Notes under the pieces: model-generated | Database searches by the model: none | Seen by the model: the letters and a program-made list of their open reading frames with translations, nothing else | Told to the model about the DNA's origin: nothing | Shown: piece after piece, positions 1 through 64,000 of the stretch | How positions within the stretch are numbered: position 1 is the first letter of the stretch | Layout: every line of letters starts with the position of its first letter | Assembly (NCBI GenBank): GCA_022648295.1 | Contig: JALCME010000001.1 | Location: forward strand, 372,001-436,000 | Direction of reading: 5' to 3' | Length of the DNA stretch: 64,000 nucleotides | DNA from: Bacteroides sp. | Lineage (GTDB): Bacteria; Bacteroidota; Bacteroidia; Bacteroidales; Bacteroidaceae | Made by a program: the position numbers and the translations under genes

Positions 1-1
1 A

Positions 2-1099
2 TTGGACAACACCAATGCCAAAGTACGCTCCACTGGCGAACATGTTAAAGAAAACGGAGTTTTCAATCAGGCGATGAATGCAAGCATAGGGCTGGACTGG
101 ACACTGTTCGATGGTTTTAACATCACAACCAATTATAAGAAACTCCAGGAATTGAAACGGCAGGGAGAAACAAACACCCGCCTTGCCATAGAAAATCTCA
201 TAGCCGACATCACAGCAGAGTATTACAACTATGTTCAACAAAAAATCCGGCTGAATAATTTCCGGTATGCTGTATCACTATCCAAAGAACGCCTGCGCAT
301 AGTAGAGGAGCGCTACCACATAGGAAGCTTTTCACGGCTCGATTACCAGCAAGCAAAAGTTGACTTCAACGCAGATAGTGCACAGTATATGAAACAGCAG
401 GAATTGCTGCATACCTCACGCATCCGGTTGAACGAACTTATGGCTAATAAAGATGTAGACCGCCCTATCATCATCCAAGATACATTAATCAATGTCAACG
501 CTACATTAAGCTTCAAAGAGTTATTGAACAGGACAATGCAAACCAATGCCTCATTAATCAAAGCGGAACAAAACAATACGCTTGCCCGGCTGGATTATAA
601 AAAAGTCATTTCCCGCGATTACCCTTATCTGAAGTTGAATAGCAGTTACGGATATACGCTCAATAAATACGAAACCGGTACTAACATCCGCCGTGGAGAT
701 CTGGGGCTCGACCTCGGAGTGACTTTAGGCTTTAACCTGTTTGATGGGAACCGCCGCCGGGAACGTCGAAACGCTCGCATTTCAATACAAAATGCACATT
801 TGGAACATGAGCAATTGGAACAATCACTGCTTGCGGACCTCAATAACCTATGGCAAGCCTATCAAAACAACCTGCAACTATTGAACCTGGAACGCCAGAA
901 CTTAGTGTCCGCCAAGGAAAACCATGAAATTGCCATGGAACGCTATATGCTTGGTAACCTTTCAGGTATTGAAATGCGCGAAGCACAAAAGAGCTTGCTG
1001 GATGCGGAAGAACGCATACTATCTGCAGAGTATGACACTAAACTATGTGAGATTTCCCTATTGCAAATCAGTGGAGAAATAACAAAATACGCGGAATAA
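2..1099 (+). CDS. TolC-type outer-membrane efflux protein, 5' end missing
   Basis: The reading frame is open from the window edge to a stop at 1099, giving 365 residues, whereas TolC-family proteins usually have 420-480, so the signal peptide and first repeat lie outside. What is seen are long amphipathic helices rich in Gln, Asn, Leu and Glu, and two similar halves: each has a beta-strand stretch (around residues 28-45 and 205-250) with an LFDG motif, followed by a long coiled-coil segment. This is the duplicated outer membrane efflux protein fold. In this family a trimer forms the outer-membrane channel and tunnel of a tripartite efflux or type I secretion system, so a membrane-fusion protein and an RND or ABC pump are expected upstream. 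The TTG at position 2 is not a credible start. The substrate cannot be told. Confidence 0.9.
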   Translation: MDNTNAKVRSTGEHVKENGVFNQAMNASIGLDWTLFDGFNITTNYKKLQELKRQGETNTRLAIENLIADITAEYYNYVQQKIRLNNFRYAVSLSKERLRIVEERYHIGSFSRLDYQQAKVDFNADSAQYMKQQELLHTSRIRLNELMANKDVDRPIIIQDTLINVNATLSFKELLNRTMQTNASLIKAEQNNTLARLDYKKVISRDYPYLKLNSSYGYTLNKYETGTNIRRGDLGLDLGVTLGFNLFDGNRRRERRNARISIQNAHLEHEQLEQSLLADLNNLWQAYQNNLQLLNLERQNLVSAKENHEIAMERYMLGNLSGIEMREAQKSLLDAEERILSAEYDTKLCEISLLQISGEITKYAE

Positions 1100-1134
1100 G
1101 TCAATTATTCCCCCTCAAGCCACAATATTTCTTC

Positions 1135-1142
1135 TATTTTTG
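1135..1142 (+). promoter_or_regulatory. Candidate -7 box for the pectate lyase gene
   Basis: TATTTTTG matches the Bacteroides -7 consensus TAnnTTTG and ends 29 bases before the ATG at 1172. No clear TTTG is seen about 20 bases upstream, so this is a one-box match. It would let the lyase be transcribed apart from the efflux gene. Confidence 0.4.
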
Positions 1143-1171
1143 TTACGATCAATTCTTTAAAAACAGTAACC

Positions 1172-2284
1172 ATGAAAAAGATTTATTTATGTTGCCTGGC
1201 TGTCTTATTAAGCCTGACGAATGCATTTTCACAAGAAACCATAAACTACAAAGAGAAGCAATCCTACAAGAATTGGGTAAGAATAGCTCCCCGCTTTGAC
1301 GATGCATTCTTTAAAACTCCCGAAGCTGTACGCATTGCAGACAATGTACTCCTCTATCAACAAACAACAGGCGGCTGGCCCAAAAACATCTACATGCCCG
1401 CCGAAATAAAGTCGCAAGAAATGGACGATGTCATTGCAAGCAAGGACAATGTAAATGAGAGTACAATAGATAACGGAGCTACTACAACAGAAATCCGCTA
1501 TCTCTCACGTGTTTATCAGGCTACAAACATAGAGAAATATAGAAATGCCGCCTTAGACGGTATCCGCTACCTGATTAAATCCCAATATGCCAATGGAGGA
1601 TGGCCGCAGTTCTGGCCCCGCAATAAGGGATATTACACGCACATAACCTATAATGACAACGCCATGATAAACGTCATGAATCAGTTACGCGAAATCTATG
1701 AAAAGCAAGCACCTTATACTTATGCACCCGATGATATCTGCCAAAAGGCAAAAAAGGCTTTTGAAAAAGGAATTGAATGTATATTGGCAACCCAAGTAAA
1801 GCAAAACGGTAAATTAACCGTATGGTGTGCCCAACACGATGAACGCACTCTGGCACCCGCCAAAGCCCGCGCATACGAGCTTCCTTCTTTAAGTGGACAG
1901 GAATCTGACGATATAGTCTTGTTGCTGATGTCCCTTCCCCACCCTTCTAAAAAGATCATTGCATCCGTAGAAGCGGCAGTTGAATGGTTCAAAGCATCTG
2001 AAATCAAAGGGATTAAAAGAGAAACATTCATAAACGCCGAAGGCAAAAAAGACTTTCGCATGGTCCCGTGTACGGATTGCGGACCACTATGGGCACGTTT
2101 CTATACCCTTGAAGATAACCGCCCCTTCTTCTGCGATCGTGATGGCATCAAGAAGTACAATATTTCGGAAATCGGTTACGAACGGCGTAACGGGTACAGT
2201 TGGTATAACGATAACGGATTAAAAGTATTGAAGAAATACACCAAATGGGAAAAGGGGCTCAATAAAACGACTAAAACCCTCTAA
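1172..2284 (+). CDS. Secreted pectate lyase, PL10-type
   Basis: A 370-residue protein with an N-terminal signal peptide (cleavage expected after about residue 20, at NAFS/QE). PL10 enzymes cleave de-esterified polygalacturonan by beta-elimination using an (alpha/alpha) toroid fold. Seen here are repeated helical segments with GGWPKN near residue 68, NGGWPQFWP near 142 and TYNDNAM near 160, followed by an ESDD motif near 243 and a CTDCGPLWARFY segment near 300. These match what I know of the PelA/PL10 family. The length fits a single catalytic domain without a binding module. The gene starts 72 bases after the efflux gene and converges on the LacI regulator. It is the only polysaccharide lyase in the window and hints that pectin is a local theme. 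Family assignment is from motif recall, not an alignment. Confidence 0.8.
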   Translation: MKKIYLCCLAVLLSLTNAFSQETINYKEKQSYKNWVRIAPRFDDAFFKTPEAVRIADNVLLYQQTTGGWPKNIYMPAEIKSQEMDDVIASKDNVNESTIDNGATTTEIRYLSRVYQATNIEKYRNAALDGIRYLIKSQYANGGWPQFWPRNKGYYTHITYNDNAMINVMNQLREIYEKQAPYTYAPDDICQKAKKAFEKGIECILATQVKQNGKLTVWCAQHDERTLAPAKARAYELPSLSGQESDDIVLLLMSLPHPSKKIIASVEAAVEWFKASEIKGIKRETFINAEGKKDFRMVPCTDCGPLWARFYTLEDNRPFFCDRDGIKKYNISEIGYERRNGYSWYNDNGLKVLKKYTKWEKGLNKTTKTL

Positions 2285-2323
2285 TCTTTCAGGTTTCTTC
2301 TTTATTCTTACTGACAACTGCTC

Positions 2324-2367
2324 CTCCGTAGTATAAACTTTGCAGTCAGAAAGTTTATACTACGGAG
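2324..2367. terminator. Long perfect hairpin between convergent genes
   Basis: Arms 2324-2341 and 2350-2367 are perfectly complementary over 18 bases, with an 8-base loop. The hairpin lies between the ends of the pectate lyase (+) and the LacI gene (-), where a bidirectional terminator is expected. There is no strong T-tract on either side. The stem is longer than in most intrinsic terminators. Confidence 0.65.
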
Positions 2368-2407
2368 TTCTCTTATTCTAAAAAGCTAACTAAATAAAAA
2401 AAAATAT

Positions 2408-3415
2408 TTAAGTGGAATTTCTCACGATCAAATGGGTAGGAATCACAACCTGCTCCGGCTCTTTTTCTTCTGATAAATGCTTTAATAATAACTCACAAGC
2501 AATAGTACCCATTTTATAAGTCTGATGTGTCATAGCTGTTAAAGTCGGCTCAACATAATTAGCATGAAGCTCATCAGTATAACCAATTAATGCAATATCC
2601 CGTGGTATACGAAGTCCATGTTCCTTTATTTCTTTCATAGCCGCAAAAGCTAAAGTGTCATTCATTGCCAATATAGCATCAGGAGGAGGAGACAATTCCA
2701 ATAAATGTCTGGTAGCTTCAATCCCTTCTTCATAAGCCATTTTTTCACAAACAATCAAATCTCTTTCTATTGGAAGATGAAAATTTCGCAACGCCTCCAA
2801 ATAACCATGTTTACGCTGTTTTACAATTTCCAAATGATTTGCTCCACCTATAAACCCCACCCTTCTGGCACCTCTCTGCAAAAGATATTCGGTAGCGACG
2901 CACCCTGATTCCACATTATCTGCAACTACAGAAGAATAAGTTTTACTTAAGCAGGTCCGGTCAAAGAATACTACAGGTATATTTTGCTGAACTAAAGCAG
3001 CAAAATGCGAGAAGTCTGTAGTTTCCTGAGAAACGCATGCGAGAATTCCCTCCACTCTAATATTTATCAAATCCTCCACACATTGCCTCTCCAATTCGTA
3101 TTGCTCATATGAAGAAGTAATAATCACGGAATAATGATTATGCCGTGCTGTATCACCAATACCACTAATAATAGATGAATAGAAATGAGTCACAATATCG
3201 GGCACAATAATTCCCAAGATACGAGGTCTATTTTTCAGTAAACTCATAGCAAAAGGATTGGGACGGTAATTACGCTCTTTAGCTAGGTCCTTTACCCGCT
3301 CACGTAATTCGGCCCCAATTTCCGGACTATCTTTCAAAGCCCTCGAAACAGTAGAAATAGAAATGCCCAATTCTGTAGCCAAATCTTTTAAAGAAACGTG
3401 AGTCTTGACTTTCAT
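2408..3415 (-). CDS. LacI-family transcriptional regulator
   Basis: A 335-residue one-component regulator. Residues 5-55 form the LacI helix-turn-helix (VSLKDLATELGIS, STVSRAL) followed by the hinge helix region, and residues 60-335 form a periplasmic-binding-protein-like sensor domain (LGIIVPDI near 68, GFIGG near 185, AILAMNDTLAF near 240). LacI proteins bind palindromic operators and usually release them on sugar binding. The ATG at 3415 is chosen; the in-frame TTG at 3421 is only six bases upstream and less likely. The gene diverges from the aldo/keto reductase operon. A palindrome in the spacer overlaps the gene's own -33 box, so autoregulation plus control of the catabolic operon is inferred. 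The inducer is probably the deoxyhexose or an oxidised intermediate. Confidence 0.93.
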   Translation of the reverse strand: MKVKTHVSLKDLATELGISISTVSRALKDSPEIGAELRERVKDLAKERNYRPNPFAMSLLKNRPRILGIIVPDIVTHFYSSIISGIGDTARHNHYSVIITSSYEQYELERQCVEDLINIRVEGILACVSQETTDFSHFAALVQQNIPVVFFDRTCLSKTYSSVVADNVESGCVATEYLLQRGARRVGFIGGANHLEIVKQRKHGYLEALRNFHLPIERDLIVCEKMAYEEGIEATRHLLELSPPPDAILAMNDTLAFAAMKEIKEHGLRIPRDIALIGYTDELHANYVEPTLTAMTHQTYKMGTIACELLLKHLSEEKEPEQVVIPTHLIVRNST

Positions 3416-3440
3416 AAACAATCAGATTAGGTAACAAGTA

Positions 3441-3472
3441 CAAAATTAAATTATAAGAATTACTTACGCAAA
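3441..3472 (-). promoter_or_regulatory. Predicted lacI-type gene promoter
   Basis: Read on the minus strand, TTTG at 3472-3469 (-33 box) is followed after 20 bases by TAATTTTG at 3448-3441 (-7 box). Both match the Bacteroides sigma-ABfr consensus with correct spacing. The -7 box lies 25 bases before the ATG at 3415. Confidence 0.6.
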
Positions 3473-3481
3473 GGTTTGCGT
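3466..3481. promoter_or_regulatory. Candidate LacI operator palindrome
   Basis: ACGCAAAGGTTTGCGT is a perfect 7-base inverted repeat around a two-base centre, of the size and style of LacI-family operators. It lies between the divergent regulator and catabolic operon and covers the regulator gene's -33 box. Binding would block the regulator's own promoter. It lies about 45 bases upstream of the + strand -7 box. Confidence 0.6.
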
Positions 3482-3524
3482 GTTTTTTTCACCTATTCAA
3501 CAGCTTACCAATATTATATATTTC

Positions 3525-3532
3525 TATTTTTG
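3525..3532 (+). promoter_or_regulatory. Candidate -7 box of the sugar-catabolism operon
   Basis: TATTTTTG fits TAnnTTTG and lies 39 bases before the ATG at 3572. The -33 position shows no clear TTTG, which would suit an activator-dependent or weak promoter. Confidence 0.45.
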
Positions 3533-3571
3533 ATTTTATAAATTGATTTAACCCTAAAAATAAGGAAAGTT

Positions 3572-4504
3572 ATGAATTACTATGAAATTGGGAAAACCGG
3601 AATGCGGGTCTCAAATTTAAGTTTCGGAGCGTCTTCACTAGGTGGAGTATTCCATGCCATCCGTGAAGCAGAAGGAATTAAAGCCGTATTCACGGCAATA
3701 GAACATGGCATGAATTTTATCGATGTATCTCCTTATTATGGATACTACAAGGCTGAGACCGTTTTAGGAAAAGCACTAAAAGAAATACCCCGTAATCAAT
3801 ATTACCTTTCAACAAAGGTCGGTCGTTATGGTCAGGATGGGGTAAACACATGGGATTATTCAGCGCAAAAAGTAACAGAAAGTGTTTATAAAAGCCTTGA
3901 AAGGCTGAATGTTGACTATATAGATCTAATCAATGTACACGACATTGAATTTGCGGACTTAAATCAAGTAGTCAATGAAACCTTACCTGCCTTAGTTGAA
4001 TTAAAAGAAAAAGGAATAGTAAGACATGTAGGTATAACGGATTTACAATTAGAAAACCTTCAGTGGGTAATAGAACATAGCAAAGCCGGGACAGTGGAAT
4101 CCGTATTAAACTTTTGCCATTATTGTTTGAATGATGATAAATTAGCGGATTATTTCAACTTCTTCGAGTCAAACAATGTAGGAATCATCAATGCTTCTCC
4201 TTTTGCAATGGGATTATTATCGTCACGAGGAATACCCGAATGGCATCCTGCTCCGAAGTCCTTGGTCGAAGCATGCCAGAAAGCTACGGAATATTGCAAA
4301 TCAAAGAATTATCCAATTGAAAAATTGGCTATTCAATATGCGGTCAGCTCCCCGCATATTGCAACAACATTATTCAGCTCTGCAAACCCAGAAAACGTTC
4401 TCAAAAATATTGAATATGCCTCATCCCCAATTGATTGGGATTTTGTAAAAGAGATACGTAATATTATAGGTGACCAGATAAGAGTGGGCTGGTCCAATAC
4501 TTAA
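3572..4504 (+). CDS. Aldo/keto reductase, L-fucose/L-galactose dehydrogenase-like
   Basis: A 310-residue cytoplasmic enzyme of the aldo/keto reductase superfamily. The catalytic tetrad is visible: Asp51 and Tyr56 in FIDVSPYYG, Lys82 in STKVG, and His123 in NVHD. The subgroup looks like the plant L-galactose dehydrogenase / bacterial L-fucose (D-threo-aldose) dehydrogenase branch, which oxidises the C1 hydroxyl of a 6-deoxy or L-hexose to the lactone with NAD(P)+. It is the first gene of a tight operon: 14 bases to the lactonase-like gene, then permease and alcohol dehydrogenase. Together with the nearby fucosidase and mutarotase, the natural substrate is inferred to be L-fucose, though L-galactose, D-arabinose or L-rhamnose cannot be excluded from sequence alone. 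Confidence 0.87.
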   Translation: MNYYEIGKTGMRVSNLSFGASSLGGVFHAIREAEGIKAVFTAIEHGMNFIDVSPYYGYYKAETVLGKALKEIPRNQYYLSTKVGRYGQDGVNTWDYSAQKVTESVYKSLERLNVDYIDLINVHDIEFADLNQVVNETLPALVELKEKGIVRHVGITDLQLENLQWVIEHSKAGTVESVLNFCHYCLNDDKLADYFNFFESNNVGIINASPFAMGLLSSRGIPEWHPAPKSLVEACQKATEYCKSKNYPIEKLAIQYAVSSPHIATTLFSSANPENVLKNIEYASSPIDWDFVKEIRNIIGDQIRVGWSNT

Positions 4505-4518
4505 ACTGATATAAAGCC

Positions 4519-5442
4519 ATGGATTACACAATAATAGATGCACATTCACACTTATGGCTCAGGCAAGATACCATAGTTAACGACCTTCCCATACGTACCA
4601 CCACTAATGGTCGTTCGGAATTTATGGGTGAAATTCGACAAATGCTTCCACCCTTTATGATTGATGGACGCAACAGTGCAGAAGTATTCTTATCAAATAT
4701 GGATTATGCACAAGTATCTGCCGCTGTTGTCACACAAGAATATATTGATGGAAATCAAAATGACTACTTATTGGAAGTCAGTCAACGCTATCCCAAACGG
4801 TTTTTCGTATGCGGCATGTGTGAGTTTCGCCATTCAGGATATTATGAAGAAGCGATACAACTGATAGAAAAAGGATTTAGAGCCATTAAAATACCGGCCC
4901 ATAGACTAGAGACATCCCAAGGAAGAACTTTATTAAATTCCACTGAAATGATGAGAATGTTTCGCTATATGGAGTCAAAAGATATTTTACTATCCATTGA
5001 CTTGGCAGAAGGCAACTTACAAATAAACGAAATGAAAGAAGTAATTACCGAATGTCCCAAGTTGCGCATAGCAATCGGGCATTTTGGCATGGTTACAAAA
5101 AGCCATTGGATAGAACAGATCAAATTGGCAGAGCATTCTAACGTAAGGATTGAATCCGGAGGAATCACATGGCTGTTCAACGAAGAAGGCTATCCTTTTA
5201 AAGGTGCCTGTCAGGCTATTAGAAAAGCTGCCGATTTGGTCGGCATAAATAAATTAATGTGGGGGTCAGATTATCCACGCACCATCACAGCCATTACCTA
5301 TAAAATGTCTTATGACTTTATACTAAAATCAATGCTATTTACTTCCGAGGAGAAAGCCATGTTTTTGGGTAGAAATGCTATAGCATTTTATAGATTTAAC
5401 AATCCAATACAATTGCCTTATATCAAAAACATGTCAGAATAA
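4519..5442 (+). CDS. Amidohydrolase-family sugar lactonase (fuconolactonase-like)
   Basis: A 307-residue amidohydrolase_2 (COG3618-type) TIM-barrel protein. Metal and catalytic ligands are visible: His9 and His11 in DAHSHLW, His188 in AIGHFG and Asp251 in WGSDYPR. Members of this group hydrolyse sugar lactones such as L-fucono-1,4-lactone and L-rhamnono-lactone, or decarboxylate or hydrolyse aromatic acids. The position directly after a sugar dehydrogenase and before a FucP-like permease favours lactonase, which would turn the dehydrogenase product into the aldonate. No signal peptide, so cytoplasmic. The gap to the upstream gene is 14 bases, consistent with co-transcription. An alternative is a plain metal-dependent hydrolase of unknown substrate. 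Confidence 0.82.
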   Translation: MDYTIIDAHSHLWLRQDTIVNDLPIRTTTNGRSEFMGEIRQMLPPFMIDGRNSAEVFLSNMDYAQVSAAVVTQEYIDGNQNDYLLEVSQRYPKRFFVCGMCEFRHSGYYEEAIQLIEKGFRAIKIPAHRLETSQGRTLLNSTEMMRMFRYMESKDILLSIDLAEGNLQINEMKEVITECPKLRIAIGHFGMVTKSHWIEQIKLAEHSNVRIESGGITWLFNEEGYPFKGACQAIRKAADLVGINKLMWGSDYPRTITAITYKMSYDFILKSMLFTSEEKAMFLGRNAIAFYRFNNPIQLPYIKNMSE

Positions 5443-5462
5443 CCTTCAACACCTTGTTTAAC

Positions 5463-6722
5463 ATGAAAAAGAATATTTATTCCATTCCATTGGCACTCAT
5501 CTTTTGCTTATTCTTTTTATGGGCTATCAGTAGTAACTTGCTGCCCACAATGATCAGGCAATTAATGAAGACTTGTGAGCTAAACCCTTTTGAAGCATCT
5601 TTTACTGAATCTTTTTACTGGTTGGCTTACTTCATCTTTCCTATTCCTATAGCTATGTATATGAAGAAATACAGCTATAAGTCAGGTATAATCTTCGGAT
5701 TACTACTGGCTGCATGCGGCGGATTACTTTTTATCCCGGCAGCAATAATTAAAACATATTGGGCTTATTTATGCATCTTCTTTGTCATCGCGACAGGCAT
5801 GTGTTTTCTAGAAACAGCAGCCAACCCTTATGTCACAGCTTTGGGCGATCCTCAAACAGCCTCACGCCGGTTAAATCTCGCCCAATCATTTAACGGACTT
5901 GGAGCCTTTATCGCTGCAATGTTCTTAAGCAAATTAGTTTTAAGTGGCAACCATTATGTGCGTAACACTCTACCGACCGGCTATCCCGGAGGATGGAGTG
6001 CATACATCGAAACAGAGACCAATGCAATGAAGCTTCCGTATCTTATATTAGCAGGCCTATTAATAATCATCGCTATCATTTTTATTTTCTCTCATCTACC
6101 ACGAATAAAAGAAGAGATTCAAGAACTGGGAGAAAAGGAAAGCGATGGTAAACTTATTAATTTCGATGTTCTAAAACGGTCCCATTTACGTTGGGGAGTA
6201 ATCGCCCAATTTTTCTATAACGGAGGACAGACAGCCATTAACAGCCTATTTTTGGTCTATTGCTGCATTTACATAGGACTGCCGGAAAGTACAGCCACTA
6301 CTTTCTTCGGGTTCTATATGTTGGCCTTTTTGTTGGGACGTTGGATTGGCACTTTGCTAATGGGAAAGTTCCGCCCACAAAATATGCTGTTAACTTATGC
6401 AATAGTAAATATGCTGTTATGTGTAGTTATCATTTGTTTTGGTGGTATGGTTGGACTCTATTCCATGTTGGGAATTTCTTTTTTCATGTCCATCATGTAT
6501 CCCACACAATTTTCTCTCGCCTTAAAAGATTTGGGTAACGATACAAAAAGCGGATCGGCATTCTTAGTAATGGCTATCGTGGGCAACGCTTGCCTACCTC
6601 AGCTTACAGCTTATTTTATGAATTCTAATGAAAACTATTACTATGTAGCTTATTTTATTCCAATGATTTGCTTCGCATTTTGTGCTTACTACGGTTGGAA
6701 AGGCTATAAGATCATTAATTGA
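5463..6722 (+). CDS. MFS sugar permease, FucP-like
   Basis: A 419-residue inner-membrane protein with about 12 hydrophobic segments, of the L-fucose:H+ symporter (FucP) branch of the major facilitator superfamily. Typical features are the N-terminal FFLWAISSNLLP segment, the ETAANPYVTALG motif near residue 117 and NLAQSFNGLG near 140. The ATG at 5463 is chosen; the in-frame TTG three codons upstream is a weaker start. It sits between the lactonase-like gene and a zinc alcohol dehydrogenase, so it probably imports the free monosaccharide released in the periplasm by the fucosidase of the neighbouring operon. Related permeases carry glucose/galactose (GluP) or N-acetylglucosamine, so specificity is inferred from context. 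Confidence 0.9.
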   Translation: MKKNIYSIPLALIFCLFFLWAISSNLLPTMIRQLMKTCELNPFEASFTESFYWLAYFIFPIPIAMYMKKYSYKSGIIFGLLLAACGGLLFIPAAIIKTYWAYLCIFFVIATGMCFLETAANPYVTALGDPQTASRRLNLAQSFNGLGAFIAAMFLSKLVLSGNHYVRNTLPTGYPGGWSAYIETETNAMKLPYLILAGLLIIIAIIFIFSHLPRIKEEIQELGEKESDGKLINFDVLKRSHLRWGVIAQFFYNGGQTAINSLFLVYCCIYIGLPESTATTFFGFYMLAFLLGRWIGTLLMGKFRPQNMLLTYAIVNMLLCVVIICFGGMVGLYSMLGISFFMSIMYPTQFSLALKDLGNDTKSGSAFLVMAIVGNACLPQLTAYFMNSNENYYYVAYFIPMICFAFCAYYGWKGYKIIN

Positions 6723-6771
6723 ATTTTATCATTCTTGATTATTTCATAATATTCTAAATTAAAAAGAAAAA

Positions 6772-7797
6772 ATGAAAGCAATACAAATTACAGCTCCCCA
6801 TCAAATGGGAGTCATTGATATTGAGAAGCCGGCTATTAAACCGGATGAGATACTACTAAAGTTAAGTCACGTGGGATTCTGTGGATCGGATTTAAACACT
6901 TACCTCGGCCGAAATCCGATGGTGAAGCTTCCTGTTATACCCGGACATGAAGTTGGTGCCGTAATAGCAGAAACAGGAAACAAAGTCCCTGATTTATTTA
7001 AAGTCGGCATGAGCGTAACGGTTAACCCTTATACCAATTGCGGAAAATGTGCGTCCTGCCGTAATGGGCGGGTCAACGCTTGCGAACACAATGAAACGTT
7101 AGGAGTACAACGCAATGGTATGATGTGTGAATACGCCGCTATTTCCTGGAACAAAGTGATTCCTGCTCCGGCTCTTTCGCCTAAACATTGTGCCTTAATA
7201 GAACCAATGAGTGTTGGCTTTCATGCCATATCCCGTGCAGCAGTCACCGATATAGATTTCGTCATGGTAATAGGATGTGGTATGATAGGAATAGGTGCTA
7301 TTGTACGGGCCGCCCTCCGGGGAGCTACAGTCATAGCCGTAGATTTAGACGATGAGAAACTCCAACTGGCAAAAAAAATCGGTGCATCCCACACTATTAA
7401 TTCAATGACTGAGAATGTCCACGAACGTCTACTTGAAATTACAGAAGGAATGGGACCAGATGTCGTTGTAGAAGCTGTAGGAAGTTCACCTACTTACATC
7501 ATGGCAATTAGTGAAGCGGGTTATACTGGAAGAGTCGTATGCATAGGTTACGCCAAAAGTGAAATACTACTTCAAACCAAGTTCTTTGTACAAAAAGAAC
7601 TGAATATTTATGGTTCCCGTAATGCTATGCCACAAGATTTCCGTGCTGTAATTCATTATCTTGAAAAAGGAAATAACTTGGTTGACAAATTAATATCCGA
7701 TGTTGTAAGCCCAGAACAAGCGCAAGTAAGCATGCAAAAATGGACGAAACAACCAGGAAAGGTTTTTCGGATTCTAGTAGACTTTGCCAGCAGATAA
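6772..7797 (+). CDS. Zinc-dependent medium-chain alcohol dehydrogenase
   Basis: A 341-residue medium-chain dehydrogenase/reductase. The catalytic zinc site is seen as Cys38 in GFCGSD and His-Glu in PGHEVG. A structural-zinc loop has four cysteines in NCGKCASCRNGRVNACE, and a Rossmann motif GCGMIGIGA is near residue 167. Relatives include sorbitol, threonine and L-galactonate/L-fuconate-type dehydrogenases, which oxidise a secondary alcohol with NAD(P)+. As the last gene of the operon it could oxidise an aldonate or a keto-deoxy-aldonate, or it may be a second sugar dehydrogenase. The spacer to the permease is 49 bases. It ends just before a bidirectional terminator. The exact reaction cannot be fixed from sequence. 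Confidence 0.88.
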   Translation: MKAIQITAPHQMGVIDIEKPAIKPDEILLKLSHVGFCGSDLNTYLGRNPMVKLPVIPGHEVGAVIAETGNKVPDLFKVGMSVTVNPYTNCGKCASCRNGRVNACEHNETLGVQRNGMMCEYAAISWNKVIPAPALSPKHCALIEPMSVGFHAISRAAVTDIDFVMVIGCGMIGIGAIVRAALRGATVIAVDLDDEKLQLAKKIGASHTINSMTENVHERLLEITEGMGPDVVVEAVGSSPTYIMAISEAGYTGRVVCIGYAKSEILLQTKFFVQKELNIYGSRNAMPQDFRAVIHYLEKGNNLVDKLISDVVSPEQAQVSMQKWTKQPGKVFRILVDFASR

Positions 7798-7813
7798 TCA
7801 CCCGTTTTAAAAT

Positions 7814-7858
7814 AAATTTCCCCTCCTAGATTGCATCATGCTTTTAGGAAGGGAAATT
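7814..7858. terminator. Bidirectional terminator between convergent operons
   Basis: Arms 7814-7830 and 7842-7858 form a nearly perfect stem (AAATTTCCC with GGGAAATT at the base) with an 11-base loop. It is preceded by an A-rich and followed by a T-rich run. It lies between the alcohol dehydrogenase (+) and mutarotase (-) genes. Confidence 0.75.
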
Positions 7859-7895
7859 GTTTATACTTTAATACATTTATTCATTATAGGGAATT

Positions 7896-8273
7896 TTATT
7901 CATACAAATAAGACATCCGATCCATTAATTGCCATTTCTGGTCCGATGACGCATCAGAGTCACATTGTTGGAAAGCTGATACATATTTTTCCCATTCTTT
8001 TTGGCGGGGCAAAGAAGACAAGCGTTTCATCGCAGTATCCCAATCGAAATCAAGTGGAGTCTCAACAATCATAAACAAGTGATTACCATATACATATACT
8101 TCCATCTCTAAAATACCCACTGCACGAATACCTGCTCTAATTTCAGGCCATGAATTCACTTTATTATGACATTCTATGTACTTCGCTATCAACTCTGGAT
8201 TATTTTTCAAATCCATAGTCTGGCAATATCTTTTCACCAAACAACCATAGTCTCTTACTTTATACCCGTTCAT
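7896..8273 (-). CDS. L-rhamnose/L-fucose-type mutarotase
   Basis: A 125-residue protein of the RhaM (DUF718, COG3254) family, dimeric ferredoxin-like enzymes that interconvert alpha and beta anomers of 6-deoxyhexoses. Family features seen are His36 and Trp42 in the CHNKVNSWPEI segment, a YGNHLFMIVE strand near residue 65, and a C-terminal WQLMDRMSYL segment. The ATG at 8273 is taken; a GTG one codon upstream is possible. It is the last gene of the fucosidase-SusC-SusD operon, 29 bases after SusD. It would feed the right anomer to the dehydrogenase encoded on the opposite strand. Similar mutarotases accompany oxidative fucose pathways in other bacteria (established knowledge, for example the Campylobacter fucose locus), which supports L-fucose as substrate. 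Confidence 0.88.
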   Translation of the reverse strand: MNGYKVRDYGCLVKRYCQTMDLKNNPELIAKYIECHNKVNSWPEIRAGIRAVGILEMEVYVYGNHLFMIVETPLDFDWDTAMKRLSSLPRQKEWEKYVSAFQQCDSDASSDQKWQLMDRMSYLYE

Positions 8274-8302
8274 CACTTTTTATTTAAATATTATATAGCT
8301 AT

Positions 8303-9988
8303 CTAATACCCTTCATTTTGTTTCAAATTTTTATTTACATTCAAGTCACTTTGAGGTATAGGAAAATAGCGATTATGAGTAGTCCACATACGCTTTTCAA
8401 ATTGATAATACATGTTTTCATTAACAGGAGAAGCCGAAGATCCTGAACCACGATAATTCCGTTCATTGGAATTATCAGAGAGCTTAACCCCTGTAAAAGT
8501 ACAATTTAACTCTTTTTCGGCAATTCCCCAACGAAGTACATCAAAGTAACGAAGCCCCTCAAAAGCAAGTTCAACCCTCCTCTCTTGTCGAACCGCTTCA
8601 CGCAATAATTCAGGTGAATTAACCTCCTCTTTTTTTATCTTTGGTAGATTAACGCGAGAACGAATATCATTAATTGTCAAATCAAGAATTCCTTGATCCA
8701 CAGAGTTTGGTTCAGACTCATTCAAAGCTTCCAGATAACTTAATAAAACCTCAGCATAACGCATAAGCGGAGTATAAGTTGGAGTTGATCCCAGATTATT
8801 TGTAATTGAAGGATCACATCCTTTTTTAGGGCAATACCCATTAAATAATGGGTATTTATTGTAATAATCGGAAGTACCCGCCCCTTTAAAACAATCGTAA
8901 AGAATGCCATTATAAACAGTACCGGAATAACTGCCTACCGGAGGTAAAAAAATAGATGCATATAAACGCAAATCTCTGTTTGCATATGGATCAGCATCAT
9001 TATAGACTTGGGAATCTTTTATGCTTTTACCATCAGAACAGAAATAAGACTGAATCAATTCGTTGTAAGGAGCAAACTGATGCCACCCCCCAATGGCCTC
9101 CGGATATAAATACTGATAACGAGAGGTTGTATATTTATCCTTAATTCCCATAATGCAAAAAATCATTTCAGAGCTATATTCGCCTCCAATCTGAAACAAT
9201 TTTTCATAGCTATCATTACCAAACTGACGATCCAGCTCATAGACACCTGAGTCTATTACATCACGTAACACCAGAACAGCATCAGACCATTTATCTTGGG
9301 CTAAATAGACACGTCCCAACAACACCTCAGCTGCTCCTTTAGTAAAACGTCCATATTCATCAGAAGAAAGCTTCAAAGGCAGTAATGTTATGGCATCTTT
9401 CAAGTCTTTTTCAATTTGAACATATACATCAGATTGCAAAGTTTGGAAAATAGAATTGGCTTCTTCTACACTTAAAGTTTTCAATGGCATAGGTATGTTT
9501 CCAAAGTAAAACGCTAAATTAAATAAAAAATAGGCACGTAAACATTTTACTTCTGCCACCCATACTTCTTTTTTAGATTCATCCATCGGACATGAATTAA
9601 TTTTATCTAAAAAAGTATTATACTTTGCTATTTGGATATAAGCATTGCTCCAGAACCACTGAATATTGCCATTAGTAGCAAGGGTATTTGAACTAGCCAT
9701 TAACGTCGTATAGCCTTCCTTCTCAGTTCCATTTCCGCCTGCAAAATCAAGATAGAGCAACCCTTGAGGAGTAGCAAAATCATCATGTGACCATCCTGTT
9801 TGAAACCGATAACAACCTGTTAAAGCCAAAAGAGCATCACTTTCCCCTGTCCAGAAACTGTTATCAGAGATAGAAGAAGTAGGTTCCTTGTTTAATAAAT
9901 CCGAACAGCTTGTTAACACACTATTAAGAAGCCAAGTCAATACAAATAAATAGAACATTGACTTATTTATAAGATATATTTTTTTCAT
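8303..9988 (-). CDS. SusD/RagB-type glycan-binding lipoprotein
   Basis: A 561-residue surface lipoprotein with a lipobox ending at Cys27 (LTSCSD) after a hydrophobic signal. The SusD fold is recognisable from the N-terminal segment with SISDNSFWT, the TPR-like region with VKCLRAYFLFNLAFYFGNIP near residue 150, and the C-terminal RQERRVELAFEGLRYFDVLRW motif near 475. SusD proteins lie on top of their SusC partner and capture oligosaccharides before import. It follows SusC by 18 bases in the same operon. Ligand is inferred to be fucose-containing because the first gene of the operon is a GH29 fucosidase. Confidence 0.96.
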   Translation of the reverse strand: MKKIYLINKSMFYLFVLTWLLNSVLTSCSDLLNKEPTSSISDNSFWTGESDALLALTGCYRFQTGWSHDDFATPQGLLYLDFAGGNGTEKEGYTTLMASSNTLATNGNIQWFWSNAYIQIAKYNTFLDKINSCPMDESKKEVWVAEVKCLRAYFLFNLAFYFGNIPMPLKTLSVEEANSIFQTLQSDVYVQIEKDLKDAITLLPLKLSSDEYGRFTKGAAEVLLGRVYLAQDKWSDAVLVLRDVIDSGVYELDRQFGNDSYEKLFQIGGEYSSEMIFCIMGIKDKYTTSRYQYLYPEAIGGWHQFAPYNELIQSYFCSDGKSIKDSQVYNDADPYANRDLRLYASIFLPPVGSYSGTVYNGILYDCFKGAGTSDYYNKYPLFNGYCPKKGCDPSITNNLGSTPTYTPLMRYAEVLLSYLEALNESEPNSVDQGILDLTINDIRSRVNLPKIKKEEVNSPELLREAVRQERRVELAFEGLRYFDVLRWGIAEKELNCTFTGVKLSDNSNERNYRGSGSSASPVNENMYYQFEKRMWTTHNRYFPIPQSDLNVNKNLKQNEGY

Positions 9989-10006
9989 ATTATTAGCAGT
10001 TAATAA

Positions 10007-13000
10007 TTAAAACTTTAGATTGATGCCAAACGAATAAATACTATTTATAGGATAATATGATGGAGAATCCCCCGTACCTATTTCATTCTCAGGATCCCAT
10101 CCTTTATAAAAGCCATTAAAAGAGTACAAATTTTGTCCACTTAAGAATACACGCATATTAACAAGTCCAAATCTGCGAATCCATTGTAAGGGTAGCGTGT
10201 ACCCTATTTGGACGTTTTTTATACGTAAAAAACTAGCATCACGCACCCAATAATCAGACGTCTGCAAATTCGCATTATTCATATTTAGAGTTTCCAAACG
10301 AGGATATTTAGCCCATTTGTTTGGATTTTCTTCAGTCCAACAATTTTCGGCTTGCCATTTCTGTATTTGTCCTCCATTATAAAAAGCATACGCCATATAT
10401 GATCCGATCAATCGATCATATCCTCCTAATCCTTGCAAAAGCGCTGAGAAATCAAAGTTTTTGTAAGAGGCTGAAAGATTCAATCCGTAATAGAACTTAG
10501 GAGTAGCACTTCCCAATACTCTACGGTCATAATTAGCATCTACTTTTCCATCTGGCACTCCATCTGGCCCACTAATATCTTTATACTTAACATAACCGGG
10601 TTTTATGTTATCTTTTCCTACGAGCTGTTCAGGTGCAGCATCAATTTCAGCTTGGTCCACAAACAGTCCATCAGTCTCATATCCATAAATAATACCAAGA
10701 GGTTCTCCCACAATACGATTATTATTTATTTCTTCTTTAGCCCCACTACCTAATTTTTCTACAGCATTTTTTACATAAGTAAAATTAGGAGATATATCGA
10801 AAGTAAATGCATGCCCTAATCTGCCATGATAAGAAAATTCTATTTCAAACCCTTTATTTGAAACTGCACCAACATTAGACTGACCGACTCCACGCCCCAT
10901 AATAGAAGCTACTTCAACAGACGCTAATATATCTGAAGTATATTTATAGAAATAATCAAAAGTTCCAGTAAGTGATGAATTAAACACACTGAAATCCAAT
11001 CCGAGATCTGTAATAGATGTTTTTTCCCATGTAACTTTAGGATTATTATAAGTAGCAATGTATGCGCCAGATTGCAAGGTAGCCGGATTTCCCAAAGGAT
11101 AATCTTCTCCTAACGAATAAGTTTGTTGATAGGGATATGTACCGATATTCTGATTGCCCAAGACCCCATAAGAAGCACGAATTTTCAAATTATCAAAAGC
11201 TGTTGATATCGCTGCTTTTTTCCAAAACTTTTCTTCAGAGATTCTCCACCCAGCAGAAACTGAAGGAAAAATGCCCCAACGATGTTTCGGCGCAAATCGA
11301 GAAGAACCATCATATCGCAAATTCATTTCTACCAAATATCGGTCCTTAAATGAATAATTGATACGACCAAAATAAGAAAGTAGAGCATATTCCGATAAAT
11401 CACTACTATTCGCGGCAGTAGATTGATCTCCAGAGCTTAATTCATATAAATAATTATTAGGAAAAGTGTTACGATAACCATACAAACTCCTATCATTTGA
11501 TTGTTCGATAGAAGTTCCTAATAAGACTTTAAAATAATGATCTTTCACACGTTTTTCGTAATTAGATAAGGCTTCTACTGTTGTATAAGTATTATTAGCA
11601 CTCCACATATTCAAACTTGCAGGTCCCACGGTTTTATTTTCATCAAAATAAGTATTCGCTTGATAAGATTTATCAAATTTCGTCCAATAGGTAACTCCAA
11701 CTTTACCAATAAAAGCTAAACCTTCAAAAGGTGTATTCCATTTCAATTGGGAAGATGCACTTATGTTCCTATTAATATTGTGTACAAACGATTGACTCGC
11801 CAACCAAGCTTCTGGACTATAATTATCCTGATATCCAAAACTTCCATCTGTTTTCTTGCCAGCATAAATGGGAGCTTCTCTTACAGCATATCCAATCATT
11901 CCCTCAATGCTCTGAGGTTCACCATTAGGTGCATCGTATTTATTATTATACGCATTCATATTAAAATCCAAGACTAAACCTTTACATAGCTCACTCTTCA
12001 AAGTAAATAAAGCGGTCATACGCTCATTTGCTGTCTTTGCAGTCATCCCTTCCTGGTTCCGATACCCTACAGATAAATTATAGCTAATTTTAGCGTTACC
12101 CCCTCGAATACTAACATTATGCTGATGCTGAAAGCCTGAACCACTTTCTAATAGCCATTTCAAATGATTTACATTCGGATAACTATCAAGATCAGACCCT
12201 TCCTTAAACTTTTGTATATCTTCTGAAGTATATGCATCCTGTTTTCCCATATTAGACATAGCCATATTATAATATTCTGCATATTGCCATGAAGGTAGGA
12301 AATCAGGTAACTCGGTTGGGCATTGCCATCCACAAGAACCACTATATGTAATAGTCGTTTTACCCTGCACACCCTTCTTTGTTTCAATCAAAATTACCCC
12401 ATTTGCAGCTCTATTGCCATAAATAGACGCGGAAGCAGCATCTTTAAGAAACGAAAGACTTTGAATATCACCTGGATCTATGTCATCAATATTACCAGAT
12501 AATCCATCTATCAATATTAGTGGATCAGTTCCTGCACTTGAGAAAGTTCCTGTACCACGGATCTTTACAGTTGCACTGGCTCCGGGTTTACCCGAATTTT
12601 GTAGCACACTAAGCCCCGGAGCCAGTCCAGCAATAGCTTGCGCCGTACTCATAACCGGCTTATCCTTCAATTCATTAGCATTTACAGATGATACGGATCC
12701 TGTTAAATTGACTTTCTTTTGAACACCATAACCAACAACGACAACTTCTTCCAAGCTCTTAGTATCTTCTTTCAGCACAATTGAAATGTTTTCGTGCCCA
12801 GTAACGTCTATTTCCTGTGAAACATATCCCACATAACTAATTGAAAGAATATTCCCTTTTGCTACGGATAAAGAAAAATGTCCATCAACATCACTTACTG
12901 TTCCGCTGGAGGTCCCTTTAATTAGAATACTCACTCCAATTAAAGGTTGTCCAGATGAATCTGCAATTTTACCATTCACAAACAGCTTTACTTGTGCCCA

Positions 13001-13072
13001 AACAATGCTGCTTAAAGAGAAAACAAGTAAAAGGACAATCACCCTTTTGCTTTCAAAAATCTGATTTTTCAT
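10007..13072 (-). CDS. SusC/RagA-type TonB-dependent outer-membrane transporter
   Basis: A 1021-residue transporter, a usual length for SusC. In order: signal peptide (about 1-26, SIVWAQ), a carboxypeptidase-regulatory-like beta domain (about 30-110), the TonB box region around VVVVGYG, plug domain (about 115-235, with KIRGTGTF and LILIDG), then a 22-strand barrel ending in the aromatic-terminated strand FGINLKF. It imports oligosaccharides across the outer membrane using TonB-ExbBD energy. Its partner is the SusD gene 18 bases downstream. The N-terminal extension is the short SusC form and no anti-sigma STN domain is seen, so control by an ECF sigma/anti-sigma pair is not expected. Confidence 0.97.
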   Translation of the reverse strand: MKNQIFESKRVIVLLLVFSLSSIVWAQVKLFVNGKIADSSGQPLIGVSILIKGTSSGTVSDVDGHFSLSVAKGNILSISYVGYVSQEIDVTGHENISIVLKEDTKSLEEVVVVGYGVQKKVNLTGSVSSVNANELKDKPVMSTAQAIAGLAPGLSVLQNSGKPGASATVKIRGTGTFSSAGTDPLILIDGLSGNIDDIDPGDIQSLSFLKDAASASIYGNRAANGVILIETKKGVQGKTTITYSGSCGWQCPTELPDFLPSWQYAEYYNMAMSNMGKQDAYTSEDIQKFKEGSDLDSYPNVNHLKWLLESGSGFQHQHNVSIRGGNAKISYNLSVGYRNQEGMTAKTANERMTALFTLKSELCKGLVLDFNMNAYNNKYDAPNGEPQSIEGMIGYAVREAPIYAGKKTDGSFGYQDNYSPEAWLASQSFVHNINRNISASSQLKWNTPFEGLAFIGKVGVTYWTKFDKSYQANTYFDENKTVGPASLNMWSANNTYTTVEALSNYEKRVKDHYFKVLLGTSIEQSNDRSLYGYRNTFPNNYLYELSSGDQSTAANSSDLSEYALLSYFGRINYSFKDRYLVEMNLRYDGSSRFAPKHRWGIFPSVSAGWRISEEKFWKKAAISTAFDNLKIRASYGVLGNQNIGTYPYQQTYSLGEDYPLGNPATLQSGAYIATYNNPKVTWEKTSITDLGLDFSVFNSSLTGTFDYFYKYTSDILASVEVASIMGRGVGQSNVGAVSNKGFEIEFSYHGRLGHAFTFDISPNFTYVKNAVEKLGSGAKEEINNNRIVGEPLGIIYGYETDGLFVDQAEIDAAPEQLVGKDNIKPGYVKYKDISGPDGVPDGKVDANYDRRVLGSATPKFYYGLNLSASYKNFDFSALLQGLGGYDRLIGSYMAYAFYNGGQIQKWQAENCWTEENPNKWAKYPRLETLNMNNANLQTSDYWVRDASFLRIKNVQIGYTLPLQWIRRFGLVNMRVFLSGQNLYSFNGFYKGWDPENEIGTGDSPSYYPINSIYSFGINLKF

Positions 13073-13121
13073 ACTAAAAAGATTTCAAATTGGTTATTAT
13101 AAGGTAATAATAGAGAAGAGG

Positions 13122-13143
13122 CCTTTCTAATCTTTTAGAAAGG
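13122..13143 (-). other. Hairpin between fucosidase and SusC genes
   Basis: CCTTTCTAA and TTAGAAAGG form a perfect 9-base stem with a 4-base loop in the 99-base spacer. It lies downstream of the fucosidase stop and upstream of the SusC start, with no T-tract on the minus strand. It may be a processing or stability element or partial attenuator that sets different levels of enzyme and transporter. Confidence 0.4.
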
Positions 13144-13171
13144 ATAAATAATTTTTCATTCTTATTTCGAT

Positions 13172-14815
13172 TTATTTTTTTACTCTAATAACAGGTGCAA
13201 TATTGTTCACTTTTTTAGGCAATTTAATTAAAAGCCCATTTTTCGTTCGAGAGAAAGGCACTTTACCATAGCCCAATAGATCTACTTTTGTTATTCTCTG
13301 TTTAAAAAAAGAACTATCTAACGCTAATGATTTAACAAGAACTTTCCCATCTTTAGGCCATGCCATAGCTGTTACATACAAAAACTTTGAAGTTTGAGTA
13401 AAACGTATTTCATTGGACGAAACTTTTTCATAAGCACCCTCGTTGAAACCTTGAGCATGAATAGGAATTTTAGAATTAGCAACTGGTCCTTCGCCAAAAA
13501 TCATCCATGGACGTGTATTTATTATAGACTCTTTATTAACATTCATCCAACGCCCAAACTCCTCCAATATAACTTCTTCTTTTTCATCAAAAGTACCATC
13601 AGCCCGGAGAGGAACACTTAGTAGTAAATTCCCATTTTTACTTACAATATCAACCAAAAGTCTGACAACCGTAGCAGCTGACTTATAACCATTATTCTTA
13701 TAAATAGAAGCATTATAGTGCCACCCACCTATGCAAGAGCATGACTGCCAAGGATCGCTCATGATGCTATCTGGAGCTCCTCGTTCTACATCCCATACCA
13801 ACGCTTTGCGTTGATTATTATCCAATATTTTTCCAAACATCACTCCATTCAGTTTGCCATGATGGGTAGCTATATTGTGGTTATAAAAATGTGCTGCAAT
13901 TTTTAAGCCAGCATCGCTGAAAGGATAAAAAGGAACTACCGTGACATCAAAATAAATTAAATCGGGATTATAACGATTGATAGCATCTAAAGTACGGTTA
14001 TAAAACTTAGTGCAATATTCTTGTGAAGGTAAACAAACCCCATTACTCCACCCCCATTGTCTATGAATCGCGCCATCATCCCAACTATCTTCACTTAACG
14101 GATGATTCTGTGCATATAAATCCTGAGGATCATATCCTTCCCACCATTTGCCTTTTCCATCAACTTTTGTCATTCTTCCATCATAAGGTATTCCTACTTT
14201 CGGTCCCTTCTTATCATACCGTTGAGCCGTTTCATAAAAAAGCCACGCATGATCAGCATGGAAACTGATCCCGAAAGGCAAATGATATTTACGTGCTGCT
14301 TTCGCCCATCCCGCTAAAATATCTCTTTTAGGACCCATATTTACGGAATTCCATGGTTGATATTTACTATCCCAGAGGTCCATATTATCGTGATGATTCC
14401 CCAATGCAACAAAATATTGGGCACCTATCTTCTTGTAAAAAGCCACCAATTTATCGGGATCCCATTTCTCCGCTTTAAATAAAGGTATGATATCTTTAAA
14501 TCCTACTTCAGAAGGATGACCATAGTGTGCTACATGATATTTATATTCCTTAGACCCTTCTATGTACATGGACCGTGCCATCCAGTCACCGGTACCTTCC
14601 ACACATTGTGGCCCCCAATGTGCCCAAATACCAAATTTAGCATTTCTAAACCATTCAGGAGCTTTATAGTTTTCTAGAGACTCCCAAGTCGGTTTAAAAT
14701 CACCTTTCATCATTTTTTCATTTTCTTCGGAGATAGGAACAGAGTATACTTGAGCCTCTACCTTCGCAAAAAAGAACAATATTAAAGTCCAAATAAATAA
14801 GCGATTTACGTTCAT
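13172..14815 (-). CDS. Secreted alpha-L-fucosidase, GH29
   Basis: A 547-residue enzyme with a signal peptide (ATG at 14815, cleavage near VEAQ). GH29 enzymes release alpha-linked L-fucose with retention of configuration. Family marks seen are FGIWAHWGP near residue 65, NHHDNMDLWDS near 135, GPKRDILAGW, and the likely nucleophile Asp290 in PDLIYFDVT. The C-terminal about 90 residues form a beta-sandwich. Two in-frame upstream ATGs (14881, 14839) would bury the signal peptide behind a non-signal leader and are rejected. It is the first gene of an operon with SusC, SusD and mutarotase, and diverges from the AraC regulator. It probably acts in the periplasm or at the surface, freeing fucose for the FucP-like permease. 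Confidence 0.92.
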   Translation of the reverse strand: MNVNRLFIWTLILFFFAKVEAQVYSVPISEENEKMMKGDFKPTWESLENYKAPEWFRNAKFGIWAHWGPQCVEGTGDWMARSMYIEGSKEYKYHVAHYGHPSEVGFKDIIPLFKAEKWDPDKLVAFYKKIGAQYFVALGNHHDNMDLWDSKYQPWNSVNMGPKRDILAGWAKAARKYHLPFGISFHADHAWLFYETAQRYDKKGPKVGIPYDGRMTKVDGKGKWWEGYDPQDLYAQNHPLSEDSWDDGAIHRQWGWSNGVCLPSQEYCTKFYNRTLDAINRYNPDLIYFDVTVVPFYPFSDAGLKIAAHFYNHNIATHHGKLNGVMFGKILDNNQRKALVWDVERGAPDSIMSDPWQSCSCIGGWHYNASIYKNNGYKSAATVVRLLVDIVSKNGNLLLSVPLRADGTFDEKEEVILEEFGRWMNVNKESIINTRPWMIFGEGPVANSKIPIHAQGFNEGAYEKVSSNEIRFTQTSKFLYVTAMAWPKDGKVLVKSLALDSSFFKQRITKVDLLGYGKVPFSRTKNGLLIKLPKKVNNIAPVIRVKK

Positions 14816-15008
14816 AGCATACGATTTATAGATTGTCATTTTAAACAATGCTAAAGTAGAGAGATTGAAAAACAATAGCAATGTCTAATAACGAGGTTAA
14901 ATAAGACTTTATCGATATATCTTCCAAAAAGTCCATTCTAAGGCGTTTAAGTCACTAAAAAGAAAAACAATATCGACTCCAAAATACAATAAGCTCATTT
15001 TTATATAA

Positions 15009-15016
15009 TACATTTG
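15009..15016 (+). promoter_or_regulatory. Candidate -7 box of the AraC-family gene
   Basis: TACATTTG fits TAnnTTTG and ends 33 bases before the ATG at 15050. It covers the alternative TTG start at 15014, which argues that translation begins at 15050. The -33 position is not clear. Confidence 0.45.
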
Positions 15017-15049
15017 TCTAACTTTAACTCCTTAAATAACTCTGAAACT

Positions 15050-15910
15050 ATGATACCATCAGTTGACCAACTACATTTGTTAGTACTAAATGTGGGACTT
15101 GCCATACATAATGCCGATTGGAATTGGAAAGAAATAAATAGCCCATTTGCCAGACTCTATTATATAAAAGAAGGGTCAGCACAAATTATACTACCAACAG
15201 GAATACAAAATTTGAGTCCTAATCATCTGTATTTTATTCCCCCTTTTACCACTCACAGCTATTCATGTAATTCTCACTTTGAACACTATTATCTACATAT
15301 TTATGAAGATCACCAGTCAGAAACGAGTATATTAGAAGAATTTGATTTCCCAATAGAAGCTCCAGCCGGCAGGCTCGAATTAGAATTAATGAAAAGAATG
15401 TGTGCAATTAACCCTACGATGTATTTAAAGCAATCGGATCCAACTACATATGATAATAATCCGACCCTAATTCAGAATATTGCGATTAACAAACAACGTA
15501 TGTATTGTGATAAAGTAGAATCAAGAGGAATTATATATCAGCTACTATCCCGTTTTTTAAAAGATGCACACCCTAAAGTTGCAACAAATGATAATCGAAT
15601 TCAAAAAGTACTATCATATATAAGAAAGAACATATACATCCCTATTAATATAGATGATCTTTCAGCACTTATATGTCTTTCAAAAGATCACTTTATCCGA
15701 CTATTTAAAAGGGAAGTAGGATGTACGCCTGTGCAATATATTAACCAAAAGAAAATAGAGAAAGCCCAATTGATGATCGTTACAAAAAATATGCCTATAA
15801 AAAACATAGCTTATTCATTAGGCTATGAAGACCTGTCATATTTTAATAAGCTGTATAAAAAACACACGGGATTAACTCCGATGGAATATAAAGCCTCAAT
15901 TAAGAAATAA
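15050..15910 (+). CDS. AraC-family transcriptional regulator
   Basis: A 286-residue regulator with an N-terminal cupin-type sugar-binding domain (about 1-110, with LYYIKEG, LSPNHLYFIPPFTTHSY) and a C-terminal double helix-turn-helix (about 190-286, with LICLSKDHFIRLFKREVGCTP and NIAYSLGYEDLSYFNKLYKKHTG). Such proteins activate catabolic genes on binding a sugar. It diverges from the fucosidase-SusC-SusD-mutarotase operon with a 234-base spacer and is the likely activator of that operon. The locus thus has two regulators, LacI for the intracellular pathway and AraC for acquisition. That division is inferred from gene order only. Confidence 0.92.
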   Translation: MIPSVDQLHLLVLNVGLAIHNADWNWKEINSPFARLYYIKEGSAQIILPTGIQNLSPNHLYFIPPFTTHSYSCNSHFEHYYLHIYEDHQSETSILEEFDFPIEAPAGRLELELMKRMCAINPTMYLKQSDPTTYDNNPTLIQNIAINKQRMYCDKVESRGIIYQLLSRFLKDAHPKVATNDNRIQKVLSYIRKNIYIPINIDDLSALICLSKDHFIRLFKREVGCTPVQYINQKKIEKAQLMIVTKNMPIKNIAYSLGYEDLSYFNKLYKKHTGLTPMEYKASIKK

Positions 15911-15943
15911 GAGAAGCATGTACCCATATAAAAGACAGGAATA

Positions 15944-16159
15944 TTACAATAACCTATGGTAGAGTAATGGAAAACTGAACAAAGGATATCTTGGACTAAC
16001 ACTCTTTAAAAAACCAATTAGCAAAAATAGCAAGTTCTCATTCATGCCAATATACAGTATTGCCATAAGAACAAGGGCTCCTACAGCACCAATGTTTCTG
16101 TAGAAATCGACATCCCTAAGTTTTCCTTTTATCCAAACTCCAATAATAGATTTCAGCAT
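15944..16159 (-). CDS. Doubtful small membrane protein, possibly an FtsL-like remnant
   Basis: An ATG-started 71-codon frame. Residues 2-46 carry a LKSIIG start, a DFYRN segment and a hydrophobic span (ALVLMAILYIG) that together resemble, from memory, the short juxtamembrane and transmembrane part of Bacteroides FtsL-like division proteins. After that the expected coiled coil is missing and a second hydrophobic run with a Pro/Phe/Tyr-rich tail follows. If the resemblance is real this is a truncated copy. It could equally be a chance frame in AT-rich DNA. It has no operon partner. Confidence 0.25.
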   Translation of the reverse strand: MLKSIIGVWIKGKLRDVDFYRNIGAVGALVLMAILYIGMNENLLFLLIGFLKSVSPRYPLFSFPLLYHRLL

Positions 16160-16522
16160 ACTTATTTCAAAAAGTGATCATTAATACTAATAAATATCAG
16201 ATACATTTTATTCATAATGAGGTAAAATATCGCATAAGTTATAAAGGCATAAAACATACTCATCATTGACTATTTCAAAGGAATCAGTCTTGATTTATTT
16301 ACTTTATTATGTGGTAAATATACTATATTTATATTAATTAAAACATTGCCAAGCAAACTTTTGGATAAAGAGGCATCTTCTTACGCCATTTATATATCCT
16401 ATGTTTATTCCAAATGTTACCATAAGTTTTTTTGCAAGAGTTACGGTAGCCTTTTATCATAAGCATACTGTATCTATTATTACCATACCTGCTTTTCTTA
16501 TATTTTATATTAGCTCAAATTA

Positions 16523-16610
16523 GTTACCCACAGCTGTGGAAAAGGTTCTTCACTATTGTAGAGCATCTTCTTCATGGCTGTGAAGAAATCGTTCCACAGC
16601 TGTGAGTAAC
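16523..16610. repeat. Nested inverted repeat (88 bases)
   Basis: Outer arms 16523-16541 and 16592-16610 match in 18 of 19 positions and each contains the palindrome CACAGCTGTG. Inner arms 16546-16553 and 16580-16587 (TTCTTCAC / GTGAAGAA) continue the stem after a short mismatch, leaving a 26-base loop. The structure codes for nothing visible and resembles a REP/MITE-like dispersed element. Confidence 0.6.
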
Positions 16611-16817
16611 GACTAAAAGACAGGGAACAAACGGAAGAAAAATAAGACATTAACAGAGAAAGAAACATCATAAAACAGACCAGAGACCTATACTTTCGAA
16701 TAAAAAGACGTAAAAATGAAAGAGCATTGAGACAACATAAAATCTATATTTATCAATACATATACAACTCATTATTAATACAATACGCATTATATATATA
16801 TATATTATTTTATTAAA

Positions 16818-16839
16818 GTGCAAGCAAATTTGCTTGCAC
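16818..16839. repeat. Perfect 22-base palindrome downstream of the Fur-family gene
   Basis: GTGCAAGCAAATTTGCTTGC followed by AC reads the same on both strands. It is followed by GCTTGC and a T-run, so on the + strand it could also act as a terminator. Its TGCAA...TTGCA arms recur at the ATPase promoter (19567-19581), suggesting either a terminator or a regulator site. Confidence 0.5.
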
Positions 16840-16948
16840 GCTTGCTTTTTTTACTGCCACCACTCTGCTATGCTTTGATTATCAGAATGATACAACCAAA
16901 AGTGCAAGCGTGCAGGTAGAGTGTGTAAAAACTCTGGGTAGAGAGTAG

Positions 16949-17368
16949 CTATTCTTTTCCGGCACAATCCGCACAAATGCCCTTCAATACGAAGTTGACA
17001 CTTTGTAGTGTAAATCCAGCAGGTAGATCAACAGAAGGAACATGCGTATGCTCGAAACAAAAGGTTTTGTGGCATTTCTCACAATAAAAATGCATGTGAA
17101 GGTCTTCTACCGCACAAGTACATTCATTGGAGCAAACGGCATATTTCACAGATCCCGTACCATCGTCTATACTGTGAACAAGGCGATGAGCCAGAAACAA
17201 GGTTATCGTTCTGAAAATAGTGGATTTGTCTACCGTATCAAGCCGATTCTCCAGATCGAGCAAAGAAACGGCCTGCTGAAATTCCATCATCGTCTTTAAT
17301 ATAAGCAGACGCATGGCGGTAGGCTTGATATTCCTCCTCTTTAGTTTTTCCAAACATTCGTCCATCAT
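16949..17368 (-). CDS. Fur-family metal-responsive repressor
   Basis: A 139-residue protein of normal Fur length. Residues 5-80 form the winged helix (NIKPTAMRLLILKTM, KSTIFRTITLFLAHRLVHSI) and residues 85-139 the dimerisation/metal domain with HMHFYCEKCHKTFC and a C-terminal CADC pair for structural zinc. The ATG at 17368 overlaps the ATPase stop (TAATG), so translation is coupled; a second ATG follows at once at 17365. Longer in-frame upstream starts would lie inside the ATPase gene and are rejected. Partnership with a metal-efflux ATPase suggests sensing of zinc, cadmium or iron. A Fur-family protein controlling efflux rather than uptake is less usual, and the metal is not predictable here. 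Confidence 0.9.
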   Translation of the reverse strand: MMDECLEKLKRRNIKPTAMRLLILKTMMEFQQAVSLLDLENRLDTVDKSTIFRTITLFLAHRLVHSIDDGTGSVKYAVCSNECTCAVEDLHMHFYCEKCHKTFCFEHTHVPSVDLPAGFTLQSVNFVLKGICADCAGKE

Positions 17369-19521
17369 TATCTTTTTAAGAGATTTCCAATTCTCATTGC
17401 ATTCAATACCGCAAGCAAAGCCACCCCGACATCTGCAAAAACAGCTTCCCAAAGCGTAGCCATCCCCAATGCTCCCAACAACATCACCAATACCTTAATG
17501 CCCATAGCCAGACCGATATTCTGCCAGACAATCCTACGCGTGTATCGTCCGATGCGGATAGCCGTTGCTACTTTTGAAGGTTGATCCGTCTGAATAATAA
17601 CATCTGCTGTTTCTATAGCCATATCGCTGCCCAGACCTCCCATTGCAATACCAACATCACTCAAAGCCAGTACAGGAGCGTCATTCATTCCGTCTCCGAC
17701 AAACGCAACTTGCTGGTTTCCGGATTGTTTGAGCAGGTTGAGATGTTCCACCTTTCCCTCCGGAAGCAAGTTACCGTATGCCTCAGGTATACCCAACTTT
17801 TTAGCAAAGTTAGTAACAATGTGCTGTTTATCACCGGATAAGAGTTGAATATTTTCAATATTTAAACCTTTGAGAGCCTTAACAGCCTCTTTCGCATCAT
17901 CTTTTAAGGTATCGGACAATGAAATAAAGCCAACGTACTCACGTTCAACAGCACACAAGACCAACGTATCGGTTATTGCATCCAGTTCCACCGGATAATC
18001 CACCCCGTACTTAGCCAGTAAACGGGTACTTCCAACAAGCACTTCCCTGCCTTCAACCCGAGCTTTTAAGCCATATCCGGTAACCTCCGAAACATCTTCC
18101 GACAGCGTAAAAGGAATATTTTGCTTCCTTGCATATGTCGTAATCGCTTTGGCAATGGGATGAGTGCTGTTTTCTACCGAAGCAATCAGGCTGACCAACT
18201 CTCTTTCGGACAAAGTACTGATCGAAGGAACAAGAGTACCAGAAATGGCAGCAGCCGTAAACTTCATCCTCTTAGATGATGAACCAAGCAAAGATGCTCC
18301 ACCTAATTCTGAATCGATCGGATGAACCTTTACCAATGGTGAATAGGGCGAATAAAACTCTTTGAGTAATACACCTGCTGAATGAATCTCCTGTACATCA
18401 AAAACTCCTTTAGTCAAAGTCCCGGTCTTATCGAACACCACAGTGTTGATCTTGGCTATGGCGTCCAAATAATTTCCGCCCTTAAACAAGATGCCATGTC
18501 TGGAAGCAGCACCGATGCCACCAAAATAGCCCAACGGAATGCTAATCACCAATGCGCACGGACAAGAGATAACCAGAAAGACTAATGCCCGGTACAGCCA
18601 CTCATTAAAGTGGAAAACAAATGCAGGATAAACAAGTGACCCGATGAAGGGGAGTAAAACCACCAGCAAGGCAATGCCAAAAACAATTGGCGTATAGATA
18701 TGTGCAAACTTTGTAATAAACAGTTCCGTAGGTGCCTTGCGTTCCGTTGCATGCTGTACCATATCGAGTATTCGTGCCAGCGTGCTTTCATCGTAAGGTT
18801 TAGCCACCTTAATCCGAATATTCTTATCGGACGACAACATACCCGAAAGCACTTCTTCTCCGCGACGAATAGTACAAGGCGTACTTTCGCCCGTAAGAGC
18901 AGCCGTATTGAAAGCAGCAGATTCTCCAAGCATCACCCCGTCCAGCGGAACACGTTCACCGGCCTTAATCTCAATAACATCACCAACCGACACTTCTTCC
19001 GGTTGTTTACTGATCAGTTCGCTTCCATCTACCACGGTTACAGTCTTGGGAATGACATCCAAAAGCGCTTCAATACGCCTTCTGGCTTTACTCACCGCCC
19101 GTCCCTGAAACAGTTCCCCGATCGTATAAAACAACATCACCGAAACGCCTTCCGGATAATCGCCAACGTAAAATGCACCAATAGCGGCTATTGACATCAA
19201 CGTAAATTCATTAAAGAAATCCTTCCCGCAGATACGTTCCCAACCTTCTTTCAGCACCGGCAACCCAACCGGCAAATAGGCTATGATATACCAAAACAGG
19301 GAAACGTAGCCGGAAGAAAATGCACTGACTTCCAAACCTTTCATCACAATGCCACCAAGCAGCATCAGTAAGGAAAGTAAAGGTTTCCAATATTCTTTTA
19401 TAAAGGAGAACAGCGTAAAATCCGATTCTCCTTGTTCCGTATTGCATCCGCAAGCAGCCTTGCGGTTATGATTAGAATCGTCAACCGGACGATTTCCATT
19501 TTGACAGCAACAACATTCCAT
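17368..19521 (-). CDS. Heavy-metal-translocating P1B-type ATPase
   Basis: A 717-residue inner-membrane pump. The start at 19521 gives MECCCCQNG, a cysteine-rich tail of about 45 residues with a second cluster AACGC, instead of a normal heavy-metal-associated (GMxCxxC) domain. Then come membrane helices, the actuator TGES motif near residue 205, the transport motif CPC (SCPCAL near 328), the phosphorylated Asp364 in DKTGTLTKG, and the GDGMNDAP hinge near 615. CPC with this subgroup points to Zn2+/Cd2+/Pb2+ export (ZntA/CadA-like). Residues about 385-435 are an unusual Ser/Lys/Pro-rich insert just after the phosphorylation site. It overlaps the Fur-family gene by four bases. A promoter with a palindrome lies just upstream. 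Confidence 0.92.
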   Translation of the reverse strand: MECCCCQNGNRPVDDSNHNRKAACGCNTEQGESDFTLFSFIKEYWKPLLSLLMLLGGIVMKGLEVSAFSSGYVSLFWYIIAYLPVGLPVLKEGWERICGKDFFNEFTLMSIAAIGAFYVGDYPEGVSVMLFYTIGELFQGRAVSKARRRIEALLDVIPKTVTVVDGSELISKQPEEVSVGDVIEIKAGERVPLDGVMLGESAAFNTAALTGESTPCTIRRGEEVLSGMLSSDKNIRIKVAKPYDESTLARILDMVQHATERKAPTELFITKFAHIYTPIVFGIALLVVLLPFIGSLVYPAFVFHFNEWLYRALVFLVISCPCALVISIPLGYFGGIGAASRHGILFKGGNYLDAIAKINTVVFDKTGTLTKGVFDVQEIHSAGVLLKEFYSPYSPLVKVHPIDSELGGASLLGSSSKRMKFTAAAISGTLVPSISTLSERELVSLIASVENSTHPIAKAITTYARKQNIPFTLSEDVSEVTGYGLKARVEGREVLVGSTRLLAKYGVDYPVELDAITDTLVLCAVEREYVGFISLSDTLKDDAKEAVKALKGLNIENIQLLSGDKQHIVTNFAKKLGIPEAYGNLLPEGKVEHLNLLKQSGNQQVAFVGDGMNDAPVLALSDVGIAMGGLGSDMAIETADVIIQTDQPSKVATAIRIGRYTRRIVWQNIGLAMGIKVLVMLLGALGMATLWEAVFADVGVALLAVLNAMRIGNLLKR

Positions 19522-19546
19522 ATATACATCTTTCTTTATTTCGCTG

Positions 19547-19576
19547 CAAACATACGAATAGAAAGATGCAACCAAA
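19547..19576 (-). promoter_or_regulatory. Predicted promoter of the ATPase-Fur operon
   Basis: On the minus strand TTTG (19576-19573), 18 bases, then TATGTTTG (19554-19547). The -7 box lies 25 bases before the ATG at 19521. Consensus and position fit. Confidence 0.55.
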
Positions 19577-19581
19577 TTGCA
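19567..19581. promoter_or_regulatory. Candidate Fur-family operator
   Basis: TGCAACCAAATTGCA is a 5-5-5 inverted repeat covering the -33 box of the ATPase-Fur promoter, where a repressor would act. The same TGCAA/TTGCA arms are in the 22-base palindrome behind the Fur gene. Confidence 0.4.
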
Positions 19582-19599
19582 AAGTGACTGTTCCCCTAG

Positions 19600-22359
19600 T
19601 TAATTCTTTCCAAATTCAGTCTGCTGCTTCTCCACTTCATTCAACAATTTACGTTTATCATCCTCAGACAAGGTCTTTTTAGCTGCGTCTTTGGATTCCG
19701 ACTGAACTGTTGTAACGGGAATCTTGCTCTCAATCGAACTATTATTGTGCGAACAGCTCTCATTATTCCCAGTCGTAGCAAATTCATCTTCGGAATAGCA
19801 AAATGGTAATGTAGCCGGTACGCTTTCAAATTCAATTTCAGTCGAAGCAGGAGCATGCATGCCTTCATACTGCACCCGCGCTTTTACTATTATCTTCCCG
19901 GCTGTACGGGTAGAGCGAATGAGCACCGGAGCTGATCCAAATTCCACAGCACGCGGATTGGCTCCGATAGTTGCATCACCGATAATCCTGCCTTCACCCT
20001 CCACACTGAAAACAATATTCTCTTTTGCCAACCGACGCACGTTGCCACTATCATCGGTAACTTCCGCCACAACAACAATAAAGTCCGAACCGTCAGCCAC
20101 CAAAGGACAGTTCAACCGGTCTACTTTCAGGCGTAATTTAGTGGAGCGGCGGGACGGCATCCTTTTCATGCTGCATACCACCTTCCCATCAATAATTCCT
20201 TCAGCCACCATATTCACCTTTTGCCAGTTCTTCTCAAAGTAACTGTGTTGACGGGCCTCCCAAAAGTCCCAAACATGATGAAACACAACAGGCGGATCGG
20301 GCATGTGCCCCTTAGCATGAACCACCGGTTGTATCCAGCTTTTCGCACCGTCGTAAATAGACAGTCTGACTGAATCGCAATTACTAAAGACTACGACATC
20401 CGAGTCCGAGAACTGTGTCATCTCGTGCGCAATGTAGACCATCGGACCAACATCCACCAAAGGTACATGTAAGGAAGGAGAGGACTGACTGCGGAATAGA
20501 TAATAAGCATACTTCGGCTGGCGAAAAGCATCGAATATACCACCCCAGTAAGGATCGGGATGATAACCCCGCTGATGATCAAACGGATGCCACTGAGCAC
20601 CACCGATAAACTGTCCGTCGGTGTGATACATTTCGTCATAGCTTTTTGCCAGCGAAAGCGCCTGTACCAACATGGGATGTTCCCCCCAGCTCCTGCTCGC
20701 CCGGTTATTATTGTTATGTGCATACCAATCATCCACATTCTCTCCGAACTCCCGGGTGAAGATGCACTGTTCCACCTTATTCTTACGTTCATCTCCCGGC
20801 CATCCGTAAAGCACATCATAATTGTCTTTCACTCCTGCCGAATGCAAATCGGCAGCCGCTACCGGACGTCCCGGATAAGGATATTCCTCTTTGGTAATCT
20901 GCAGCGCTTCCAAAGCAAAATCAAGCGGATAACGGGTCTCATTCAAAATCGGTTCCCACATCAAGACCGACGGATGATTACGATCCCGGCGAATCATCAT
21001 CCGGGTATTCTTATGCACCAACTTGGCAAATTCAGGATCTTTATTCCAATACTGCCAACCCGGAGTAGCCACAATGACAAACATGCCCAATTCATCGCAA
21101 GCATCCATAAACGCCGGATCCTGCGGATAATGGGCTGTACGAATAATCCGGCATCCAGCATCCCGCAACCTCTTTACATCCCGCCACTGCTGGGAATTAG
21201 GCAACGCATTGCCTACATAAGCAAAGTCCTGATGACGGTTAGCTCCGATCAGTTGTCCGAAAGGCTTTCCATTCAACCAAAAGCCCTCCTTCCCCTTAAA
21301 CTCGGCTTTCCTTATTCCAATGCGGGTAACTCCTCCGTCCACAATTTTACGACCCTCCTTTACCCGTGATTGAATCCGGTATAAATAAGGACTGTCCGGT
21401 GACCATAAAGATGGATGATTCACCTTGATCTTTTGCCTGACCGTGATGCACTCACCCGGCTTCAACTGAATTTTACCTTCACGCCGACCGATCTTATTCC
21501 CCGCCGCATCAAGCAAAACAGTCTCCACCGCAACGTGACTGAGAAGCCGTCCACTATTTTTTACTTCCGTATCTACATAAACCCAAGCGCTTTTATCCGT
21601 TATATCGGCATAGTGAACAAATACTCCGCCACCGGCTACCTTACCCGCTTCCACAGCAGTGGTTATTGCCACGGGAGACTTACCAATCAGCCAGACATCC
21701 CGATAGATTCCTCCGTGATAAGCAAAATCCAATGCATATTGCGGCTTACCGGGAGGAAAAGTTTTATCATCCCGATTATCCGCCTTCACCGCCAGCACAC
21801 AAGAGTCACCCGCTTGTACACCCTGCTCCGTCAGATTCACCGAAAACGGTAAGTAGCCTCCCAGATGTTTCTTCAGCAAATGCCCGTTTAAATAGATTTC
21901 CTGCTTGCCCATTACAGCTTCAAAATAGACACTGACTTGTTTACCTTTCATGTCGGCAGGTACAACAAAATGCTTACGATACCATGCCACACCCTGATAG
22001 TTCCGGCATCCACTAGCCTCAGCTGGTTCCAGTTGCACCGTATGCGGAGTGGAGACAATCGTCCATGATGCATCATTAAAATCCTTCTTGTAAGCCCCTT
22101 CCGCATCTCCCCTGAAATAGCGCCAACCGGGATTAAAGTCATAAACAGCCCTTCCCGAGCCCGGTAATGGGATCAATCCGGCAACCGATGCCTCCGGTAC
22201 ACGATCCGCAGCATAACCGGGAAGAACAAGTAAGACCGCCCACAAAAACATCAGCAAACTCTTTCCTCCTTTTTCCGCAGAAACAAAAGGAAAGCGGACA
22301 TTGATCTTATTCATAAAACGAAGTTTTCCCACTCCAATACAATTCATAGTTCTATTCAT
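19600..22359 (-). CDS. GH2 glycoside hydrolase (beta-galactosidase-like), secreted
   Basis: A 919-residue enzyme. The ATG at 22359 overlaps the previous stop (TAATG); an ATG at 22314 (MNKIN) would give a more ordinary signal peptide, so the real start is uncertain between the two. Domains: signal region to about 50, GH2 sugar-binding jelly roll (about 70-240), immunoglobulin-like domain (about 245-345), TIM barrel (about 350-640) with acid/base Glu474 in ILNETR and nucleophile Glu537 in TREFGE, then C-terminal beta domains. Residues about 856-919 are a Ser/Asn/Lys/Glu-rich tail unlike a folded domain. GH2 activities include beta-galactosidase, beta-glucuronidase and beta-mannosidase; the pectic context favours a beta-galactoside or beta-uronide. 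It is the last gene of the GH106-esterase-DUF5703-GH2 group. Confidence 0.88.
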   Translation of the reverse strand: MNRTMNCIGVGKLRFMNKINVRFPFVSAEKGGKSLLMFLWAVLLVLPGYAADRVPEASVAGLIPLPGSGRAVYDFNPGWRYFRGDAEGAYKKDFNDASWTIVSTPHTVQLEPAEASGCRNYQGVAWYRKHFVVPADMKGKQVSVYFEAVMGKQEIYLNGHLLKKHLGGYLPFSVNLTEQGVQAGDSCVLAVKADNRDDKTFPPGKPQYALDFAYHGGIYRDVWLIGKSPVAITTAVEAGKVAGGGVFVHYADITDKSAWVYVDTEVKNSGRLLSHVAVETVLLDAAGNKIGRREGKIQLKPGECITVRQKIKVNHPSLWSPDSPYLYRIQSRVKEGRKIVDGGVTRIGIRKAEFKGKEGFWLNGKPFGQLIGANRHQDFAYVGNALPNSQQWRDVKRLRDAGCRIIRTAHYPQDPAFMDACDELGMFVIVATPGWQYWNKDPEFAKLVHKNTRMMIRRDRNHPSVLMWEPILNETRYPLDFALEALQITKEEYPYPGRPVAAADLHSAGVKDNYDVLYGWPGDERKNKVEQCIFTREFGENVDDWYAHNNNNRASRSWGEHPMLVQALSLAKSYDEMYHTDGQFIGGAQWHPFDHQRGYHPDPYWGGIFDAFRQPKYAYYLFRSQSSPSLHVPLVDVGPMVYIAHEMTQFSDSDVVVFSNCDSVRLSIYDGAKSWIQPVVHAKGHMPDPPVVFHHVWDFWEARQHSYFEKNWQKVNMVAEGIIDGKVVCSMKRMPSRRSTKLRLKVDRLNCPLVADGSDFIVVVAEVTDDSGNVRRLAKENIVFSVEGEGRIIGDATIGANPRAVEFGSAPVLIRSTRTAGKIIVKARVQYEGMHAPASTEIEFESVPATLPFCYSEDEFATTGNNESCSHNNSSIESKIPVTTVQSESKDAAKKTLSEDDKRKLLNEVEKQQTEFGKN

Positions 22360-24584
22360 TAGTTGTTTAGCATTAGTTCAACATCTTTCCGACGGGATTC
22401 GGGAGTCACTTTTAAAAAAGTCACCTTGCCCGATTCCAGCTTTGCCTCCACCGTCGTTTGTCCGGGAGCATGAAGTTTGAAATGCACATCCCACTCCCGC
22501 GGCCATGCAGGAAACAAAAGTATTCGCTTTCCCACGGTTTGCAACAGCATCTCCTGCAAACCAATCATGCCGCTTCCACCGCGGTTATGATCGGGTGCCC
22601 AGTCAAATCCCGGTCCCCAGAAAGCAGGAAAGCGATATGGACCGTCAGCCAGCTTTAACAAAGCAAGTCGCTTTGCTTCTTCCGTCAATCCCAAACAAGC
22701 CGCCCAAATATTATCCTGTTTCCAACCCTTGAAATCACGGAACTTCAACGCATCCTCATCCAGCCAATAGGTATTCCGGGCCACTTGCAAGCTATCGCGT
22801 CCCACTCCATATATCCGCCACGGGAAGACCGGATAAAGCTGTGGCGTTTCCACATTATTGACCCGCTCCCAGGTTTTAGCCGGTGCAATCACCTCTTTAC
22901 CATCTACACAACGCAGTGGAATCGGCGGAATCCGTTGTAACATTTCCATCTTCTTTCCGTACGTTTGTAGTACTTTACGCAATGCCGCAATGGTGCTTGC
23001 TGCGTTATTGGTCATTTTATACGTTTCACAAGCCGATCCCGGAAACAATATCAAATGTCCCTGATCGTCCAATTCTTTCCTTCCCCGATGCCTTGCCAAA
23101 TACCGGTAATGTTCATCAAAAAAGTCCAGTGCACTGTCAATAAAAGGCATATAAGCCGTAATATCCTCACCAGCATAGTCCTTTGTGTCCAAGATCATCA
23201 GGCAAAACTCCAATACGGTATCCCATTCATACTCCAACCAGGCATTGTATTCCACTCCCTTATCGAAATAACCGGGACGTTTAAATCCATATTCGGCGGG
23301 ATTTGGCAAGCCGTAGTTCTCCAACTGTTCGGCAAAGCATGCTCCCTTATGATTCCAATATACCTTACTGCGAAGCTCCGCATTCCCCAGCATTTCCGAA
23401 TAGAAACGGAACTGCGGCGTCATCAAATCGGCATCCCCGCTTTTTAGCATCGGCCAGTAGACGAGCCGCTGGTTCTGAGCGGTCATCGTTCCACCGCCCC
23501 ATTTACGGAAGTCCGGTGTAAAATGCTGCTTTTTATCCACATAACAAGGATCAAACGTAAACAGTCCGCCATTGAACTTGGTTGGTGCACTACCATACGC
23601 ATTACACCCCAGCATATAACGGAACAAGGTATAATTACGGGTAATCTTTTCGGCTTCTCCTTTACCTCTGATAAAGCTTCGCTGCCAAAAAGTCCGCCAC
23701 CACGCCTGCGATTGTTTTTTATCCTTCGAGTAATTCAACTTTTGCCATTCGGGATGATATTCCCATACCGTAACCTTTTCGGTTTGCTGCGTATGTAAAG
23801 CGATTAGGATCTGTTGCCGTCGTACCGGCTTTTGATTACAGAAGTGCCAGGCTTTATAAGCTGTTCCGGCATACTCTCCTTTGCTTGTTCCGGCATAATG
23901 AAGATGATTTCCCCGTAATTCACCGCCAAAAGTCAACCAACGCAGCGGGTTCTTTAACTGCGACTTCACTTCTTCCAGACCTTGTTGCTTGACAGCCACA
24001 TCAAAGACCGTTGCTGCCGGACTGCGATGATAAAAGATAAGCCCATCCTTTTCAGCCCGGATTGAATCCCTTGTAGTAGTCAGTCCCGGATAAGCCACCC
24101 ATTTATAGGAACACTGCTGCCCCTCACCCTTGCGAATAGGGCGATCTTCGTAACGCCAACTTTCATAAGAAACATCCGCACTTAACGCACGTTTACCTGA
24201 TAACTCCACATGAATCAACGGATGAAAAACATCCACCCATATATCAGCAGTCACTCCCTTTGCGGAAATCTGCACATAACCCTCATTCAGCTTTAGTTCC
24301 TGCCGGAAATCATCGGCATGCAAAAAAGGATTGGGAGAAAAGCGTATTCTTACACGCCCCAATTTAAGCATAGTATTGTTTTCATCGAACGTTCCGCTAC
24401 GACTGATATAAAAAAGCAGATCACCCTTCTCCACCCAAACATTCAGTCCGATGTCGCCTCCGCCACAGGGCATTGATTCCGAAGAGTTATTACCGGGACT
24501 ATTCCAAACGAGATTGGCATGCTGGCTCCAAAGAACCTGCACGCCAATAATCACTAATAAAACTATTGAAAAGAGCTTTTTCAT
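22359..24584 (-). CDS. Secreted DUF5703 / GH95-like (alpha/alpha)6 protein
   Basis: A 741-residue exported protein with signal peptide (cleavage near LWSQ). The N-terminal about 280 residues are a beta-sandwich starting WNSPGNNSSESMPCGGGDIGLNV, typical of DUF5703 and of the N-domain of GH95-type enzymes. The rest has the helical pattern of an (alpha/alpha)6 barrel, with FNGGLFTFD near residue 345, a GGGTMTAQNQRLVYWPML segment near 370, EYEWDTVLEFCLMIL near 460 and FPGSACETYKMTNNAAST near 525. Relatives hydrolyse alpha-L-fucosidic or alpha-L-galactosidic links, but this branch is poorly characterised. It is overlapped by the GH2 gene, so the two products are probably made in fixed ratio and act on the same side chain. 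Function is inferred. Confidence 0.75.
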   Translation of the reverse strand: MKKLFSIVLLVIIGVQVLWSQHANLVWNSPGNNSSESMPCGGGDIGLNVWVEKGDLLFYISRSGTFDENNTMLKLGRVRIRFSPNPFLHADDFRQELKLNEGYVQISAKGVTADIWVDVFHPLIHVELSGKRALSADVSYESWRYEDRPIRKGEGQQCSYKWVAYPGLTTTRDSIRAEKDGLIFYHRSPAATVFDVAVKQQGLEEVKSQLKNPLRWLTFGGELRGNHLHYAGTSKGEYAGTAYKAWHFCNQKPVRRQQILIALHTQQTEKVTVWEYHPEWQKLNYSKDKKQSQAWWRTFWQRSFIRGKGEAEKITRNYTLFRYMLGCNAYGSAPTKFNGGLFTFDPCYVDKKQHFTPDFRKWGGGTMTAQNQRLVYWPMLKSGDADLMTPQFRFYSEMLGNAELRSKVYWNHKGACFAEQLENYGLPNPAEYGFKRPGYFDKGVEYNAWLEYEWDTVLEFCLMILDTKDYAGEDITAYMPFIDSALDFFDEHYRYLARHRGRKELDDQGHLILFPGSACETYKMTNNAASTIAALRKVLQTYGKKMEMLQRIPPIPLRCVDGKEVIAPAKTWERVNNVETPQLYPVFPWRIYGVGRDSLQVARNTYWLDEDALKFRDFKGWKQDNIWAACLGLTEEAKRLALLKLADGPYRFPAFWGPGFDWAPDHNRGGSGMIGLQEMLLQTVGKRILLFPAWPREWDVHFKLHAPGQTTVEAKLESGKVTFLKVTPESRRKDVELMLNN

Positions 24585-24647
24585 CCCGGTCTCCCTATTT
24601 CCTTTTCTTATTTCTTATTCATTCTCATCTTCTCCTTACTTTCTCTT

Positions 24648-24671
24648 CTTTGATTGTTCTTTCAATCAAAG
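24648..24671. other. Small hairpin in the esterase-DUF5703 spacer
   Basis: CTTTGATTG and CAATCAAAG form a perfect 9-base stem with a 6-base loop in the 196-base gap. It lacks a T-tract. It may be an RNA stability or processing element; otherwise this spacer is C/T-rich with nothing else clear. Confidence 0.35.
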
Positions 24672-24780
24672 TACCCAAAAGATTGAAGGTAGACTGTTTT
24701 TTGTTTGAAGCCAAAAAAGTTTTATCATTATCTTACTCAAATCTTAATCTTCTCTTTCCGTTGAGTAACAACTGTTCCAA

Positions 24781-26217
24781 TCACCAATCATCCGTGCGGA
24801 AAGAAGAAACCGGCAGTCCGTTTCCACCGTATAAATCTCCGTCTACATAATTTTCGAAAGCATAGCGTACTGCCACCGGATGAGGTACTTCTTCGCTCTT
24901 TACGTATATCTTACTCCGTACCACCCAAGCTTTAGCCGGATGGAATACTTTGTCGGAACCAGCCACAGTAAAGAGTTTGGATTCAAAGCCACCTTTACAG
25001 GTGATCCACATCGGAGCACGCCCAAAATGTACCATTGCCGTATCTCCCTGAACAGTCAAACCGTCATAATAGGGACTATCACCGCTAACCCCTTCAAAGC
25101 CATAAGTTTTACTTAGAGCCAATAGAGCCAGCCGCTCTCCGGCTATTTCCTTTTTCCGGGGATGAATACCTGTTCTCAATCCGGCATCCAGCAGTACGGC
25201 CATACCACTATTCGGTACACGGAATTCCACCTTAGCCTGTGCTTCACGGAGATAAGCCGAATTAATAGCCGGCTGTCCCTCCTGGGTGATCAACCCGTAA
25301 TCATAAGGAGCAATCTGACAATAGTAGAAAGGAAAATCCCCCTGATTCCATGCTGCACGCCAACCTTTAATCAGTGTAGTAAACATATCCGCATAAGTCT
25401 GTGCCCGGTTACAGTTATCCTCTCCCTGATACCAAATCACGCCTTTGATCGTTAAGCCGATAAGCGGATGGAGCATCCCGTTATAAAGCACGGTAGGAGT
25501 CCGGTTCTTCGACTTGATGTCCGCTTCCGACTGTGGTATTTTTGCATCGGGAAAAGCTTTCAACATATCCGCGGTCATCCAGGCCTCAGCAGCGGAACCG
25601 CCCCATGCAGCAACAATCAGTCCTACGGGAACATGAAGCATTTCCTGCACCAACCTACCAAAATAGTAAGCCGTGGCACTAAATTCAGCGACCGACTGGG
25701 GAGTCGCCTCCTGCCATTGTCCGCTAACATCTTCTTCAGGCAGAAAAGAAGAATGACGCTTCACCGTAAACAAACGCAAATTGGGGTTCCGGCTCTTCAA
25801 GATATCCATATTCGAACCTTCAACAGGTTGATTCTTGAATCCCTTCATCGGCATCTCCATATTGCTTTGTCCTGAACAGAGCCATACTTCTCCAATCAAA
25901 ATATCATTTAAGGTGGCCACTTCACCATCATTAAACGAAATGGTATAAGGTCCTCCGGCTGCGGGTGTCGGTACCGCAAGCTTCCATTTGCCGGAAGCAT
26001 CCGCTTTTGTCCGGTATTGTTTGCCATTCCATCCGGTAGTTACGATAACTAGTTTGTTGACCCGGGCCGTTCCCCATAAATTAGCATGACTTTGCCGCTG
26101 CATCACCATACCATTTGCAAAGAAAGCCGGCAATTTCACTTCCGCTTTTGCAACAACCCCCATTAACAGGATAAATGAGGCAACCATTGTTCTCGTTAAA
26201 ACATGTTTTACATCCAT
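24781..26217 (-). CDS. SGNH-type sialate O-acetylesterase-like carbohydrate esterase
   Basis: A 478-residue exported enzyme with signal peptide (about 1-25, VVAKAE). The SASA/SGNH esterase block I is seen as GQSNME with nucleophile Ser118. An oxyanion segment VAAWGGSAAEAWM is near residue 205 and a WYQGEDN block with the catalytic-site region near 260; a beta-sandwich insertion precedes block I. The family is named for 9-O-acetyl sialate hydrolysis, but in polysaccharide loci members remove acetyl groups from pectin or xylan. Located between GH106 (93-base gap) and the DUF5703 gene, it probably deacetylates a pectic side chain so the glycosidases can act. Confidence 0.87.
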   Translation of the reverse strand: MDVKHVLTRTMVASFILLMGVVAKAEVKLPAFFANGMVMQRQSHANLWGTARVNKLVIVTTGWNGKQYRTKADASGKWKLAVPTPAAGGPYTISFNDGEVATLNDILIGEVWLCSGQSNMEMPMKGFKNQPVEGSNMDILKSRNPNLRLFTVKRHSSFLPEEDVSGQWQEATPQSVAEFSATAYYFGRLVQEMLHVPVGLIVAAWGGSAAEAWMTADMLKAFPDAKIPQSEADIKSKNRTPTVLYNGMLHPLIGLTIKGVIWYQGEDNCNRAQTYADMFTTLIKGWRAAWNQGDFPFYYCQIAPYDYGLITQEGQPAINSAYLREAQAKVEFRVPNSGMAVLLDAGLRTGIHPRKKEIAGERLALLALSKTYGFEGVSGDSPYYDGLTVQGDTAMVHFGRAPMWITCKGGFESKLFTVAGSDKVFHPAKAWVVRSKIYVKSEEVPHPVAVRYAFENYVDGDLYGGNGLPVSSFRTDDW

Positions 26218-26310
26218 CTTCTTATCTGTTTAATATCTTATGATCTTTCAATCAATTACACCTCTTTATTATTAGCCTTTATGCCACCTTACACAAGCCC
26301 AGTTCTTCAG

Positions 26311-29300
26311 TCAATTGCTACTCTTCAATACAGCTGCACGAGACCAAACGGTTTCAATTAACCGGACCGGGCCAAGCAGTCCCGCAGGAAGCAACGTTTT
26401 CTCTTTCATCCGGTATTGCGTATTAGTCCAGATACCCTCAAACGGAGCTTTTCCCTGATCCGCCCCGTTAATGGCATTAGCCCACGTATTGCTGATTTCA
26501 ATACACAATTGATTCGTTCCTCTTTTCAATGCCTTGGTAATATCAACCCGATAAGGGGCTGTCCATACCGTACCACAATTTTGTCCGTTCACCCAAACTG
26601 CCGCCACATCACAAACCTTACCCAGCGAAAGGAATACTTGTCCTCCGGCATCCGCTTTCCATTCAAAGTTTTTACGATAAGTCACCGTACCGGAATAATA
26701 TTTAATCCGCTTATTACCTGAACGTGACCAGTCAAACAAACTGTCTTTCTCCACCGTCTCCCCAATCAAAGGGAAATCCACGGTCCACGGAGCATTACCT
26801 AGTTCTTTCACGCTCACGAGCTCTTGCTTCTTTTGCAAGGCTGATATAGTTTTTTGTTTAGAATACCTTAATCTTACAGGTTCTTGTTCCTTCTTCTCCT
26901 TTTGCACTTTCCTGGTAGAAGTCTCCTTCACGGGTAATACAATAAACACCGAGCCATTTGCCGCCAAGTCTACTTTTAGATTTGTACGACTGTTCACTAC
27001 CTTCCAATGAACCGCTTCAAGAATCTCTCCCGTAAGCGGATTCCATAATTCAGGCTCTCTACCGGAAACCCGTAAGCTCACCGTAAACGAACGTGCTTTT
27101 TCAAGCTGGTTGGAGATAAAGTAAATATCCGCCTCTTTCCCTTGGCGATGCGTCCATGCCACATCATCGGGAACAAGTACGTCAGGCTCCAGACCGTATG
27201 CAGAAAAGTTCCCTTCTTCATAAGGTAAACGGGGTATCAACACTCCCGCTTTTTGCCATTTATCCACTTTAGCCTGTACTTCCGGGGATAAGGGAAGACT
27301 GTCGGGACACATCGGACGCGGCAGAGGTAATACCAGAACTTTATAAGCAGCACCTCCCGGTAAAGTAATAGAGCCATTCTCCACCTTAGCCAACCGGAGT
27401 AAAGCATCCCTGTTAAACGAATCGTAAGCGTAGCCGTGCAACACATTCACCCAATCGGCCGGATTCACCATATTAGCAGCATGAATCACTCCCACCGGTT
27501 GTTCGCAAAGTGGTTCGCCCACATTTGCCAGACGCACCCGCTCACTCTCCACCCGCTTCTTGCCAAAGAGCCCCGGCAAGGAAGGCACTAAACGCTCCGG
27601 TAAGACGGCACGCCGTGGAATCTCTTCTCCCGTAAAGACCGCAATATCCGCTACCGGACGTCCATATTGAAGCAGCGTTTGACAACGGGTTACATAATCC
27701 ACCAAAGCCTTCGCCCCGTTCTTCCACCACGTCTGATCCCGTTGAAAGAACAGCCCGATGCCATCCAGCGTCATTCCCGGCTTGCGGTTCATATAAGGAT
27801 TATGCACATTGACATGAAAGAACAATTTATTGAATCCCAAAGCATAGTTCCGGTCGAGCAAAGTCTTCAACATAGCAGGAGTTTCATTCCACGTACCTCT
27901 GAGTTCGGTAAATCCTTCGGCCTGTATAATCTTCTTGTCATAAATATGCGCCCCGCTTACCGCATCAAGCATATCATTCGGTTTGTCATGCGTCGGACTA
28001 TTCAGCCAGAACTCACCCATCGGGCGGTCTGCCAACTGATAGTGCAACATACCGTCGCTCACCATGGTAGGAGCCACACATTCAGCAGACAATTCGCATC
28101 CGTATTCTTTGGATAACTTTGCCAGCGTCTTATAAAAGACATCCGCCACCAGTTCCGAAATGGTAGTCCGTACATCCCGAAGTACCTTCTCCGACTCCAG
28201 GACATTGTCTATCGGAATGCCCGCCAATAGAGGAAGATAAGACCTTAAATCATATCCCCTTCTTTGTTTGAACTCAGCCGGAAAGCAAGTACTCCAATTC
28301 TGACTACCGCATTCCCAGCTATCTACATGTATATACCGGAGTACCCGGTGAGCCAGTGTGGCATCCACTTTCGAGAAAGTAGCACCGAACCAATGTTCAA
28401 ACTGCTTTTTCACAGCCGCCTCACTGAACTTATCACATTCCAATCCCTTGCCTCCTCCCCCGGTGGCATTCGTATGCCCCGTAGAAGTATGCCCCATACG
28501 GAGCAACCGCCATTTTCCCGCAGGAAGGCGCACGGACAATATCCCGTCTTTCATCTTTGAAGTCAGATCAATAACTTCTTCCTTACGTACACAATCTTCC
28601 GGAGCTATTTCCTTCGCTGTGGTCCGTGCAGCCACACGCCAAACCAATCCGGTTTTACCTTCCCATTGATTGAGACGGGGCAGGGTATGCAGAATAATCT
28701 TTTTGATTTTTAAATTCGGTTTCCACTTCGCGGCATCCATATCTTCGCTTCCCGGTTCGCTTCCCGCAGGATCCCAGTAAAAGCGAAAATAACGGGCTGT
28801 CACAGGAGGTAAGGCATAAGTCACATTCGCATCCGTATTCTGCCAACCCTGACGAGCGGGCACCAACTGCCTGACCAGACGGAAATGTACGCCGTCATCA
28901 CTAACCATGACTTTCAACCGCTGCGCCTGATAATTATTTCCTGCAGGAGCAATTTCAACATTACGGCAGGTAAAGGGTTGCGGATATTCATATTGTATCC
29001 AGCAAGGTACGGACGAGCGAATGGTTCCGTCCTCTGCAATGGAAACACCTTTCCCGTTAGCGGTTCCCATGCCGGCAACCACTTCACCGCAAGAAATCCG
29101 ATAAGCCGGTAATGAAGCAGGCCTAGCATATAACTCAACATTCTTTTCCTTTACCGGCAAAGCCAACAAAGCAATATCTTCATAATACCCTTCGTAAGCT
29201 TCGGGACGGGGCAGCAGCAAGTTCTTGATTTCTCCTCCCGCAACAAGGGTATCTCTCCAAACCACCTTTTGCATGGATTCTTTCGGAGTGATCCACGGAC

Positions 29301-29679
29301 CACCAGCCAAAGCAAAACCATCTGAAATGTGCAAGCCGAGTTTCAATCCCAGACTATCCGCTACCTCCATACTATAACGTACCCTTTCCCACCACCCGGG
29401 AGAGAGTTGATCGACCGCTCCCGGATAATGCGGCCAACGTGAAGAATCCCTGATCGGCATCAAATAAGCACCGCCCAAACCAACTTCCTTCATCGCTTCC
29501 AAATCGGCCTTAATCCCTTCTTGTGAAACGGCTCCGTACATCCAATACCAGAACGTCCAGGGTTTGGCTTCCTCCGTGAGATGCAGAAAATGATTACGGA
29601 TCTCCTCCTGTGAAAAGACTTTTCCACAAGATACCCAAAGAAATAGAAACAGTAGTATATATGTTTTAGTGTTATTCAT
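26311..29679 (-). CDS. Secreted alpha-L-rhamnosidase-like GH106
   Basis: A 1122-residue exported protein, start ATG at 29679 with signal peptide ending near KVFSQ; the earlier in-frame ATG at 29718 adds a non-signal leader. GH106 hallmarks seen are TFWYWMYGAVSQEGIKADLEAM near the N-terminus with GGAYLMPI, LGLHISDGFALAGGPWI near residue 120, the HVDSWECGSQNW segment near 450 and a C-terminal galactose-binding-like domain (KVCDVAAVWVNGQNCGTVW). GH106 enzymes hydrolyse alpha-L-rhamnosides with inversion, often in rhamnogalacturonan side chains. Residues about 913-960 are a Lys/Glu/Gln-rich linker before the C-terminal domain. First gene of the esterase-DUF5703-GH2 group and divergent from the dipeptide epimerase. 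Confidence 0.87.
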   Translation of the reverse strand: MNNTKTYILLFLFLWVSCGKVFSQEEIRNHFLHLTEEAKPWTFWYWMYGAVSQEGIKADLEAMKEVGLGGAYLMPIRDSSRWPHYPGAVDQLSPGWWERVRYSMEVADSLGLKLGLHISDGFALAGGPWITPKESMQKVVWRDTLVAGGEIKNLLLPRPEAYEGYYEDIALLALPVKEKNVELYARPASLPAYRISCGEVVAGMGTANGKGVSIAEDGTIRSSVPCWIQYEYPQPFTCRNVEIAPAGNNYQAQRLKVMVSDDGVHFRLVRQLVPARQGWQNTDANVTYALPPVTARYFRFYWDPAGSEPGSEDMDAAKWKPNLKIKKIILHTLPRLNQWEGKTGLVWRVAARTTAKEIAPEDCVRKEEVIDLTSKMKDGILSVRLPAGKWRLLRMGHTSTGHTNATGGGGKGLECDKFSEAAVKKQFEHWFGATFSKVDATLAHRVLRYIHVDSWECGSQNWSTCFPAEFKQRRGYDLRSYLPLLAGIPIDNVLESEKVLRDVRTTISELVADVFYKTLAKLSKEYGCELSAECVAPTMVSDGMLHYQLADRPMGEFWLNSPTHDKPNDMLDAVSGAHIYDKKIIQAEGFTELRGTWNETPAMLKTLLDRNYALGFNKLFFHVNVHNPYMNRKPGMTLDGIGLFFQRDQTWWKNGAKALVDYVTRCQTLLQYGRPVADIAVFTGEEIPRRAVLPERLVPSLPGLFGKKRVESERVRLANVGEPLCEQPVGVIHAANMVNPADWVNVLHGYAYDSFNRDALLRLAKVENGSITLPGGAAYKVLVLPLPRPMCPDSLPLSPEVQAKVDKWQKAGVLIPRLPYEEGNFSAYGLEPDVLVPDDVAWTHRQGKEADIYFISNQLEKARSFTVSLRVSGREPELWNPLTGEILEAVHWKVVNSRTNLKVDLAANGSVFIVLPVKETSTRKVQKEKKEQEPVRLRYSKQKTISALQKKQELVSVKELGNAPWTVDFPLIGETVEKDSLFDWSRSGNKRIKYYSGTVTYRKNFEWKADAGGQVFLSLGKVCDVAAVWVNGQNCGTVWTAPYRVDITKALKRGTNQLCIEISNTWANAINGADQGKAPFEGIWTNTQYRMKEKTLLPAGLLGPVRLIETVWSRAAVLKSSN

Positions 29680-29776
29680 GGTCACAGTTCTATTCAAAGA
29701 GACGGGAAAGGTAAACAATTGTACCCACTAACGCAACATTTGTTGTGACTTTAAACAGCTTTCCAAGGAAATGTTA

Positions 29777-29784
29777 TATATTTG
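29777..29784 (+). promoter_or_regulatory. Candidate -7 box upstream of the epimerase gene
   Basis: TATATTTG fits TAnnTTTG in the 272-base spacer between the GH106 and epimerase starts. It lies 167 bases before the ATG, implying a long leader if used. No good -33 box at the usual spacing. Confidence 0.3.
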
Positions 29785-29951
29785 CCGGATATATCGACAT
29801 ATTTATTAGCTACACACAATAGAGATTGCAAAAAGGCAGATAAAGTCAGAAGAAGAAGACCAAATGATGTTAATCTTCATGATAATCATGAAAAGAGACA
29901 AGCGTTCTTTTGAAACGGATTTTAGCTCTATAACAAACTCAAAACGTAAAA

Positions 29952-31070
29952 ATGAAAGCAGCAGAATTGATTATCAGCGAAGTTGAAATCTTCAAATCCC
30001 CCATTAAGCTGAAAGAACCATTCGTCATTTCTTTGGGTCCTCTTACACATGCCGAGAATGTAGTGGTTGTCATTCATACCCGTGAAGGCATCAGCGGATT
30101 CGGTGAATGCAGTCCCTTTATGTCAATCAACGGAGAAAGCATGGATACTTGCTTCATTGTCGCCCAATACCTGGCACAAGCGCTGAAAGGGAAAAACGCA
30201 CTCGATATTGAAGGGTGCACGCTGGCGATGGACAAGACCATATTTGGTAATGCCAGTATAAAAAGTGCTTTTGACATTGCGCTGTACGATATTGCCGCAC
30301 AACATGCAGAAAAGCCTTTATACCAATTTCTGGGAGGAAAGAAGGGGAAAGAGTTACAAACCGATTATACGGTGAGCATCGGCGATCCTGACAAAATGGC
30401 TAAAGATGCCCTATCCATAAAAGAAAGAGGTTTCCAGATTATCAAAATAAAAGTAGGCGGATCAAAAGCTGCCGACGTAGAGCGCATCCGAATGATTCGT
30501 GAAGCAATTGGTATGGAATTACCTTTACGCATCGACGCCAACCAAGGCTGGAATGCCCATGAAGCGGTGGATATTCTTGAAGCTATGCAACCTTACCACA
30601 TACAACTTTGCGAAGAGCCCATACCCCGGTGGGATTTCATGGAGTTGCCCCGCATACGTAAACAAAGTCCCATCCCGATCATGGCGGACGAGTCGTGTAG
30701 CAATCATCATGATGCCGCCAGATTGGAACAGTTGGAAGCCTGTGATATGATTAATATCAAGTTAGGGAAATCGGGAGGCATTTATGATGCAATGAAGATT
30801 ATTGATGTTGCGAAGAAGAACAAAACACGGATTCAAATCGGAGGGTTCCTCGAATCACGACTGGCTTTCACCGCATCCGCTCATCTGGCACTAACCAGTG
30901 ACTTGGTTCAATATTACGACTTTGATACTCCGTTGATGTTTGTGGAAGATCCGGTAGTAGGGGGAATAACGTACGGCCCGCATGGTGAAGTCACTGTACC
31001 CGATGCTCCCGGACTTGGTGCCAGCGTAGACCGTGAATACCTTTCTTCACTCGAGAAGGCAACAGTCTAA
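29952..31070 (+). CDS. Dipeptide epimerase, enolase superfamily
   Basis: A 372-residue cytoplasmic protein of the muconate-lactonizing-enzyme subgroup. Catalytic residues are all visible: Lys165-x-Lys167 in KIKVGG, metal ligands Asp195 (DANQGW), Glu221 (CEEP) and Asp246 (ADES), and Lys270 in INIKLGKSGG on the opposite barrel side. This pattern is that of L-Ala-D/L-Glu and related dipeptide epimerases, which racemise one residue of murein-derived or other dipeptides. It is a lone + strand gene with a terminator-like hairpin behind it, set among minus-strand carbohydrate genes. A sugar-acid dehydratase would be an attractive alternative given the missing fuconate dehydratase, but the KxK/K pair and overall sequence fit epimerases better. 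Confidence 0.85.
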   Translation: MKAAELIISEVEIFKSPIKLKEPFVISLGPLTHAENVVVVIHTREGISGFGECSPFMSINGESMDTCFIVAQYLAQALKGKNALDIEGCTLAMDKTIFGNASIKSAFDIALYDIAAQHAEKPLYQFLGGKKGKELQTDYTVSIGDPDKMAKDALSIKERGFQIIKIKVGGSKAADVERIRMIREAIGMELPLRIDANQGWNAHEAVDILEAMQPYHIQLCEEPIPRWDFMELPRIRKQSPIPIMADESCSNHHDAARLEQLEACDMINIKLGKSGGIYDAMKIIDVAKKNKTRIQIGGFLESRLAFTASAHLALTSDLVQYYDFDTPLMFVEDPVVGGITYGPHGEVTVPDAPGLGASVDREYLSSLEKATV

Positions 31071-31090
31071 AATAGTTTGAACTTACCCTT

Positions 31091-31117
31091 AGTAGAGGAG
31101 AGTCATCTGCCTCTACT
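31091..31117. terminator. Hairpin between convergent epimerase and HU-like genes
   Basis: AGTAGAGG (31091-31098) and CCTCTACT (31110-31117) form a perfect 8-base stem. It lies in the 42-base gap between convergent genes and slightly overlaps the HU-like stop. Pyrimidine-rich sequence follows on the + strand. Confidence 0.5.
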
Positions 31118-31571
31118 CCTTGCTTTCTTCATCAATGGTTTCCTTACGTAACAATTCCTTTGGGAAATACTTGCTAAGCGGATAACGATAGAAAGACATT
31201 TCCTGTTCCAACTGATGGAAGAGCGTACGATCGGGAACAAAGTAAATCTTGGAAAGACGTACCTTGCCGGGAGTGACATCATCAGGATACTCGCACCCCT
31301 CGCTCGTGAGAGCGGTCTGGAATGTACCCAACCCTTTAATGGTCACAGAGCCGCCTTCCAGCATAATCTCTTTAATAGCCTTCGGAAGATCGGTTAATAC
31401 GCCCAACACATCTCCTTCACTGCGCCCGCTACGGGCAGCCAATCTATGAGCAAGGTCGCGCTCTGTGCTGCCCCCGCGTACCTGCAACTTGCGTTGTACG
31501 GCATAATAAAGCTCCCGGACACCATTAAGCGCCCGGAACTTCTTCCTTCGTACCAAATAAATCAGTCCCAT
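31113..31571 (-). CDS. HU-like DNA-binding protein
   Basis: A 152-residue basic protein of the Bacteroides HU/IHF-like (HU-HIG) group. It has an N-terminal YLVRRKKF segment, then the HU fold: AARSGRSEGDVLGVLTDLPKAIKEIML helices, GGSVTIKGLGTFQTAL beta-arm base. The C-terminal 45 residues (IYFVPDRTLFHQLEQ onward) extend beyond the usual 90-residue HU. ATG at 31571 chosen because the in-frame upstream extension is cysteine-rich and unlike the family. Such proteins bind and bend DNA and are present in many copies in Bacteroides genomes, often near polysaccharide loci. It has its own leader containing three tandem repeats and is not co-transcribed with the GH2 gene upstream, which ends in a terminator. 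Confidence 0.88.
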   Translation of the reverse strand: MGLIYLVRRKKFRALNGVRELYYAVQRKLQVRGGSTERDLAHRLAARSGRSEGDVLGVLTDLPKAIKEIMLEGGSVTIKGLGTFQTALTSEGCEYPDDVTPGKVRLSKIYFVPDRTLFHQLEQEMSFYRYPLSKYFPKELLRKETIDEESKE

Positions 31572-31626
31572 ATTGCTTTCTTGTTTTATGTTCTGTTCTA
31601 ACCATTTTCTCTTTAAGGGAAAGCAT

Positions 31627-31696
31627 GCACAAGATGCACATATCATACGTCACAAGATATACATGTCATAACGTACAACATGTGCATCTCGTACGT
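31627..31696 (-). repeat. Three tandem 22-24-base repeats upstream of the HU-like gene
   Basis: Units 31627-31650, 31651-31674 and 31675-31696 share the pattern (g)CACAAGATnnACATnTCATAACGT with substitutions. The first and third also contain a perfect inverted pair AGATGCACAT (31632-31641) and ATGTGCATCT (31680-31689). They sit 56-125 bases upstream of the HU-like ATG and could be a regulator array or structured leader. Confidence 0.6.
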
Positions 31697-31741
31697 CTTA
31701 TGCTATAAAGGTAAATAGATTTTCTTTGGTTGCAAAACAAA

Positions 31742-31781
31742 AGAGGGCACTATCTTCAATAAATAAGGTATAGTGTCCTCT
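31742..31781 (-). terminator. Intrinsic terminator of the GH2 operon
   Basis: On the minus strand a 12-base stem (31781-31770 with 31753-31742, one mismatch) is followed by TTTTGTTTT. It lies just beyond the GH2 stop at 31815 and ends the large minus-strand transcript before the HU-like gene. Confidence 0.75.
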
Positions 31782-31814
31782 TGTTAGGGATTTAGTATGC
31801 GCAGAAGTAATCAA

Positions 31815-34800
31815 TTACTTGCCTTCAAAACGGAAGATAATCCTCCCGTGCTGGGGCCCGCTTACCCATTTGGGCTGTGAAGAAGGTCCGCATAAATCGG
31901 TGGCATTCACTTTATTACGTACGGCTGGGATAACATTTAAAACGGAAATGCCATTCTCCGGCAGGGTATAGAGCAACCGGTCGCGGCCATCACGTGGTTG
32001 ATAAACCCCGACATAACTGTCAGGAGTTTCATTGACCAGACTGATAACGCCTTCCGAAGTACACAGCTTCATCCAGGAGACATGAGCAAAGTAGCCTTTA
32101 AATTCGGGATAAGTGAAACTCTCGCCCGGTATGGGATCGTTATAATCATTTCTCCAAAGGCTATATTGTGGACCACGTACCCGGTTTTGCCAAACACGAT
32201 ACGGACCGTCACCGAGCCATTCTTTACTTTGTACCATTTCTTCGGGATAGTCGAAGCAAATTCCCATCAAGTCCACTACACCGGAGAAATTATACGTATA
32301 GTCCAATGCCAAAGTTCCATCTGCAAAGAGTGTCCAGTCCGCACAGTCAAAATCGCCCAGCTTGTAACGGGCAACAATGCTCAACCGGTCTTTGTGTGCT
32401 TTCACCTCAAAGCCTGCAAAAACACCTGCGTCTGCAAATTCCGTATATGTACGGTCTTTTTCCTTGGCCTGCTTATCATCGTGATTATAAAACTGATCGA
32501 GCGAACGGTCCGCCCTCCGGGCTGCGATGAAACGAGGCCCGTTGGAGAAGCTGATCTTCCGTCCTCCCGCTTTGACTTCTTTCAGGAAGCCGGTCTTCTT
32601 ATCAAAGGTATATTCATGCCCGTTGGCCTTGGCTATAATCTCTTCCGCCGTCTCTTGATACTCCGGCACCGTTCCTCTGTACTCCGGCTCTGTTCCCTCG
32701 TAACCCGGCACCGTTTCTTTGTATACCGGTTTCGCTTCCTTATACTCCGACTTCACTTTAGCAATGCTTTGTCGAAGCTCTTTCGGGTTCTGATCATCTG
32801 TTTCCTTAGATTCCGATTTGGCTTTGGACTTTTGCCGGAAAGACATTGGCGAAGCAATAGCTAACTCTTTCCCTGCTGATACGGGAATCTCCATCGGAGA
32901 GGCAAGACGCAAAGTCCAGGTAAACAGTTCCTGATTAGAGCCATCAAGCACTTTCACGAGTAAAGCATCAGCCCCTTTTACCGCAACCGGAATCTTTACC
33001 GTTCCAGCCTCATGGGGAGGAATCGCACCACCGGAAGTTTCCCCCTCTTTTAAGATCTTAACCGTACCTTCTTCCAAGACCGAAGGGAAAGACACATACT
33101 TCCATTCAAACTTACAGGTATTCAAGCTCAGAAAATCATAACGGTTCTCCACCCGGAGAGTCCCGTCAAAAGCCTTAGTCAGCCCGGTATTCATCACTTG
33201 CACGGGACACCACACCTGCTTAATGGTATAATAACTTCCTTCCTTTTCATGATGAGGCCCTACGATACCATCCGCTGCATAATTGCCCTGATTATCAATG
33301 AAGCCGTCTCTGTCTACACGCTTCACCCCTTCATCGGCAAAGGACCACAAGAAACCTCCCGCACAACGGGGATGCTTCCGCATCATTTCCCAGTAATCCC
33401 ACAAACCGGCACCCAAACCGCCGTCATACAATCCATGCAGAAACTCGGTAGGCATAAAGATTTCCGGTTTTCTCATATACTCCTGACTCTCGCCATACGA
33501 ACGGTAGTGCATCGTTTCAAAACCACCGAAATTGCCTTGCGGATGAATCACCGGACGCTTCTGCGGATCATACTTTCCAAATTCACCGTCCAGTTCCGTG
33601 TTCCATCCCTGCTCATTACCATTGCTCCACCAAATAATGGAAGGATGATTTACATCCCGCTCCACCATACTCTTAACCAGCACAGCACCCGTAGGCGTAT
33701 CATATTTTCCGTGCCAACCTCCCAGTTCACTCATCACATAGAGCCCGAGGGAATCACAAGCATTCAGGAAGTCAGGATCAGCAGGATAATGCGATAATCG
33801 GACTGCATTCATATTCATGCTCTTAATCAAGAGCACGTCCTCAATATTCTTACTTTTGCTCAACGTACGTCCACTTTCCGGACGGAAACTATGACGGTTT
33901 ACTCCCCGGATATTCACCCGGACTCCATTGATATAGAGCCCATCACTGGGACGGACTTCTATGCTACGGAACCCGAAGTATTCCGTATCGCAATGCAAAG
34001 CCTCACCTTCACCAGAAAGTAACGTAAACTCCGCCTTATGCCGGTTAGGCGTTTCCGCCGTCCAGCACAAAGGATTCATCACCGTAGCCGTAGCCACAGC
34101 CCAATCACTTCCCGCTCTGACAGGGACTTCCGTTTCCTGTATTTTTTTACCCGTAGCCGAATAAATCACCGTACGTAATTTCATTCCCTCCACGGCACTG
34201 CTCAAATAGCAGTCCGCCCGGAAACTTCCATCGGCTTTGGCATCAATAGCTATCCGGCGAATATTCAGAGCTGGCTTGACTTCCAGAAATACCGGACGAA
34301 AGATTCCTCCGAAGTTCCAATAGTCGGCCCGGCGTTCCGCCAGGTTTACACTGGCATTCTCACTCTCCTTGCTTACCGTTACCTCCAACAGATTCTTTCC
34401 GCCATATTTCAAAAGATCGGTCACGTCATACGAAAAGCGATAGAAAGCCCCCTGATGTTTGCTTCCGGCTTTTACACCGTTGACTTTCACCTCTGTGTCA
34501 GTCATCGAAGCTTCAAAGATCAGATCAATCCGGTTTCCCCGCCATTGTTCGGGCACTTCAAACTCATATTTATACAAGCCCTTTTCATCGGCAATGCCTT
34601 CAGGGAAAGGTTTCCCATAGAAACGGATACCATACTGAAACTGTCCGAAGCCTTGTAGCTCCCAACAGGAAGGTACGCCAATCTTAGTCCACTTACCGGC
34701 ATTACGTCCCTTGGTACAAAAGAAATCCCATTGCACCATATCATCGCATCCATGCCCGGATAAATAGTACCGCTGAGTGACAGGAACCGCATTCTTTGCA

Positions 34801-34874
34801 TCTGTCGTATTCACCATTCCCAATAAGAGAATCCACACCAAAAGGAAGTATCGTTTTCTTGATTTGTTACCCAT
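31815..34874 (-). CDS. GH2 beta-galactosidase-like enzyme with repeat linker
   Basis: A 1019-residue exported enzyme with signal peptide (about 1-26, NTTDAK). Order: GH2 sugar-binding domain (about 40-210), Ig-like domain (about 215-315), TIM barrel (about 315-600) with acid/base Glu421 in NGNEQG and nucleophile Glu477 in MPTEFLHG, a further beta domain, then residues about 675-745 as a low-complexity charged linker that includes five 7-residue repeats. Last comes a LacZ-type beta-sandwich small-chain domain (ANGHEYTFDKKTG onward). That final domain favours a beta-galactosidase. It is 34 bases downstream of another GH2 gene and is the last gene before the terminator. The linker is unlike neighbouring sequence in composition. 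Confidence 0.88.
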   Translation of the reverse strand: MGNKSRKRYFLLVWILLLGMVNTTDAKNAVPVTQRYYLSGHGCDDMVQWDFFCTKGRNAGKWTKIGVPSCWELQGFGQFQYGIRFYGKPFPEGIADEKGLYKYEFEVPEQWRGNRIDLIFEASMTDTEVKVNGVKAGSKHQGAFYRFSYDVTDLLKYGGKNLLEVTVSKESENASVNLAERRADYWNFGGIFRPVFLEVKPALNIRRIAIDAKADGSFRADCYLSSAVEGMKLRTVIYSATGKKIQETEVPVRAGSDWAVATATVMNPLCWTAETPNRHKAEFTLLSGEGEALHCDTEYFGFRSIEVRPSDGLYINGVRVNIRGVNRHSFRPESGRTLSKSKNIEDVLLIKSMNMNAVRLSHYPADPDFLNACDSLGLYVMSELGGWHGKYDTPTGAVLVKSMVERDVNHPSIIWWSNGNEQGWNTELDGEFGKYDPQKRPVIHPQGNFGGFETMHYRSYGESQEYMRKPEIFMPTEFLHGLYDGGLGAGLWDYWEMMRKHPRCAGGFLWSFADEGVKRVDRDGFIDNQGNYAADGIVGPHHEKEGSYYTIKQVWCPVQVMNTGLTKAFDGTLRVENRYDFLSLNTCKFEWKYVSFPSVLEEGTVKILKEGETSGGAIPPHEAGTVKIPVAVKGADALLVKVLDGSNQELFTWTLRLASPMEIPVSAGKELAIASPMSFRQKSKAKSESKETDDQNPKELRQSIAKVKSEYKEAKPVYKETVPGYEGTEPEYRGTVPEYQETAEEIIAKANGHEYTFDKKTGFLKEVKAGGRKISFSNGPRFIAARRADRSLDQFYNHDDKQAKEKDRTYTEFADAGVFAGFEVKAHKDRLSIVARYKLGDFDCADWTLFADGTLALDYTYNFSGVVDLMGICFDYPEEMVQSKEWLGDGPYRVWQNRVRGPQYSLWRNDYNDPIPGESFTYPEFKGYFAHVSWMKLCTSEGVISLVNETPDSYVGVYQPRDGRDRLLYTLPENGISVLNVIPAVRNKVNATDLCGPSSQPKWVSGPQHGRIIFRFEGK
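32640..32744 (-). repeat. 21-bp tandem repeat inside a GH2 gene
   Basis: Tyr codons recur every 21 bases (32658, 32679, 32700, 32721, 32742), giving five degenerate heptapeptides of the form Y-(K/E/R/Q)-(E/G)-(A/T)-x-(P/E)-x. The DNA units share CTCCGGCACCGTT-like stretches. A likely recent in-frame expansion in a domain linker. Confidence 0.8.
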
Positions 34875-34908
34875 TATTGCTCTATTTATATGTTGATTAT
34901 GTTAAATT

Positions 34909-38355
<3,447 letters not shown>

Positions 38356-38474
38356 TCAACTTCCTTTGTGACTACAATTTGTATCCCGTAACTGTCAGCT
38401 TTTAGTTTAGAGCACAAATTGATGACCTCATTCTCCTTTCTATTCTCTTGATGTGCTCTACCCTTCCAAACCCG

Positions 38475-41400
38475 TTATTGCACATCAAGGGCATCCAGAC
38501 AGAGACCGTTCATATCCGTACCGGAAAGCTTTACCGTATAATGTCCGGCATTGATATAGCTGCCGGTTGTGGTGCTCACCATCTTCCACTTCGGAGGAGT
38601 TTCGGGAAAAAGAAGCTGATCATCCTTCAATATCGTTCCGTCCGCCGAAATGAGTTGTATGCGTATGCTTAAAGGCTTTCCACTGGTATTCATGTATTTA
38701 AACCGGAGGGCATAAACCTGAGCCAATCCCGTGGATATCTTCCATGACAGACTGTTTCCCGTTCCTTTCATCAGGCAGATGCCGGTCTGTTTACGTACTT
38801 CCACCTTTTTATAATTTCCATGCACCGTGGCTTGTTCCGCTTCATAAGTCACCGTTGCCCGTTCGTCCTTGTCCTCCGGTAATAAATCCACCGGAGTTTT
38901 GGCAAGCGTATCCTGATCCGCCTTTGCCCAACTCCAAGAAGTTGTCCACTTCGCTTCTTCCTGAGTTAAGACAGGCGTTCCCGGATTTACATCATCTATC
39001 CCGCTCTTAGACTGTTCAGCTGCCTTTAGCGTTAAAGGAGTTGTTTGCTCCGAAGTCTTCCGGGCAATTGCAATGGCGGAGATAAGAGCCTCTCCCGCCT
39101 TGACCTCAGGAAAAGATATTTTCAGTATTCCGCCCGTAACCTTTGCCGTAACCACCTTCTTCAAAGCTCCGTCATGTCCCGCTTCCGCCCAGATGTCCAA
39201 GTCATCCAACACCGTACGGTCATTTACGGCAACATCGAAAATACGCAGTCCCTCACAGTCTGTCTTCTCACTTCCTCCGGTACCATGCCAAGGCTCAACG
39301 AAATAAAGTTCCACCCGGTACTCACCATCAGGTACGGAAAAATGATAGTACAGCCGGTGACGGCCAAAGCGGAAATGCTGAAACAACGGCCAATCCCGCG
39401 TACCCTTTATGGGGTCGTTCGTGGAACGCTGGCTACCCAGATAAGGATTCAATCCGGGAAAGTCCTGCCCCCAGCTATGGGATAACGTGATATTGTCCTG
39501 ACTCCAATGCTGCCCGAACTGATCGGTATAAGCATCTCCCCCACAATTCACGCGGTACAGGTAATCATATCCTTTTTGAGCTTGCAACAATGAAGTAGCA
39601 TCCTGATATAAGGCCTCAAAATGAGGAGCATGCTCCAATCCGTTCAATACCAGAACATCTTCGGCCATTGCCTTACCCCGGTAATACCCCACCGCCCGCA
39701 ACACATTGTAACGGACATCCCGGTTCTCCCAGGTAAGCGGTTCTGCAATTCCATTTCTCTTCTTTGTTCCCAAGCAAGCGTATCCGGCTGCATCATTATA
39801 AAGCTTCACCGAATCACAATTGCTGTATACTTCAATAGTCGCCCTGCGCCGCCCGCTTAAGAAACGATCCGGCCAGGTATGTGAAACCAGGTAAACCATC
39901 GGGTCTTTCGACGCGGGGACATAAGTGGAACGATACAGGTAATAGGCATCCAAAGGCTCCTCCCAGGGAGTGACCAAACCTTTATAATTAAAAGGTCCTA
40001 CTTTATCTATTTTCCGGTAACCTTCGTCAGGCTGACGACGCCCCGGATTATCGTGACTGCTGAACACCCACAGGAACTGTCCGCAAACACTATCCCGCAC
40101 CTGCTCCGCCTGACGAATCTTCATTTCTAATAACCGACACATCCGATCTTCACTCCATACCCCGTTCTGCTGGAATGCCCCCGGCTCGGTATGCAACCCG
40201 ATTGACCTCCATGCACCGTATTCTCCATTGAGCAACTGATCCGGTTGTGCCAATTCATGTGCGTAGTTCTCCGGCTTTCCGGCATACGTACCACTCCAGT
40301 TCTGCACCACATTCCAATCGGTACCTTCCCCTCCGTTGCACGTAGTAATCACCCGCATTCCACGGGCGGTAGGATCCATTTCCCGGATTATATCACTACA
40401 CTCTTTTGCAAAGTCACGCGGCAACACACTCTCGTTCTGCAACCCCCACATCACCACCGACGGAGAATTTCTCCGTTCCTTAATCCACTGGCGGAGTAAC
40501 TGTTTAAAGTTCGCTCTGAACTCCGGGGTATCATACCAAATGTGAGCGGAGAATTGCGACCAGCAAAGAAGCCCGTCCTCATCCAAAAGCCGTTGGTATT
40601 CCAGATTATGAGGCTGATGCGCATCCCTGAAGGCATTAAAGCCTGCGGCCTTGATTTGCTTCACTCTTGAAGCCACCTGCTCCCGGCTGAAAGCATGACT
40701 TTGTCCGAACAGGTGTTCGTATTCGCAAACCCCGTTGATAAATAACGGCTTATCATTCAAATAAAAGCGTCCGTCGCCGTCGTTACGCTTCACCGGCCAG
40801 TTCAAAGTGCGGATGCCAAAAGGTACGGTCACCTCATCCGCTGTTTTATTATTTCGTTTAATCATGGAAGCCAGACTGTACAAATACGGAGTTTCTATGC
40901 TCCAAAGGCTGGGATGCTCCACTTCCGCCGATTGACGGATCACCTTGGTCTCACCCGGTGCCAGTGTAACATCCTTCACCAGCCGGAACACTTTTAAACC
41001 GTCGGCATCGTTCAGTTTGTTCACCAACTGAATACTTGCAGCATGCGGACCATAATTTCTAATTTCTGTCTCCACATACACCGTCTTTGCCCGATCGTCA
41101 TTCCAGATATGCACTCCGAACGGTTCAATCCGCACCTCATCCGTAACCATCAATTCCATCGGACGGAAGATGCCCAGTGGTTGGGAGCCTTCACTAAAGC
41201 CCCATTCCGACGAACATCCCCCGCATACCCAAGGCATATCCGAAATCATTTCAGGATGTTCTGCTTTCACTTCCAACTGATTCTCCTTCCCCGGTTTAAT
41301 CGCATCGGTAACATCCAAAGTCAGCGTAGTCCGTCCTACCGGATGACGCCCGAAGTCTTTTCCATTCAGCACTACCGTGGCATAAGTCCCCACTCCTTCA

Positions 41401-42731
41401 AAATACAGGAAATAACGTTTGGAAACGTCAAAGCTAGGTGCTTCAAAAGTCTTGGTATAAAGTGCCGTTCCATGCAGATTGCCGTGAGTCAACTGGCGGT
41501 ATCCGTAATAATCATCCCAGTTATGAGGAAGATTAACCTTCTTCCAATCGAGAGAAGGCAATAGAGCCGTTTGCCAGTCCTTATCCAAATCAATCACCTT
41601 CCTTGCTCCCTTGACTTCGGGCTGGGGAAAGCACACTGCTGAACGTCCCATAGGTTTGCTGGTAGCTACGGCAATGCCCCGCTGGTTGTATTTATTCACC
41701 GCACAATAGAAATGATAAACCACCTGATTGTGATAAATCACACTGCTCTTATGAGCAAACAAATTATCGTAGTTCTTGGAAGGAATAATCAAATCCTCCC
41801 CGTCCCAGTCCGTCCAATGCACCAGGTCGTAACTGCATGCAAACGTATTGAAGGCCTTGTAAGTCCTTGAAGGTACAAATGCCGAAAAGTAGAACATGAC
41901 ATATAAATCACCCATCCGCTGAATTGAAGCATCCCCCGTAATCGTACCCTGTGTTTCGTGCGAAAAGACCGGGTTACCGGAATAACGCTTCCATTTCTTT
42001 AAGTCTTTTGAAAGCGCAATGCCAATCCGTTCTCCTTTCAGTCGGGTTTCCGGACTCCGCCCACCTGCATTGTAGAACATCACAAACGGATAGCCTAAAG
42101 TTTCTTTTTTATCCCAATAGATCGTACTCTTATACTGGGTGAGATTCTCAAACCATTGTGCGTCCTTATCCTTCGAAGAAAGGATAGGCTTATCCTTGGA
42201 ATTCCACTCCACCGCCTTTCCTAAATTCTGCTCTTTGGTCCAGGCCAGCCCTATGCGAAGCGGTCCGGTCTCATAACCGGGGTTAGCTCCTCCGATATAA
42301 GTCATCCAATAGTTGCCCTTATAGGGTTGCAAAGCATAGCTTCCTCCCCACTCCATATCCGGCAACGCAGGAAAGCCACCCCGTTGATTCGTATCCCAGG
42401 TTCCTTCACGGAAAGAAAGCAGACGTCCCTTGATGTTCCATTCCAGTAGATTATCACTTTCCGCCAGCCACGTTTCATAGCCACGTCCATCTTTGCCTCC
42501 GCTTCCATTGTAGATCACGAAAGTCATGTACCATTTATTCCCTTTTTGGAATACCGTGGGACAGTCCATCTTATAGTTATTGGTTTCGGGAGCCAATGCC
42601 AATCCATATTTATACGGTGTCCTGACCTTGTCGTACACCTCCTGCATCTTCTGCCGGGAGACTGTGGTCTGGGCCAAAAGCGTATAAACGGTTAGCAGCA
42701 AAAACGCCGACAAAATATTCCTTTTCACCAT
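38475..42731 (-). CDS. Multidomain fusion: GH43-like propeller, GH2, malectin, CBM
   Basis: A 1418-residue exported protein (signal about 1-20, TLLAQ), far longer than ordinary GH2 enzymes. Residues about 25-370 look like a five-bladed propeller of the GH43/GH32/GH130 type (MDCPTVFQKGNKWYMTF, GDASIQRMGDLYVMFYFSAF). Residues about 375-1000 form a complete GH2 enzyme with acid/base Glu767 in LQNESV and nucleophile Glu837 in NGEYGAW. Residues about 1055-1225 match a malectin-like domain (YRVNCGGDAYTD, GEYRVELYFVEPW). A linker (about 1225-1285) leads to a CBM6/35-like beta-sandwich at 1290-1418 (TVTYEAEQATVHG). It would couple two hydrolytic activities and two binding modules on one chain. It is 13 bases downstream of the TIM-barrel lipoprotein gene. 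Whether the propeller is catalytic is not settled. Confidence 0.85.
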   Translation of the reverse strand: MVKRNILSAFLLLTVYTLLAQTTVSRQKMQEVYDKVRTPYKYGLALAPETNNYKMDCPTVFQKGNKWYMTFVIYNGSGGKDGRGYETWLAESDNLLEWNIKGRLLSFREGTWDTNQRGGFPALPDMEWGGSYALQPYKGNYWMTYIGGANPGYETGPLRIGLAWTKEQNLGKAVEWNSKDKPILSSKDKDAQWFENLTQYKSTIYWDKKETLGYPFVMFYNAGGRSPETRLKGERIGIALSKDLKKWKRYSGNPVFSHETQGTITGDASIQRMGDLYVMFYFSAFVPSRTYKAFNTFACSYDLVHWTDWDGEDLIIPSKNYDNLFAHKSSVIYHNQVVYHFYCAVNKYNQRGIAVATSKPMGRSAVCFPQPEVKGARKVIDLDKDWQTALLPSLDWKKVNLPHNWDDYYGYRQLTHGNLHGTALYTKTFEAPSFDVSKRYFLYFEGVGTYATVVLNGKDFGRHPVGRTTLTLDVTDAIKPGKENQLEVKAEHPEMISDMPWVCGGCSSEWGFSEGSQPLGIFRPMELMVTDEVRIEPFGVHIWNDDRAKTVYVETEIRNYGPHAASIQLVNKLNDADGLKVFRLVKDVTLAPGETKVIRQSAEVEHPSLWSIETPYLYSLASMIKRNNKTADEVTVPFGIRTLNWPVKRNDGDGRFYLNDKPLFINGVCEYEHLFGQSHAFSREQVASRVKQIKAAGFNAFRDAHQPHNLEYQRLLDEDGLLCWSQFSAHIWYDTPEFRANFKQLLRQWIKERRNSPSVVMWGLQNESVLPRDFAKECSDIIREMDPTARGMRVITTCNGGEGTDWNVVQNWSGTYAGKPENYAHELAQPDQLLNGEYGAWRSIGLHTEPGAFQQNGVWSEDRMCRLLEMKIRQAEQVRDSVCGQFLWVFSSHDNPGRRQPDEGYRKIDKVGPFNYKGLVTPWEEPLDAYYLYRSTYVPASKDPMVYLVSHTWPDRFLSGRRRATIEVYSNCDSVKLYNDAAGYACLGTKKRNGIAEPLTWENRDVRYNVLRAVGYYRGKAMAEDVLVLNGLEHAPHFEALYQDATSLLQAQKGYDYLYRVNCGGDAYTDQFGQHWSQDNITLSHSWGQDFPGLNPYLGSQRSTNDPIKGTRDWPLFQHFRFGRHRLYYHFSVPDGEYRVELYFVEPWHGTGGSEKTDCEGLRIFDVAVNDRTVLDDLDIWAEAGHDGALKKVVTAKVTGGILKISFPEVKAGEALISAIAIARKTSEQTTPLTLKAAEQSKSGIDDVNPGTPVLTQEEAKWTTSWSWAKADQDTLAKTPVDLLPEDKDERATVTYEAEQATVHGNYKKVEVRKQTGICLMKGTGNSLSWKISTGLAQVYALRFKYMNTSGKPLSIRIQLISADGTILKDDQLLFPETPPKWKMVSTTTGSYINAGHYTVKLSGTDMNGLCLDALDVQ

Positions 42732-42744
42732 GACTTACTTCTAT

Positions 42745-45459
42745 TTAATAGAACATCCAATCTATACTTTGTTCATCACCTGCCAGTCCCCCGTTACGCG
42801 GAGTAATCTCCTGACCTGTAAAGCCAAGTACCAACAAATATCCTTTAGGTAACAACAGCTTATGCTTCCCGGCGGGGAAATGATAGACATGTACGTCAAC
42901 CAAAGGCATCCCCGTAATTCTAACAGCATTGCTCAACACAGCTTCAGCCTGCCCGTAATCATTCGCCGACGCATCCGTCTCCAATTTAGGAGCCGCAGCA
43001 TACTTCTTTTGATAATCCCGGAAATAACCTACCAAGAGTTTCACCGGCTGAGCCGACTTGAAGTTCAACACGGTTCCTCTGTGACGTTGTTCATCTCCAT
43101 TCAGGTATAATGCCGATAGCCCTTCCAATTCAGGAGCCAAAGCCTCCACTTTCTGATCAGGAAGATCGGAAAACAGGCGGGCTCCTGTTGTCAGCTTCAC
43201 CTTTCCTATTGGATTCGACAAGTTTACTGAAACTGCGGACAGAGGAGATATTTTGGCATTTGTCATAGTTGCCTTTCCTTTTTGTCGGTCTTCAAGCAAA
43301 GCAAGGTTCGTTTTAAAGTTCTCCAGCTCTTTCTCATAGTAAGGCAGCATTTCCGCCCATGTTTTATTTTTCCCGTCATCTCCGCCAATTGGTATGCGCC
43401 GTTGCGCCGTTTGCATACTATTGGCGTAAAAATAGTGATCTTTTGTCAAATCCACCAATTTACGGTAATGATTCAGGCTTTCCTCCATTAATGGCAAAGC
43501 AGCGTACAGATCTTTTATATTCTTCCCCCATTGGTAATCAAGTACCAGTTTGGCCGCTTTCACCTTTAGGTTGAAGCAGTAGGCAAATTCCCGGTAACAG
43601 TGCATATCGTTGCGAAGCCGTTCAAACTCATCCCTGTTCTTCCCTATTTTCCCCTCGGCAGCATCAATAGCAGCCACCGCCTTATCTCCGTGAGCAATGA
43701 CCTGCGCTATAATGTCGAGCGGTAGTTCCCCCACATGAGGTTGCTTCTTCCACTCCTTCTCCACATATTCTATCAACTTTTCGCCTTCCGGTCCGCAACT
43801 CTCATAAAAGCCGGGATAGATGGTATATTTATAAGGATTCACCAACTGACTCATGAACATGCCCAGCAGCAAAGTCTGACGGTTACCCTCGGTGATGCCG
43901 AAACGCCGGAGCAGTTTAGGGGCTATCTCTCCCGATTCCTCATAAGCATTCTGTATGCTTTCCGCTGTAGCGGTATCCGTCCCATAATAATCACCCAACT
44001 GTTTATCCCAATAGGACACTTCCTCCTGACGATCCCGGTGGCAATTCCAAGCATAACGCGCCCATGCTTTATACCAAATCCAGTTACGGTCCAACTGATA
44101 TTCCCGTTGCCCGTCTTTCAACTTATCCGCCGTATAAGGCCAATCCCAATAAGAAGCCTGAGGATAGAGGTGCAGGGCATTTGCTCCGTGAACCTGATGC
44201 ATGGCCTGTACACTTCGCTGAATAAAATAGGGTGCTCCCCAACGGAAAGGTTCCAAGTTTGCCAGAATATGCACATTGCTGATATGCACACTCCCCAATT
44301 CACTTAATTCCCGGTGAGTCTCCGCCCACGGACCACGGGGTTGATAAGTCGTCAAGGACTCCCCATTGTACTTATTCATGGTATACAGATTCTTATAAAG
44401 CGGCAAAGCAGCACTAATCACCATCTTGCAGTCGGTATCGTGGGCACGTAACATAATAGGAGGCTCGTCCGTGCGTCCAAGCGCCTTCAAACCATCTTTC
44501 ACCCCCGGAATAATGGTTTTGGTAAACCATTCGACATCGTCTTCGTACGTGTTCATGGCCTCTCCGAGACACACTAACAATCCCACATTAGGGTACTTCT
44601 CGATAAAAGCTGCGATGGATTTGCGGGTATAGTCACTGATAAGTGGCGTAATGGGACGATGACGGTCTTGTGTTTTGATACCATAATGCTCGGCAAAAGG
44701 CTTTGAAACAATGATATTGTAAAACATCTGAATAACGTAAATGCCTCGTTTATCGGCTTCTTTTGTCAGAAAGGAAAAGATCTCTTCATTCTTCTTAAAC
44801 GTTGCATCGTCCACCTCCACGGCAAAAGGATAATCTTTCAGCCTGACCAGAGAGGCGAAAGGATGTCCGTTCCACAGATAAAGCGTATTCATCCGGTTTT
44901 CCACCATCATATCGAGGCATTTGATCCACTGCGCCTTATCATAAAACCAAGGAAAGTTTTCAGGAGTATAAGGGTATTCGTACACATTGTGCCCGGGTAG
45001 ATATGCTGTCTTTTGTAGTCCGACGCAAGTTCCCCGCAAGACCATTTCAGGAGCATCGGTCAATTCTTCCGGGACGTCGAGCTTGCCGTCCGAATCTTTT
45101 ATCCGGTCTATCAACTCACGGCAACCATAAAGAACTCCGCTTCCATCCCGACCCGATACCTTTGTCACGTTACCGGAAGTCTTGATACGGAATCCTTCTT
45201 TCTTCAAAGTCGTGTCATTAACCTCCGTCAACAATATTCTCCTAACCTTTGAATCGGAAAACGTTGCATCATCCTGTTGCACATTTTGTTGCATCACAGT
45301 CCGGTATCCTGCTTGATTTAAAGTCGCCTGTAACTGTCCCGCACCAAAGAGGACACGGTTCGAAGCTTCCGGTAAAGTCCTGATTTCCACAATTTGTTTG
45401 CTACATGCCGCTAAGAAGAGCGCACATACAACGCCCATCACCCATCTACAATTTTTCAC
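42745..45459 (-). CDS. Lipoprotein with GH20b/alpha-glucuronidase-like domain and TIM barrel
   Basis: A 904-residue lipoprotein (lipobox ending FLAACSK at about residue 20). The residue after Cys is Ser with no acidic run, so a periplasmic-facing location is more likely than surface. Residues about 25-150 resemble the small alpha/beta domain found before GH20, GH67 and GH84 catalytic barrels (FGAGQLQATLNQAGY, SGVLYGCRELIDRI). Residues about 150-480 look like a TIM barrel (ENRMNTLYLWNGHPF, VGLLVCLGEAMNTYEDD). A helical region (about 480-740) and a C-terminal beta domain follow. The overall plan is like alpha-glucuronidases and related uronide- or hexosaminide-active enzymes, but I do not recognise an assigned family. 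First gene of the GH2 operon, so it probably acts on the same glycan. Confidence 0.7.
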   Translation of the reverse strand: MKNCRWVMGVVCALFLAACSKQIVEIRTLPEASNRVLFGAGQLQATLNQAGYRTVMQQNVQQDDATFSDSKVRRILLTEVNDTTLKKEGFRIKTSGNVTKVSGRDGSGVLYGCRELIDRIKDSDGKLDVPEELTDAPEMVLRGTCVGLQKTAYLPGHNVYEYPYTPENFPWFYDKAQWIKCLDMMVENRMNTLYLWNGHPFASLVRLKDYPFAVEVDDATFKKNEEIFSFLTKEADKRGIYVIQMFYNIIVSKPFAEHYGIKTQDRHRPITPLISDYTRKSIAAFIEKYPNVGLLVCLGEAMNTYEDDVEWFTKTIIPGVKDGLKALGRTDEPPIMLRAHDTDCKMVISAALPLYKNLYTMNKYNGESLTTYQPRGPWAETHRELSELGSVHISNVHILANLEPFRWGAPYFIQRSVQAMHQVHGANALHLYPQASYWDWPYTADKLKDGQREYQLDRNWIWYKAWARYAWNCHRDRQEEVSYWDKQLGDYYGTDTATAESIQNAYEESGEIAPKLLRRFGITEGNRQTLLLGMFMSQLVNPYKYTIYPGFYESCGPEGEKLIEYVEKEWKKQPHVGELPLDIIAQVIAHGDKAVAAIDAAEGKIGKNRDEFERLRNDMHCYREFAYCFNLKVKAAKLVLDYQWGKNIKDLYAALPLMEESLNHYRKLVDLTKDHYFYANSMQTAQRRIPIGGDDGKNKTWAEMLPYYEKELENFKTNLALLEDRQKGKATMTNAKISPLSAVSVNLSNPIGKVKLTTGARLFSDLPDQKVEALAPELEGLSALYLNGDEQRHRGTVLNFKSAQPVKLLVGYFRDYQKKYAAAPKLETDASANDYGQAEAVLSNAVRITGMPLVDVHVYHFPAGKHKLLLPKGYLLVLGFTGQEITPRNGGLAGDEQSIDWMFY

Positions 45460-45970
45460 TCTTATGATCTTTGATTATAGTTCGTACAATTCTTTTTCAA
45501 TAAAAGATAGACGCAAAAAAGCGCTGTTTGTACTCTTTAAAGAGTGATAACTATTCTGTCAGGAAGATGACATAGATGACAAATGCATTTTATATTGATA
45601 AGCCTAATAAAGAAACAAGAATAAGTGAAATAGCTTATAGTATCTCATTATATATAATCATCCATCAAAAAGCAGATATCTTCATCCGCACGATATAATG
45701 AGGCAGTCTGTTGTTCTTTAGAAAAGACCAAGAACATAGCAAACAAGGCAAGGTGCGACACCTACATATTTTTTGTCTTATTCAAAAGAAAACATCTACA
45801 AAACTATGACACTTGGGAATAAATGCCATATATTTGCATATATAGTACAAGAAATACATGCTGCTCTACAAGAACCTGTGCAATAAAAAGAGTTCTATAG
45901 ATAAGAGAGCTGTTTTGTCAGACTAATGGATGAAATCATGTGACTTGTGAGAACAAAAAGACTGAGAGTT
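45460..45970. other. Intergenic region between divergent genes
   Basis: Half a kilobase without a credible gene. It contains the perfect 14-base palindrome ACTCTTTAAAGAGT (45532-45545), 73 bases upstream of the lipoprotein start, which could be an operator for the large GH operon. On the + strand a TATATTTG -7-like box (45829-45836) lies upstream of the small secreted protein gene. No good two-box promoter was found. Confidence 0.5.
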
Positions 45971-46567
45971 ATGAAAAAGAAGAGCTACATTCTTATTTTT
46001 AGTTTGTTCTGCATCTTTTTGCAGGCATACTCGCAGGAAAACAAGTCCGACGCTCCTATACCGGTTGAAATAGCTGGAGTGGGAAAGGATACTATTTTAC
46101 ATAAAGGAGCCGGAAGTTATTGGCACTATTTTCAGGGAAAAGATAGTGAGGCGAAAAAATATAGGAAAGACCACCCCAATGAATATAAGTCAACGAATAA
46201 TGATCCGAACCTTTTTGTTTCAGAGAATTGGGATAATTATAGAATACCCCGAAAACAACTGGATTCCATTCAATTCATCATTTATCAAGCACTTCCCCGA
46301 CAGCTAATTGATAGTTTGCCAACTATAAGAGAACGGATCTCCTTTATGATACTTATAAAGAAGGATGGTAGAATCATTTGTCACAGTTTTATGTGTTCTT
46401 CCAGACTCATTTCCCGGTTAGGAGGTAATACCATTTATTCCATTGTCAATGCAATAGATGCGCACGCCAAAGTTGTACCGCCAGCCGAATATGATTTAAA
46501 CTATACAGGTTATGTATTTCCCATAATAATACCAAATCTTTATACCTTTAAAAATAAAGGAAGATAG
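45971..46567 (+). CDS. Small secreted protein of unknown function
   Basis: A 198-residue protein with a clear type I signal peptide (about 1-22, LQAYSQ); ATG at 45971 chosen over 45947, which adds a basic leader before the signal. The middle is hydrophilic (YRKDHPNEYKSTNNDPN). The last 90 residues contain RISFMILIKKDGRIICHSF and IVNAIDAHAKVVPPAEYDLNYTGYVFPIIIP, a strand-helix-strand pattern that recalls the C-terminal domain of TonB-type energy transducers but lacks a membrane anchor. It is a single-gene unit flanked by about 500 and 260 bases of non-coding DNA. I do not recognise a family; function unknown. Confidence 0.75.
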   Translation: MKKKSYILIFSLFCIFLQAYSQENKSDAPIPVEIAGVGKDTILHKGAGSYWHYFQGKDSEAKKYRKDHPNEYKSTNNDPNLFVSENWDNYRIPRKQLDSIQFIIYQALPRQLIDSLPTIRERISFMILIKKDGRIICHSFMCSSRLISRLGGNTIYSIVNAIDAHAKVVPPAEYDLNYTGYVFPIIIPNLYTFKNKGR

Positions 46568-46827
46568 TAAAAGACACAAGTCCAATCCTATTTCATAGTT
46601 ATATAAAGCAAGGCATAACTATCAGCCTCCCCTTAAATATGGGAGAGAAGAGCTGTTATAATATATAGTTTAATATACAAATTAAACTTACCAGACGTTT
46701 TCAAAAACAGATGGTCTATTACATGCAAATAGAAAAACACTCTTTAATATAATTTTTTTACAAAGTCTATTTACTCCAGCAAGCATGTATTATATACAAT
46801 ACTTAACACAATAAAGTATTAGTTGCG

Positions 46828-49800
46828 TTAAGTATCAGCAATTTTCGTTCCTTCCTCTATGTCCTTTTCTGCTGTTTGCTTATATTGACGGGGTGGCATT
46901 CCGTAACGTTGTGAAAAAGCCTTGTAGAAAGTGCTGCGATTGGTAAATCCCGTGCGGTCCATCAGTTCCTCAATAGTGAGATTACAGGAGACCAATAGGC
47001 GTTCCGCCGTGGAAAGACGGCACTCCTTGATGATGTCAGCGGGCGACTTGTCGGTGAGCGGCTTTAACTTGCGATAGAACTGCCGGCTACTGTAGCCCAT
47101 CTCCTTGCTTAGGAGTTCCACTTGCAGCTCGGGATTGGCCAGATTCTTTTCGATGACTTCTACCATTTTCTCCAGAAATTCTTGTTCTTCTTTGTGCAGG
47201 TAGCTTCCCTCTTTCAAGGTGAAAGCGCTGAGTGCCGAGTTGTAATATTCCTTCAGGTCTTCTTCACGGCAGATGAGACGATAAACTACCTTTTCCAAAT
47301 ATTTTACATTGAAAGGCTTGGTGACATAGGCATCTGCTCCCGACTCCAGTCCCTTCACCTGGTCGTCTTCGTGATGTAGAGCCGAGAGCAGGATGAGAGG
47401 GATATGGCTCCACAGCTTATTTTGCTTGATGGTAGAGGCGAAGGAAAGTCCGTCTATATCAGGCATCATCACGTCCGAAATAATAAGGTCTGGTTGCCGT
47501 TGCTCTAAGCTATCCAGTGCCTTTTGAGCGTTGCTGAAAGAGAATACATTGTATTTCTCCATAAATATTTCCGACACAAACCACAACATGGAGGGGTCAT
47601 CGTCTATTACCATGACAGTCTGTTTGTTCGCGTTGAATTCTACAGCATGTTCTTCAGGCAGTTCTTGAGTATCTTCGGTGAGAATACTAGGTGAAGCTGC
47701 TTCGTAGGCGGTTTGCGGCACTTCTTGTCCATTGGACGGCAACGGGGGCAAGCTGACGGTGAAGGTAGTCAGTTCACCTGGTATGCTTTCAATATTTATG
47801 TGTCCTTCCAGTAACGTTACCATACTTTTGCAGATGGCTAGTCCCAGTCCGTTTCGTGAGTTCTTGCCGTTCATCTCAACAGAGTCAAGAATCTTGTAGC
47901 GATCAAATATCTTACTGAGATTTTCCGGCATAATACCTTTGCCCGTATTGGCTATTTTTAGGACAAGATGTTCGCTTTCCGTATGCAGCATCACGCGAAT
48001 ACGTCCTTTATCTGGTGTGTACTTGAAGGCGTTGGATATGAGGTTCCCGGCTATCTTGTTGAAACAACTCAGGTCAGTATTCCATGTCAGTTCGGGAGTA
48101 ATGTCCAGTTGGTAATCCATTTCCCTGCTTTCCGCCATGTCACCGAAAGATTCGGCAATATCCTTCAACTTGTCGGAAACCGACTGCGGCTGCACGGAGA
48201 GGGTTTTGTTTCTCGTTTCCAGTCTTCTGAACTCTAACAATTCCACGATAAGCCCGTTCAACTTCTCTACGTTCAGCTGAATCATCTTGGCATAACGGTG
48301 TACGTAGGTATCCGTCTCCTTATGAACAAGTATTTTCTCGCACGGTCCCTGAATCAGGGTGAGCGGGGTGCAGAACTCGTGGGTGATGTTGGTGAAGAAG
48401 CGTAGTTTCGATTCATAAACCTCCTCTCTCTTCTGCCGTTCCATCTTTTTTATCATATGCTGCCGCTTTAAACGGTAGGTGTAAACAATATAGGCGGCTA
48501 TACCTGCACATAACAGTATTCCCAACAGAAAGTAGCCCGCATGTGCCCAAGTGCTGAGATACCAGGGAGGAGTAATGCGGATAATAAAAGCTTGTGGGTG
48601 GCTCTCCTTGCCGTTTATATTATTGCGGTATTTTACGAGCAGTGTATATTCTCCAGGAGCAAGGTTGGAAAAGATGGCATTGGATGAAGTCCCGTTCTCT
48701 ATCCATTGGTCGCTTGCTTCCTTCAGTTTATAGGAGTAGAAGTAGCCGTTTCCGTTGATGTAGTCTGTTACTAGGAAGTTGAGCTGGAAAAAGTTATGCT
48801 TGTAGTCTAATTGCAACACGATTTTTTCGTTTTCGTAGTGTAGAAAGTCGTGTAGGTTGTATTCCTTGCCGAAAATAGAGAGTCCTTTCAGACTGATTTC
48901 GGGCATGTAGTCTGTGGTGATGTAAGAATCGGGTTTAACGGTAACGAAACCGTTTACTCCTCCGAAGAACAAGGTTCCCGTGGCGTTGTCCTTGTAGAAA
49001 GCTCCGTCGCTGAACTCGGTCACGGCCAGTCCATTCCCGTTGTTGTAGGTCTGTCCGGTCTGTTTTTTAGGGTTGAACCTTATCAATCCCTGGTTGGTGC
49101 TTACCCAAAGGTTACCGAAGTTGTCTTCCAAAATACCGTGTACAGTACTGTTGGTGTAAAGCTTTGCACTAATTCTGTCCGGATTTCCGTCTTCACTTCG
49201 ATGGAAACGCAATAGTCCTGAACCGGTACCCAGCCAGTATCCTTGTTCGTTTTTGTATATGGCGAATACGTCATTGGCTGTTTGACTGTTCACTAAACTA
49301 TTGAAGTGGAAGGAATTCATCTTTTCAGTGTGCATGTCAATACGATAGGCTCCGTTGCCTCGGTTTCCGAACCACAGTACGGAGTCGTTTTCACGGTAAG
49401 AAGTGAAGAAATAGTTAGATGCCATGTGACCGTTACTCACCAAGGTACGTGTGGCATGTTTTACGATGGGAGTTGCTCCTCGATTTTCCAAAATTACCTT
49501 TACTATTCCTTCGCCTACGGTGGAAATCCACAACGTGCTGTCGTTAGTTTGGTCGATGGAGTGTACATATTTCACTTTAGTTCCATTCGCTCGCACAATC
49601 AGTTCTTTTAGCTGTCGGGTGGAATAAGAGTAGTAGTTGATTCCATTTTCTGTACCTATCCAGAGTCTATCTTTGCTACCGGGTGCGAAGCAATAGACGG
49701 AATTGTCGGTCAACGTGCTGCTTCCGGAGATGAGGTGGTCATGGTTTTCGAGCGTGTGGTTGGCAGGATAGTTCGGTATACGTAATATACCGCTACCCTT

Positions 49801-50895
49801 AGTCCCTATCCATAGTGTTTGCCGTGAGTCGAGGTAGAGCGCTCGTACCGGGTTGTTGATCTGATACGTGGGGGTATTGAGTAGAGTGTTGGTCATGGTG
49901 AACGCATCGTTGTATAGCATGTATAAGCCTTCTCCATCGGTAGCCACCCATACGATGTCCTGATACTTATCTTTCATCAGGCAGAAGATACCCGACTGGA
50001 TTTCTGTGTATTCCATACGGTATTTTATTTTTTTGTCTGTTCCGTATCTTAGAATAGTCAAGCCGCTGCTTTTAAAGCCGATGTAGAAGTCGTTTTCCCT
50101 CTTGATAACGGAAGACACTTCGCCCCGCTTTTTCATTTCGTCTTTTAGATCGGCGATGTAATAGTGTTGGCGGTTGCTGAAATTATATTCGTAGAGGGCA
50201 TAGGTTTCGTCTATGAAGTATACTGCATCCTCTCCGAGGAAAGCATGTCTCAGCCTATGATGTTCAAAAGACTTTTCCGGTATCAGTGTCACGCCTTCTT
50301 CCGTGTAATTCAGACGGTAGCAGTGAGTGTTGTCTCCAACGGCGAATATCCAGAGCAGGTTGTTGGGATCGATGGTCATGGCCAGCACCTTGTTAAAGTC
50401 CATAGGTGGGATGTCCAATTGACGGAACTTTCGTTTTTTTTGTAGGTAATGGTACAGATGCCCGTCATCTTTCAGGACCAACATGCAGTTGTCGTTACTG
50501 CGTGCCAAAAAGATGTTGTCCTTGAATTCGGTGAAGGTTTGGCTGGTTTGGCGGTAGGTGTCCAGTCGGTCTAATCCGTAATTAGTCTGTAGCCACAATA
50601 TGCCCGGTTCCGATTCCACTATTTGACTGATAATGTTGCCTGACAACAAGTTACGTGACATATTGACGGGCATGTAGAGGCGGATGTCGTTGCCGTCAAA
50701 CACGTTCAATCCGTCACAAGTTCCTATCCAGAGTACGCCTTGGTTATCTTGGTAAAGGGATTGGATGGCACTGTTGGAAAGACCGTTCTTATTGGAGAAC
50801 TGTCGTAGACTGTATGCGTACATAGAAGCTGAAAAACAGCATAAGAAGCTGATGAGCAATAAAAGTATACGGCCTTTCTTGTATATGTCTTTCAT
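46828..50895 (-). CDS. Hybrid two-component system regulator (HTCS)
   Basis: A 1355-residue single-chain sensor and regulator. Order: signal peptide (about 1-28), periplasmic double beta-propeller of Reg_prop repeats (about 30-690, e.g. GVLWIGTCDGLNVFD, LWVSTNQGLIRFNP), Y_Y_Y domain (about 710-775), transmembrane helix (about 785-808), histidine kinase dimerisation helix with phospho-acceptor His839 in THEFCTPL, ATPase domain (NLISNAFKYTPDKG, RNGLGLAICKS), receiver domain with Asp1141 in IISDVMMPD, and a C-terminal AraC-type helix-turn-helix (about 1245-1345). The H-box has Cys where Arg is usual. HTCS proteins sense an oligosaccharide in the periplasm and switch on the adjacent locus. It diverges from the GH76/GH125 genes, so an alpha-mannan oligosaccharide is the likely signal. 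Confidence 0.96.
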   Translation of the reverse strand: MKDIYKKGRILLLLISFLCCFSASMYAYSLRQFSNKNGLSNSAIQSLYQDNQGVLWIGTCDGLNVFDGNDIRLYMPVNMSRNLLSGNIISQIVESEPGILWLQTNYGLDRLDTYRQTSQTFTEFKDNIFLARSNDNCMLVLKDDGHLYHYLQKKRKFRQLDIPPMDFNKVLAMTIDPNNLLWIFAVGDNTHCYRLNYTEEGVTLIPEKSFEHHRLRHAFLGEDAVYFIDETYALYEYNFSNRQHYYIADLKDEMKKRGEVSSVIKRENDFYIGFKSSGLTILRYGTDKKIKYRMEYTEIQSGIFCLMKDKYQDIVWVATDGEGLYMLYNDAFTMTNTLLNTPTYQINNPVRALYLDSRQTLWIGTKGSGILRIPNYPANHTLENHDHLISGSSTLTDNSVYCFAPGSKDRLWIGTENGINYYSYSTRQLKELIVRANGTKVKYVHSIDQTNDSTLWISTVGEGIVKVILENRGATPIVKHATRTLVSNGHMASNYFFTSYRENDSVLWFGNRGNGAYRIDMHTEKMNSFHFNSLVNSQTANDVFAIYKNEQGYWLGTGSGLLRFHRSEDGNPDRISAKLYTNSTVHGILEDNFGNLWVSTNQGLIRFNPKKQTGQTYNNGNGLAVTEFSDGAFYKDNATGTLFFGGVNGFVTVKPDSYITTDYMPEISLKGLSIFGKEYNLHDFLHYENEKIVLQLDYKHNFFQLNFLVTDYINGNGYFYSYKLKEASDQWIENGTSSNAIFSNLAPGEYTLLVKYRNNINGKESHPQAFIIRITPPWYLSTWAHAGYFLLGILLCAGIAAYIVYTYRLKRQHMIKKMERQKREEVYESKLRFFTNITHEFCTPLTLIQGPCEKILVHKETDTYVHRYAKMIQLNVEKLNGLIVELLEFRRLETRNKTLSVQPQSVSDKLKDIAESFGDMAESREMDYQLDITPELTWNTDLSCFNKIAGNLISNAFKYTPDKGRIRVMLHTESEHLVLKIANTGKGIMPENLSKIFDRYKILDSVEMNGKNSRNGLGLAICKSMVTLLEGHINIESIPGELTTFTVSLPPLPSNGQEVPQTAYEAASPSILTEDTQELPEEHAVEFNANKQTVMVIDDDPSMLWFVSEIFMEKYNVFSFSNAQKALDSLEQRQPDLIISDVMMPDIDGLSFASTIKQNKLWSHIPLILLSALHHEDDQVKGLESGADAYVTKPFNVKYLEKVVYRLICREEDLKEYYNSALSAFTLKEGSYLHKEEQEFLEKMVEVIEKNLANPELQVELLSKEMGYSSRQFYRKLKPLTDKSPADIIKECRLSTAERLLVSCNLTIEELMDRTGFTNRSTFYKAFSQRYGMPPRQYKQTAEKDIEEGTKIADT

Positions 50896-50921
50896 GTGGC
50901 TTGAAGTATTGATTTAAGCAA

Positions 50922-50929
50922 CAAAGATA
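50922..50929 (-). promoter_or_regulatory. Predicted -7 box of the HTCS gene
   Basis: TATCTTTG on the minus strand fits TAnnTTTG, 26 bases before the ATG at 50895. An ATTG (one mismatch to TTTG) lies 20 bases further upstream at 50953-50950. Confidence 0.5.
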
Positions 50930-51108
50930 CATTTTAAGGTGGAAACAGTCAATGTTTGCAATGTATTTTCTTTCATGCCAGCTCCATATCAGTCTCGATT
51001 TTTAGCATTGAACTTTTTGTTTTGCGACAAACTTGTTTAGAATCTTGCCATGTCTGGAATATGGACTGTTATGTCGTGGATTCATATAGCATTTTTAACT
51101 CTGCCTTT

Positions 51109-51116
51109 TATCTTTG
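51109..51116 (+). promoter_or_regulatory. Predicted -7 box of the mannan-utilisation genes
   Basis: TATCTTTG, identical to the HTCS -7 box on the other strand, lies 90 bases before the GH76 ATG at 51207. There is no TTTG at the -33 position, which fits a promoter that needs the HTCS as activator. Confidence 0.5.
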
Positions 51117-51206
51117 CAATCGTTTTTAATAGGATTTATATAGAAAAGGAAAGTTCCTCACGGAGTGAAGAATAACAAAGTAGAACATTTAATACCATTG
51201 AAAAAG

Positions 51207-52424
51207 ATGAAAAATTACCAAAAAGTACTCCTGTACCTACTGGCATGTACTTTGGCAGTGACAGGATGCAAAACCCAAAAAGAGTCGGGCACAGCAGACA
51301 ATACCATGCTGACCAAAGCAGTACAAACACTTGATTCCTTATATGCTTACTACTCTGTACCAGGTACTTGCCTGCTGCGTGAGAATTACCCCTCGGATGT
51401 GGAAGGTTATACCGCTACTTATTTAGCTTCCGAGGAACAGAAGAACCGCCCCAATCTCTATTCTTATTTGTGGCCCTATTCAGGTACCTTCTCTGCCATG
51501 AATGCGCTGATGAAGGCCACAAAGGAAAATAAGGACGATTTTAGGAGCTATCAAAAAATGTTTGACGTGAAAGTGTTGCCTGGACTTAACGAATACTTCG
51601 ACACCCGTCGAACGCCTGAAGCATACGCCTCGTACATTAAGGACGCTCCGCAGTCCGACCGTTTCTATGATGACAACGTGTGGCTCGGTATCGACTTTAC
51701 CGATGTTTATCTGATGACTCGCCAAGAGAACTACTTACAAAATGCCAAGCTTATTTGGAAGTTTATTGAGAGTGGTATGGATGATCGTTTAGGAGGCGGC
51801 ATCTATTGGTGCGAACAGAAAAAAGAGTCGAAGAACACTTGCTCTAACGCTCCCGGCTCCGTCCTTGCCCTAAAGCTCTTCAAGGCTACGCAAGACAGCT
51901 CTTATTTCAAGAAAGGAAAAGGTTTATACGAATGGACCAAGGCAACGTTGCAAGACACTACCGATTGCCTTTACTTTGACAACATACACTTGGACGGCAA
52001 AATAGGCCGTGCTAAGTTTGCCTATAACAGCGGACAGATGATGCAGTCAGCTACCTTACTCTATCAGCTTACCGGTAATAAACAGTATCTGAAGGATGCG
52101 CAAGCAATTGCTGCAGCTTGCCACAATTACTTCTTCACAGAAATTACTCCCGAACAGGGAGCCCCGTTCCGTATGCTGAAGAAAGGCGATGTGTGGTTCA
52201 CTGCCGTTATGTTGCGCGGCTTCATCGAACTCTATCAAGCAGATGGCAACAAGACTTATCTGGATTCCTTTGCCCGGAGCTTGGACTATGCCTGGACTCA
52301 CGCACGCGAGGAGAACGGTCTTTTCAATACCGACTTCACTGGCAAAAACCGCGACAAGCGTAAATGGTTGTTGACACAAGCCGCCATGGTAGAAATGTAC
52401 GCGCATTTGGCGACAGTCCGTTAA
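51207..52424 (+). CDS. GH76 alpha-1,6-mannanase-like lipoprotein
   Basis: A 405-residue lipoprotein (ATG at 51207, lipobox ending TGC at Cys21 followed by KTQ, no acidic surface-export signal, so likely periplasmic). It has an (alpha/alpha)6 pattern with the GH76 catalytic pair Asp155-Asp156 in FYDDNVW, followed by GGGIYWCEQKK near residue 197 and a NTCSNAPGS segment near 212, as in alpha-1,6-mannanases that cut the backbone of yeast-type mannan. Sequence around the active site differs from the second GH76 in this locus (DNVW against DMEW), suggesting different subsites. First gene of the locus, 33 bases before GH125. Two in-frame upstream codons give leaders without signal function. Confidence 0.88.
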   Translation: MKNYQKVLLYLLACTLAVTGCKTQKESGTADNTMLTKAVQTLDSLYAYYSVPGTCLLRENYPSDVEGYTATYLASEEQKNRPNLYSYLWPYSGTFSAMNALMKATKENKDDFRSYQKMFDVKVLPGLNEYFDTRRTPEAYASYIKDAPQSDRFYDDNVWLGIDFTDVYLMTRQENYLQNAKLIWKFIESGMDDRLGGGIYWCEQKKESKNTCSNAPGSVLALKLFKATQDSSYFKKGKGLYEWTKATLQDTTDCLYFDNIHLDGKIGRAKFAYNSGQMMQSATLLYQLTGNKQYLKDAQAIAAACHNYFFTEITPEQGAPFRMLKKGDVWFTAVMLRGFIELYQADGNKTYLDSFARSLDYAWTHAREENGLFNTDFTGKNRDKRKWLLTQAAMVEMYAHLATVR

Positions 52425-52457
52425 TCAGTCCTTTTACAATAAAAAATAAATAAGACA

Positions 52458-53921
52458 ATGAAAAAGAGAAACATTGCCCTGTGCGCTACCGTTTTGCTCT
52501 GTATGCAAAGCTATGCCAAGACAGAAACTTTTACTCTGGGAAGTGACAATACCCATGTAGAGAACTACGCTCAAATGGCTGCCGCTTACAAGAGTAACCG
52601 TCCGAAAATGAAGAAACGTCTCTTCACTTCAAAAGCCGTGGAAGCCGAGATTTCCCGTGTGAAGGAGATGCTTACCAATCCCAAGTTAGCTTGGATGTTC
52701 GAAAACTGCTTCCCCAACACACTCGACACTACCGTACACTTCCGTATGCTGAACGGAAAGCCCGACACTTTTGTATATACCGGCGACATTCACGCCATGT
52801 GGTTACGCGACTCCGGCGCACAGGTGTGGCCGTATGTGCAGCTGGCCAACAAGGATACCAAACTGAAAGAGATGCTCGAAGGCGTTATTCGCCGTCAGTT
52901 CCTTTGCATCAATATCGACCCTTATGCCAACGCTTTTAACGACGGCCCTACAGGAGGCAACTGGATGTCCGACCTGACAGATATGAAGCCCGAACTGCAC
53001 GAACGCAAGTGGGAAATCGACTCCCTTTGTTACCCGCTTCGTTTAGCCTATCAGTATTGGAAAGTAACCGGTGACAGCAGTATCTTTGATGGTGAATGGA
53101 TGAAGGCGATTACTGCTATCCTAAAAACTTTTAAGGAACAACAACGCAAGGAGGGTGTGGGTCCCTATCATTTCCAACGCAAGACGGAACGTGCCCTTGA
53201 CACTTTGAATAACAACGGCCTGGGTACTCCGGTCAATCCTGTAGGACTGATCGTTTCCGCTTTCCGCCCGTCTGATGATGCCACTACGCTTCAATACTTG
53301 GTTCCTTCCAACTTTTTCGCTGTTTCCTCTTTGAGAAAGGCTGCCGAAATCCTGACGGAAGTGAATAAGGATAATACTTTGGCAAAGGAATGCACCGATT
53401 TGGCAACGGAGGTGGAGACAGCTTTGAAAAAATACGCCACTTATAATCATCCCAAGTTCGGCACCATCTACGCGTTTGAAGTAGATGGATTCGGCAACCA
53501 TCTGTTGATGGACGATGCTAACGTACCCAGCCTCCTCGCTATGGCTTACTTGGGTGATGTGGATGTAAACGATCCCATCTACCAGAATACGCGCTGTTTT
53601 GTATGGAGTGACAGCAATCCCTACTTCTTCAAAGGCAAAGCTGGCGAAGGTATCGGAGGACCGCACATTGGTTATGATATGATATGGCCCATGAGTATCA
53701 TGATGAAAGCTTTTACCAGCAGAGATGATAAGGAGATAAAGACTTGTATCAAAATGCTGATGGATACGGATGCCGGCACAGGATTCATGCACGAGTCTTT
53801 CCATAAGGATGATCCTGCCAATTTTACTCGTGCATGGTTCGCGTGGCAGAACACTTTGTTTGGCGAACTGATTCTGAAATTGGTGAACGAGGGCAAGGTA
53901 GACTTGCTGAACAGCTTGTAA
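52458..53921 (+). CDS. GH125 exo-alpha-1,6-mannosidase
   Basis: A 487-residue exported enzyme with signal peptide (about 1-20, QSYAK). The GH125 signature TGDIHAMWLRDSGAQVWPY is seen near residue 105, with FNDGPTGGNW near 155, ERKWEIDSLCYP near 178 and a late GFMHESFHKDDP near 438 that should hold active-site acids. GH125 enzymes remove single mannoses from non-reducing alpha-1,6-mannosides with inversion and in Bacteroides finish the debranched mannan backbone in the periplasm. It follows GH76 by 33 bases. The 158-base gap to SusC shows direct TTTGTGT copies but no full promoter. Confidence 0.93.
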   Translation: MKKRNIALCATVLLCMQSYAKTETFTLGSDNTHVENYAQMAAAYKSNRPKMKKRLFTSKAVEAEISRVKEMLTNPKLAWMFENCFPNTLDTTVHFRMLNGKPDTFVYTGDIHAMWLRDSGAQVWPYVQLANKDTKLKEMLEGVIRRQFLCINIDPYANAFNDGPTGGNWMSDLTDMKPELHERKWEIDSLCYPLRLAYQYWKVTGDSSIFDGEWMKAITAILKTFKEQQRKEGVGPYHFQRKTERALDTLNNNGLGTPVNPVGLIVSAFRPSDDATTLQYLVPSNFFAVSSLRKAAEILTEVNKDNTLAKECTDLATEVETALKKYATYNHPKFGTIYAFEVDGFGNHLLMDDANVPSLLAMAYLGDVDVNDPIYQNTRCFVWSDSNPYFFKGKAGEGIGGPHIGYDMIWPMSIMMKAFTSRDDKEIKTCIKMLMDTDAGTGFMHESFHKDDPANFTRAWFAWQNTLFGELILKLVNEGKVDLLNSL

Positions 53922-54079
53922 AAAGAAAGAAATCACTTAATTCAAATAAGAGTGTGCTAAAGTAAAGATAAATACAAATTATATAGACTGCTTGCTAGTT
54001 CTGTCCGAAAAGTTTGTGTAATTTGTGTTCTTTTACATTTTTCAGTTCACTCAATTGTAATGTTTAATCTTAAAAAAGT

Positions 54080-57000
54080 ATGAAAAAAAATCGAGTGTAC
54101 ACAGTAAGCTCATTGCTGGCTTGGATAGGCGGGAACAGTAAGTTCTGGCTCGTTGCTTTGCCTGCGATGGCGATGCTGGCGCAAGCTCCTGTTGCTTATG
54201 CCAATGCGGAGGTGACTTCCGTAGTGCAGCAAAGCAATGCGGTGAAAGGTTCCGTAAAGGATGCCACAGGTGAAAGTCTGATTGGAGTAAGTGTTACGGT
54301 AAAGGGTAAAAAAGGTGTGGGTACCATTACAGACATTGATGGGAACTACTCTATTTCCTGCAATGCCAAAGATATTCTTGTCTTCTCCTACGTGGGTTAT
54401 GCCACTCAGGAAATTGCAGTGAAAAATCAAAAACAACTGAACATTGTCCTGAAAGAGGACACTAAGGTGTTGGATGAGGTCATTGTTATCGGTTACGGTA
54501 CCACTACCCGTAAGAGTGCTGTGGGTGCTGTAGATCAGGTGAAGGCTTCCATGATTGAAGACCGTCCCGTGGCCAACATGACAGATGCCTTGCAGGGAGC
54601 TGCGCCCAACGTGGTTATCCAGCAGCGCAGCAGCAATCCTAATGATCGCAAGACAAACTTTAATATTCGTGGTATCAGTACGGTGAACGACAACAGTCCA
54701 CTTTTCGTCATCGACGGATTGATAGCCGATGGCGGTAGCTTCGATAAGCTGAATCCCAACGACATTGAAAACATTTCTATTTTGAAAGATGCTGGTGCGG
54801 CAGCCATTTACGGTTCGCGTTCTTCCAACGGTGTGGTTTTAGTCACTACCAAGAAGGGTAAAAAGAACCAGCGTGCGACAGTCCGCCTAAACGGCATGAT
54901 GGGATGGCAGAATCCGGACATTTTGTTCTCTCCGGTGAAAGGTTACCAGAATGCCACCTTGCGCAACTTGGCCGCTACCAATGCAGGAGAAGCTCCCAAA
55001 TATACGCCCGACCAAATTCGTGACTTGGCAGCCCATCAAGACGAGGAGAGCTGGTTTTTCGACCAAATCATGCGTACAGCTCTCCAGCAAAACTACAACT
55101 TGAGTGTGTCTGGCGGTAGTGATAAGACCACATACATGGTATCCTTGGGCTATTACAACCAGGAAAGCAACTATGTGGGAAACAATGATTTTGGGGTGCA
55201 ACGCTATAACTTCCGTACTAACATCACCACTGAAGTGGGACGTTTGAAACTGAACGCTATCATGGCTTATACACGTAACAACAGTGTAAGTACCACCGGT
55301 GGAAACTTGGAGGTAGATGCTGCCCGTGTACCGACCTACTATTACTACAAAATGAAATCGGCAGACGGAAGATACCTGCTGAACGATGTGTTGAGTGAAT
55401 TTAATCCATTAGGTTCTTTGGAAGCTGGTGGTCGCAACAAGTATCGCAACAACTATCTAAATGCGAATGTCAATGCCGAACTTCGCCTTATCGACGGATT
55501 AAAGTTGCGCGGAGTATTGGGTGCGGATGTGATAAATGACATGCGTTCCACTCGCAATTTGGGTGTGGCCTATTACTTGAATGAAGAGGCTACCGAACCG
55601 CGTCCGGTGAAAGATACCGACTACAGGACCAGCAACTGGAATCATACTGCTTACCTTATTAATACCCAACTATTGTTAGACTACAACAAGACATTCGGCA
55701 AGCACAACGTCAGTGGGCTTTTCGGAGTAACCAATGAATCGTTCACTTCATCCAGCAATGATATTGAGAAGAAGGGCGTAGACCCTGACTTGGGTATCGG
55801 TACGGACATCACCAACAGTACTGTGGGAAATATCACCGGAAGTACTTTCGTAGACGATTCTAACCGTACCAGTCTGACTTCTCTGCTGGGACGTGTAGGC
55901 TACTCTTATGCTGACAGATATTATACAGAGTTTAGCTTCCGCTATGATGCTTCTTCCAAATTCCACAAGGACTACCGCTGGGGGTTCTTCCCCTCTGTTT
56001 CATTGGGCTGGCGCTTGAGCGAGGAGAGCTTTATGCAGACCTACAAGGAACGTGTGGGTGACTTGAAACTGCGTACTTCTTTCGGTATCTTGGGTAATCA
56101 GTCTATCGGTACTTATGACCGCTTTACCGTTTACGAGTTGTATAACAACTCTTACGCATACAACAACCAGACAGTATCGGGTGCAGGCTTCAAATTAGGT
56201 AAGGATAACCTGACTTGGGAAAAGACCAAGACCTTCAACATAGGTGTGGACGCTTCGTTCTTCAATAATGCTTTGAATGTGACACTCGACTATTTCTACA
56301 AGCGTACGAATGACATTTTGATGAAACCTCTTGTTCCTACAGTATTCGGTACGGACATGGCAATGGATAACATTGGCGAGATGCAGAACCAAGGTTGGGA
56401 TCTCTCCATCAACTATCGTTTGAAAACCGGAAGTGTGAATCATAACTTCAACTTCAACATCGGCGACTCTTGGAATGAGGTATTAAAGTATCCCGGCCAC
56501 GAAAGAATCTCACAGATAGAAGAGCTGAGCCGCCTCACCCGTGAGGGATGCCCGTTAGAGTCCTATTACGGTTACAAGATGGACGGCTTCTTCCAAAGCT
56601 ATGAAGAGATTGAGGCGTCAGCCATTCCCGTAGGCGGAAAGGTACAACCGGGTGACGTGAAGTTTGTAGACCGTAACGAAGACGGTGTCATTGACTCAAA
56701 GGATAAATTCGTTTTAGGTAACGCCTTCCCACGTTATACGTTCGGTTTCAATTATAATCTTAAATGGAAAGGACTCGATTTCGGAATGTTCTGGCAGGGT
56801 GTAGGCAAGCGTGATATGATGCTTCGCGGTGAATTGATTGAGCCGTTCCACGCCAACTACTCCTATAATATCTATAAGCATCAGTTGGATTTCTGGACTC
56901 CTACCAACACCCATGCACGTTGGCCGAGACTGACTGCTCCCGGTTCTACTTCCAACCGTAACAACTATGGAAACGGACAAGGTTCCGACCTCTTCTTGAT

Positions 57001-57253
57001 GGATGGAAAATATCTGCGTCTGAAGAACTTGCAGATAGGTTACACCCTACCCAAAGCATGGAGCCGCAAAATGGGTATGGAAAAGACACGCATCTATGTC
57101 AACGGACAAAATTTGCTAACCTTCAGCAACAACTCGTTTATTGACCCCGAATCTACTGAATTCGACTCCAAGATGGGTAACAGTGGTGCTAACTCCGGTA
57201 GAAACTATCCGACGCTCCGCTACTATGGTTTCGGTATAGACATTGAATTCTAA
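54080..57253 (+). CDS. SusC-type TonB-dependent transporter (mannan locus)
   Basis: A 1057-residue outer-membrane transporter. It has a long signal region (to about 42, APVAYANA), the carboxypeptidase-regulatory-like domain (about 55-140), the TonB box region VIVIGYG, plug (NIRGISTVNDNSPLFVIDGL) and barrel ending FGIDIEF. It imports large oligosaccharides with the SusD partner encoded 15 bases downstream. The G+C-richer codon use differs from the SusC of the fucose locus. Substrate is inferred as alpha-mannan oligosaccharide because the same locus encodes two GH76 and one GH125. Confidence 0.97.
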   Translation: MKKNRVYTVSSLLAWIGGNSKFWLVALPAMAMLAQAPVAYANAEVTSVVQQSNAVKGSVKDATGESLIGVSVTVKGKKGVGTITDIDGNYSISCNAKDILVFSYVGYATQEIAVKNQKQLNIVLKEDTKVLDEVIVIGYGTTTRKSAVGAVDQVKASMIEDRPVANMTDALQGAAPNVVIQQRSSNPNDRKTNFNIRGISTVNDNSPLFVIDGLIADGGSFDKLNPNDIENISILKDAGAAAIYGSRSSNGVVLVTTKKGKKNQRATVRLNGMMGWQNPDILFSPVKGYQNATLRNLAATNAGEAPKYTPDQIRDLAAHQDEESWFFDQIMRTALQQNYNLSVSGGSDKTTYMVSLGYYNQESNYVGNNDFGVQRYNFRTNITTEVGRLKLNAIMAYTRNNSVSTTGGNLEVDAARVPTYYYYKMKSADGRYLLNDVLSEFNPLGSLEAGGRNKYRNNYLNANVNAELRLIDGLKLRGVLGADVINDMRSTRNLGVAYYLNEEATEPRPVKDTDYRTSNWNHTAYLINTQLLLDYNKTFGKHNVSGLFGVTNESFTSSSNDIEKKGVDPDLGIGTDITNSTVGNITGSTFVDDSNRTSLTSLLGRVGYSYADRYYTEFSFRYDASSKFHKDYRWGFFPSVSLGWRLSEESFMQTYKERVGDLKLRTSFGILGNQSIGTYDRFTVYELYNNSYAYNNQTVSGAGFKLGKDNLTWEKTKTFNIGVDASFFNNALNVTLDYFYKRTNDILMKPLVPTVFGTDMAMDNIGEMQNQGWDLSINYRLKTGSVNHNFNFNIGDSWNEVLKYPGHERISQIEELSRLTREGCPLESYYGYKMDGFFQSYEEIEASAIPVGGKVQPGDVKFVDRNEDGVIDSKDKFVLGNAFPRYTFGFNYNLKWKGLDFGMFWQGVGKRDMMLRGELIEPFHANYSYNIYKHQLDFWTPTNTHARWPRLTAPGSTSNRNNYGNGQGSDLFLMDGKYLRLKNLQIGYTLPKAWSRKMGMEKTRIYVNGQNLLTFSNNSFIDPESTEFDSKMGNSGANSGRNYPTLRYYGFGIDIEF

Positions 57254-57268
57254 AAACAACAGATAACT

Positions 57269-58879
57269 ATGAAACTAAGAAAATACATAGCTTTTGCCGG
57301 AATGGCTGTTCTGATGCTTTGCAGCTGCAATGAAATGGAGAACGCCCCGATGAACAAATTTACGGATAACTCCTACTGGACTTCCGCTACCAAAGCCCAA
57401 TATGTGGTGAACATGGCCTACAGCCAGATGTACAATGCAGGCCGTATGTGGAGCGATGAAAGTTTGAGTGACAATGTCTATGATGGTCGTAGTGTGGACG
57501 ACCAACGCGCCATCCGCAAAGGTATGGGCACTCCCTCGCTCGACATCTTCAAGAACGAATGGAAAGACCTCTACGGAGGTATCAAGACTTGCCATGTCTT
57601 CCTTGAGAAGGTAGACCTGGTGCCCAATATGGACGCGGCCCTCAAGGCGCGCATGGTTGCTGAGATACGCTATATCCGTGCAAGCCTCTACTTCCGTCTG
57701 ACCAACCTCTATGGCGCAGTACCTTTCTTTACGGAAGACATCACGCTGGAAAAATCGCGGAGCGTAAGCCGTACGGATCGCGAAACCATCATCAGCTTCA
57801 TTCACCAAGAGCTGGAAGATATCAAGGATGCGCTTCCCACCCGTGACCAACTGTCCGAAGAGGAAAGGGGCAAGATCACCAAAGGCGCCGTTTGTGCTTT
57901 GCAGGCTCGTGTCTACCTGATGGACAGCGACTGGAGCAACGTGATGCTTTATTGTGACAACCTAATGAACAAGCAGGGCGAATATGGTACTTACGCCTTG
58001 TTCCCTGATTATGCCGGACTTTTTGATGAAGCCAATGAGTACAATGAAGAGGTTATCATGGATCGTTCTTATGTGCCCAACTTGATTACTTGGGGCGAAA
58101 TGGTTGACATGATTCCCCTGTCAAGAGGCGGACGTGCCGTGAGCCGTGTACCTCAACAATCGTTGATAGACACTTATCTGATGCTCAGTGGAAAGACTAT
58201 CAGCGAAACCGGGACAGATTATAACCCTGCTTATCCTTACGACAATCGTGACCCACGCCTCACCGCCACTATCATTTATGATGGCTATGACTGGAGCGGC
58301 AATGTGGACGATGGCAGCAAAAACGTAGTCATCAACATTCGTCCGGGTTCGGGAACAGATGCCTACGACGGTGGCGGAAACGGCACTTCTACCGGCTATT
58401 TCACCCGCAAGTACTATAATCCGCAGGCTCCCGGTGACCAGAATTCCGGTATAAATATCATCACCATGCGCTATGCTGACATCCTGCTGATGTATGCTGA
58501 GGCTGTTCACGAAACAAGTGGCATGACTGAAGAGGTATGGAACAAAACCATCCGTCCCATCCGCGAGCGTGCCGGATTCACCGCCGATGCAGCCTTGAAC
58601 TTCCCTATCGGAAAGAGCAAGGAAGAGATGCGGCAGATTATCCGCGACGAACGTCGTGTGGAAATGGCGATGGAAGGCTTGCGCTGGTATGACATCAAGC
58701 GTTGGAAAGCCGGCAACAAATACTTGTCGGGCAAGGTGCGCGGTGCAAGCTTCGTGGACGAGAACAAGCTCGACACTCGCAAGTTTGAGGAGGCGAGAGA
58801 TTACCTTTGGGCAGTTCCCATCAGTGAAATCAATTTGAACCCCAATCTGGCACCTAACAATCCGGGATATGGAAATTAA
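57269..58879 (+). CDS. SusD-type glycan-binding lipoprotein (mannan locus)
   Basis: A 536-residue surface lipoprotein with lipobox MLCSC near residue 20, followed by NEMENAP. SusD hallmarks are FTDNSYWTSATKAQYVVNMAYSQMY, EIRYIRASLYFRLTNLYGAVPFF near residue 130, and RDERRVEMAMEGLRWYDIKRW near 460. It caps the SusC barrel and captures polysaccharide fragments. It lies 15 bases after SusC and 33 bases before the SusE-like gene, so one transcript is expected. Confidence 0.96.
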   Translation: MKLRKYIAFAGMAVLMLCSCNEMENAPMNKFTDNSYWTSATKAQYVVNMAYSQMYNAGRMWSDESLSDNVYDGRSVDDQRAIRKGMGTPSLDIFKNEWKDLYGGIKTCHVFLEKVDLVPNMDAALKARMVAEIRYIRASLYFRLTNLYGAVPFFTEDITLEKSRSVSRTDRETIISFIHQELEDIKDALPTRDQLSEEERGKITKGAVCALQARVYLMDSDWSNVMLYCDNLMNKQGEYGTYALFPDYAGLFDEANEYNEEVIMDRSYVPNLITWGEMVDMIPLSRGGRAVSRVPQQSLIDTYLMLSGKTISETGTDYNPAYPYDNRDPRLTATIIYDGYDWSGNVDDGSKNVVINIRPGSGTDAYDGGGNGTSTGYFTRKYYNPQAPGDQNSGINIITMRYADILLMYAEAVHETSGMTEEVWNKTIRPIRERAGFTADAALNFPIGKSKEEMRQIIRDERRVEMAMEGLRWYDIKRWKAGNKYLSGKVRGASFVDENKLDTRKFEEARDYLWAVPISEINLNPNLAPNNPGYGN

Positions 58880-58912
58880 CGTGTATCTAAACTCATTAAA
58901 AATAAAAGAACA

Positions 58913-60061
58913 ATGAAAACAATATTCTCAACAATAGCTCTTTTTTCGGCAGTCCTCTTTGCTACGTCCTGTACGGAAGACATGGAATACAAGGACTCCA
59001 AAGTTTCCTCAGTAAATCAGTTGTATGAACCCACCGACGGCAAGGAAGTAGTCTTGCAGCCGTCGGCCAGCGCAAGCCTATTCTTTGAATGGGAATCGGC
59101 TAAGGCAGAAGACAGCGGCGCCCCGCTCTATGAAGTGGTATTCGATAAAGAAGGCGGCGATTTCTCCAAACCTATTTACAAGGTACTTTCCGACAATGGC
59201 GGTTCCCTGAACTATGCTACTATCAGCCATAAGACACTGAACAAGATTGGTACGGCTGCCGGATTGAACAGCGGTGAGACGGGTACACTTATTTGGACGG
59301 TAATGGCTTCCAGAGGCTTGAATTCTGCCATGGCAAAGGAAAGCAGGAAGCTTACTATCACTCGCTTGGTAGGATTTGAAGAGATTCCGGCACAGCTCTA
59401 CCTGACTGGAAGTGCTACTGAAGGCGGTGTGGATGCTTCCAAGGCTGTGGCTTGTGCTTCACCCGAAAAGGATAAGTTTGAGATCTTCACGAAGTTAGAA
59501 GGCGGCAAGACCTACAAGCTGGTAGACAGGGCAGCCGAAGGCGCCAAGACATTCTACATCAACGGCAATAAGATTATGGAAGGAGAAGGCGAGACAACCG
59601 TAGAGAAGACGGGCGTTTATCGCATCGATATGGATTTCTCCATTGCATCCGCAACCATTAAGGAAGTAAGCAAGATGGAATTCTACTTCTGTCCGACTGG
59701 TGCCGCTACCTTTGAATTACCTTATATAGGAAACGGTGTGTTCTGCGGTCAAGACAAGGTTGAATTCAAGCAAGAAGGTTGGGGTCGCGACCAACGCTAT
59801 AAATTCTTGATGACTTATGCCGATAGCAGCACGCAGTATTGGGGAACTAAAAACACTACTGATTCCAACCCTGGTGCAGCTACTTCCGCAGACCCTTATT
59901 TCTACATCATGGAGACTCCCGATAACCAATGGGATCAAAAGTGGAAACTGAATAATGAATTCGACGGTGCGGCTGACGGCTACAATCCGGGTGCTATCAC
60001 CAAGATCAGTGTGATATTCAACGTAGAGAACTATACTCACAAAGTGGAATTAGCCAACTAA
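58913..60061 (+). CDS. SusE-like surface glycan-binding lipoprotein
   Basis: A 382-residue lipoprotein with lipobox ATSC near residue 20, followed by the acidic stretch TEDMEYKD typical of surface-exported Bacteroides lipoproteins. Residues about 30-150 look like the SusE N-terminal fibronectin-like domain (LFFEWESA, YEVVFDKEGGDF, LIWTVMASRG). Two similar beta-sandwich modules follow (AQLYLTGSATEGG, and MEFYFCPTGA), as in SusE/SusF starch-binding proteins. It probably holds mannan at the surface. It sits between SusD and a second GH76, 14 bases before the latter. Confidence 0.85.
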   Translation: MKTIFSTIALFSAVLFATSCTEDMEYKDSKVSSVNQLYEPTDGKEVVLQPSASASLFFEWESAKAEDSGAPLYEVVFDKEGGDFSKPIYKVLSDNGGSLNYATISHKTLNKIGTAAGLNSGETGTLIWTVMASRGLNSAMAKESRKLTITRLVGFEEIPAQLYLTGSATEGGVDASKAVACASPEKDKFEIFTKLEGGKTYKLVDRAAEGAKTFYINGNKIMEGEGETTVEKTGVYRIDMDFSIASATIKEVSKMEFYFCPTGAATFELPYIGNGVFCGQDKVEFKQEGWGRDQRYKFLMTYADSSTQYWGTKNTTDSNPGAATSADPYFYIMETPDNQWDQKWKLNNEFDGAADGYNPGAITKISVIFNVENYTHKVELAN

Positions 60062-60075
60062 TTTAGAGAGAGATT

Positions 60076-61209
60076 ATGAAAAAAATATTATTTTGCCTGC
60101 CTATACTTCTTTTCATGCTTCAATCGTGCGAGATAGAAGATGAGTACATGTACGACAAGGGCCTTTATACCATAGATTGGGAGGCTGCTGCCGACAGCAG
60201 TTCCGTGACCCTGATAGACCGCTTCTGGAATGTGGATGGAAACTACTTCAACTACGGAAACGACGGTTCTATAAAGGATTTCCATTATTGGCCGCAGGCT
60301 CATGCCATGGATGTGATGATTGACGCCTATAACCGCACCGGAGATAGCAAGTATAGCGATTTGTTTGGTAAATGGTACACAGGTATCAAAAGCAAGAACG
60401 GCGGCAGTTATTGGAACAACTTCTACGATGACATGGAGTGGATTGCCCTCACTATGATTCGCTTGTACGAAGCTACAGATGACAGTAAGTATCTGCAAAC
60501 TGCTCAGGAGATGTGGAATGAAATCAAAACCGGTTGGAATGATTACGCAGGCGGTGGTATCGCTTGGACTCACGACCAGCCTTGGAGTAAGAATGCTTGC
60601 TCCAATGGTCCTGCCAGCTTGATTGCCGCTCGTCTTTACGGTATCAATGGGAACCAGGATGATTTGGATTGGGCTGTCAAAATTCACAAATGGGAACGCG
60701 AGAGCTTGTTCAATCCTGCTACCGGTGCCATTTACGACAATGTAAACGGTGAAACGAGTGAGTTGAGTACGCTTTCCCTCTCTTACAACCAGGGAACATT
60801 CTTGGGCACTGCTTACGAACTGTATAAGATTACCGGAGAAGAGTCTTACTTGAAAGACGCTCGTAAGGCAGCCTATTTCGGCATCAGTAACAGTAGTATG
60901 ATAGATACCGGAAACAACTTGCTTCGTGATGAAGGTGACGGTGACGGAGGTTTGTTCAAAGGCATTTTCATGCGTTACTATGTGCAGTTGATTATGGAGC
61001 CGAATCTGGAACCTACTTACAAGAAGAAATTCATCACCTTCTTCAATAACAACGCCGAGACCTTGTGGCGCAAGGGCATCAACAAACTCGACTTGCTGTA
61101 TAACACCAACTGGTCGATGAATAACAGTGGTAATAACCATCTGACTACACAGACCAGTGGCTGTACTCTGATAGAAGCCAAAGCTCTCTTTGAAAAGAGT
61201 CTGAAATAA
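60076..61209 (+). CDS. Surface GH76 endo-alpha-1,6-mannanase
   Basis: A 377-residue lipoprotein with lipobox LQSC (Cys18) followed by EIEDE, a strongly acidic surface-export signal. The catalytic pair Asp118-Asp119 lies in NFYDDMEW, matching characterised GH76 enzymes closely. WSKNACSNGPAS near residue 172 and SYNQGTFLGTAYELY near 238 are further family blocks. Surface GH76 enzymes cut mannan backbone into pieces for SusC/D import, while periplasmic ones finish the job, so this one is the likely first-acting enzyme. It is the last gene before a strong terminator. Confidence 0.92.
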   Translation: MKKILFCLPILLFMLQSCEIEDEYMYDKGLYTIDWEAAADSSSVTLIDRFWNVDGNYFNYGNDGSIKDFHYWPQAHAMDVMIDAYNRTGDSKYSDLFGKWYTGIKSKNGGSYWNNFYDDMEWIALTMIRLYEATDDSKYLQTAQEMWNEIKTGWNDYAGGGIAWTHDQPWSKNACSNGPASLIAARLYGINGNQDDLDWAVKIHKWERESLFNPATGAIYDNVNGETSELSTLSLSYNQGTFLGTAYELYKITGEESYLKDARKAAYFGISNSSMIDTGNNLLRDEGDGDGGLFKGIFMRYYVQLIMEPNLEPTYKKKFITFFNNNAETLWRKGINKLDLLYNTNWSMNNSGNNHLTTQTSGCTLIEAKALFEKSLK

Positions 61210-61221
61210 GCCAACAATCCA

Positions 61222-61273
61222 AAGTGTGTCGGAACTCAATCCAATTATTGGGTTTCGACACACTCTTTTTTTT
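61222..61273 (+). terminator. Strong intrinsic terminator after the second GH76
   Basis: Arms 61224-61239 and 61248-61263 pair over 16 bases (two G-T pairs) with an 8-base loop and are followed by a run of T. This ends the SusC-SusD-SusE-GH76 transcript and makes the GH78 gene a separate unit. Confidence 0.85.
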
Positions 61274-61325
61274 ATCAACTAATAATCAGCAATTTGAAAA
61301 TAAATATTATTTAACTTATCAGACA

Positions 61326-61356
61326 CCAGTGTTTAAGCCGTCAAAGGCCAGTGTTT
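61326..61356 (+). repeat. Direct repeat upstream of the GH78 gene
   Basis: CCAGTGTTT occurs at 61326-61334 and again at 61348-61356, 22 bases apart (about two helical turns), within wider similar context (ACCAGTGTTTAA, GCCAGTGTTTGA). The spacing suits a dimeric regulator such as an HTCS. It lies 65-95 bases upstream of the ATG at 61421. Confidence 0.45.
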
Positions 61357-61420
61357 GAAAAACAGGAAAGTTTATCCTTAAAAAAAGAGATACCGATAAC
61401 ACAAGAAATAGATACAAAAG

Positions 61421-64000
61421 ATGAAAAGGAATGTATTGATTTTATTCGTACTCCTTGCCTGCGTTGCCGTCCAAGGGCAGACTTCTGCCCGCTTGACAGA
61501 CCTGCGGAATGACTATCTTGAAAATCCCATAGGTATAGACAACCCGCTTCCCCGCTTTTCGTGGCGGATGAAGGATAGCAGGCAAGGTGCCGTACAGACC
61601 TCCTGGCGGATTGTGGTAGACAAAGATTCGCTGAACGTAGTCAACAGCCATGGCCAGATGTGGGACAGTGGCAAAAAGCTTTCTCGCGACATGCTGGTGA
61701 CCTATGCAGGCAAGAAGTTGGTCCCTTTTACCAAATATTATTGGAAAGTGATTTGCGGGGACATGGAGAATCGGGAAACCGCTTCTACCGTCTCTTCCTT
61801 TGAAACGGGAATGATGGGGATGCAACACTGGCAAGGAGCTTGGATTGGCGATGGCAAGGACATCCACTACGAACCTGCACCTTACTTCCGTAAGAAGTTC
61901 AAGGCCGGCAAGAAAATAAAATCGGCACGTGCCTATATTGCTGCTGCCGGACTCTATGAACTCTCCATCAACGGTGAGAAAGTGGGCAATCACCGTCTCG
62001 ACCCGCTCTACACCCGCTTTGACCGTCGTAACCTCTATGTCACCCACGACGTGACTTCATTGCTTCGCAACGGTGATAATGCCATCGGTGTGCTTTTGGG
62101 AAACGGATGGTACAATCACCAGTCTAAAGCTGTATGGGACTTTGACCGTGCCTGCTGGCGTAACCGCCCCACCTTCTGCATGGACTTGCGTATCACCTAT
62201 GCCGACGGAAGCGTAGAGACCATTTCCACCGACCTCAGCTGGAAAACATCTTCAGGTGCACTCACCTTCAATAGCATTTATACCGGCGAGCACTACGATG
62301 CACGTTTGGAACAAAAGGGCTGGGATACACCGGAGTTTGACGATTCCCAATGGCATGGAGTGAGTTATCGCAGTGTGCCTTCCTCCAACGTCACCGCCCA
62401 GCAGGCTTGCCCCATCCGCAATGTGGAGACTTTCAACGCAGTCTCCTTCCGCAAGGTGGACGAGAAGACGTACATTTACGATTTCGGGCAGAACATGGCG
62501 GGTGTCACCCGTATCCGTCTTTCGGGTGAACGGGGTACGGAGGTGAGAATCAAGCACGGCGAACGTCTTTATCCGGACGGCCGTCTTGACCTCTCGAATA
62601 TCGATGTCTATTTCCGCGGCGACAAAGAGAAAGACCCTTTCCAAACGGACATCCTCATCTTGAGCGGCGGGGAAGACGAGTTCATGCCCCGTTTCAACTA
62701 CAAGGGATTTCGCTATGTGGAGGTGGTAGCCGACAAACCCATAGAACTGAATGAAAACAGCCTGACTGCCTACTTCATGCACAGCGATGTACCTGCCGTG
62801 GGAAGTGTGGAGGCCTCCAACCCCATCATCGGCAAGCTGATTCATGCTGCCAACTATTCCTACCTCTCTAACCTGATGGGCTATCCCACCGACTGCCCCC
62901 AACGCGAGAAGAATGGCTGGACCGGCGACGGTCACTTCGCCATCGAAGCTGCTCTCTACAATTTCGATGGAATCACCGTCTACGAGAAGTGGCTGGGTGA
63001 CCATCGCGACGAGCAGCAACCTAATGGCGTGCTTCCCGACATTATTCCCACTTGGGGTTGGGGATACGGTACGGACAACGGGTTGGACTGGACCAGCACC
63101 ATCGCCATCATCCCTTGGAACCTCTATTTGTTCTATGGCGACAGCAAACCCCTTGCCGACTGCTACGAAAACATCAAGCGTTATGTGGATTACGTGGAAC
63201 GCACTTCGAACAACCATCTCACCACGTGGGGACGCGGTGACTGGGTACCCGTGAAGTCACACTCTAACAAGGAATTAACCTCTTCTGTCTACTTCTATGT
63301 AGATGCCAAGATACTGGCTTCTGCTGCCAAGCTTTTCGACAAGGAGGAAGACCATGCCTATTATACCGCCTTGGCAGAGAAAATAAAGCAAGCCGTCAAC
63401 GACAAGTTCCTGAATCGTGAGACGGGCATTTACGCCGGAGGCTCGCAAACCGAGCAGAGTGTCCCCCTGCAATGGAAGATTGTGCCCGAAGAGTTGATAG
63501 GGAAAGTAGCTGCTAACTTGGCCCGTAAGGTAGAGGAGAATGATTTCCATTTGGATGTAGGCGTGTTGGGCGCCAAAGCCATTCTGAATGCACTCAGTGA
63601 GAACGGTTATGCTGAAGTGGCTTACAAGGTAGCGGTGCAGGATACTTACCCCTCATGGGGTTGGTGGGTGGTGAACGGTGCCACCACGCTACTTGAAAAC
63701 TGGGATTTGAAGGCGAAGCGTGACATCTCGGACAATCACATGATGTTCGGTGAAATTGGCGCATGGTTCTACAAGGGACTTGCCGGTATCTTTCCCGATC
63801 CGGCGCAGCCCGGCTTCCGCAATATTCTGCTCCGCCCCCACTTCATGAAGGAATTGAAGCAAATTGAAGCCCGCCACCGGTCACCTTACGGTGAGATTAT
63901 CTCCCGCTGGGAGTGGAAAGGAAAACATGTACATTATGAAGTGACGGTACCGGCTAACAGTACAGCCACACTCACCCTGCCAGATAAGTCTAAGGGTGAA
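61421..64000 (+). CDS. Secreted GH78 alpha-L-rhamnosidase, 3' end missing
   Basis: An open frame of 860 codons from ATG 61421 that runs off the window. It starts with a signal peptide (AVQGQ near residue 20). Order: N-terminal fibronectin-like domain with TDLRNDYLENPIGID and PRFSWRM, rhamnosidase N domain (about 140-320, LYELSINGEKVG, GNGWYNH), concanavalin-like domain, and (alpha/alpha)6 catalytic barrel with PTDCPQREKNGWTGDG holding the likely acid Glu496. The segment MFGEIGAWFYKGLAGI contains Glu778, a candidate base. GH78 enzymes remove alpha-L-rhamnose with inversion. The usual length is about 900-1100, so little is missing. It follows a terminator, so it has its own promoter. Its pairing with GH76/GH125 genes suggests a rhamnose-bearing mannan, or chance adjacency to a second locus beyond the window. 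Confidence 0.93.
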   Translation, partial: MKRNVLILFVLLACVAVQGQTSARLTDLRNDYLENPIGIDNPLPRFSWRMKDSRQGAVQTSWRIVVDKDSLNVVNSHGQMWDSGKKLSRDMLVTYAGKKLVPFTKYYWKVICGDMENRETASTVSSFETGMMGMQHWQGAWIGDGKDIHYEPAPYFRKKFKAGKKIKSARAYIAAAGLYELSINGEKVGNHRLDPLYTRFDRRNLYVTHDVTSLLRNGDNAIGVLLGNGWYNHQSKAVWDFDRACWRNRPTFCMDLRITYADGSVETISTDLSWKTSSGALTFNSIYTGEHYDARLEQKGWDTPEFDDSQWHGVSYRSVPSSNVTAQQACPIRNVETFNAVSFRKVDEKTYIYDFGQNMAGVTRIRLSGERGTEVRIKHGERLYPDGRLDLSNIDVYFRGDKEKDPFQTDILILSGGEDEFMPRFNYKGFRYVEVVADKPIELNENSLTAYFMHSDVPAVGSVEASNPIIGKLIHAANYSYLSNLMGYPTDCPQREKNGWTGDGHFAIEAALYNFDGITVYEKWLGDHRDEQQPNGVLPDIIPTWGWGYGTDNGLDWTSTIAIIPWNLYLFYGDSKPLADCYENIKRYVDYVERTSNNHLTTWGRGDWVPVKSHSNKELTSSVYFYVDAKILASAAKLFDKEEDHAYYTALAEKIKQAVNDKFLNRETGIYAGGSQTEQSVPLQWKIVPEELIGKVAANLARKVEENDFHLDVGVLGAKAILNALSENGYAEVAYKVAVQDTYPSWGWWVVNGATTLLENWDLKAKRDISDNHMMFGEIGAWFYKGLAGIFPDPAQPGFRNILLRPHFMKELKQIEARHRSPYGEIISRWEWKGKHVHYEVTVPANSTATLTLPDKSKGE

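What the first reader, a model, noticed from the sequence alone, without database searches (positions are those of the whole stretch)
3415..15910. Fucose polysaccharide locus with an oxidative, isomerase-free pathway
GH29, SusC/D, mutarotase, FucP-like permease, aldo/keto reductase, lactonase-like amidohydrolase and Zn alcohol dehydrogenase are joined in one locus with two regulators. Known Bacteroides fucose use runs through isomerase, kinase and aldolase (established knowledge). This set instead predicts fucose to fuconolactone to fuconate by dehydrogenation. It would be an alternative route built into a capture locus.
Basis: partly seen in the sequence, partly recalled or inferred. Interest (0 to 1): 0.72.

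Follow-up and report, generated by a model that had tools for sequence, protein, structure and literature searches.

The report
Gut bacterial L-galactose harvesting gene locus
This gene cluster, first read as an unusual fucose pathway, encodes a sugar-oxidising enzyme whose closest solved relatives are L-galactose dehydrogenases, beside a glycan-capture unit predicted to clip L-galactose off plant glycans, so it is likely a variant of a known L-galactose route rather than a new way to use fucose.

Summary
The oxidative logic holds, but the sugar is most likely L-galactose, not L-fucose. The AKR's best solved relative is an L-galactose dehydrogenase (530 bits), the lactonase scores 21 bits against a 400-bit fuconolactonase cut-off, and the gene order is the one I recall for the Phocaeicola vulgatus L-galactose pathway (Hobbs 2014, cited in PMC12632266). 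In 18 of 80 related loci UxaB- and UxaA-like genes lie near the cassette. Across 151 family genomes the GH29 group tracks the AKR (51 of 72 with it, 8 of 79 without) and not fucose isomerase (21 of 53 against 38 of 98). GH29's nearest solved relative is the alpha-L-galactosidase BpGH29, only 36-40% identical. The genome as held shows no fucose isomerase, but AKR and isomerase are distributed independently. New parts: a predicted alpha-L-galactosidase group of GH29 with its own SusC/D pair, and candidate operators for both regulators. Specificity is untested, and some 55-58% relatives of the GH29 sit beside fucose isomerase.

The parts
2408..3421 (-). LacI-family regulator, predicted repressor of the AKR operon
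   Evidence: PF00356 + PF13377; homologue of at least 50% identity in 26 of 80 AKR loci
3464..3481 (.). Predicted LacI operator TTACGCAAAGGTTTGCGT, palindromic
   Evidence: Conserved in the alignment of 26 LacI-AKR spacers, window included; within 400 bp of the AKR start in 26 of 80 loci, 0.36 expected, reversed pattern 0; 25 of those 26 were used to find it, L004 was not; the only copy without mismatch in the own genome
3572..4504 (+). Aldo/keto reductase, predicted L-galactose dehydrogenase
   Evidence: PDB 7lh6 L-galactose dehydrogenase, 530 bits over residues 1-309; the next four sequences are also named L-galactose dehydrogenase, 271-305 bits; other AKRs at most 103 bits
4519..5442 (+). 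Amidohydrolase, predicted L-galactono-lactonase
   Evidence: PF04909; NCBIfam fuconolactonase 21 bits against cut-off 400; one weak PDB match
5454..6722 (+). FucP-like MFS permease, predicted L-galactose:H+ symporter
   Evidence: TIGR00885 321 bits, over cut-off; at least 60% identical relatives in 33 of 80 AKR loci, while the seven fetched regions that carry fucose isomerase have a permease only 30-31% identical
6772..7797 (+). Zn-dependent alcohol dehydrogenase, predicted L-galactonate 5-dehydrogenase
   Evidence: PF08240 + PF00107; 31% identity over 292 residues to E. coli LgoD, L-galactonate oxidoreductase
7815..7858 (.). Inverted repeat between the two convergent units, likely a two-way terminator
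   Evidence: Arms 7815-7828 and 7845-7858; 13 of 14 bases complementary, read by eye
7896..8276 (-). RhaM-family sugar mutarotase
   Evidence: PF05336, 94 bits; relatives of at least 50% identity in 19 of 80 AKR loci
8303..9988 (-). SusD-like glycan-binding lipoprotein
   Evidence: PF07980, PF14322
10007..13072 (-). SusC-like TonB-dependent transporter
   Evidence: TIGR04056, 973 bits; 71% identical copy beside a 72% identical GH29 in L116
13172..14881 (-). GH29, predicted secreted exo-alpha-L-galactosidase (likely start 14815)
   Evidence: PF01120, PF16757; best PDB match BpGH29 exo-alpha-L-galactosidase, 266 bits, next fucosidase 166; nucleophile D312 aligns with D264 of BpGH29; co-occurs with the AKR in 151 genomes
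14901..14918 (-). Predicted AraC-regulator box ATATCGATAAAGTCTTAT upstream of GH29
   Evidence: Motif within 400 bp of GH29 or AKR starts 14 times in 9 of 80 loci, 0.17 expected, reversed pattern 0; 7 of the 9 loci were used to find it, L023 and L041 (no mismatch, upstream of the AKR) were not; only copy without mismatch in the own genome
15014..15910 (+). AraC-family regulator, predicted activator of the GH29-SusC-SusD-mutarotase unit
   Evidence: PF12833; relatives of at least 45% identity in 25 of 80 AKR loci, divergent from GH29 in several

Best explanation
The locus encodes a SusC/SusD capture unit with a GH29 glycosidase and, beside it, an enzyme set whose first member matches solved L-galactose dehydrogenases, and together they would most likely harvest L-galactose from plant glycans and oxidise it to D-tagaturonate. 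Predicted steps: SusC/D would import an L-galactose-capped oligosaccharide; the GH29, which has a signal-like N-terminus (read by eye), would release alpha-L-galactose in the periplasm (GH29 enzymes are retaining; established knowledge); the FucP-like permease would take it into the cell; the RhaM-type mutarotase would supply the anomer that the dehydrogenase uses; the AKR would oxidise it to the lactone, the amidohydrolase would open it to L-galactonate, and the Zn-ADH would oxidise C5 to D-tagaturonate. D-tagaturonate would then pass through a reductase and an altronate dehydratase predicted elsewhere in the genome to 2-keto-3-deoxygluconate. LacI would repress the catabolic operon at the palindrome 3464-3481, and AraC would activate the capture operon at 14901-14918. 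Shown: gene content, homologies, conserved sites, linkage. Inferred: every catalytic specificity, effector and the source glycan.
For: AKR: the five best PDB sequences are all named L-galactose dehydrogenase. LguA, in one phylogenetic cluster with BVU_0219 and the Arabidopsis enzyme, is reported to show no activity with L-fucose (PMC12632266, passages). Hobbs 2014 (recalled; cited in PMC12632266) assigned BVU_0219 and BVU_0222 as L-galactose and L-galactonate dehydrogenases. UxaB-like genes lie in 19 and UxaA-like in 18 of 80 AKR loci (two of the 19 only 40-44% identical to the query), and L063 runs GH29-mutarotase-GH31-AKR-AMH-MFS-ADH-UxaB-UxaA; the own genome has both elsewhere, 73% and 65% identical. 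GH29 group against AKR over 151 genomes: 51 of 72 against 8 of 79, odds ratio 21.6; against fucose isomerase 1.04. In the window's genus GH29 and AKR agree in 10 of 10 genomes. GH29's nearest solved relatives by sequence and by fold rank are the BpGH29 entries.
Confidence: 0.78

Rival explanations
1. One reading: the locus is an isomerase-free oxidative L-fucose pathway (fucose to fuconolactone to fuconate).
For: GH29 and a FucP-family permease over one of two fucP cut-offs; no fucose isomerase in the genome as held.
Against: AKR matches L-galactose dehydrogenases; lactonase 21 bits against 400 for fuconolactonase; the one enolase scanned in the window is not a fuconate dehydratase by its best models; UxaB/UxaA-like genes near the cassette in relatives, a route that a 6-deoxy sugar acid could not finish, lacking the O6 that KDG kinase phosphorylates (established chemistry); AKR and isomerase distributed independently.
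Confidence: 0.06
2. Dual use: AKR and lactonase act on both L-galactose and L-fucose, which share C2-C4 stereochemistry, and fuconate is a dead end or is drained by another enzyme.
For: The two sugars differ only at O6; in 4 of 151 genomes fucose isomerase lies within 15 kb of the AKR, so both sugars may reach the same cells; four MR_MLE enolase genes exist in the genome, three of them not examined.
Against: Related LguA has no reported L-fucose activity (PMC12632266); the seven fetched regions with isomerase carry a different, 30-31% identical permease.
Confidence: 0.12
3. The catabolic cassette is for L-galactose, but this GH29 is an alpha-L-fucosidase that uncovers other sugars.
For: Most characterised GH29s are fucosidases (established knowledge); relatives of 55-58% identity sit within 15 kb of fucose isomerase in 4 of 10 cases; no specificity residue found.
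Against: Strong GH29-AKR association and none with isomerase; BpGH29 is the closest solved enzyme; no isomerase found in this genome with which to use released fucose.
Confidence: 0.15

Closest known systems
L-galactose pathway of Phocaeicola (Bacteroides) vulgatus, BVU_0219-0222 (Hobbs et al. 2014, recalled; cited in PMC12632266)
   Same: AKR dehydrogenase, amidohydrolase lactonase, permease and Zn-ADH in the same order (order recalled); D-tagaturonate as intermediate (PMC12632266 passage)
   Different: Here beside a SusC/SusD-GH29-mutarotase capture unit with its own AraC regulator; proteins not compared directly because the paper and records were not held; whether P. vulgatus has such a unit nearby was not checked
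BpGH29 exo-alpha-L-galactosidase of the B. plebeius porphyran PUL (Bacple_01702; PMC12316285, passages)
   Same: GH29, nearest solved relative, same nucleophile position
   Different: 36-40% identity; none of the ten locus proteins scanned is a porphyranase, agarase or sulfatase; P. plebeius DSM 17135 carries a 75% identical relative of our GH29 in an AKR cassette (L014)
PUL-XylL of B. ovatus with GH95 alpha-L-galactosidase BACOVA_03438, GH31 alpha-xylosidase and GH97 (PMC4491172, passages)
   Same: Removal of L-galactose from a captured glycan; GH31, GH97 and GH43 genes also neighbour the AKR cassette in some relatives
   Different: GH95 (inverting) there, GH29 here; no xylanase among the locus proteins
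Luteolibacter lguABCDEF L-glucose/L-galactose pathway (PMC12632266, passages)
   Same: Related dehydrogenase, D-tagaturonate as intermediate
   Different: Other gene set and phylum, includes L-glucose use, no SusC/D mentioned in the passages seen

Membership tests
L-galactose -> D-tagaturonate pathway (BVU_0219-0222 type) | AKR of the L-galactose dehydrogenase family | tested here: met
   PDB 7lh6 530 bits; five L-galactose dehydrogenases rank first, next AKR 103 bits
L-galactose -> D-tagaturonate pathway (BVU_0219-0222 type) | Amidohydrolase and Zn-ADH linked to the AKR | tested here: met
   In the window and in 75 of 80 AKR loci
L-galactose -> D-tagaturonate pathway (BVU_0219-0222 type) | Zn-ADH is an L-galactonate 5-dehydrogenase | tested here: inconclusive
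   31% to E. coli LgoD, no NCBIfam model over cut-off
L-galactose -> D-tagaturonate pathway (BVU_0219-0222 type) | Downstream tagaturonate reductase and altronate dehydratase in the genome | tested here: met
   PF08125 and PF04295 each once in the own genome, 73% and 65% identical to the cassette-linked ones; family level only
L-galactose -> D-tagaturonate pathway (BVU_0219-0222 type) | Sequence identity to BVU_0219-0222 | not tested
   Proteins not held
L-galactose -> D-tagaturonate pathway (BVU_0219-0222 type) | Catalytic activity on L-galactose | not testable with these tools
   Needs assay
Oxidative L-fucose pathway | L-fuconolactonase | tested here: not met
   NF052480 21 bits, cut-off 400
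Oxidative L-fucose pathway | L-fuconate dehydratase | tested here: inconclusive
   Of four MR_MLE enolases in the genome only the one in the window was examined; best model L-Ala-D/L-Glu epimerase, below cut-off
Isomerase L-fucose pathway | L-fucose isomerase | tested here: not met
   No match in own genome, 92.4% complete (control rings in E. coli, no positive control)
GH29 exo-alpha-L-galactosidase | GH29 fold and catalytic nucleophile | tested here: met
   PF01120; D312 aligned with D264 of BpGH29
GH29 exo-alpha-L-galactosidase | Pocket that accepts the O6 hydroxyl | tested here: inconclusive
   No discriminating residue found between AKR-linked and isomerase-linked groups
Polysaccharide utilisation locus | Adjacent SusC/SusD pair with a glycosidase | tested here: met
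   8303-14881

The most novel reading that the evidence does not exclude
A widespread, unassigned GH29 clade of gut Bacteroidales is a dedicated alpha-L-galactosidase family, and it forms with RhaM mutarotase, SusC/D, an AraC sensor and the L-galactose dehydrogenase cassette a complete capture-to-tagaturonate system for L-galactose caps of complex plant glycans (corn-type xylan or xyloglucan). Related GH29, AraC and mutarotase genes also occur with a fucose isomerase and a different permease, so one capture module would have been rewired between two sugars that differ by a single hydroxyl.
Probability: 0.5. Interest if true: 0.5.

Novelty: new variant of a known kind. Interest (0 to 1): 0.36.

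Why it matters
GH29 proteins are commonly named alpha-L-fucosidase; both clusters of this group that bore a product name are. Here is a group, present in 59 of 151 family genomes, whose genomic company points to L-galactose instead, with a pathway, a permease and two regulators at hand to test it. If right, it corrects annotation in many gut genomes, adds an alpha-L-galactosidase beside GH95 and BpGH29, and warns that oxidative fucose use should not be inferred from GH29 plus oxidative genes. In the titles and abstract openings listed (searches listed 20 of 35 and 20 of 54 papers) I saw none that ties this GH29 group to the L-galactose cassette; that library lacks most subscription journals.

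Tried and rejected
Rejected: fucose as main sugar (see rivals). Rejected: the cassette as a replacement for fucose isomerase; isomerase is in 27 of 72 genomes with the AKR and 26 of 79 without, and the two lie within 15 kb of each other in 4 of 151.

Led nowhere or weak: (a) Control with another GH29 of the same genome (L001): only 5 of 151 genomes matched, too few to serve as a control. (b) Specificity residues: one column passed the filter, and it is not clean; position 313 differs between sub-groups (V or D) but does not follow the linked pathway. (c) AlphaFold model of GH29: mean pLDDT 69; the fold comparison ranks BpGH29 first but fucosidases almost level. (d) Source glycan: at E <= 1e-20, GH97 relatives in 11 (some only 23-35% identical), GH31 in 8 and GH43 in 3 of the 80 loci; the GH31 of L063 is closest to the alpha-xylosidase BoGH31A, a xyloglucan enzyme as I recall, so xylan and xyloglucan cannot be told apart. 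(e) The enolase in the window as fuconate dehydratase: not supported. (f) The regulators' sites occur once each without mismatch in the own genome, so no wider regulon was found; weaker matches are about as frequent as for the reversed pattern.

Rows and limits: the 80 loci are the best of 531 confirmed, capped. In one search the own genome is among the 151 but not among the 80 GH29 rows used for distances; contig breaks hide linkage. GH29 within 15 kb of the AKR: 15 of 36 (59% identity or more), 0 of 10 (55-58%), 13 of 34 (below 55%); within 15 kb of isomerase: 2, 4 and 3. No isomerase was found in the 80 loci. Many window ORFs beyond 31 kb were not scanned. Fisher values ignore phylogeny.
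Full report
Observation. The order is LacI (2408-3421, -), AKR (3572-4504, +), amidohydrolase (4519-5442, +), FucP-like MFS (5454-6722, +), Zn-ADH (6772-7797, +), RhaM-type mutarotase (7896-8276, -), SusD (8303-9988, -), SusC (10007-13072, -), GH29 (13172-14881, -), AraC (15014-15910, +). Gene spacing makes two convergent units, each behind its own divergent regulator, with an inverted repeat between them at 7815-7858.

Which sugar: the enzymes. The AKR's five best solved relatives are named L-galactose dehydrogenase; 7lh6 scores 530 bits, four others 271-305, and the next AKR 103. The amidohydrolase scores 21 bits on the NCBIfam fuconolactonase model, whose cut-off is 400. The permease passes one fucP model (321 against 280.4 bits) and not a second (292.5 against 427); FucP of E. 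coli also carries L-galactose (recalled). The Zn-ADH is 31% identical over 292 residues to E. coli LgoD, L-galactonate oxidoreductase. The AKR-amidohydrolase-permease-ADH order is that of BVU_0219-0222, described by Hobbs et al. 2014 as L-galactose -> L-galactono-1,5-lactone -> L-galactonate -> D-tagaturonate. I recall that paper; it is not held, but PMC12632266 (passages) cites it for BVU_0219 as L-galactose and BVU_0222 as L-galactonate dehydrogenase. The same paper reports no L-fucose activity for LguA, which it places in one cluster with BVU_0219.

Which sugar: the company the genes keep. Of the 80 loci kept for the AKR (best of 531 confirmed), 75 also hold the amidohydrolase and the ADH, 33 the same permease at 60% or more, 26 the LacI, 25 the AraC, 19 the mutarotase and 14 the GH29. 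Nineteen carry an UxaB-like and 18 an UxaA-like gene (two of the 19 only 40-44% identical). L063 runs GH29-mutarotase-GH31-AKR-amidohydrolase-permease-ADH-UxaB-UxaA. UxaB and UxaA act on D-tagaturonate and D-altronate (established knowledge), which L-galactonate can feed; a 6-deoxy acid from fucose could not be phosphorylated at C6 afterwards (inference). The names rest on Pfam families (mannitol dehydrogenase; galactarate/altronate dehydratase), which are broader. The own genome has one gene of each kind elsewhere, 73% and 65% identical to those in L063.

Genome-wide test. In 151 genomes of the family, 72 have the AKR (E <= 1e-80), 59 a close GH29 (E <= 1e-140) and 53 fucose isomerase. GH29 occurs in 51 of 72 genomes with the AKR and 8 of 79 without (odds ratio 21.6), but in 21 of 53 with isomerase and 38 of 98 without (1.04); isomerase is in 27 of 72 with the AKR and 26 of 79 without (1.22). 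In the window's genus the GH29 and the AKR agree in 10 of 10 genomes (5 with both, 5 with neither), while isomerase is in 3 of 5 and 3 of 5. These counts ignore shared ancestry. The window's genome shows no isomerase (92.4% complete), so 'isomerase-free' holds, but absence is common in the family (98 of 151) and unrelated to the cassette.

Evidence on the other side. Relatives of the GH29 at 55-58% identity lie within 15 kb of fucose isomerase in 4 of 10 cases and within 15 kb of the AKR in none. Three fetched regions (L108-L110) look like fucose loci built from the same kinds of part: isomerase, mutarotase, permease and GH29, with AraC in two of them, and no AKR; a fourth (L117) has GH29 and that permease type with neither isomerase nor AKR found. 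In four regions (L105, L111-L113) isomerase and AKR lie together, and in L112 no ADH was found. In the seven isomerase regions the permease is only 30-31% identical to ours. Among the 80 AKR loci, where no isomerase was found, 33 of the 39 with a detectable permease carry ours at 60% or more, one at 59.5% and five one at 32-33%. So permease type mostly, not strictly, follows the sugar route, and GH29 type is less strict. No alignment column separates the groups cleanly. BpGH29 falls in a network cluster that the authors of PMC11189522 call not isofunctional (passage), so likeness to it does not prove specificity.

Regulation. The LacI-AKR spacer holds TTACGCAAAGGTTTGCGT at 3464-3481. The palindrome is within 400 bp of the AKR start in 26 of 80 loci (0.36 expected; reversed pattern 0) and occurs once without mismatch in the own genome. 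A second motif, WTRTCGATAWNGTCNTAT, lies at 14901-14918 upstream of GH29. It occurs 14 times in 9 of 80 loci within 400 bp of GH29 or AKR starts (0.17 expected; reversed pattern 0), in L017 and L063 as direct repeats 21 bp apart. Both motifs were read from alignments of most of these loci (25 of the 26, and 7 of the 9), which favours them; L004 for the first, and L023 and L041, where the second lies upstream of the AKR without mismatch, were not used. One regulator type would thus control both units in some species.

Source glycan. Relatives place GH97 (11 of 80 loci), GH31 (8) and GH43 (3) near the cassette. PUL-XylL of B. ovatus joins a GH95 alpha-L-galactosidase, a GH31 alpha-xylosidase and a GH97 for complex corn xylan (PMC4491172, passages). 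But the GH31 in L063 is closest to BoGH31A, a xyloglucan enzyme as I recall. I lean to complex xylan or xyloglucan caps, at low confidence.

Verdict. Ordinary in its core chemistry, since the pathway is known; a new variant in its capture part. The decisive tests are enzyme assays on L-galactose against L-fucose.

Noticed in passing
window 1172-2284 (+): Pectate lyase (TIGR02474, 403 bits) just upstream of the LacI gene; a possible plant-pectin neighbour of the locus.
   Followed up: no
window 22359-24584 (-) and 19600-22359 (-): DUF5703 protein (PF18961, 368 bits) next to a large ORF that I take for a GH2-like protein (by eye, not scanned).
   Followed up: no
window 29952-31070 (+): Enolase-superfamily protein closest to L-Ala-D/L-Glu epimerase models, below cut-off; one of four MR_MLE genes in the genome.
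   Followed up: partly
L104:7748-11959, L105:2031-6158, L106:11659-15885, L113:13688-17803, L118:9051-12629: Long GH29 relatives (1,192-1,408 aa) in AKR loci; in the two scanned (L104, L118) the GH29 is followed by three and one DUF5013 stretches.
   Followed up: partly
L017:14204-15823, L106:6982-8637: A 539-551 aa protein with only a C-terminal CARDB-like stretch, in 6 of 80 AKR loci, sometimes beside GH97; possibly an unrecognised glycosidase.
   Followed up: partly
L112:8257-13895: AKR-amidohydrolase-fucose isomerase-permease-mutarotase with no Zn-ADH found: a mixed cassette that could be truly fucose-oxidising or missing a step.
   Followed up: no
L108-L110: Isomerase loci with related mutarotase and GH29 (and AraC in two), but a different permease and no AKR: apparent module exchange between fucose and L-galactose use.
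   Followed up: partly
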